Shown here: one piece after another, positions 1 through 21,699 of the stretch
Position numbering within the stretch: position 1 is the first letter of the stretch
Layout of the letters: every line of letters begins with the position of its first letter
Source of the DNA: a virus
Length of the DNA stretch: 21,699 bases
Strand: one strand, 5' to 3'
Virus record (IMG/VR): IMGVR_UViG_3300025154_000889
Span: 1 to 21,699 of that record
The notes under the pieces: model-generated
Databases searched by the model: none
Told to the model about the DNA's origin: nothing
What the model saw: the letters and a program-made list of their open reading frames with translations, nothing else
Translations under genes and position numbers: made by a program

Positions 1-220
1 CAGCACCCGCCACAAGAGCAGAACCGCTAGTAGCGTAAACGTGAGGTTCCGCAAGGATACCTACGTAGTTAGCCGCAGACGCGGCAGCGTTTACAATCAG
101 AGTACCGAGGTCGGTTTCGGCGGTAGCACCTTTAATCATCAGGCCACCAGCCACGACATCAGTAGCCGAGTGTATAGGGAGGCGAACCACCCTAGACTTC
201 AGAGACTGAATAACTTGCAT
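1..220 (-). CDS. Probable capsid-associated virion protein, N-terminal part (runs off the window)
   Basis: The frame opens at an ATG at 220 behind a good ribosome binding site (AAAGAGG, about 8 bases upstream) and stays open to the window edge, giving 73 residues. The fragment starts MQVIQSLKSRVV and is rich in Ala, Gly and Val (for example DVVAGGLMIKGATAET), with alternating hydrophobic residues suggesting a beta-rich fold. It is the last visible gene in the order terminase, portal, scaffold, which in many tailed phages is where a capsid decoration protein or major capsid protein lies. The AGG-motif style resembles small capsid-cement proteins of the DUF2190 type, but I cannot show homology. 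Virion role is inferred from position; the exact identity is open. Confidence 0.6.
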   Translation of the reverse strand, partial: MQVIQSLKSRVVRLPIHSATDVVAGGLMIKGATAETDLGTLIVNAAASAANYVGILAEPHVYATSGSALVAGA

Positions 221-281
221 TTATTATACCTCTTTAATTTTAATAAATCCGTTTGTGTAATTCTATGATGATGTCAAGTAG

Positions 282-743
282 TTAGAACCCAACTTTGGGT
301 CTAGGCGTGGGAGCCTGAGTGACATTAGTCACCTTGGAACTGTTCTTCGATAGACAAAAGGGACAACCAGCACCCTTCTTTAACGCTTGTTCCCCAACAT
401 TATGAGTATTGGGGTTCCCAACGTCGTCCGTCATACCAGAATCTGTGGTGTCACCATTATTCATGGTCCCAACATCAACACTCTGAGTTATGACTCCGCC
501 AGCACCAGACCCATCAAAACTTCCACCACTATAATCAACCTTATTCAAATCAACCAGGAAACCGCATATCTGACACCTAACTTTCTTTTTGAACCCGCCC
601 CTGCCTTGGGCCGCACCAGTGCGTGTGTTATTGGGCCTGAGAAGACCATCACCCTTGGTTTCAGAAGGAAACACATCAGAGAAACCCATAGGGTTTGTCT
701 CTGGTATGAACTTTGCATCTGAACCGTAGTCTTTTTCAGCCAT
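282..743 (-). CDS. Hypothetical protein with two distant Cys pairs (zinc-ribbon-like), virion module
   Basis: This 153-residue protein has a CQIC pair around residues 57-60 and a CPFC pair near residue 127. Four cysteines in two CxxC knuckles suggest one bound zinc, with a Gly/Ser/Asn-rich, low-complexity insert of about 65 residues between the knuckles. The start codon overlaps the stop of the upstream gene as TAATG, so translation is probably coupled. It lies between the scaffold-like gene and the probable capsid gene, so a head-assembly or minor virion role is likely by position. The long flexible insert between the Cys pairs is unusual for a simple zinc ribbon. No specific family is recognised. 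Confidence 0.6.
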   Translation of the reverse strand: MAEKDYGSDAKFIPETNPMGFSDVFPSETKGDGLLRPNNTRTGAAQGRGGFKKKVRCQICGFLVDLNKVDYSGGSFDGSGAGGVITQSVDVGTMNNGDTTDSGMTDDVGNPNTHNVGEQALKKGAGCPFCLSKNSSKVTNVTQAPTPRPKVGF

Positions 744-1000
744 TACTTTTTGTACTTCTTATAGTCTTCTATTCCGCTAATCTTCACGCTCTTGGCTATC
801 GGCTTCTTTTCCATCTTGCTAAGTTGAGTGTAGTAATCCGGCCTCTCGTACACATGTTGTTTGGCTACTTTCTCAGCTTTCTTAGGGCTATTGGTATGTT
901 CTTTTTCTACCTTTTTACCCATTTTTACCTGTTTGTCTATTACCTTTACAGGCACTTTACTCTTCTTAGCAAGTTTCTTGACAGGTTCTATCGGTTTCAT
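743..1000 (-). CDS. Small Lys-rich basic protein, virion module
   Basis: This 85-residue protein is strongly basic, with about one residue in four being lysine, in short KK and KKxxK clusters along the whole length. No cysteine pairs, signal peptide or membrane segment are visible. It begins at an ATGA overlap with the stop of the scaffold-like gene and ends in a TAATG overlap with the next gene, so all three are almost certainly translated from one message. The charge suggests contact with DNA or with acidic virion proteins, for example as a minor head protein. That is inference; I do not recognise the family. Confidence 0.6.
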   Translation of the reverse strand: MKPIEPVKKLAKKSKVPVKVIDKQVKMGKKVEKEHTNSPKKAEKVAKQHVYERPDYYTQLSKMEKKPIAKSVKISGIEDYKKYKK

Positions 1001-1809
1001 TTCTTGTTATACTTGTCAAACTCTTCTTTAGCGCTTATCATAACCCCGCCATCACCCTTAAGGTCGTGACGATACTTGTTAAGCCTATCGAGTTTCTCGC
1101 GGTCAGGCACTATTTTCTCCATAGTGGCCCTCTCATGAGAACGAAGGTCAGAGAAATCGGTAGGCATCTCCTCACCGTTATCGCCTTCATCATCATTGCT
1201 CCCAAAACGGGCAGAACCATTAGGAGTATTGCGCATATTCTTTTCTCCGACCTTACCCTTTATGTAAACTTCGGCTTTTTCAAGCAGTTTACCCATTTTC
1301 TCTTTATCATTCTTAATGGTATCGGGGTAATCAGAGAGAAATTCATCTATTTCTTTCTCATACCTAGAGAATTGAGGCTTTTTGGCGAAGTATTCGCTCT
1401 TGGTACGGTCATAGTTCTTGGATTTCTCAAGTTCAGCGTACCTGTCTTCGGTTTTCTTGGCCCTATCCTCAGCTTGCTTAACCCTTTCCTCAACAGAACG
1501 GTTAATTTCGGCTATCTTAGCTCCCATTACGTTGTCGAGAGCCGCAAGACCTTCACGTTTCATGCCGGTTTTCTCTTCCCAAGCAGTCCACTGTTCCTCA
1601 GTCCATTCAGGCGGCTTCTGCTGGGTGTTCTGTGTGCTTTTAAGGGCCTCTACCATACCCTCAGCCCTAGCCGCAGCTTCCCTAGCTTCCTGCGCCTTAC
1701 GCCTTTCCTCTTCAATAGCCTTCTTGTTATCTTCCTCTAAACGAGCCCTTTCAGCTTCCTGCCGTTCAAGCTCTTTATCAATCTCTTCTTGTTTCTTTTT
1801 GGGGTCCAT
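997..1809 (-). CDS. Probable capsid scaffolding protein
   Basis: This 270-residue protein is highly charged. Residues 1-50 form a long Glu/Lys/Arg/Ala helix that should be coiled coil, and a second charged helix covers about residues 90-135 (EINRSVEERVKQAEDRAKK). An acidic linker (DDEGDNGEE) near residue 210 precedes a basic C-terminal segment. Scaffolding proteins of tailed phages typically have long helices, a flexible acidic region and a basic C-terminus that binds the capsid protein. The gene lies downstream of the portal and before the probable capsid gene, the usual scaffold position. The start is supported by CGGAGG upstream of ATG. No protease motif is visible. Assignment rests on composition and position. 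Confidence 0.7.
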   Translation of the reverse strand: MDPKKKQEEIDKELERQEAERARLEEDNKKAIEEERRKAQEAREAAARAEGMVEALKSTQNTQQKPPEWTEEQWTAWEEKTGMKREGLAALDNVMGAKIAEINRSVEERVKQAEDRAKKTEDRYAELEKSKNYDRTKSEYFAKKPQFSRYEKEIDEFLSDYPDTIKNDKEKMGKLLEKAEVYIKGKVGEKNMRNTPNGSARFGSNDDEGDNGEEMPTDFSDLRSHERATMEKIVPDREKLDRLNKYRHDLKGDGGVMISAKEEFDKYNKK

Positions 1810-1822
1810 TTTGTATCCTCCG

Positions 1823-2194
1823 TTATTGTTGCTCTAAGTTGGAAGTAATCTCAGTTTTGTACTGCTCAAGTTCTTTAAGTGCTGTATTTGCCTCAGCACA
1901 TTTATCCGCATTCGCATCAACCATTGAAAGAATCTCGTCGTAAGCGGATATATTTCCAGCCATTGCTTTCACGGAACCGTAATGGCTCATGGGATGATTT
2001 ATGTCGTTCTTTAAAAGCGCCGATATAATCATCTCCGACTGGGCGTCACGAGATTTCTTTATTATAGATTTAAGAGCTTTCCAAAACATGTCCTTGTCAG
2101 TAGTTTCAAGCTGAGACAAGCTGTTGGAATATTCCTTAACTCTACTTATTTTGTCAATGACCTGTATAAGAGTTTTCTCATTGTATTTATTCAT
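1823..2194 (-). CDS. Hypothetical helical protein, first gene of the scaffold transcript
   Basis: This 123-residue protein is predicted to be mostly helical (for example SQLETTDKDMFWKALKSI and a charged C-terminal helix ending in EQYKTEITSNLEQQ). No Cys pairs or membrane segments are visible. The start at 2194 has a strong AAGGAG site 6-7 bases upstream and lies just downstream of a consensus promoter at 2214-2242. It is therefore the first gene of a transcript that continues into the scaffold-like gene 13 bases later. A virion-assembly role is inferred from this linkage. I do not recognise its family. Confidence 0.65.
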   Translation of the reverse strand: MNKYNEKTLIQVIDKISRVKEYSNSLSQLETTDKDMFWKALKSIIKKSRDAQSEMIISALLKNDINHPMSHYGSVKAMAGNISAYDEILSMVDANADKCAEANTALKELEQYKTEITSNLEQQ

Positions 2195-2213
2195 AGTTGC
2201 TCCTTAAGTACAT

Positions 2214-2242
2214 ATATTACCATTTATTTATTAATATGTCAA
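2214..2242 (-). promoter_or_regulatory. Sigma70-type promoter for the scaffold-capsid genes
   Basis: On the minus strand a TTGACA -35 (2237-2242) is separated by exactly 17 bases from a TAATAT -10 (2214-2219). Transcription would start near 2207, giving a short leader of about 12 bases that ends in the AAGGAG ribosome binding site of the 123-residue gene. It sits in the short gap after the portal stop, so it can raise scaffold and capsid expression above portal expression. Confidence 0.85.
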
Positions 2243-2244
2243 CA

Positions 2245-2259
2245 CTAAACATTGTTTAG
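2245..2259. repeat. Perfect 6-bp inverted repeat next to the -35 box, possible operator
   Basis: CTAAAC and GTTTAG flank a three-base centre (ATT on the plus strand), ending two bases from the -35 box of the promoter at 2214-2242. It also contains the last codons and stop of the portal gene. A palindrome here could be an operator or activator site, but it may be chance in AT-rich DNA, and I see no second copy at the other promoters. Confidence 0.35.
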
Positions 2260-4254
2260 CGGGCTTTTAGGAGACGGAGTAACAGTAGACTGTGTTAAAG
2301 GCTGTGCCCCACCAGCCTGTGCCTTATTAAGCATTTGTTGTATAGGGTTCATTTGTTGCCCATCTGTTTGAATCATCAGCTTTTCTTTTTGAGGCTCACC
2401 AGAGGCTACAACCATCCTATTCCACATTTCTACAGCTTTCTGGTCATTAGCCTGTATAAGAGGAAGAAGTTGGGCGTAAGTCTGAAGTAATCCACCGAGT
2501 CTCTGCATTGAAAATTCCGGGCTCAGGGTTACGCTCCGACGTTTAGCTCTCCATACTATAGAGTTGTCAAAGAACACCTTTTTATCAAGGCTTTTGACGG
2601 CGAGTTTCCCATCTTGCTCTATATTATACTTAACCCTATCAGGGCCAAACTGTGCAAGCAATGCACAATGAAGCTTTGCAAGGTCAGGCATAGAGCGCCT
2701 AAACTCGTCTAGATAGTCGTCTATACGCCCGTTCGCTTGCTGTAACAGGGCGATAGTCTTACCCATAGGGGCTCGAGGGTCTTGGACTGTTTCCTTGCCG
2801 GACATAGCCTGCGTGGGACCAAGGCAAAACTCGAGATACCTAACTATCTGGTTTTCCTCATCAAGGGAATCCCCACTGTTAGATAAATCATGCAACTGGA
2901 ACTGCTTTATAGACTTATCGATGTCTTCAACGTAGAAAGCGGCTCCTGGCTTAATTATGTTCTCTGCCCTATAGAAATCAAGGTCTTCTTTGTACTTCTT
3001 GTCAATAAGAAGTATCGGGCTTGTTGTAAGCATCCTAACGTTATTTCTGTTACGATGAATAGCATCAAGTAATTTAAATTTGTCTTGACCTTCGTTTAGA
3101 AGGGATATACCAAGGAACCTGTCTTCCCTAGACGCAAGCCTAAAGTCAACACAGAAATCTATGTTATTCCTTATGTGGTAGTTCTTAAAAGAAAGTACGA
3201 TGTTGGGATGTTCAGCACTGAAGGTAACAAGATACTTTTCCGGTATACCATCACCATCCAAATCTTCTTTCCACACGGCGTCAATAATCTTAAAAGGCTT
3301 ATCGTCGTCGGTAGGAGATATGACAAGTTTGTCTATGAAGTTCTTAGAAGCTGACCACCGGTCTTTTTCACCAGAAGGTTTCTTGGAGATTAATTCCTCA
3401 ACCTTGTCCTTATAAAATTCATTCCTCTTGGCGGCCTCACGAAGCTTGTCCTTAGCCATGAAATATTCCCTGCCATACAGCTTCATATCGCAAATGCGAG
3501 TCTGATAGGTAGGGTAATATACAAATCTAGCTAAAGGAATAATCTCGTAGGCGGGACCATCAAAAAGTATATTGTCAAACTGGTAGTTGGCTATTAACTC
3601 TACTTCTGGGTCTGTAATAAAAGCGTCGGCTATCTCTTGGTACTCTTCCTCTGTCATGCTGGCAGACATGTATGTAGGATAATCTGCCTGAAAATCAGCG
3701 TACTGCTTGTAAGTCTTACTGTCTGAACACTTCTCGATAGTCCGCTTCCAATAGCCGGATACTATAAGTGTGCCATCTCTAAGGCAAGGTATTGTACCCT
3801 GCTTAAGTATATCTAGTCCATTGCTCTCACTATGGAACGAATAGTTAGTGGCCTCTTCTATGCTAGGAAGTTGTTCTTTAACTTCGTCTTCCTTGCTAAC
3901 GGCGGTAAATATATCAGGGTCTTGGTATGCTGTTTTATTAAACGTGGATTTGAACGTTTTAGCCATACCAGAGGCATAAGATATGGTTACATTAGAAGAA
4001 CCCTCAAACGGGAAATTGGTTACTTCTACCACGCCCTCAAGCATCTCATTCATCTCAATAAGATTCCTGCGGTTGTTGGTGGTTTGCTTTTCCCAAACCT
4101 TATACTCTTTATGAATTTTTGTACCAATAAAATCAAGCTTTTCTTTGCTCTTTTTTAAGTTCTTATCCTTCGTTATTTCCTTAACGCGTTCTATTTCTTT
4201 TTGAATAGACTTGTCAAGACTAGGAGGAGGAGGTACAAATATATTTAACAGCAT
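2245..4254 (-). CDS. Portal protein (large, P22-like)
   Basis: At 669 residues this is the size of P22-type portals, the dodecameric ring at one capsid vertex through which DNA is packaged and ejected. Features that fit are an N-terminal charged helical region (residues 15-60), a conserved-looking N-terminal domain (EGVVEVTNFPFEGSSNVTI), a DxDGxPE loop near residue 335 (DLDGDGIPEKY), the LLDAIHRNRNNVRML helix around 400, and a Gln-rich C-terminal tail (residues 630-655), as often seen in the portal barrel. It lies between the terminase and the scaffold. The start is an ATG at 4254, two bases after the stop of the preceding gene, with no strong ribosome binding site, so coupling is likely. The fold assignment is confident; the subfamily is less so. 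Confidence 0.88.
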   Translation of the reverse strand: MLLNIFVPPPPSLDKSIQKEIERVKEITKDKNLKKSKEKLDFIGTKIHKEYKVWEKQTTNNRRNLIEMNEMLEGVVEVTNFPFEGSSNVTISYASGMAKTFKSTFNKTAYQDPDIFTAVSKEDEVKEQLPSIEEATNYSFHSESNGLDILKQGTIPCLRDGTLIVSGYWKRTIEKCSDSKTYKQYADFQADYPTYMSASMTEEEYQEIADAFITDPEVELIANYQFDNILFDGPAYEIIPLARFVYYPTYQTRICDMKLYGREYFMAKDKLREAAKRNEFYKDKVEELISKKPSGEKDRWSASKNFIDKLVISPTDDDKPFKIIDAVWKEDLDGDGIPEKYLVTFSAEHPNIVLSFKNYHIRNNIDFCVDFRLASREDRFLGISLLNEGQDKFKLLDAIHRNRNNVRMLTTSPILLIDKKYKEDLDFYRAENIIKPGAAFYVEDIDKSIKQFQLHDLSNSGDSLDEENQIVRYLEFCLGPTQAMSGKETVQDPRAPMGKTIALLQQANGRIDDYLDEFRRSMPDLAKLHCALLAQFGPDRVKYNIEQDGKLAVKSLDKKVFFDNSIVWRAKRRSVTLSPEFSMQRLGGLLQTYAQLLPLIQANDQKAVEMWNRMVVASGEPQKEKLMIQTDGQQMNPIQQMLNKAQAGGAQPLTQSTVTPSPKSPLNNV

Positions 4255-4256
4255 GA

Positions 4257-4502
4257 TTATTTTTTGCCTTTCTTTCCACCATTCTTCATCTTCTTAAGAG
4301 GCTTAACATTCTTGCTGGGGTTCTCAGTTTCCTTCTCATGCTCTTCGGCATCTTCAATATCGTCGTCGGGCTTTTCTTTCTTGGCAAACATCTGCTTAGA
4401 AACAACCCTTTCGAACCTAGGGTCAGATACTGCGTGTGTGCGCATTACTTTCCCACCAGCAGACTTAATCTGCTTCTTTATGTTCTTTTCAATATTTTTC
4501 AT
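4257..4502 (-). CDS. Small charged protein with Lys-rich tail, upstream of portal
   Basis: This 81-residue protein has a basic N-terminal half, an acidic centre (DDDIEDAEEHEKE) and a C-terminal tail of Lys and Gly (KKMKNGGKKGKK). It looks largely disordered. It sits two bases upstream of the portal and two bases downstream of the zinc-ribbon gene, so it is probably cotranslated with both. The bipolar charge would suit a small accessory virion protein binding DNA or portal. No family is recognised. Confidence 0.6.
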   Translation of the reverse strand: MKNIEKNIKKQIKSAGGKVMRTHAVSDPRFERVVSKQMFAKKEKPDDDIEDAEEHEKETENPSKNVKPLKKMKNGGKKGKK

Positions 4503-4504
4503 AT

Positions 4505-4726
4505 CTAAGTCCTAGGTCTAAGCTCACCCATTGTTTTAGTCTCACATCTTGGGCAAACTATGCTTCTGTCTTCAAATAGTCTATGGCATTTAGAACACAT
4601 GTACATCTTTACATGCTCTCCATGCGCTTGTCTACCCTTCATCCGTTCCAAGTCAGACGCCCGGACCTCAGATTCAAATCTTGAGGCCCGAGCATCTTCC
4701 TCTTTCCTACGTTGGTAGGAAGGCAT
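4505..4726 (-). CDS. Zinc-ribbon protein
   Basis: This 73-residue protein has a charged helical N-terminal half and a C-terminal rubredoxin-like zinc knuckle pair, CSKCHRLFEDRSIVCPRCETKT without gaps between the two CxxC pairs other than a 12-residue loop. Four cysteines at that spacing are classic for one structural zinc. Proteins of this kind bind nucleic acid or other proteins. It starts three bases after the stop of the 48-residue gene. A role in DNA packaging or head assembly is inferred from its place between the co-chaperonin and portal genes. Confidence 0.65.
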   Translation of the reverse strand: MPSYQRRKEEDARASRFESEVRASDLERMKGRQAHGEHVKMYMCSKCHRLFEDRSIVCPRCETKTMGELRPRT

Positions 4727-4729
4727 CTT

Positions 4730-4876
4730 CTACTCCGCACCCTTAATCTGGGGGAGCTTGGGAACACTCACATTCGGGTTGGGGCCTTCTTTGTAGGCAG
4801 GAGCCTTGCGGTCATGCTTGCCTTTCTCACTCACATCGCCCTTCTTACCGGAACCCATAGAATTATAATCTTGCAT
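4730..4876 (-). CDS. Short Gly/Lys/Pro-rich protein (48 residues)
   Basis: An ATG at 4876 with an excellent AGGAGG site seven bases upstream opens a 48-residue frame (MQDYNSMGSGKKGDVS at the start, PNPNVSVPKLPQIKGAE at the end). It fills the space between two other genes of the same strand exactly, ending three bases before the next start, which supports it as real. It is polar, has no hydrophobic segment, and is probably disordered. Its function is unknown; the neighbourhood suggests a small virion or assembly protein. Confidence 0.6.
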   Translation of the reverse strand: MQDYNSMGSGKKGDVSEKGKHDRKAPAYKEGPNPNVSVPKLPQIKGAE

Positions 4877-4898
4877 AATTACCTCCTTTACATTAAAA

Positions 4899-5192
4899 TT
4901 ATTTCTTGAACTTGTTTACAAAATTCTTCATCATGCTGCTATGCTCTTGAGGCGTAACTATCTTGCTCTTCCTTTCCTGCTCAGCCTTAATAAGAGTCAT
5001 AACTGCTTTGAAATACTCAATCTTCATACTGTCCAAAAGTAGAGTAGCCTCAAGTACAGGAACCTTATTAACGGGTATACCAATCCAGAACATGCTTGTT
5101 TCCGGATTGAACTCCATTACGGGACCATCTACACGAGGGAGAGAAAGCTTTATTTCTTCTTTGGCGGGGGCTTCAGTAGTTGTGTTTTCCAT
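4899..5192 (-). CDS. Hypothetical protein cotranslated with the co-chaperonin
   Basis: This 97-residue protein has an acidic, Thr-rich N-terminus, a central segment with alternating hydrophobic residues (MFWIGIPVNKVPVLEATLLL) and a basic helical C-terminus ending NFVNKFKK. The central segment is not long or continuous enough to be a clear membrane helix. Its ATG overlaps the stop of the GroES-like gene as TAATG, so the two are translationally coupled. It might act with the co-chaperonin or in head assembly. No family is recognised. Confidence 0.6.
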   Translation of the reverse strand: MENTTTEAPAKEEIKLSLPRVDGPVMEFNPETSMFWIGIPVNKVPVLEATLLLDSMKIEYFKAVMTLIKAEQERKSKIVTPQEHSSMMKNFVNKFKK

Positions 5193-5515
5193 TAGTTTAC
5201 CTCGACGGCAAGCATGTCTTCTTGTGTTATAATTATGTAAGTAGTACCGTCTTCAGTTACTATCTTAGGGCAATCTAAACTTACCGGAGAACACCACACT
5301 TTTTCGCCAATCTTAAGTTCATGCCTAATGTATTCAAAATCAATTTTGTCCCCGAGTATTACTACTTCGCCTTTCCAAGCGTCTGCCCTACGTTTTTTCT
5401 TTCTGTCTATAACGCTATCAGGGATATAAAAAGTGCCGACCTTATTTACATCATTCAACTGTTTAACAAGAATCCTGTCACCTTTCAAGTCAAGCCTCTT
5501 AATGTCACAATTCAT
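5192..5515 (-). CDS. GroES-like co-chaperonin
   Basis: This 107-residue protein matches the layout of the GroES family (about 95-100 residues). DRILVKQL at residues 13-20 corresponds to the family DRVLVK strand, then a loop with GTFYIPDS (the mobile-loop position, where GroES has a hydrophobic tripeptide that docks on GroEL), then KGEVVILG, then LKIGEKVW (family VGDxV), then GTTYIIITQEDMLAV (family EEYLIxxExDILAI) at the C-terminus. Phage GroES homologues such as T4 gp31 cap the host GroEL chamber to fold the capsid protein, which fits a gene in the head module. The loop between residues 28 and 45 carries an extra basic stretch (DRKKKRR). It has its own consensus promoter and an AAGGAGA site upstream. 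Confidence 0.82.
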   Translation of the reverse strand: MNCDIKRLDLKGDRILVKQLNDVNKVGTFYIPDSVIDRKKKRRADAWKGEVVILGDKIDFEYIRHELKIGEKVWCSPVSLDCPKIVTEDGTTYIIITQEDMLAVEVN

Positions 5516-5541
5516 GTTGTTCTCCTTTACTATCAGCCTGT

Positions 5542-5570
5542 ATTATACTAAATAATCTACGTATTGTCAA
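5542..5570 (-). promoter_or_regulatory. Perfect-consensus sigma70 promoter for the co-chaperonin
   Basis: TTGACA (5565-5570), a 17-base spacer and TATAAT (5542-5547) on the minus strand match the sigma70 consensus at all twelve positions. Transcription would start near 5535, about 20 bases before the co-chaperonin ATG, leaving room for its AAGGAGA ribosome binding site. A perfect promoter dedicated to this gene suggests a need for high or early co-chaperonin levels. Confidence 0.9.
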
Positions 5571-5572
5571 TA

Positions 5573-5749
5573 TTAAAAATACTCAATAAAGGCAATCTCA
5601 GATGCCTTAACCTTAGACACAAGAGCAGATTTGTAATACAGGTCTACAAATCCAGCCCAAGTATCACTCTTTTCCATCTTGTCGCACAAGAAACAAGCGT
5701 TATGAGCTGAACCAAGATTAACAACTATTTCGCCTTTAGAACCTTTCAT
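5573..5749 (-). CDS. Small hypothetical protein (58 residues)
   Basis: I place the start at the ATG at 5749 because AAGGAG lies seven bases upstream; an in-frame ATG 36 bases earlier (5785) has only a weak site and lies inside a predicted RNA hairpin. The 58-residue product starts MKGSKGEIVVNLG, has a CFLC pair near residue 20 and ends in a hydrophobic, aromatic segment (EIAFIEYF). The GEIVVNLG start and later strands suggest a small beta-barrel, but no family is clear. It is the only gene between the structured RNA region and the co-chaperonin promoter. Confidence 0.5.
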   Translation of the reverse strand: MKGSKGEIVVNLGSAHNACFLCDKMEKSDTWAGFVDLYYKSALVSKVKASEIAFIEYF

Positions 5750-5966
5750 ATAGTCTCCTTGTATATACTCCACCTTTCTGGGCATTGGCTTCCCCAGTTC
5801 AATGCTAACAACCAGCCAAGAGGTATCCTAGTTACATGCCCGAAGGTACTTGTTATCGTAGCGCCGCATAGTAGCGCAATCTCTTGAACTAAAAGCAATT
5901 TTTGTATTACCTTGAAGTTGCTTTAGAACTTCTCCAGCGTTTTATTTAAGGAGTTAAACGGGGCTC
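5750..5966 (-). other. Structured non-coding region downstream of the small-RNA terminator
   Basis: No gene with a ribosome binding site is visible here, but the minus-strand transcript would fold extensively. Visible pairings are GAAGTT/AACTTC with a 7-base loop, overlapped by AAAGCAA/TTGCTTT (the two cannot form together); a CC-UUCG-GG hairpin in the AAGTACCTTCGGGCATGT segment; and TTGGCT/AGCCAA overlapped by GCATTG/CAATGC. Upstream, GGAGTT (which includes part of the terminator) can pair with AACTCC. Sets of mutually exclusive hairpins are typical of attenuators and riboswitch-like leaders. It may be the leader of the 58-residue gene, or part of a longer RNA if the terminator is read through. 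Confidence 0.5.
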
Positions 5967-6006
5967 AAAAAACTCCCCCCAATAGGAGGCACGTCCTAAA
6001 GGGGGG
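5967..6006 (-). terminator. Rho-independent terminator with a 6-base loop
   Basis: On the minus strand CCCCCC pairs with GGGGGG, a UU/UU internal loop follows, then UAGGA pairs with UCCUA around the loop CGUGCC. The stem is followed by AG and six U residues (5972-5967). This is a strong intrinsic terminator placed only about 33 bases after the predicted transcription start. Its loop is the exact complement of the loop of the preceding hairpin. Confidence 0.8.
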
Positions 6007-6039
6007 TTACAAAGCGAGTCTGTTGACCGTGCCGCCAAC
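5967..6039 (-). ncRNA. Candidate 73-nt small RNA with complementary hairpin loops
   Basis: The promoter at 6046-6074 predicts a start at G6039. That base is the first of hairpin 1: GUUGGC pairs with GUCAAC around loop GGCACG (6033-6028). A 15-base linker leads to hairpin 2, the terminator, whose loop CGUGCC (5993-5988) is the perfect reverse complement of loop 1. The RNA would therefore have a 6-bp loop-loop (kissing) interaction within one molecule or between molecules, and would end in the U tract. Promoter, start, loops and terminator all fit together without adjustment, which is strong evidence for a discrete RNA. It sits immediately downstream of the large terminase gene. Its function is unknown; it could be a regulator, a dimerising RNA or a packaging-associated RNA. 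Confidence 0.72.
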
Positions 6040-6045
6040 ATAACT

Positions 6046-6074
6046 ATATTAGCACATTTACTTCTTTTTGTCAA
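6046..6074 (-). promoter_or_regulatory. Sigma70-type promoter of the small RNA
   Basis: TTGACA (6069-6074) and TAATAT (6046-6051) on the minus strand are separated by exactly 17 bases. The -35 box lies inside the last codons of the 39-residue gene behind terL. Seven bases beyond the -10 box is G6039, the first base of the hairpin described for the small RNA. Confidence 0.87.
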
Positions 6075-6177
6075 CACCTTTCTTTATTTCTTTTATTTTT
6101 TTGCGAAACCTTTCTTTCATTTCCTCGTCGAAGAGAGGGGTATTTATGGGCCTAAAAGAAGGAAGTTTTTTTATCAC
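6058..6177 (-). CDS. Short basic protein (39 residues, GTG start) overlapping terL
   Basis: A GTG at 6177 overlaps the terL stop as GTGA and has GAGGA eight bases upstream inside the terL 3' end. The frame runs 39 residues, from IKKLPSFRPINTPLFDEEMK to a C-terminus of mostly Lys and Arg ending GVDKKK. The overlap, the ribosome binding site and a sensible composition support a real gene, missed if only ATG starts are considered. It is basic enough to bind nucleic acid and might assist the terminase. Its function is unknown. Confidence 0.5.
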   Translation of the reverse strand: MIKKLPSFRPINTPLFDEEMKERFRKKIKEIKKGVDKKK

Positions 6178-7796
6178 GTAATTTTCCTCACACCGTATTT
6201 ATCACCTTGAAAATTAGGGTTAAACACCATGCTACCGTTACCACGCATGTAAATATCTTTAAACGATTTCTCGCTAGGGTCTAGGTCTTGTGTGTACTTA
6301 GAAGCAATAAACCAAGCTATTGCAAAGCCCATCACCCTGTCACTATAACAACCCTCTTGAGGCTCCATTGACTCGCCATCGTACACGAACGACCGCATTT
6401 CATCAATTAGTGCACTTGAACGAATCTTGATTCTGAAATCCTTGATACCCTCAGAAAGCTTATGTATCATCAGAGGCTTTGTGCGTTTGGTTGTTTCCCA
6501 GCCGTACAGTTGGTCTTTAGACTTGTAGGAGTAGTCTGACTTCTCACGCTTCCAAAGGTTAGAATACCCAAGCCCTATAAGTTTCTGCATGGTAACAGCG
6601 CCAACACCGGGCCAAGACTCAGGTATAAGCAGGGCATTGTTATAATACCTTCCAAGTGTGGCTAAAGTATCACCGAACTCGTCAGGGGCAATATGACCGT
6701 GGTATTCACCTACCTGTTCCATTTCGTTGATGTCTATAATCTCAGCAGTAGAGAAGCAACCGTTTTTAATACCCTCAGCCACATCAGCGCCTATTACGTA
6801 GGTATGGTTCTGTGTAGGCATTTTCCAGATACGAAGGTTGCCATTGTCCACAGGCTTAAATCTAACCTCCTCACCAGCATCGATGAGCAATCCACGCCAC
6901 CCCGGTTGCTTACAGAACTTTTCATGTTCCATAAGTGATATCCAGTCAAACACCATAGCAGAGGAAGATATGAAAGCTTCTTCAGCAGTAACAGGGTATT
7001 CCTGTGGGAAGAGTTCAACCTGTGACATATCCCTACGTTTCTTCCTTCGCCAAGCTATCTGCTCCATGTCGCAGTTGAATATGTCAACAAGGTCTTTTTC
7101 TTCCTTGCTTAAATCGTTAAACCCCTGTACGCCTTTGATACGGTAGGTATCGTCCAGCACCCAAGGTATAAATATGGCTTTATAGCGGGAGTTATTTTGT
7201 ACTGCTTTCTTCCAAAGCTGGTGAGCGAAGTTAATACCGTTTGCGGTAGTCTCTATCACACCCTCTGCATCGTCCATCAGGGCTTCTTCTACGGCAGTCA
7301 GGACTTCTGGGTCGTCCCAGTGGGCAAACTCCGAAAGATGGTAGTCTGTTATGTCCGAACCCCGACCGAACTTCTTGCTGCCAGCTGTCCCGATGTAGAA
7401 AGTCGAACCCGTGTCCAGGAACTCTATCATCCCTTCCGATTCCTTTATCTTCACGTTCATCGGCCATAAACAGTTCTTAACCATTGGCATAACACGCTCA
7501 CGGAACATCTTAACAGTAGCGTCATCGTTCTGAGTTAACATGATGGCGCGCTTGTTCTCTTGGAAGTTACACTTGTGTATAAACCGTGCTATGTTAAAGG
7601 TAGACATTCCTCCCTTGCGTGACTTTATGATGTAGTCAAACTTGGAGTGGTTCTCCCAGTAATACTTCTGAATTTTGTTTAGTTTAAACCTGACAAGCTT
7701 ATTGGTAGACTTGTCTATAATTTGGTAAGCTTTCTCAGCAAAAAAGATTAAATCTTCCTTGCACCTTCGCAGGATTTCTTCTTTGGTGATTTCCAT
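6174..7796 (-). CDS. terL: Terminase large subunit (packaging ATPase and nuclease)
   Basis: This 540-residue protein is the motor that cuts concatemeric DNA and pumps it into the prohead through the portal. The ATPase domain shows a Walker-A-like motif SRKGGMST at residues 59-66, the Walker B and catalytic Glu in DYHLSEFAHW at 151-160, and a TTANG coupling motif at 183-187. The C-terminal nuclease domain of RNase H fold shows GADVAEG (Asp338), a Glu at about 393 (IPESWPGVGA) and a late Asp at 486 (SDRVMGFAIAW), the usual metal-binding set. Length is typical. It starts five bases after the SpoVG stop and its own stop overlaps a 39-residue gene. Confidence 0.95.
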   Translation of the reverse strand: MEITKEEILRRCKEDLIFFAEKAYQIIDKSTNKLVRFKLNKIQKYYWENHSKFDYIIKSRKGGMSTFNIARFIHKCNFQENKRAIMLTQNDDATVKMFRERVMPMVKNCLWPMNVKIKESEGMIEFLDTGSTFYIGTAGSKKFGRGSDITDYHLSEFAHWDDPEVLTAVEEALMDDAEGVIETTANGINFAHQLWKKAVQNNSRYKAIFIPWVLDDTYRIKGVQGFNDLSKEEKDLVDIFNCDMEQIAWRRKKRRDMSQVELFPQEYPVTAEEAFISSSAMVFDWISLMEHEKFCKQPGWRGLLIDAGEEVRFKPVDNGNLRIWKMPTQNHTYVIGADVAEGIKNGCFSTAEIIDINEMEQVGEYHGHIAPDEFGDTLATLGRYYNNALLIPESWPGVGAVTMQKLIGLGYSNLWKREKSDYSYKSKDQLYGWETTKRTKPLMIHKLSEGIKDFRIKIRSSALIDEMRSFVYDGESMEPQEGCYSDRVMGFAIAWFIASKYTQDLDPSEKSFKDIYMRGNGSMVFNPNFQGDKYGVRKIT

Positions 7797-7801
7797 GAGT
7801 G

Positions 7802-8071
7802 TTATGCTACTTCAGATTCAAGTTGACCGCGGTAAGCGTTTAGGATTGCCACTTCCATCTTCTTGCGGCATTCCTGATTGATAGGATGGCAGACATCATT
7901 ATACTTTCCATCTTTGGATTTCATACTCGGCATACACACAACAAAGCCTTCTGGCTTGGATATGATACGGATTTTGCGGATACAGAACGCTTCGTCTATT
8001 ACTATGGAACAGTAAGCCGCAACAGGGGGTTCTTCCTTGACGACTTTTATATTTATACTAGTGATATCCAT
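7802..8071 (-). CDS. spoVG: SpoVG-family protein with a re-coded 5' end
   Basis: This 89-residue protein matches SpoVG over its length: MDITSINIKVV at the start, then an IVIDEAFCIRKIRI strand pair, GFVVCMPSMKSKDGKYNDV (family GLFVAMPSxRxxDGxxxDI) and CHPINQECRKKMEVAILNAY (family HPINxxxRxxIxxAVLxxY). SpoVG proteins are small nucleic-acid-binding regulators of cell division, sporulation and virulence in bacteria, and occur in some phages. I choose the ATG at 8071 because the family begins there; an upstream in-frame ATG would only add HNH-gene sequence. The first codons overlap the HNH gene by 14 bases and duplicate, with synonymous changes, a remnant at 8650-8671. AGGA lies 11 bases upstream, a long spacing. 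Confidence 0.85.
   Translation of the reverse strand: MDITSINIKVVKEEPPVAAYCSIVIDEAFCIRKIRIISKPEGFVVCMPSMKSKDGKYNDVCHPINQECRKKMEVAILNAYRGQLESEVA
8050..8071 (-). repeat. Re-coded duplicate of the spoVG start (downstream copy)
   Basis: The first 22 bases of the present spoVG frame encode MDITSIN and align without gaps to 8650-8671, which encodes MEITSVN. The two differ at six positions, five of them third codon positions and one a first position (Val/Ile). This copy lies within the last codons of the HNH gene. Confidence 0.7.
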
Positions 8072-8645
8072 GTTGTTTGTGTTCCTTTTTATGACAATCC
8101 ACACAAAGAGTTTCTCCATTATTTATTTCCCACAAAGGGGAATACTTCATTGCGGACTCATATATATTATCTTTCCCAAATATTTCTTTTAAATTGTCTA
8201 TAAGTTTTTTAAATCTTATTAAATGATGTGCATTAAGTTTTGGTTTAACCTTCCCACATTTTGCACACCTAAAACCGTCTCTTTGAAATACACTAATAAT
8301 CCAGTCTTTATACTTTCTTGAATTTTTTATTAGTTTTATTTCATCAGTAATACCGCCTTTCCAATTAGTACTACCAGACCCAGACCTTTCTTTTTTATAT
8401 GTTTCGCCCATGCATTTTCTTGAACAGTGTTTGCCAAAACCCCTATAAACCACATCTTTTCTAACAGAAAATTCTTTATTGCACACACAACACTTTGTTT
8501 TAACTAAAGAAATACATCCTGGTTTATACTCTTTTTTGCATTTTGTAGAACAAAAGTTATGCTTATTGTTTATTTTTTGGAATAAAGATGTTTTAAATTC
8601 TTTGCCACAATAAAAACATACAACAGAAACTATTTTCTTTCGCAT
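8058..8645 (-). CDS. HNH homing-type endonuclease inserted at the 5' end of spoVG
   Basis: From the ATG at 8645 the protein has 195 residues. Two zinc-binding Cys modules come first (CFYCGKEF...FCSTKC and CCVCNKEF...HCSRKC), then a TNWKGG motif common in phage HNH proteins, then the nuclease: CAKCGKVKPKLNAHHLIRF with the HH pair, the Asn in NNGETLC, and CVDCHKKEH with the last His. Such enzymes cut DNA to spread their own gene. The gene is AT-richer than its neighbours, which supports recent arrival. The start has no Shine-Dalgarno of its own but lies inside a 13-codon frame opened by the old spoVG ribosome binding site and start, so coupling is likely. A longer frame from 8714 overlaps the previous gene and is less likely. 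Confidence 0.85.
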   Translation of the reverse strand: MRKKIVSVVCFYCGKEFKTSLFQKINNKHNFCSTKCKKEYKPGCISLVKTKCCVCNKEFSVRKDVVYRGFGKHCSRKCMGETYKKERSGSGSTNWKGGITDEIKLIKNSRKYKDWIISVFQRDGFRCAKCGKVKPKLNAHHLIRFKKLIDNLKEIFGKDNIYESAMKYSPLWEINNGETLCVDCHKKEHKQHGYH

Positions 8646-8649
8646 AAAG

Positions 8650-8671
8650 TATTCACGCTGGTTATTTCCAT
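8650..8671 (-). pseudogene. Remnant of the original spoVG start
   Basis: An ATG at 8671, preceded by AAAGGA at the normal distance, encodes MEITSVN, the expected beginning of a SpoVG protein, then runs out of frame homology (TLCERK and a stop) where the HNH gene begins. It lies nine bases after the stop of the 163-residue gene, as an intact spoVG would. This marks the insertion point of the HNH element. Confidence 0.7.
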
Positions 8672-8679
8672 GATGTCCT

Positions 8680-9171
8680 TTACTTCTTCCTACGTTTACC
8701 ACCTTGGTCTTCAATCTTTTTACCTATCTGTTTACCACGGGAAGTGAAACCACGCTCAGTAGTTCCGAATGAGTCTGTTACATGTCCTTGCTTTTCTACC
8801 ATTGAGTTATATACGTCTTTTGCTCTAAGGTTTTCAGTCTTTTTAATAATATCTTTGTTTTCTTTGTTTATAAACTTTTCAGACTTTTTAGGAAGAATAG
8901 ATTTAACTTTATTAAGACCTTTAGATTTTGCAATAGCGTCTATTTCATTCTTCTCTTTAACGTAAGACCTCATAGATTTTACTTTGTCAAATGCTTTAGA
9001 GCCTACGTCTTTAAGTTTGCTAACAGCTCCGGTGCCACCTAGTTTATCAGCCGCCATCATACCAGAACCAGCACCGATAGCCATGTCTACGGCTTTCATT
9101 ACTTCAGGATTCTTGGTAAACTTTTTATAATCAGCTTTCACTCTATCAAATTTTGATTCTTTTTTAGACAT
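8680..9171 (-). CDS. Hypothetical basic protein between the terminase genes
   Basis: This 163-residue protein has a Gly/Ala/Met-rich segment near residues 30-50 (AIGAGSGMMAADKLGG), which could be a short hydrophobic or glycine-zipper-like helix, flanked by Lys-rich helices, and a basic tail ending KIEDQGGKRRKK. There are no cysteines. The start overlaps the stop of the small-terminase gene as TAATG, so it is coupled to it. Position between terminase subunits suggests a packaging or head role, but basic proteins with such hydrophobic segments may also be ejected virion proteins. No family is recognised. Confidence 0.6.
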   Translation of the reverse strand: MSKKESKFDRVKADYKKFTKNPEVMKAVDMAIGAGSGMMAADKLGGTGAVSKLKDVGSKAFDKVKSMRSYVKEKNEIDAIAKSKGLNKVKSILPKKSEKFINKENKDIIKKTENLRAKDVYNSMVEKQGHVTDSFGTTERGFTSRGKQIGKKIEDQGGKRRKK

Positions 9172-9611
9172 TAGATTTCTCCGTCAGCTTTCATAGATTT
9201 AAGGATGTTGTCTATTCCTATATTGACATTAACTTTACCATCGTCTTTCCCTTCTTCCTCAACAGACTTCATCCAGATGTTCATTCTGCCAGCGTCGCCT
9301 TCAAGCATAAGCTTCTCATAGAACTTTCCAAGGACTCCAGGAGTAAGCCTCTTAGCCCAAGCCTTCCAGTTCTGTTTAATCCTAGACTGCATTTCAGGAC
9401 ATCTCTCCCAATCATGGAGCATGTCTTTAGTAATACAAAACTTCTCACCAAAGTCTTTCCTATACCTGAGTTGTACAAGTTCAATCAGGTCAGGACTAAA
9501 GCCTTTTTCTTCAAGCTGTTCTATAGTAAACTTTGAAAAATGCCTAGGAAGGGAAAGCCATTCTCCGAACTTATCAAAAGCTGCAAATAGCTTTGGGTCG
9601 TTGATTTCCAT
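9171..9611 (-). CDS. terS: Probable terminase small subunit
   Basis: This 146-residue protein has the features of small terminases, the DNA-recognition ring that works with TerL. Helical segments at residues 28-75 include a helix-turn-helix-like stretch (ITKDMLHDWERCPEMQSRIK, where phage proteins often read L-x-x-W). A helical oligomerisation region follows (VLGKFYEKLMLEGDAGRMNI, similar to the family's LxxxALEGDxxAxK). The C-terminal tail (NVNIGIDNILKSMKADGEI) is where small subunits contact TerL. The location upstream of TerL in the same orientation supports the call. It has a perfect promoter so close that the message would begin at or next to the ATG, so it may be translated leaderless or from the upstream transcript. 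Confidence 0.72.
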   Translation of the reverse strand: MEINDPKLFAAFDKFGEWLSLPRHFSKFTIEQLEEKGFSPDLIELVQLRYRKDFGEKFCITKDMLHDWERCPEMQSRIKQNWKAWAKRLTPGVLGKFYEKLMLEGDAGRMNIWMKSVEEEGKDDGKVNVNIGIDNILKSMKADGEI

Positions 9612-9618
9612 ATCACGA

Positions 9619-9647
9619 ATTATACTATATTATATACTCGTTGTCAA
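9619..9647 (-). promoter_or_regulatory. Perfect-consensus sigma70 promoter, predicted leaderless for terS
   Basis: TTGACA (9642-9647), 17 bases, TATAAT (9619-9624) on the minus strand. Seven to eight bases beyond the -10 box is the terS ATG itself at 9611, so the RNA would have almost no leader and no room for a ribosome binding site. The -35 box contains the stop codon of the PC4-like gene. Confidence 0.88.
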
Positions 9648-10195
9648 TGTTGTTTATTGGTTTCAGGAAGGTCATTATATATGTTCATCAGTACGGTTGT
9701 AACCTGACTTATCAAATCGTAGTTAAACCGAACACCCTTATACGTAAACCCTTCGTAAGAGTGCATCTGGTCTCTAACCCACTCTCTGATGTCTACACAT
9801 ACAGAACCATTTGCTTTCGTGAGTGATACACATATGTCAATATTTGGATATTTGTTAATGCTGAAAAGCTTTTTGTTGCCAGTATCAGGAACATCAGAAT
9901 CAGGTACTTCAGGTAGGGATGTTAGGAAGTTAATAACCTCAAGTAAGAACCTATTTGAAATCGTAATACCTTTTTTGGAACTGTAATACTTGTTCTTGTC
10001 CACTGAATAGGAACTGGCCCTCAAGTCAGTGTACATTCCCATCTTGCCATCAGACTTACGGAACTTAACCAGAGCAATAGCTATATTAGCCGTAGGGCCA
10101 TTGCGTATAGTGCCGTAGATTTTTGGGAAATAATTGGTTATGTACTCTCTATCTCTGTGCTCATGGAAGGCAGAATCAGGCTTATGTGGTATCAT
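9644..10195 (-). CDS. Protein with two PC4-like ssDNA-binding repeats
   Basis: This 183-residue protein shows an internal repeat. Residues 35-91 (IALVKFRKSDGK, then TDLR, then YYSSKKGITIS and a helix) and residues 112-170 (ICVSLTKANGS, then VDIREWV, then FTYKGVRFN and a helix) share the pattern strand, DxR, K-K-G-hydrophobic-x-hydrophobic, helix. The same pattern marks the PC4 (transcriptional coactivator p15) fold, in which strands and a helix form an ssDNA-binding dimer; PC4-like proteins occur in phages such as T5. Two copies in one chain would form an intramolecular dimer. A role in replication or late transcription is plausible next to the central region. The ATG at 10195 has AAGGAG upstream. 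The repeat is seen; the family is inferred. Confidence 0.62.
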   Translation of the reverse strand: MIPHKPDSAFHEHRDREYITNYFPKIYGTIRNGPTANIAIALVKFRKSDGKMGMYTDLRASSYSVDKNKYYSSKKGITISNRFLLEVINFLTSLPEVPDSDVPDTGNKKLFSINKYPNIDICVSLTKANGSVCVDIREWVRDQMHSYEGFTYKGVRFNYDLISQVTTVLMNIYNDLPETNKQH

Positions 10196-10359
10196 GGTGA
10201 CTCCTTAAAATTGACCCCCACATTTGAGCATAAACTATGTAGCTTAGAGGCTTAGGGGGTACTTAAAACGTCTAAAACGTGCTCTCAGGTCACGGTATCC
10301 CTAGAGCGTATCCAGCATTCCGACCATAACCACCAATTAGTGATGGGTAACTGGATTAC
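10196..10359 (-). other. Structured leader of the PC4-like gene
   Basis: The promoter at 10366-10394 would produce a leader of about 160 bases. It contains ACCCCC (minus strand, from 10260) that can pair with GGGGGU (to 10214) around 34 bases, including a CATA/TATG mini-hairpin, and a direct repeat ACGTTTTA. A C-run/G-run hairpin also occurs in the small RNA near 6 kb. The AAGGAG site is outside the hairpin. No gene is seen in it. Confidence 0.4.
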
Positions 10360-10365
10360 ACTATT

Positions 10366-10394
10366 AATATAGCAGATTCACAAATCATTGTCAA
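10366..10394 (-). promoter_or_regulatory. Sigma70-type promoter leading the left arm
   Basis: TTGACA (10389-10394) and TATATT (10366-10371) with a 17-base spacer on the minus strand. It is the outermost minus-strand promoter seen and would transcribe the PC4-like gene and, by read-through, the packaging genes. Its start lies near 10359. Confidence 0.82.
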
Positions 10395-10604
10395 GTCCAA
10401 ATTTGCATTTTTGGGTGGTACTAGGAGGGGCCTAGGTATCATATCCCTGAGAGTCCAGATTCTAATTTCCTCCCCAGACCTGACATACCAAGGTACTTAA
10501 CTTAGTGGCTTTTAAAACGCACACGCACTGACGAGATATAGGTACTTCACCTTATCTAATAAAGAATTGGAGGGTGGGTAGTCACATCAGAGCCATTATA
10601 TATC

Positions 10605-10637
10605 TTTACATACGCGTTCGCATAGACTACATATAAT
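10605..10637 (+). promoter_or_regulatory. Possible rightward promoter in the control region
   Basis: TTTACA (10605-10610) is followed after 17 bases by TACATA, and TATAAT lies at 10632-10637 with a longer spacing of 21. Either arrangement is imperfect. It points toward the right arm but lies almost 700 bases from the first gene. Confidence 0.3.
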
Positions 10638-10702
10638 AACCTATATATATCTGATACAGTTAATAGCGTCTTAATTATATATATAACTAATCCCGCCCCG
10701 TA

Positions 10703-10744
10703 TTGTTAATAACTTGTTAATAACCCGTTTATATTGTTAATAAC
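10703..10744 (+). repeat. Three copies of an 11-bp repeat TTGTTAATAAC
   Basis: Exact copies lie at 10703-10713, 10714-10724 and 10734-10744. The first two abut, so the repeat period is one helical turn, and the third begins 20 bases after the second. GTTAATAAC is nearly palindromic. Same-face, AT-rich direct repeats like these are typical iteron or operator binding sites. Confidence 0.65.
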
Positions 10745-10924
10745 TCTATACTCATATTGCCTAATAATATATATATATAATATAGTCATCTATATGTTAA
10801 GTATATCATATGGTAAATAGTATACACTCTTATTATATAGTCAACCAATCTAATGGATATCACAATAAGTCTTTAGAACTATTGTGTTATAACTATGTTT
10901 ATCTATTCAATGCCAGACGTAAAA

Positions 10925-10959
10925 GTTAGCCTTGCCTAACAAAGTTAGCCTTGCCTAAC
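10925..10959 (+). repeat. Tandem copies of a 16-bp hairpin-forming repeat
   Basis: The sequence GTTAGCCTTGCCTAAC occurs exactly at 10925-10940 and 10944-10959, separated by AAA. Each copy carries GTTAG and CTAAC arms around six bases, so each could bind a dimeric protein or form a small hairpin. Two exact copies 19 bases apart suggest an initiator or repressor site. Confidence 0.65.
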
Positions 10960-11024
10960 ATTTTGCCATTTTTCCCATACTTACCGCTAGGTAGGTTTCA
11001 CCGTTACAAACCACAAAAGTAAAT

Positions 11025-11046
11025 CTTGAGCAAAACTTGAGCGAAA
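11025..11046 (+). repeat. Tandem 11-bp repeat CTTGAGC(A/G)AAA
   Basis: Two abutting 11-base units at 11025-11035 and 11036-11046 differ at one base. Nearby, CGTTACAAA followed by an A/C-rich stretch also occurs twice (near 11001 and 11143). These add to the repeat-dense character of the candidate origin. Confidence 0.5.
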
Positions 11047-11163
11047 GCTTAGGCCCTTGTAAATGCTATAGCCTTCCGCCGTTAAATTGCAACACTATAG
11101 CAAAAAGCAAGTAGCAAACATGTAAAAACCCCTTGTATTTCATCGTTACAAAAAACAAAACGC

Positions 11164-11193
11164 TTTACACAAAAACACGGCATTTGCTACACT
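11164..11193 (+). promoter_or_regulatory. Candidate promoter for the first right-arm gene
   Basis: TTTACA (11164-11169), an 18-base spacer and TACACT (11188-11193) are an acceptable but not strong sigma70 match about 125 bases before the first right-arm gene. It is the best match upstream of that gene. Confidence 0.4.
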
Positions 11194-11318
11194 TAAAACA
11201 TGGCAAAACACAACGGCGGCAACGGCAACACGGCCCACTTTAAACGCCATTATATATAATATATAGCAGATAAAAATAAGACAATTTAGTTAAATCAGAT
11301 AGTCATGGAGAAAATAAC

Positions 11319-11897
11319 ATGGAAAACGTGTCTAAAGTAGCGACAGTCGGAATGAGCGTGAAAAGCGCTGAGGAAATAGCGAAACAGAAGGAAATGGCTA
11401 AGACGGCATATAGCCTACTCGGAATGGAAATGCCCGAAAAGGCCGAAAAGGTGCGGAAAACGTCCACCGGGAGACGGTACAAGCTCGGATACCGTGACCT
11501 TGTTGACAACGGCAAGAAGATAAACATAAGCGAGTTAATGCCGTATGAAGCGGGGGAACAGGGCATAGACTGCGAGAGCTTGTGTCGGACTGCGCGGGCC
11601 TATATAGCATATAAAATAGGCCATACTCTCAAAGAGTTAAATATTCAGGAAACGGGTCATACTAACTTTTATTTCAGGAACCGTATCACTGAAACAGATA
11701 AAAGCATAGAAATAGAAGATATGAGCGCTTCTAACGCCTATGAGTTTATCTGGGCCTTTTACAAGGACTGTTTATCCGAAATTACGGATAAATGGGGCAT
11801 ACTTCAGACTGAAACGGGCGAAAAGGTTTTTTTAGCGGTCAAAAACGGGCACTATCACGTTGTGATGATAGCCGCTCCGGAAGCTAAACAAGCCTAA
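11319..11897 (+). CDS. First right-arm gene, unknown early-type protein
   Basis: This 192-residue protein starts at an ATG with TGGAG eight bases upstream. Its N-terminal 45 residues are charged and helical; a compact domain follows, with ISELMPYEAGEQGIDCESLC and then helical and strand segments, ending EKVFLAVKNGHYHVVMIAAP, a two-strand beta ending. No membrane segment, catalytic motif or known family is apparent. Its position next to the control region, with a strong hairpin directly after its stop, suggests a monocistronic early gene such as a regulator or an anti-host protein. Confidence 0.65.
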   Translation: MENVSKVATVGMSVKSAEEIAKQKEMAKTAYSLLGMEMPEKAEKVRKTSTGRRYKLGYRDLVDNGKKINISELMPYEAGEQGIDCESLCRTARAYIAYKIGHTLKELNIQETGHTNFYFRNRITETDKSIEIEDMSASNAYEFIWAFYKDCLSEITDKWGILQTETGEKVFLAVKNGHYHVVMIAAPEAKQA

Positions 11898-11904
11898 GAC
11901 AAGC

Positions 11905-11937
11905 ACTAACGGCGGTCAGAAATGGCCGCCTGTTAGT
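11905..11937 (+). terminator. Strong GNRA-capped hairpin after the first right-arm gene
   Basis: ACTAAC-GGCGGTCA pairs with TGGCCGCC-GTTAGT, with one bulged T at 11931 and one G-T pair, making a 14-bp stem capped by a GAAA tetraloop (11919-11922). It begins seven bases after the stop. It is not followed by a T run, so it may stabilise the 3' end or act as a weak terminator. The CAGAAATG apex recurs in the hairpin at 12706-12733. Confidence 0.6.
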
Positions 11938-12053
11938 CATATATATATAAGCATTGATAAACGCTTTTGTATATATGAGTAACAAATAATAAATCAGTAT
12001 TTCGCAAGTATCATTCCTTAAAGCGGCGGCCTAGTGGCTTAGTTAGATTGATT

Positions 12054-12149
12054 ATGCCAAATTACATGATTGTTAAGCAAATTTCAGCAGGATTGATTAT
12101 ATCTTTCATAGTGTCGTATGCTTACATAGTTTGCAACCTTTACTTATAG
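12054..12149 (+). CDS. Possible 31-residue single-pass membrane peptide
   Basis: An ATG at 12054 opens a 31-codon frame whose residues 10-31 (ISAGLIISFIVSYAYIVCN) are hydrophobic enough for one membrane helix, after a short polar start with one Lys. It ends nine bases before the next gene. No ribosome binding site is apparent, so it may not be translated. Small membrane proteins are common among phage early genes. Confidence 0.35.
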   Translation: MPNYMIVKQISAGLIISFIVSYAYIVCNLYL

Positions 12150-12158
12150 GATTAAACA

Positions 12159-12347
12159 ATGATTAAATCGATTAAAGTCCTTTACAATACGTACGGATTG
12201 ACCAAAGAGGGAGAAGTGATTGTCTCCTTCATTAAGACTGATTTGTTCCAAAAATTGGGCGAATTAGGATGGCTATTCAATTCCATGGAGCTTATGGCTG
12301 AAACTCCTGAGTTTAGCACTTGGGAGATTGAGTTCACTGAGGATTAA
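12159..12347 (+). CDS. Small hypothetical protein (62 residues)
   Basis: A 62-residue protein with strand-like IKVLYNTYGL and GEVIVSFIKT segments, a helix containing FQKLGELGWLFNSMELM and an acidic end (WEIEFTED). The start has only a weak purine-rich upstream site (AGGATTAAACA). It stops two bases before the first member of the tagged family but does not carry the tag. Its layout, beta hairpin plus helix, is compatible with a small regulatory or inhibitor protein. No family is recognised. Confidence 0.5.
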   Translation: MIKSIKVLYNTYGLTKEGEVIVSFIKTDLFQKLGELGWLFNSMELMAETPEFSTWEIEFTED

Positions 12348-12349
12348 CC

Positions 12350-12628
12350 ATGCAAATAAACATCGGAGACACTATCATCTGCTTTGAAAAGATCGACCCA
12401 GAAAACTGTTGGACAGGAGTAGTTACTGAATTGCATGGAGAGCGTGGGATATTCAGAAAGGAACAAGGTCGCGATGGACACTGGTTCGGAGGGTTTAGGT
12501 CTTCTGATATACTAGACATTGTTCACCGTTGGACTAACTGGAATTTCATTAAGCTAGATGATACAGGCAATACTCACAAACTTGAGCGCCTTGCTCCACA
12601 GATTAACAAAAGAGTAATACGAGATTAA
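12350..12628 (+). CDS. Tagged-family member 1 (ends NKRVIRD)
   Basis: This is the first of ten paralogues defined by a shared C-terminal peptide. It has 92 residues. The N-terminus reads MQINIGDTIICF, where the G-D followed by hydrophobics at residues 6-10 is the family's second common feature. The middle contains WTGVVTELHG and aromatic-rich strands (GHWFGGF, HRWTNWNFIKL), suggesting a small beta barrel. The last residues are NKRVIRD. GAGG lies eight bases before the start, which follows the previous stop by two bases. The function is unknown. An SH3-like barrel is inferred only from the GD-strand pattern. Confidence 0.7.
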   Translation: MQINIGDTIICFEKIDPENCWTGVVTELHGERGIFRKEQGRDGHWFGGFRSSDILDIVHRWTNWNFIKLDDTGNTHKLERLAPQINKRVIRD

Positions 12629-12679
12629 GGAGGCTTATAGATTAAAACATAGTTTACCTAAAATTAGCACTCCGTAGAC

Positions 12680-12736
12680 CTTCAATTAGCAGTTGAAGAA
12701 TTAAGACCGGTTAGGCAGAAATGTCTAGCCGGTTTT
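12680..12736 (+). terminator. Paired hairpins before family member 2, second is terminator-like
   Basis: CTTCAA (12680-12685) pairs with TTGAAG (12693-12698). Then ACCGGTTAGGCA (12706-12717) pairs over 12 positions, with two G-T pairs, with TGTCTAGCCGGT (12722-12733) around a GAAA tetraloop and is followed by TTT. The second hairpin resembles a Rho-independent terminator. A possible ATG at 12721 lies in its loop and is an unlikely start. The element ends 18 bases before the ATG at 12754. Confidence 0.6.
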
Positions 12737-12753
12737 ATAAACTAAACAAATTT

Positions 12754-12975
12754 ATGCCCATATCAGAATATATAGAAATAACTTGTAGATACTTAAACGA
12801 ACAGAGAAGGACTTGCACGTTTCCGAATGGAGTAGGGTTTATAGTGTGTCCTCATCCTAGGTACAGAAGATACGATTGTTCTCGTCCCATTGGAACTAGC
12901 GGCTGTTGGGCATATGATAGCAATGGCAAATAAGTCGTAATTCCAAAAATAATTAAAAGGGTAGTAAGAGACTAA
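12754..12975 (+). pseudogene. Tagged-family member 2 interrupted by an in-frame stop
   Basis: From the ATG at 12754 the frame runs 60 codons to a TAA at 12931-12933. In the same frame, without any shift, it continues VVIPKIIKRVVRD to a second TAA at 12973-12975, so the family tag lies 13 codons past the first stop. Either a nonsense mutation has removed the tag, or a fraction is made by read-through (context AAA-TAA-GTC). The N-terminus (MPISEYIEITCRYL) lacks the family G-D motif but has several Cys (CRY, CTF, CPH, CSR, CWA), unlike its relatives. It has no Shine-Dalgarno. Confidence 0.65.
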
Positions 12976-12976
12976 T

Positions 12977-13186
12977 ATGATTAAAGTCGGCTCAATAGTT
13001 AAATACATAAACGTAGGCGGTTTATCTAAAGAAACCTACAAGATAGCCACGATTAAAGATGGCTATGTAACTCTTTGCAATGAATATAATAAGATTCATG
13101 CACCCAACGCTGACCCAAATTATATAGGTAACATTAATTGGTTCAGAGATATTGGCCCTATAGAAAAGAGAGTGGTGAGAGACTAA
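12977..13186 (+). CDS. Tagged-family member 3 (ends EKRVVRD)
   Basis: A 69-residue member with MIKVGSIVKYI at the start (the G-S replaces G-D), strands around YKIATIKDGYVTL and a Trp-containing NINWFRDIGP before the tag EKRVVRD. Its ATG follows the in-frame end of member 2 by one base, and the purine-rich tag codons just upstream may serve as its ribosome binding site. The first 20 residues are basic and hydrophobic but too short for a membrane helix. Function unknown; it shares the small beta-rich layout of the family. Confidence 0.68.
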   Translation: MIKVGSIVKYINVGGLSKETYKIATIKDGYVTLCNEYNKIHAPNADPNYIGNINWFRDIGPIEKRVVRD

Positions 13187-13425
13187 TGAATACATATACC
13201 TGCGGAAACGCTGCTTGCGTAGGAGACTCTGTGCTAGTAATGAACTCTAGCCACCTACAAAGAGTAAGGCCAAGCTTTCTAATCGGACAAACCTTGGATG
13301 TCCTTAAGATTAACAGTAATGGCAATGTCTGTATAGATATCTCTGATGTCTTCTGGAACGCTAAAAGATTTAAGCTAGTATGCAGAAAGAAAGTACGCCC
13401 TGTTATGAGGGTCGTTAAGGATTAA
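13186..13425 (+). CDS. Tagged-family member 4 (ends VMRVVKD)
   Basis: I take the ATG at 13186, which overlaps the stop of member 3 as TAATG, rather than an earlier in-frame ATG inside member 3. The 79-residue product starts MNTYTCGNAACVGDSVLVM, with the G-D motif at residues 13-14, then strands (LDVLKINSNGNVCIDI) and a final VMRVVKD in which Lys replaces Arg before the last Asp and Met replaces the tag's first Lys. Two Cys lie before the G-D motif. The coupled start supports stoichiometric expression with member 3. Function unknown. Confidence 0.68.
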   Translation: MNTYTCGNAACVGDSVLVMNSSHLQRVRPSFLIGQTLDVLKINSNGNVCIDISDVFWNAKRFKLVCRKKVRPVMRVVKD

Positions 13426-13426
13426 T

Positions 13427-13687
13427 ATGGAAATTAAAACCGGTGACAAAATAAGATTAGGCTCAGAAGTCGGCGTATACACTTGGCCTCTTCTTGTTAT
13501 AAAACAAGACGAATACGGGTATTGCATGACTGAAGACGGGAACAATGTGTCTGGTCATGACGACAACATAGACGCTTTAATGTATGGTCATAAAAACTGG
13601 AAAGTTATAGAAGTCAAAAGAGGCTCAGAATGGGTATCATTTAAGCCAACTTTGCCAAAGATTAAGAAGAGAGTAATCAGAGACTAA
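13427..13687 (+). CDS. Tagged-family member 5 (ends KKRVIRD)
   Basis: An 86-residue member beginning MEIKTGDKIRLGSEVGVY, with the G-D motif at residues 6-7, then a strand and turn (LLVIKQDEYGYCMTEDG), an aromatic HKNWKVIEVKRG and the tag KKRVIRD. The tag codons of member 4 end AAGGAT-TAA and place AAGGA seven bases before this ATG, so one gene's tag forms the next gene's ribosome binding site. Of all members it best shows the order G-D strand, variable middle, W/K-V-I-E-V strand, tag. Confidence 0.7.
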   Translation: MEIKTGDKIRLGSEVGVYTWPLLVIKQDEYGYCMTEDGNNVSGHDDNIDALMYGHKNWKVIEVKRGSEWVSFKPTLPKIKKRVIRD

Positions 13688-13696
13688 GGAGAAATC

Positions 13697-13936
13697 ATGG
13701 AAAGCGAGTTCAGCAAGGTAATGTATCAGTTGCAGGTAATCAGAGTTTCCGGTACGCCTACATTCTTAAAGCGCGTATCTGAGACTACCCTCACCACCGA
13801 CACAATCGGCGCTAGGCTGAGGACTGAAGCAAGGAAGAGCAACCCTAAAGTTATTAGGGAGTATTTTCCTTCTGACAAAAAGGGAACGATGTTAGTCAGA
13901 TACAAGTGGAATACAGACTACGGGAGGGCAAAATGA
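13697..13936 (+). CDS. Small hypothetical protein without the tag
   Basis: A 79-residue basic protein starting MESEFSKVMYQLQVIRVSG, with GGAG eight bases upstream. It includes a Thr-rich stretch (SETTLTTDT), a basic helix (RLRTEARKSNPKVIREYF) and a strand (GTMLVRYKW). It breaks the tagged array and lacks both the G-D motif and the tag. The stop overlaps the next ATG by four bases. No family is recognised. Confidence 0.6.
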   Translation: MESEFSKVMYQLQVIRVSGTPTFLKRVSETTLTTDTIGARLRTEARKSNPKVIREYFPSDKKGTMLVRYKWNTDYGRAK

Positions 13937-14151
13937 AGGTTGGAGAATTAATCCGTATACTACAAACCCATGACCCGGTCTTAGATGTTGCGGTTCATGA
14001 CGCTCAGGAAGAAAGCGTTAGCATGGCTTCCGGAGTTTTCACCGAAACAAAGGGAGAGGAAGATGAACATGTGTACGTCAAAGGCGACCATCCTTTCGAC
14101 TATTGCAGAGACAAAGTTACAGATACAATATTAGTAATCACAGGAGGCTAA
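13933..14151 (+). CDS. Small acidic hypothetical protein
   Basis: The ATG at 13933 is chosen because it overlaps the previous stop (ATGA) and has GGGAGG upstream; an earlier in-frame ATG lacks a site. The 72-residue product, MKVGELIRILQTHDPVLDVAVHD at the start, has a helix, the motif DPVLDVAV, an acidic loop (TKGEEDEHVYVKGDHPFDY) and an ending strand (TDTILVITGG). Proteins with a xxELIxxLQxxDPxxxVxV start are common in phages and small bacterial genes of unknown function. It has no tag. Confidence 0.65.
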   Translation: MKVGELIRILQTHDPVLDVAVHDAQEESVSMASGVFTETKGEEDEHVYVKGDHPFDYCRDKVTDTILVITGG

Positions 14152-14286
14152 ATGAACAAAGAACATCAGAAGCAGTTTAACTTCACGGTTAATCCGTGGC
14201 TTACGATAGCCGTCTGGGCCAACCATAAGGCCGAGGCGCTTTCCAAGGCGTACAAGTTCGGCATTGCAGACCTGAAGGTAAAATAA
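14152..14286 (+). CDS. Short protein (44 residues), GC-richer codons
   Basis: The ATG immediately follows the previous stop and has AGGAGG seven to eight bases upstream. The 44 residues (MNKEHQKQFNFTVNPWLTIA at the start, ADLKVK at the end) form a strand and a long amphipathic helix containing AVWANHKAEALSKAYKFG. It uses G/C-ending codons more than the tagged genes do. A strand-helix protein this short may act as a dimer or binding peptide. Function unknown. Confidence 0.5.
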   Translation: MNKEHQKQFNFTVNPWLTIAVWANHKAEALSKAYKFGIADLKVK

Positions 14287-14291
14287 CAAGT

Positions 14292-14349
14292 CGGAGCCGG
14301 CCTAATCCCATGACATTAGGTTCTGCATGTCAGACTGAAAGCGGCTCCG
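14292..14349 (+). other. Predicted RNA structure, 8-bp closing stem
   Basis: CGGAGCCG (14292-14299) pairs perfectly with CGGCTCCG (14342-14349). Inside, CCTAAT/ATTAGG form a hairpin (14301-14320), and a second small hairpin (TCTG/CAGA) can form, giving a three-way junction of 58 bases. TGACAT and ATGTCA inside offer an alternative pairing. No T-loop or anticodon arm is recognisable, so it is not an evident tRNA. Confidence 0.5.
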
Positions 14350-14359
14350 CACAATTCAC

Positions 14360-14416
14360 ATCCGATACGTTTAAAATCTATTATTAGATGGGCTTATGCC
14401 TCGTTAGAAGTCGGAT
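14360..14416 (+). other. Second predicted RNA structure, cloverleaf-like, before member 6
   Basis: ATCCGA (14360-14365) pairs with TCGGAT (14411-14416), enclosing ATCTA-TTAT-TAGAT (14376-14389) and GGC-TTAT-GCC (14391-14400), two hairpins with the same TTAT loop. It ends eight bases before the ATG of member 6, in place of a Shine-Dalgarno. Stem GC content is moderate, so the fold needs covariation support. Confidence 0.45.
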
Positions 14417-14423
14417 ACAATTT

Positions 14424-14714
14424 ATGATGAAAAACTTCCAAGATGGCGATAGAATTTACATAGGCCAAAAGATATATGGCAATGGCTCGTACCGTGGCAC
14501 TTTAGGAAGCGGTAGAGAGTTGTTCGCTGATGGAGATGTTTACGTCGTCACAAAATGTTCACAGTCTACATTTGTTAATGACTCCATTTCTGTTAAATGT
14601 CTAAATTTTCCATACCAAGATTCAGGTTGGTATAGGAAATGGTTTAAGTTTGACCCAGACAATATAGAAATCATGAAACCTGAACCAATGAAAAAGAGAG
14701 TAGTGAGGGATTAA
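14424..14714 (+). CDS. Tagged-family member 6 (ends KKRVVRD)
   Basis: I choose ATG 14424 (MMKNFQDGDRIYIGQKIYG) because the family starts near its G-D motif, here at residues 8-9; an upstream in-frame ATG lies inside the predicted RNA structure. The 96-residue product has Gly/Arg-rich turns (GSYRGTLGSGRELF), a second D-G-D, a Trp/Lys-rich segment (DSGWYRKWFKF) and the tag KKRVVRD. There is no Shine-Dalgarno. It is one of the longer members, with an extra strand pair before the tag. Confidence 0.68.
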   Translation: MMKNFQDGDRIYIGQKIYGNGSYRGTLGSGRELFADGDVYVVTKCSQSTFVNDSISVKCLNFPYQDSGWYRKWFKFDPDNIEIMKPEPMKKRVVRD

Positions 14715-14716
14715 TT

Positions 14717-14995
14717 ATGCCAGAAACAAAAATACTTCCTGAAGTCGGAGACCATTTACAGCTTTTCAATAACAAAGGAAAGCTAGAATACGACCTAACC
14801 ATAAAGAAAGGTGCATCCGGGTACAAAGGCGATACCGGATGGGCTAATACTGCTTCCTATAAAACCATAGAAGAGTTATGCAACATCTCTTGGGCCGGGG
14901 TTAGGATTAAGAAAATGGACGGGACACTATACTGGTGGAAAGAAGTTTTTGTTCCTGCTATGCCCAAGATACATAAACGGGTAATCAAAGATTAG
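14717..14995 (+). CDS. Tagged-family member 7 (ends HKRVIKD)
   Basis: A 92-residue member starting MPETKILPEVGDHLQLF, with the G-D motif at residues 11-12, then KGASGYKGDTGW, a helix (KTIEELCNISW), and strands (GVRIKKMDGTLYWWKEV) before HKRVIKD. It is the only member stopping with TAG and the only one with both tag Arg at position 2 coded CGG and Lys before Asp. The preceding tag (AGGGAT) can serve as its ribosome binding site, nine bases before the ATG. Function unknown. Confidence 0.7.
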   Translation: MPETKILPEVGDHLQLFNNKGKLEYDLTIKKGASGYKGDTGWANTASYKTIEELCNISWAGVRIKKMDGTLYWWKEVFVPAMPKIHKRVIKD

Positions 14996-15021
14996 AAGTT
15001 AAAAGTCAAGGAGGATAGTAA

Positions 15022-15429
15022 ATGAAGAAAGTAAAGAAAGCGGTTGTTAGGATAGCGAAGAAGATGAAGAAGCCCGAAGTTAAGTTCTTCGGCTTTAAGG
15101 TGGTAGTCCGTGAGGGTGTGAAGCTGATGTCATGCACCAAGGCCGGACTTTCGGTTCAGTACATAACCGACAAGTTCGTGTCTCCCAGGATGTGGGGTGG
15201 CCCTCTGACTGTGTTCGAGAGCAAGTTCCTCGCGATAGGGTTCTGCGAGAAGCTTCTTTCGACCGTCAAAGAAGAAAACATCCGTGTCTATCGCTGCGAA
15301 TACGTCCCGACGATGTGTCAGCATGTCTGGCGTTACCGTGACGGCGGACTGAAGTTCAAGAGCATCAACGAACTCCCCGAGAAGTCCATCCTCGCCAAGA
15401 GGGTGAAGCTTCTGAAGCGTGTAATATAA
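15022..15429 (+). CDS. GC-rich basic protein ending in a partial tag (KRVI)
   Basis: This 135-residue protein starts with a Lys-rich helix (MKKVKKAVVRIAKKMKKPEV) and continues with strands (FFGFKVVVREGVKLMSC), a GGPLTVFESKF segment, and a Cys-rich stretch (YRCEYVPTMCQHVWRYRD). It ends AKRVKLLKRVI, which looks like a tag cut before R-D. After its stop, the same frame reads VRVVRC, which may be a degraded tag copy. GGAGG lies upstream of the ATG. The codons are strongly G/C-ending, unlike the tagged genes on either side, suggesting high expression or a separate origin. Family unknown; membership of the tagged group is uncertain. Confidence 0.6.
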   Translation: MKKVKKAVVRIAKKMKKPEVKFFGFKVVVREGVKLMSCTKAGLSVQYITDKFVSPRMWGGPLTVFESKFLAIGFCEKLLSTVKEENIRVYRCEYVPTMCQHVWRYRDGGLKFKSINELPEKSILAKRVKLLKRVI

Positions 15430-15597
15430 GTCAGAGTAGTAAGATGTAAAAGCAGTAAGATGTTAGAGACCTGATAGTGCAGAAAAACAGCAACAGCAGA
15501 CATCGCCTCGTGCATCGTCTGTGGAACCCGGTTAAAGTCCGAAGATGCTGTAAGACGGTTTTTGCCCATGTTCCGAGCAAAATGTGGGCTTAAATTT
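15430..15597 (+). other. Structured non-coding stretch before member 8
   Basis: There is no credible gene. Direct repeats AGTAAGATGT occur at 15438-15447 and 15454-15463. Downstream, GCATC (15512-15516) pairs with GATGC (15544-15548), with CGTCT/AGACG (15516-15520 / 15553-15557) as an alternative followed by TTTTT. GCCCATGTT (15564-15572) pairs with AATGTGGGC (15581-15589), nine pairs with two G-T. The last hairpin ends eight bases before the ATG at 15598, with no Shine-Dalgarno between. Confidence 0.45.
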
Positions 15598-15861
15598 ATG
15601 AAATATAACACTTGTGATACAGTTAATGAAGTTTCTGAGACTTACCATTCCGGAGAAACTCCCCAAAGAGGGGATTATGTGGTAGTCATAACAAGAGACT
15701 CTTCATATTTTGGGAGATACTTTAAAGTTCTAAGTTTTGAAGGGTTTACTGCGCATTTCCAGGATAGAAAAACGTGTCTATTTTTGGATAAGCTACAAAA
15801 AGTTAGTGAGAGAGAGTATTTAAAAAAGACCAAGATACTACTGAGGGTAGTAAGAGATTAA
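15598..15861 (+). CDS. Tagged-family member 8 (ends LLRVVRD)
   Basis: The ATG at 15598 (MKYNTCDTVNEVSETYHSGE) follows the hairpin at 15564-15589. The 87-residue product has the G-D motif at residues 26-27 in PQRGDYVVVITRDSS, later than in other members, so its N-terminus carries an extra polar segment. A middle part with FKVLSFEGFTAHFQDR and a charged helix (VSEREYLKKTKIL) precede LLRVVRD, in which the first Lys of the tag is Leu. No Shine-Dalgarno is visible. Function unknown. Confidence 0.68.
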   Translation: MKYNTCDTVNEVSETYHSGETPQRGDYVVVITRDSSYFGRYFKVLSFEGFTAHFQDRKTCLFLDKLQKVSEREYLKKTKILLRVVRD

Positions 15862-15862
15862 C

Positions 15863-16201
15863 ATGACATTCCAAAACATACAACCCGGAGACTTTATTCT
15901 ATTTGCCGCTTCTAATGGGACTAAGTATTACCATAAGATGTGTAAAGATGAAAGAGGGTGGTATACGTCAGTACATTCTAAGGGAAAGATAGGGAACGAG
16001 TCTTGGCCTTATGGATACATTACAATTCCAAATTGGTCTCCAACCCAAAACATATTCCCGTATTTTGAAATATGGAAATCAAACTGGGATATGTATTATT
16101 GCGGAGTAGAGAATGGGAACTCTTTAACTCATATAGATAACCCTTTACCGATTAGTAAATTTTATCGTCCAAAAATGAAAAAAAGGGTTATTAGAGACTA
16201 A
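15863..16201 (+). CDS. Tagged-family member 9 (ends KKRVIRD)
   Basis: The longest member, 112 residues, starts MTFQNIQPGDFILFAASNG with G-D at residues 9-10. The middle is unusually rich in Tyr and Trp (GYITIPNWSPTQNIFPYF, IWKSNWDMYYCG), as in carbohydrate- or peptide-binding surfaces. It ends PKMKKRVIRD. The purine-rich end of member 8's tag (AGAGATTAAC) lies directly before its ATG. It starts one base after member 8 stops. Function unknown. Confidence 0.7.
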   Translation: MTFQNIQPGDFILFAASNGTKYYHKMCKDERGWYTSVHSKGKIGNESWPYGYITIPNWSPTQNIFPYFEIWKSNWDMYYCGVENGNSLTHIDNPLPISKFYRPKMKKRVIRD

Positions 16202-16207
16202 ATTTAC

Positions 16208-16327
16208 CCGACCTAGTCAAACGAGTCCAAGCACCTAGTAAGTAAGAGCGAACGGTCTGTACGACAATTAGCCACTCCTGAAGAGTCATGGCAGAGTAGA
16301 CGAAAAGGGTTAGACTCCTCTGGTCGG
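16208..16327 (+). other. Predicted 120-base RNA structure before member 10
   Basis: CCGACC (16208-16213) and GGTCGG (16322-16327) form a perfect closing stem, with GAGTC/GACTC as an inner stem, and a hairpin formed by GCC-ACTC and GAGT-(CAT)-GGC inside. Like the other elements, it begins right after a tagged gene or its neighbour and ends eight bases before the ATG of a tagged gene with no Shine-Dalgarno. No ordinary RNA family is recognised. Confidence 0.45.
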
Positions 16328-16335
16328 CATTTTAT

Positions 16336-16590
16336 ATGAATACATACATAAACGGTAGACAACCAAAGATGGGTGATTGTGTTGTTATAGTCAGACATCC
16401 AAACGACCACCCATTATTTAAGATGTGGTTTAAATATGTAGTTATAAGAGCAGAAACTACGTACGTAAAACTAAATAATAGATATTCTGTTTATTTAGAC
16501 TATGTAAGTCATTACGACGATTTGACCGATGCTGAAAAAGAGCTGGTCGAAAAGAACTCAACAGTAGTTAAAAGAGTAATCAGAGACTAA
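16336..16590 (+). CDS. Tagged-family member 10 (ends VKRVIRD)
   Basis: An 84-residue member that starts MNTYINGRQPKMGDCVVIV, with the G-D motif at residues 13-14. Its MNTY start recalls member 4. The middle has strands (FKYVVIRAETTYVKL) and a charged helix (DLTDAEKELVEKNSTV) before VKRVIRD. The start lacks a Shine-Dalgarno, and CATTTTAT separates it from the preceding closing stem. It is the last member; the following gene does not carry the tag. Function unknown. Confidence 0.7.
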   Translation: MNTYINGRQPKMGDCVVIVRHPNDHPLFKMWFKYVVIRAETTYVKLNNRYSVYLDYVSHYDDLTDAEKELVEKNSTVVKRVIRD

Positions 16591-16599
16591 GGAGATAAC

Positions 16600-17076
16600 A
16601 TGGAAACTAAGACTAAAGGCGAAGAAATGGTTGCCAAGAGGAATCTGTGCAACTTCAAGATAAAGCGGGCTGTCGGTGGCGTGGAGATATTCATTAAGTC
16701 GGAACTTTACGAGGACTTCTTTAATAAGATTTCCTCCGGCAAGGCGATAAAGGCTCCGTCCGGTTCGTTCTTCGGAGAGGGCGAGAAGTATTACGACGTT
16801 AAGAAGTGCTCAGTACCTCGCTCAGACTACGAGTATGGCGTGTCTGTTGCGGATTACGGTCGCAGGGAGTTGATTAACCCCGACAACGCGTCTTATGACT
16901 TCTCGTTCATTAAGACTGTCGGCATCAAAGACGGAGTGAAGTTCACTGTAAACGGGATGTTCCTGCAGGAAGACATCGAACGTCTTCAGAAAGACTTCAC
17001 TAAGTTCACCAAAGCGTTCTTCATCAACTACGCTAAAGAGAACTCCATAGAAGTCACCATAAGCGCGATAGCCTGA
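16600..17076 (+). CDS. Hypothetical 158-residue protein, GC-richer codons
   Basis: AAGGAG lies nine bases before the ATG. The protein has a basic start (METKTKGEEMVAKRN), beta segments (VGGVEIFIKSELYEDFF), an aromatic/charged centre (FGEGEKYYDVKKCSVPRSD) and a C-terminal helix (LQKDFTKFTKAFFINYAKE) with a final strand (EVTISAIA). As with the 135-residue gene at 15022, codons are strongly G/C-ending, unlike the tagged genes. It lies between the last tagged gene and the amidoligase, so it might be a substrate, partner or chaperone of that system, though no family is recognised. Confidence 0.6.
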   Translation: METKTKGEEMVAKRNLCNFKIKRAVGGVEIFIKSELYEDFFNKISSGKAIKAPSGSFFGEGEKYYDVKKCSVPRSDYEYGVSVADYGRRELINPDNASYDFSFIKTVGIKDGVKFTVNGMFLQEDIERLQKDFTKFTKAFFINYAKENSIEVTISAIA

Positions 17077-17090
17077 TACCGGGAGGTATA

Positions 17091-17777
17091 ATGGAAGAGA
17101 AGAAACTATACGACAAAAAGTTCGTCCATATAGACAAGGTGGGACTAGAATTAGAGGGAGGGTGGGAGAATCCCCCGTCTTTCCAGATAGCAGGTGATTC
17201 TAGCGTCCACTGTAACGGGAACGAACTGGGAGAGGCTAGGACAGTCCCGCAGGATAACCTTAAAGACGTATTCAACGAGATAAACACAAAATATCCCGAT
17301 GATATAGACGCTTCCTGCGGTATGCACATCCACATAAGTATAAAGAATGGGATGCTTTTTCAGGTAGCTGATAAGAAGTTCCGCGATTACTTCATATATC
17401 GCATGGGATTACTTGCCAAATACCTTAGACATTCCGGCAATGAGACAGACTATAAGCGGTTCATCGCTAGGTTCAACAATAGCAATACCTATTGCAAGAG
17501 AGAGTTCGCACCTAGGGAACAGCTCAGAGGTGGCAACTCTCGTAGGACTATGCTCAACTTCTGTGCTTATAGGAAGTATAAGACTGTGGAGTGCCGTCTT
17601 CTGCCTATGTTTGAGAATCTTTCAAACGCTAGGATGGCCGCATATGAGGTAGTGGACACGTTCGAGAGTTACCTTGAAAAAGAAAGCGTAAACTACGAGC
17701 CTGTTGAGGTGGATATAGAGGTTAACAACTCTTTCTTCGTACCCGACAATGTTTCAATGGAGGTAATATGTGCGTAA
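17091..17777 (+). CDS. Amidoligase-family protein (COOH-NH2 ligase)
   Basis: This 228-residue protein has the motif order of the putative amidoligase family, related to glutamine synthetase and gamma-glutamylcysteine ligase: GLELEGG at residues 18-24 (metal-binding Glu), DSSV at 36-39, GEARTVPQ at 47-54, CGMHIHIS at 76-83 (family CGxHxH), RRTMLNF at 151-157 and KTVECRLLP at 164-172 (family TxExR). Such enzymes use ATP to join a carboxyl group to an amine, and are predicted to modify peptides or make metabolites. The next gene, overlapping by ten bases, is a class II glutamine amidotransferase, which could supply ammonia. GGAGG precedes the start. The substrate is unknown; the tagged peptides upstream are one candidate. 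Confidence 0.8.
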   Translation: MEEKKLYDKKFVHIDKVGLELEGGWENPPSFQIAGDSSVHCNGNELGEARTVPQDNLKDVFNEINTKYPDDIDASCGMHIHISIKNGMLFQVADKKFRDYFIYRMGLLAKYLRHSGNETDYKRFIARFNNSNTYCKREFAPREQLRGGNSRRTMLNFCAYRKYKTVECRLLPMFENLSNARMAAYEVVDTFESYLEKESVNYEPVEVDIEVNNSFFVPDNVSMEVICA

Positions 17778-18451
17778 TAGTCGCAATGGAAAGCAAGATA
17801 CCTAGCCTTGAAACACTCAAGCTATGTGAGAAGAAGAACCCTCACGGTGGAGGCATCTCGTGGGTTCACAAAGATAAGGTGCATTTCAAGAAAGGCATCC
17901 AAGCTGAAGAGATACATTCTATCGCAGTAGAGTTCGGCCCGCCTTGTATCGCGCACTTCCGCATTTCTACAGTCGGAGGTGTACCCAAAAGTCTAGCGCA
18001 TCCGTTCCCAATACAGAAAGTAATGACTGATGACCTTGAGGGAGAGGCTAGTTCTGTTCTCTTCCACAATGGTCACTGGAAAGATTGGGAAGAAGAGTGC
18101 TATCGCATGGTTCTTGCCAAAGGAGCCAACTTCACAGATGGGGATTGGTCTGATAGTAAGGCTATGGCATGGCTGACTGCGTGTTCGCATCATTCCTTCC
18201 TTGGATTCCTCAAATCACAGAGAGTTGCAATTCAGACCCCAAAAACCAGAATATACTACGGTTCTTGGGAGAAGAAAGACGAAACGTGGTATAGTAACCT
18301 TAATTGGGAAGAAAAGGATTACTCCAAGTACCGCCACACCGGCAAAATGGATGATACGTGGTGGGAGAAACATGGTTGGACATATGAAGAAAGCGCCGAC
18401 GGTGGTGGTGCGTGGATTCCTCCGAGCGAGAAAGTTGGTGATTCCAAATGA
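17768..18451 (+). CDS. Class II glutamine amidotransferase (Ntn hydrolase)
   Basis: The 227-residue protein begins MCVIVAM, so Met removal would expose Cys2, the N-terminal nucleophile of class II glutamine amidotransferases. Further family features are NPHGGG at 24-29, HFRIST at 63-68 (binding-pocket Arg), LAHPFPI at 77-82 and FHNGHW at 99-104 (oxyanion-hole Asn-Gly), with SDSKAMAW at 128-135. The first 160 residues are the domain; the Trp- and Lys-rich tail is extra and has no synthase domain, so ammonia must pass to another protein, presumably the overlapping amidoligase. GGAGG lies seven bases before its ATG. Family known; target reaction inferred. Confidence 0.85.
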   Translation: MCVIVAMESKIPSLETLKLCEKKNPHGGGISWVHKDKVHFKKGIQAEEIHSIAVEFGPPCIAHFRISTVGGVPKSLAHPFPIQKVMTDDLEGEASSVLFHNGHWKDWEEECYRMVLAKGANFTDGDWSDSKAMAWLTACSHHSFLGFLKSQRVAIQTPKTRIYYGSWEKKDETWYSNLNWEEKDYSKYRHTGKMDDTWWEKHGWTYEESADGGGAWIPPSEKVGDSK

Positions 18452-18666
18452 AAGGATACCAGACTGGAACCGTGGTTGAAGTAAGCGGACAAGACGCTAT
18501 TCTTTCTCAGGTTAATTACGGAGAGATATGCCTTATTGACATACAATCCGGAAATCGTTGGCATGACCCCATTCCTGTCGACTGTGCAGACACGATACCT
18601 ATCTCTAAAATAAAGGAGGCGGCGGATTTTGAACCCATAAAGATAAAAATGGCTAGATTTGCTTAA
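18448..18666 (+). CDS. Small beta-rich protein linked to the amidoligase operon
   Basis: The ATG overlaps the amidotransferase stop (ATGA). The 72-residue product has short strands separated by turns (TGTVVEVSGQDAILSQV, EICLIDIQSGNRW) and looks like a compact SH3-like or OB-like barrel with a helix (ISKIKEAADF) and a basic end (IKIKMARFA). Its coupling to the amidotransferase suggests it acts with the pair. It lacks the K-R-V tag. No family is certain. Confidence 0.6.
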   Translation: MKGYQTGTVVEVSGQDAILSQVNYGEICLIDIQSGNRWHDPIPVDCADTIPISKIKEAADFEPIKIKMARFA

Positions 18667-18667
18667 T

Positions 18668-19276
18668 ATGACAACACTTACAATCAAGGGAATAGAGTAT
18701 AATATAGACTTTATTGAGGATTCGCACGAATACTATGTAAATGGTACAAAAGTTCCGTGTGTGTCCAACTATCTATCTGATGTTCTTTCCAACAATGAGC
18801 CAATCCCTGAGTACGCTATGCCCGCGGTCAAAAGGGGAGTTGTGTTCCATAAGATAATAGCCCTTGATTTAACCTGTGGTGTAGATATTCAAAGTATAGA
18901 TGAAGGTCTTAAGGGTTATTGGGATTCCTACCAGTTGTTTAAATCAGAACACACTTTAATTCCTGATGCAGTTGAGGGTATAATTTACAACCCTGTAGAG
19001 AATGTCTGCATGACGTTGGATTACCGTGGCATATTAGATTGCTCAAAGAGCCTTGTGGATTGGAAAACAGGCGGTATGTATGCAAAGTATAGGGCACAGC
19101 TTGGAGGATACTATCGAGGGGCCGTGGAGTGCTTTGGATTTATACCTGAATTACTTGCCGCGGTACAAATTTTTAAGAATGGTAAAAAAGCTAAAGTTCA
19201 TGAGTACGACATAAATGACTGTTCCCATAGATGGGGGTCAATACATGAAGTTTATAACATGAGGAGAGAAAGATGA
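18668..19276 (+). CDS. PD-(D/E)XK nuclease-family protein
   Basis: I use ATG 18668; a TTG nine bases earlier is less likely. The 202-residue protein has the RecB/Cas4-type order: an N-terminal RGVVFH (residues 56-61, family RGxxxH), LDYRGILD at 117-124 with the acidic residue, DWKTG at 131-135 (the D-x-K core) and a QLGGYY helix at 144-149 (family QxxxY). These residues bind metal and cut DNA. In phages such enzymes act in recombination, DNA degradation or repair. Residues before 50 form a beta-rich extension with DSHEYYVNG, as in some phage exonucleases. No helicase domain is attached. Confidence 0.82.
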   Translation: MTTLTIKGIEYNIDFIEDSHEYYVNGTKVPCVSNYLSDVLSNNEPIPEYAMPAVKRGVVFHKIIALDLTCGVDIQSIDEGLKGYWDSYQLFKSEHTLIPDAVEGIIYNPVENVCMTLDYRGILDCSKSLVDWKTGGMYAKYRAQLGGYYRGAVECFGFIPELLAAVQIFKNGKKAKVHEYDINDCSHRWGSIHEVYNMRRER

Positions 19277-19392
19277 AAATATACGCTTGCGACACTTGTC
19301 AGCATAAAGAGAACGCGACTTGTCCTTGGGCCATATATATATGGTTCAGATACAACAGAGAAGTTTGTTCTGATTATAGGAGATTTAAATAG
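19273..19392 (+). CDS. Cys-rich short protein (39 residues)
   Basis: The ATG at 19273 overlaps the nuclease stop and has GGAGAG upstream. The 39 residues include CDTCQH at 6-11, C17 and C32, four cysteines in total, a pattern that could bind one zinc ion or an iron-sulfur cluster. The spacing and a Trp-rich middle (PWAIYIWFRY) resemble small phage zinc proteins of unknown role. It ends eight bases before the next gene. Confidence 0.6.
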   Translation: MKIYACDTCQHKENATCPWAIYIWFRYNREVCSDYRRFK

Positions 19393-19400
19393 GAGATAAT

Positions 19401-19850
19401 ATGACAGGCTTACAAAAACTGGTGAAACTTTTAGAGAGAGACCTAGATAAAATAACGGAGATAAGTTGCATTTCCGAGAGCAATAGAATAAAGGGGTATT
19501 TAGACTGTGCCCGCCTCCTCCTCTCCCAAGAGCGTGAGCAGACGGAGGGGTTGGTGGAGGAGTTTAAGAAGTGTGTGGATAGGCATAAAACACATTGGAA
19601 TAGCCAATGGGCAATAAATACCATGGAAGAAATCCTCTCTCGCTACACCCCCACGGAGAGCATAGCGGAGAAGCCGCTGGTGATGACTTCCCAAGTATTC
19701 TGGCACGATGATGAGGATGGCGGTGGATGGGCGTTTACTGTTAGAAAAGGCAAGGAGGTTATCAGGCGTGGATGCGCGGACACAAAGGAAGATGCCGAAG
19801 CCAAGGCCCGCCAGTATTTAAATTCGTTACCCGACAAGGAGGTGAGATAG
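19401..19850 (+). CDS. Hypothetical two-part protein
   Basis: GGAGA precedes the ATG. The 149 residues comprise a helical, partly coiled N-terminal half (LVKLLERDLDKITEI, LSQEREQTEGLVEEFKK) and a C-terminal half with beta strands and a helix (GGGWAFTVRKGKEVIRRG, KEDAEAKARQYLNSL). The latter resembles small strand-strand-helix domains of phage proteins. No Cys pairs or catalytic motifs are clear. It lies in a set of overlapping small genes and is probably early. Confidence 0.6.
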   Translation: MTGLQKLVKLLERDLDKITEISCISESNRIKGYLDCARLLLSQEREQTEGLVEEFKKCVDRHKTHWNSQWAINTMEEILSRYTPTESIAEKPLVMTSQVFWHDDEDGGGWAFTVRKGKEVIRRGCADTKEDAEAKARQYLNSLPDKEVR

Positions 19851-19852
19851 AT

Positions 19853-20032
19853 ATGTTGTTTGGATTAGAGTTGGACAATTATGCCATAACCATTGCGCTT
19901 GTAGCTAGTTGCCTTAATTGGGTATTTCTTTGTTGGGCGATAGCCATAGACCCGAGTGAACACCATAAGGGGCATTGGACTACGAAAGATATATTTGAAT
20001 ACCGCCCCAAGGACAAAGGAGCCTCTAAATGA
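19853..20032 (+). CDS. Small membrane protein (59 residues)
   Basis: An ATG at 19853 with AAGGAGG upstream yields 59 residues. Residues 8-30 (ITIALVASCLNWVFLCWAIA) form one hydrophobic helix, followed by a polar, basic tail (HHKGHWTTKDIFEYRPKDKG), so it is probably a single-pass inner-membrane protein. A longer frame from 19772 would overlap the preceding gene without a site and is rejected. The stop overlaps the next ATG. Superinfection-exclusion proteins often look like this, but that is only possible. Confidence 0.6.
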   Translation: MLFGLELDNYAITIALVASCLNWVFLCWAIAIDPSEHHKGHWTTKDIFEYRPKDKGASK

Positions 20033-20529
20033 TAATCACGGAGAAAATGTTGAGCAAAGAAGAAAACCCATGTGATGATGGTCTGGCGTGGTTCAAGAAA
20101 GAACCCAACCACGATATGACGGCCTTGGTTAAGTCTGCCATAAAACAGGGTGGAGAACCCATGAATTATGTCGGGTGGGGCCTGTGTGCTGTAATGACCA
20201 AAGAACAGCGCATAGAGTGGGGCATATTCTCGGCTTATCAGGTAGCGCACCTATGGAAAGACAAGTCCCCCAAAGAATACGCCATATGGGACGAGTGGGC
20301 GAGTGGTAGGGATAGGTGCGCTACCGCTAGGGCCGCCGCTAGGGACGCCGCTAGGGACGCCGCTAGGGACGCCGCTTGGAACGCCGCTAGTGACGCCGCT
20401 AGGGACGCCGCTAGTGACGCCGCTTGGAACGCCGCTAGGGCCGCCGCTTGGAACGCCGCCCACAACAAAACGTTAGCCAAAATACTCCGTTACGGGGTTA
20501 AGATATTGAACGAGGGAGGGAGGAGATAA
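20029..20529 (+). CDS. Protein with eleven-fold Ala-rich 4-residue repeat
   Basis: The ATG overlaps the previous stop. The 166 residues comprise an N-terminal 95-residue region ([21 protein letters not shown]..., then [13 protein letters not shown] and [11 protein letters not shown]) and a repeat region at residues 101-144. The repeat consists of eleven four-residue units of the form [R/W/S]-[D/N/A]-A-A, then a short basic helix. A perfect four-residue period would give a helix with one charged and one Ala face. Similar repeats occur in phage and bacterial proteins of unknown role. The N-terminal part, with Trp and Asp-rich motifs, resembles no family I can name. Confidence 0.65.
20329..20460 (+). 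repeat. Eleven tandem 12-bp units (GCTAGGGACGCC type)
   Basis: The Ala-rich repeat is encoded by eleven 12-base units, with GCTAGGGACGCC as the common form and variants TGG-AAC and AGT-GAC. Repeats of this length expand and contract by slippage, so copy number may differ between related phages. It is GC-richer than the window. Antisense frames through it are artefacts of its periodicity. Confidence 0.85.
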
Positions 20530-20530
20530 T

Positions 20531-20836
20531 ATGTTCGGAATAGACAAAATAAAACTAGACCTCATACGCCTTTGGAACGCCATAGAGAGGGTGGATAAAA
20601 CTGCTACTTGCGCTCTTAAAGATGGGGATGTCAGACACGAGGTTGTCCACAGGTTGAATAAACAGGTGCAAGAACAGGGGCAAGCCATACACGCGCTATC
20701 TGAATATTTGGGGGTAACTTTTACGCACAAGAGCGTGCCAGACCCGTCTATGCTACCCCCCGCCCCTATCATGATGGAAGTAATGGTCTGTGTCCCCCGC
20801 CCGTCCACGACAGGCGAGGAAAAGGGGGAGAAATGA
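20531..20836 (+). CDS. Hypothetical helical protein with Pro-rich tail
   Basis: GGAGGAGA lies before the ATG. The 101 residues contain two long helices (MFGIDKIKLDLIRLWNAIERV and EVVHRLNKQVQEQGQAIHAL) suitable for a helical hairpin or coiled coil, then a Pro-rich, flexible tail (VPDPSMLPPAP, PRPSTTGEEKGEK). The stop overlaps the next ATG. No family is recognised. Its form fits an oligomerising accessory protein. Confidence 0.6.
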   Translation: MFGIDKIKLDLIRLWNAIERVDKTATCALKDGDVRHEVVHRLNKQVQEQGQAIHALSEYLGVTFTHKSVPDPSMLPPAPIMMEVMVCVPRPSTTGEEKGEK

Positions 20837-21084
20837 AAGCCAAGGCTTATCCAAGTTGTAAAGAGTTCCCTTGTGAAAGCATCTCCTGTGATGGTGCCAA
20901 TATCCTACGGGAAATAGAAGTAGAAATACCCACCGCCGACCTTATCGCAGAACTGGAACGGAGGAGGCCGTGTAAAAAATGCGTTACGCAATCCGATATG
21001 CGGTGCGTGTCTTGTGTATGGAGCGCAGTTTACTCTATGAATAAAAAAGACAACTTCACACCCAAAAGCGAGGAGGTAAAATGA
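20833..21084 (+). CDS. Cys-rich small protein, zinc-binding-like
   Basis: The ATG overlaps the previous stop (ATGA). The 83 residues have a Cys-containing N-terminus (SCKEFPCESISCDG), a helix (TADLIAELERRR), then CKKC and CVSC pairs near residues 57-66, suggesting a zinc ribbon. Starting with MKAKAY, it resembles the next gene's MKAKTK in its first four codons, perhaps a trace of duplication. Its role is unknown. Confidence 0.6.
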   Translation: MKAKAYPSCKEFPCESISCDGANILREIEVEIPTADLIAELERRRPCKKCVTQSDMRCVSCVWSAVYSMNKKDNFTPKSEEVK

Positions 21085-21314
21085 AAGCTAAAACCAAAGA
21101 GGCGATAGGGGCAGTAATAGAGGACTTATGCTCTAACGGAATTGGGGACCAGACAGCCCTCGCAAAAATCTGCGCCATAGTAGAACAGGAGAGGCAGGGG
21201 GAATTAGTGATAGCGAATGGACGGGTAGCGCGCAAAATCCACAAAGATAAATGGGCTTTGATGGTAGGGCGGTTAGGCCGTCTAATTTTCATCCCCGACG
21301 AGGTGACGAAATGA
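21081..21314 (+). CDS. Small hypothetical protein
   Basis: GAGGAGG lies before an ATG overlapping the prior stop. The 77-residue product has a helix with EAIGAVIEDLC, a helical middle (ALAKICAIVEQERQGELVI) and a C-terminal strand (WALMVGRLGRLIFI). It is charged, with no membrane helix. It belongs to the run of ATGA-overlapping genes that also includes its neighbours. No family is recognised. Confidence 0.6.
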   Translation: MKAKTKEAIGAVIEDLCSNGIGDQTALAKICAIVEQERQGELVIANGRVARKIHKDKWALMVGRLGRLIFIPDEVTK

Positions 21315-21406
21315 GGGCGAACGTGGATAAGGAATGGGCGTTTTTAGTGCTTTCTTTGGTGTGGGGGATTTTAACTGTGGGATGGTATATATTGGAGGCC
21401 AAATGA
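21311..21406 (+). CDS. Short membrane peptide (31 residues)
   Basis: The ATG overlaps the prior stop (ATGA) with GAGG upstream. After a polar start (MRANVDKEW), residues 10-28 form a hydrophobic helix (AFLVLSLVWGILTVGWYIL) that should cross the membrane. It is very short but has a good start context and overlaps the next gene by four bases, so it is likely real. Function unknown; small single-pass proteins in phages often alter the host envelope. Confidence 0.5.
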   Translation: MRANVDKEWAFLVLSLVWGILTVGWYILEAK

Positions 21407-21621
21407 GCAAGTATATTGTGGAACTGGAAACCAACAATCCGAAGATGGCCGCAAATTATACACGGGAAGAACTGGAAAAGATATTTGACAAAGCGCAAGA
21501 GGTGGTGGAGGTAGATGCCGTATCAATGCAATACTACGGCGAAACAGAGAATGGAAAGATACACGATAAAGACGGGTGGCATGTAAAGTTGTACGCCGCT
21601 AAACTGGAGGAGAAGAAATGA
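21403..21621 (+). CDS. Hypothetical acidic protein (72 residues)
   Basis: The ATG at 21403 overlaps the preceding stop and has TTGGAGG upstream; a longer in-frame start at 21334 is inside the membrane peptide gene and lacks a site. The 72 residues contain a strand (KYIVELETNN), a helix (REELEKIFDKAQEV), a strand pair (VDAVSMQYYGE) and a basic tail (KLYAAKLEEKK). No family is recognised. Confidence 0.6.
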   Translation: MSKYIVELETNNPKMAANYTREELEKIFDKAQEVVEVDAVSMQYYGETENGKIHDKDGWHVKLYAAKLEEKK

Positions 21622-21699
21622 AGTTCACACATAAAAGGGTTTTTATAGTTAATGTCCACAGAAAATGGGAGGAGGTTGTTAAAAGCATGGAGGATAACG
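21618..21699 (+). CDS. N-terminal fragment of a gene that continues past the window
   Basis: The ATG overlaps the prior stop and follows GGAGGAG. The visible part has 27 residues, MKFTHKRVFIVNVHRKWEEV at the start, with a basic beginning, a short strand and a helix. It is too short for assignment. Compare KRVFIVN with the tag K-R-V-I; the similarity is not at a C-terminus and is probably chance. Confidence 0.5.
   Translation, partial: MKFTHKRVFIVNVHRKWEEVVKSMEDN

Follow-up and report, generated by a model that had tools for sequence, protein, structure and literature searches.

A candidate short RNA with complementary hairpin loops at a probable intrinsic terminator behind the large terminase gene of an uncultured phage

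Between terL and the groES-like gene of an uncultured phage, the minus strand at 5967-6074 carries a promoter-like site followed by two hairpins whose six-base loops are exact reverse complements. The firmest reading is that this element most likely provides an intrinsic terminator at which the terL transcript ends, and that it would also yield an RNA of ~73 nt if the promoter at 6074 is used. The fuller explanation that we prefer, tentatively and at a little below even confidence, is a short terminated transcription unit in a lineage-specific insert, probably folded by a loop-loop contact in cis and acting as an insulator or small RNA.

The window, meaning the whole stretch of DNA analyzed, comprises 21,699 nt (positions 1 to 21,699 of IMG/VR virus record IMGVR_UViG_3300025154_000889). 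Its terL gene (6174-7796, minus strand) encodes a large terminase subunit of 540 aa (phrog_2, 3e-20; phrog_24361, 3e-14) that matches the TerL of Roseobacter phage CRP-7 at 31.6% (tblastn). Family matches place the terminase among the large T4-type enzymes, not the phi29-type, and the portal in the SU10 type. A SpoVG homologue (7802-8119; PF04026, 2.8e-26) lies directly upstream of terL. On the other side, a probable ORF of 39 aa (6058-6177, minus strand) begins at a GTG that overlaps the terL stop; its translation has no family match, and its codon-usage score of 0.68 is within the range of real genes. Beyond the element, the GroES-like (Cpn10) gene occupies 5192-5515 on the same strand (PF00166, 1.8e-5; phrog_3188).

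Elsewhere in the window, divergent gene blocks are separated by a 1.1-kb noncoding gap (10196-11318), likely a regulatory or replication region. It contains TTGTTAATAAC repeats at 10703-10745, a 19-bp direct repeat, AAAGTTAGCCTTGCCTAAC, at 10922-10960, and many TATATA runs. A 12-bp tandem repeat, CCGCTAGGGACG, present in 11.3 copies at 20324-20459 inside a plus-strand ORF (20029-20529), encodes a four-residue peptide repeat. The segment at 17091-17777 has a weak amidoligase match (PHROG 2443, 3e-4; Pfam Amidoligase_2, 1.4e-3, below the cut-off).

Within the element, hairpin 1 (6022-6039, minus strand) has a 6-bp stem, GTTGGC with GTCAAC (GUUGGC/GUCAAC in RNA), around the loop GGCACG. A single-stranded linker of 15 nt (6007-6021; AGACUCGCUUUGUAA) leads to hairpin 2. 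The hairpin proper (6006-5975) consists of the arms CCCCCC-TT-TAGGA and TCCTA-TT-GGGGGG around the loop CGTGCC (CGUGCC in RNA), giving a stem of 6 bp, a UU/UU internal loop and 5 bp. Two bases, AG, separate this stem from T6 at 5972-5967. An earlier note on this DNA had described the succession of promoter, hairpin 1, 15-base linker, hairpin 2 and U6, and a check of the minus strand found it correct in every base.

The predicted fold agrees with this anatomy. The RNAfold minimum free energy structure of 6039-5967 (73 nt) contains exactly two hairpins at -29.3 kcal/mol, against a mean of -20.9 kcal/mol for shuffled sequences (z -2.7; 2 of 200 shuffles as good). Base-pair probabilities are 0.93-0.94 in hairpin 1 and 0.78-1.0 in hairpin 2. 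With its AG and U6, hairpin 2 (5967-6006, minus strand) has the form of a strong intrinsic terminator by sequence, fold and terminator scan: a GC-rich stem-loop with six GC bp at its foot, then AG-U6. As sequence anatomy, the GC stem and U-run agree with the earlier proposal that hairpin 2 is also a terminator. Elsewhere in the window, no promoter-like site has a strong terminator close behind it. The AG between stem and U-run counts against our preferred reading.

The promoter-like site itself (6046-6074, minus strand) is TTGACA-17-TAATAT with a TG extension, a 10/12 match to the consensus. The -35 TTGACA lies at 6074-6069, and the 17-nt spacer ends in the TGC of the extended -10, whose hexamer TAATAT lies at 6051-6046. 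Taken alone, this match is no better than chance: 4 kb of sequence holds 7 such matches against 7.7 expected, with no enrichment. In addition, the -35 hexamer sits inside the last codons of the probable 39-aa ORF. Both points count against a short terminated unit. The idea of a short promoter-to-terminator RNA with complementary loops is upheld as anatomy, with a promoter match that is within chance numbers, and a short RNA unit is a plausible reading.

Where such an RNA would begin follows from the usual distance between a -10 element and its start. Six bases lie between the -10 and hairpin 1, placing +1 at 6039 if transcription begins at the seventh base after the -10. The proposed start on the first base of hairpin 1 fits this distance; the word 'exact', which had been attached to it, is good to ~2 nt, and the start may be off by 1-2 nt. 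A start at 6040 or 6041 would extend hairpin 1 by a U-A pair, to 7 bp. The site at 6074 may be an old feature of the terL boundary, since in the nearest relative, L089, a 45-aa ORF at the analogous place behind terL likewise ends on TTGACA. The two small ORFs (5617-5754 in L089, 6058-6177 in the window) look unrelated, and both end on the -35 TTGACA of the next promoter.

The two loops, GGCACG and CGUGCC, are complementary at 6/6 positions, as first noticed, and the free 6-bp loop-loop duplex has a computed worth of -9.3 kcal/mol. With this base composition, one given pair of 6-nt loops would match perfectly with p = 2.8e-4. A count of neighboring hairpins (stems of 5 bp or more, 5-9-nt loops, gaps no longer than 60 nt) found one pair with fully complementary loops in the window, compared with none in 60 simulated strands and one in 1.86 Mb of other phage strands. 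Because about 0.02-0.05 such pairs are expected per whole window, the loop match is notable but not decisive; it is uncommon, yet within reach of selection from many windows. Partial complementarity over 6 nt or more, with loop lengths of 5-9 nt, is commoner, at 0.15 per simulated strand, 22 in 1.86 Mb of other phage strands and about 0.3-0.5 per window.

These counts bear on the simplest rival, a plain intrinsic terminator behind the terL operon, in which hairpin 1 and the loop match are coincidental and the promoter-like site is unused. We regard this as a serious possibility, clearly short of an even chance. The frequency of partial matches, the chance-level promoter, the selection of this finding from many and the lack of conservation in relatives all argue for it. 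Set against this, equal-length, fully complementary loops are much rarer than partial matches, the loop pair sits exactly where a short RNA would be made, and the fold beats 198/200 shuffles.

Relatives were found by TerL and portal searches, which returned six phages and, among bacterial genome contigs, no relative. TerL identity is 79% for L089, 63% for L007, 56% for L008, 54% for L009 and 50% for L093; portal identity is 73-74% for L089 and 54% for L115. All six have a groES-like gene behind terL, either directly or, in L089, after the small ORF. In four of the six, a promoter lies between the two genes, matching the consensus at 12/12 (L089 and L007), 11/12 (L008) and 10/12 (L115). Its counterpart in the window, identified by promoter scan, is the perfect TTGACA-17-TATAAT at 5542-5570 (minus strand), the promoter of the groES-like gene. 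The hairpins are absent between terL and groES in 6/6 relatives, and comparison of the unit's DNA with the whole records of L089, L007, L008, L009 and L093, several of which are fragments, gave no real match.

In the window, ~500 bp are inserted between terL and groES, comprising the RNA unit, a 214-nt noncoding stretch and a gene of 58 aa. Since the hairpins are missing from the terL-groES region of the relatives and the whole-record DNA search returned no real match, the insert appears private to this virus's lineage, known from the window and a second, near-identical contig. That contig (L001/L103/L112) differs only in two bases at the left end of the window and thus offers no variation to test. 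Compared by DNA similarity with phages and plasmids, the insert matched either nothing or chance stretches of 20-23 nt. Searches with the loops left free gave one match for hairpin 1, in unrelated sequence; those for hairpin 2 gave only unrelated terminators with A+T-rich loops, and nothing in bacterial genomes. An exact copy of the hairpin 1 18-mer in another phage (L002) is judged a chance match in unrelated GC-rich sequence. The noncoding position of the unit, within a block that the six relatives lack, counts for the short terminated unit; that none of them has the RNA counts against it.

The remainder of the insert raises two further readings. The 214-nt stretch from the terminator to the next gene (5753-5966, minus strand) has no coding-like frame, a 50-aa TTG frame across it having been ruled out by codon usage, and its minimum free energy is no better than that of shuffles. 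By eye, a possible H-type pseudoknot (TTGGCT..CTGGG..AGCCAA..CCCAG) can be seen on this strand at about 5778-5820, just ahead of the 58-aa gene's start. That gene (5573-5750, minus strand) begins at ATG 5750 behind AAGGAG and has a coding-like codon score of 0.30; an alternative ATG at 5785 would give 70 aa. Homology and profile searches found no relatives and no family matches for the product, and its predicted structure is of low confidence (pLDDT 48).

The element could attenuate the 58-aa gene from within its 5' leader, with a GGC-GGCACG/CGUGCC-UCC helix competing with the terminator and read-through transcribing the gene. Consistent with this, nascent RNA of 57 nt, in which hairpin 2 is incomplete, is predicted to form a long-range helix that pairs both loop sequences (-14.8 kcal/mol), a noncoding leader of 214 nt follows the terminator, and the scan found no other promoter-like site upstream of the gene at its threshold. 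By 65 nt, however, the complete terminator fold is clearly favored (-28.7 kcal/mol); hairpin 1 displays its sequence in a loop and does not hide it in a stem, and the RNA has no ligand-like conserved element and no Rfam match. We consider attenuation unlikely. The order of promoter, small RNA, terminator and small gene expressed by read-through also recalls type III toxin-antitoxin loci, in which a tandem-repeat RNA accompanies a ToxN/CptN/TenpN gene, and the block is a private insert. The RNA here contains no tandem repeat, the 58-aa product lacks a family match and is far shorter than ToxN-type toxins, and its gene lies 214 nt away, making an RNA-antitoxin-like unit very improbable.

If the unit is a short terminated one, its operation would likely involve the following steps. 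RNA polymerase starting at ~6039 would transcribe hairpin 1 first and release an RNA of ~73 nt at the U-run of hairpin 2. Read-out transcripts from terL would stop at this same site, so that hairpin 2 would most likely serve as an intrinsic terminator dividing the terL portion of the operon from the inserted gene of 58 aa and from the groES operon, the latter having its own strong promoter beyond hairpin 2. The two six-base loops would most likely meet within one molecule: a linker of 15 nt (16 steps of ~6 Å each) can span the ~70 Å rod of stacked hairpin 1, kiss and hairpin 2 by our estimate. Such a contact would make the RNA compact and protect both of its ends, the 5' one in a stem and the 3' one at a terminator, as in stable small RNAs. 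Transcription, termination, the contact in cis and any regulatory action are all steps that we infer from the sequence. Against this reading, a scan of 43 likely ribosome-binding regions in the phage's own genome found no significant pairing partner for the RNA, and no exact complement to it beyond 10 nt turned up. A bolder version, in which a kiss between the 5' hairpin and the terminator closes the small RNA on itself or links copies, acquired by one lineage beside terL and with a function in infection unlike that of known phage RNAs, seems improbable.

The position beside terL had also led to the suggestion of a packaging role, with an intramolecular fold or attenuator named as simpler, a view that we judge right. 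Assembly in trans through loop-loop contacts into dimers or rings for DNA packaging formally requires that one RNA carry two distinct loops able to pair with each other; this RNA does so and adjoins terL, and nothing else speaks for it. The unit is missing at this locus in relatives with TerL up to 79% identical, the terminase is T4-type, and the linker permits a contact in cis, which would be expected to win at low concentration. At gathering scores, Rfam matched nothing anywhere in the window; with relaxed limits, it gave no relevant match at 5560-6200. A packaging role is unlikely, and assembly of this kind in trans most improbable. Because all six related phages found lack the RNA at the locus, it probably serves a single lineage as a terminator or small regulatory RNA and does not belong to the packaging machinery. 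Taken together, the evidence favors the ordinary reading of a lineage-specific insert with a strong terminator.

Several known systems invite comparison with the candidate, and literature searches yielded no described RNA of this kind. Assembly in trans would make it a rare natural case of a multimerizing RNA. TAR-TAR* and ColE1 RNA I/RNA II are kissing complexes of 6-7-nt loops, and like them the loops here are able to pair throughout; here, however, a single short RNA carries both, connected by 15 nt. Provided that the RNA is made and its loops pair, a terminator hairpin would here form half of a tertiary contact, a minimal natural example of such use that could serve studies of small-RNA stability or termination. 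The phi29 pRNA is recognized by a three-way junction with two interlocking loops (PMC5340915; PMC7357161). The candidate shares with it two distinct hairpins with mutually complementary loops and differs in having 6 instead of 4 loop pairs, a length of 73 nt and a fold of two separate hairpins lacking a three-way junction, besides its absence from Rfam and from relatives and its other terminase type. Among the small RNAs that phages encode with a promoter and a terminator of their own are lambda OOP, P22 sar and DicF (see also the review PMC12197685); the candidate resembles them in predicted size, predicted 3' terminator and noncoding character and has no sequence relation to them. Finally, the element shares with the intrinsic (Rho-independent) terminators of phage operons its place at a gene boundary and its GC-rich stem with a U-run behind it, and departs from them in a loop fully complementary to that of the preceding hairpin and in a promoter-like site 40 nt upstream.

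Follow-up and report, generated by a model that had tools for sequence, protein, structure and literature searches.

Long leaders and starts without Shine-Dalgarno sites at the block-first genes of a tagged-gene array in a bacterial virus

The window analyzed here is a fragment of 21,699 bases from a virus record; its left part carries the terminase and portal genes on the minus strand. On the plus strand, between 12350 and 16590, lie ten small genes that each end in an RV[VI][RK]D tag, and nine of the ten align as one family. These tagged genes are arranged in blocks (genes 2-5, 6-7, 8-9 and 10), of which genes 2, 6, 8 and 10 are the first members. Within the blocks, genes 3, 4, 5, 7 and 9 start no more than 2 nt from the previous tag, one of them overlapping it by a base. 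The block-first genes, their leaders and an isolated Shine-Dalgarno (SD) sequence are placed as follows:

12626..12633, plus strand: orphan SD TAAGGAGG, overlapping the gene 1 stop, with no start codon behind it
12629..12753, plus strand: leader of gene 2, 125 nt from the gene 1 stop to the ATG at 12754, no SD, fold z -5.4
12754..12975, plus strand: tagged gene 2, with an in-frame TAA at 12931-12933 between the ORF and the tag
14287..14423, plus strand: leader of gene 6, 137 nt, stem domains at 14290-14352 and 14360-14416, fold z -3.0 for the whole leader and -3.0 and -2.6 for the domains
14424..14714, plus strand: tagged gene 6, start context CAATTT-ATG
15430..15597, plus strand: leader of gene 8, 168 nt, whole-leader fold z -0.3
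15598..15861, plus strand: tagged gene 8, start context AAATTT-ATG
16202..16335, plus strand: leader of gene 10, 134 nt, with a 6-bp closing stem CCGACC/GGTCGG whose ends lie at 16208 and 16327, fold z 0.0
16336..16590, plus strand: tagged gene 10, its start backed by the alignment with gene 4, which likewise begins MNTY

In gene 2, the frame continues after the in-frame TAA and encodes VVIPKIIKRVVRD (12931-12975); read from the sequence, this TAA would either have arisen by a nonsense change or be a stop that is read through. Modeling of one tagged protein gave a small beta barrel (mean pLDDT 72), for which structure searches returned weak matches (best E 0.12), including L19, Hfq, RimP and Tudor folds. 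Elsewhere in the window, a small gene at 20318-20460 contains in-frame GCY-rich tandem repeats.

The initial annotation had stated that genes 2, 6, 8 and 10 begin without a ribosome-binding site, and our inspection confirmed it: the starts at 12754, 14424, 15598 and 16336 have no SD core (4 nt or more), and long untranslated gaps lie ahead of them. Among 31 plus-strand starts, chosen by hand, the core is absent from five, namely these four and g18668. This absence is associated with gaps longer than 30 nt (Fisher p = 0.0008), and the association holds at p = 0.002, calculated by hand, if g11319, which has a divergent intergenic region upstream and an SD, is counted as leadered. Using a generic anti-SD, from which the 16S end of the host may differ, we obtained duplex energies of +1.3, -3.3, -2.6 and -5.2 kcal/mol for genes 2, 6, 8 and 10, the value for gene 10 not being extreme, and of -5.1 to -9.8 at the in-block starts. 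On the minus strand, 8 of 17 starts have an anti-SD energy weaker than -5; since SD-weak starts are this common, the phage needs no special device for initiation without an SD. The G+C content of leaders 6, 8 and 10 (44.5-47%) is above that of the tagged genes (33-42%) and of the other gaps (34-36%), which hints at some structural content.

The tags themselves differ according to what follows them. All five tags with a start no more than 2 nt downstream read RVV[RK]D, whereas all five remaining tags, which are block-last, read RVI[RK]D (Fisher p = 0.008). The tag codons may also provide the SD for the gene that follows, although the V/I split may instead stem from common descent rather than from selection for an SD. 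The mean energy of the tag with the anti-SD is -7.5 for the start-adjoining tags vs -4.8 for the others (means calculated by hand; one-sided p = 0.075), a difference that is only suggestive. Because of this p value, and because most tags are no stronger in anti-SD energy than random synonymous codings, selection on the tag codons for an SD is unproven.

What unites the four block-first genes is where they stand in their blocks and an AU-rich start without an SD, and not a class of structure. The explanation to which we give an even chance of being right is that the four regions are ordinary, though unusually long, 5' leaders of block-first genes, heterogeneous in content, with AU-rich, SD-less initiation. 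Inside a block, the last tag codons and the stop (of the AGR GAY TAA type) would supply an SD-like stretch and coupling, whereas a block-first gene would have no tag directly ahead, and ribosomes would enter at its AU-rich unpaired start, probably via ribosomal protein S1. Entry through S1 on AU-rich starts is established. In a study of a structured IRES in E. coli, S1 and an AG-rich element, not the structure, were held responsible (PMC9458429).

Strong stems close to the start codon had initially been proposed to replace the SD ahead of all four genes. Each stem is indeed there as sequence, including ATCCGAT/GTCGGAT (14360/14416) before gene 6 and the closing stem before gene 10, but the comparison with shuffles did not confirm that they are alike in strength or all beyond chance. 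The close spacing holds for genes 6, 8 and 10 (7, 8 and 8 nt from the ATG), while at gene 2 it is 16 nt. The hairpins that matter to the argument, among them a twin of the gene-2 hairpin outside the four leaders, are:

11905..11937, plus strand: twin hairpin, 14 bp, CA-GAAA-TG loop, behind g11319 with the next start 221 nt further on, z -7.2
12702..12737, plus strand: 16-bp GAAA-capped hairpin, its 3' arm ending 16 nt before the gene 2 ATG, equaled in 0 of 300 shuffles
15564..15589, plus strand: 9-bp hairpin GCCCATGTT/AATGTGGGC with two G-U pairs, 8 nt before the gene 8 ATG, local z -2.9

When the best helix ending 3-20 nt before each start was compared with 300 shuffles of the same leader, helices as strong arose in none of the shuffles for gene 2, in 54 for gene 6, in 13 for gene 8 and in 23 for gene 10; over the same range, 5 of 27 other starts also reach -13.2 to -15.6 kcal/mol. 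In a sliding fold scan (80-nt windows over 11.4 kb, 456 windows on the plus strand), the gene-2 hairpin ranks first, and leaders 8 and 10 are unremarkable (z +0.6 to +1.2 for leader 10). The gene-6 leader has a moderate fold (z -3.0) that is about equal between strands, and the 'cloverleaf' ascribed to it comes out as a predicted three-way junction; default settings give no tRNA call. Taken together, the finding combines a genuine RNA hairpin (gene 2), a moderate fold (gene 6), a local hairpin (gene 8) and a stem that lacks support (gene 10).

It could be argued that the structured leaders serve SD-independent ribosome entry, with the closing stem docking 7-8 nt before the AUG at the place of the SD helix and an AU linker in between. 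The SD is absent, the G+C of the leaders is raised, and the stems before genes 6, 8 and 10 each belong to the top 1-2% of genome positions at their spacing (fractions 0.021, 0.009 and 0.019; combined p 0.0003, in a post hoc test whose spacing came from these very genes). Against this, the folds of leaders 8 and 10 are like those of shuffles, the gene-2 hairpin stands at 16 nt, and the other SD-less starts of this phage mostly have no comparable stem, so that we consider such entry elements unlikely. As a class, then, structures replacing the SD are not supported, in view of the shuffle-like leaders, the SD-less starts elsewhere and a gene-2 hairpin whose twin is far from starts. What remains of the proposal is the gene-2 stem as an RNA element, which is borne out by its strand-specific strength (z -9.6 on the plus strand vs -1.6 on the minus strand); on the reverse strand its two G-U pairs turn into mismatches.

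The twin at 11905-11937 is the second strongest of the sliding windows, and the top two folds are thus both capped CA-GAAA-TG; CAGAAATG occurs twice on the plus strand, at 11917 and 12716, both times in the loops of these hairpins. The distance of the twin from any start points, for the pair, to termination or processing rather than to a role at a start codon. Phage intercistronic RNase III sites and intrinsic terminators are stand-alone intergenic hairpins, and the elements at 11905-11937 and 12702-12737 resemble them in this, differing in that they have no canonical T tail. As one of two related GAAA-capped hairpins, the gene-2 hairpin would most likely terminate or protect the upstream transcript or mark a point at which it is processed. 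Extended to all four leaders, this becomes the possibility that the hairpins serve as terminators, attenuators or sites of RNase processing and that each block is read from a 5' end of its own, made just after the stem. In favor of such transcript boundaries are the strong plus-strand hairpin of gene 2 and its twin after g11319, the gene-8 hairpin, which is terminator-like in a consensus scan and the sole pass among the four leaders, and a T-tailed hairpin, read by eye, at the place in the relative G002 that corresponds to 11905-11937. However, the T run of the gene-2 hairpin is short, a convincing hairpin is missing at gene 10, and neither sigma-70 promoters nor intrinsic terminators are enriched (promoter-like count 17 vs 23.9 in shuffles; terminator-like count 9 vs 9.1). 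We therefore regard boundaries at every block as doubtful, though conceivable.

Heterogeneity of the leaders, as the favored explanation has it, is also what the motif searches returned. No motif of 8-25 nt common to the four leaders was found beyond shuffles, nor a repeated end sequence that marks them. AATTT-ATG is common to genes 2, 6 and 8, and gene 10 has TTTTAT-ATG. On the plus strand of the window, AATTTATG occurs three times, always at the starts of genes 2, 6 and 8, and on the minus strand not at all; its expected count in 11301-21699 is 0.27. In relatives, the AATTT-ATG 8-mer, counted per strand at any position, occurs 1+1 times in G001, 3+1 in G002, 0+2 in G003 and 0+0 in G006. Rfam, including its riboswitches and ribozymes, gave 0 matches above the gathering threshold for the window, the region or each leader, and with permissive settings the best hits stayed far short of that threshold. 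A hammerhead in leader 10 was considered and rejected (11.4 bits vs a cut-off of 34, E 7.9): CTGAAGA and GAAA are present, and matching stems I and III were not found by eye. No tRNA was called at default settings or, on the four leaders, in mitochondrial and intron modes, and a scan of the leaders at a lowered threshold gave low-scoring calls alone, on both strands.

The search for relatives bears on the possibility that the leaders bound cassettes. Searches by profile, terminase, portal and tag pattern turned up no second genome that carries the array. The terminase search returned one record, 100% identical, which overlaps the window at 3-10946 only; the portal search led to the same record, which is 99.99% identical to the left half of the window and ends before the array. 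Neither blastn of 12000-17000 against phages nor a search with the amidoligase-like protein gave a match, and tagged protein 5 matched four phage records at a best E of 0.7. The tag pattern was present in 9 viral and 38 genome stretches, with no locus holding two tags, and a screen of 105 loci from related phages for shared C-terminal tails gave no array. The tag-family profile, applied to 25 records, produced one weak match; as a control, it re-found in the window, at E 4e-13 or better, the nine genes from which it was built, which is what its construction leads one to expect. The weak match is one of two small adjoining tagged-family-like proteins in the region G017:C1:44771-45001, both of which end in a similar tail, SPI..KF..LF; they may be a further pair of tailed paralogs whose tag is a different one.

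The most informative relative is G002, whose terminase is 56% identical and which retains the terminase, the portal, the amidoligase-like gene and its neighbor (alignments of the best 80 of 582 loci for the terminase, and of 19 loci for the protein at 17768). From the first rightward gene to the amidoligase-like gene, G002 has about 1.5 kb of SD-led genes without tags, vs 5.8 kb here, and since the array is missing from this syntenic genome, we class it as accessory. On the right, the synteny is anchored only by the amidoligase-like gene and the 17768 homolog, because g11319 and g16600, when blasted against the G002 neighbors, showed no convincing homology. The amidoligase-like gene itself has a weak PHROG match (E 0.0003) and belongs to an adjoining gene pair (17091-18451) kept in G002; the gene beside it resembles, by its motifs, class II glutamine amidotransferases.

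The absence from G002 would fit leader and block being units that are inserted or shuffled, with recombination at the leaders. Genes 4 and 10 are alike from the ATG onward and their upstream regions differ, and the orphan TAAGGAGG after gene 1 resembles a junction that lost its gene, the same tag-TAAGGAG junction preceding real starts at 13697 and 16600 (self-matches). Yet there is no common end sequence, and the G-U pairs in two of the stems favor RNA over DNA and so weaken the case for DNA hairpins; cassette boundaries seem to us quite unlikely.

Several known systems share features with this locus. The 'split' ribosome-binding sites of T4 genes 38 and 25 are likewise phage intercistronic structures directly before a start codon, in which the fold brings an upstream SD to 5 or 11 nt (PMC3014915). 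We rejected this arrangement here: the gene 6 and 8 stems have no SD immediately 5' of them, at gene 10 a tag-borne AGAG is about 19 nt away, and at gene 2 AAGGAGG sits inside the predicted first hairpin. The start-associated and extended start-associated sequences (SAS/ESAS) of cluster K mycobacteriophages are start-linked repeated elements with inverted repeats before phage genes, and the ESAS repeats have a 17-bp consensus (PMC3203893), whereas the leaders here have no common motif or consensus, AATTT-ATG alone being common to three; we do not assign them to that class. Non-SD initiation in weakly structured start regions likewise combines an SD-less start with little surrounding structure (PMC5397173), with the difference that the SD-less starts here belong to a phage whose plus-strand genes mostly have an SD. 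Our literature searches found no report of this layout of leaders and blocks.

In its most ambitious form, the proposal would be that sequence-unrelated leaders each set a stem 7-8 nt before the AUG and so start the lead gene without an SD, while the downstream genes use an SD made of tag codons; we judge this very unlikely. If true, it would mean that a bacterial virus orders the translation of a paralog array by structured leaders and by a protein tag whose codons also act as a ribosome-binding site. For the present, what is of use is the block pattern, with tag codons before a start and SD-less block-first genes, together with the strand-specific hairpin pair.
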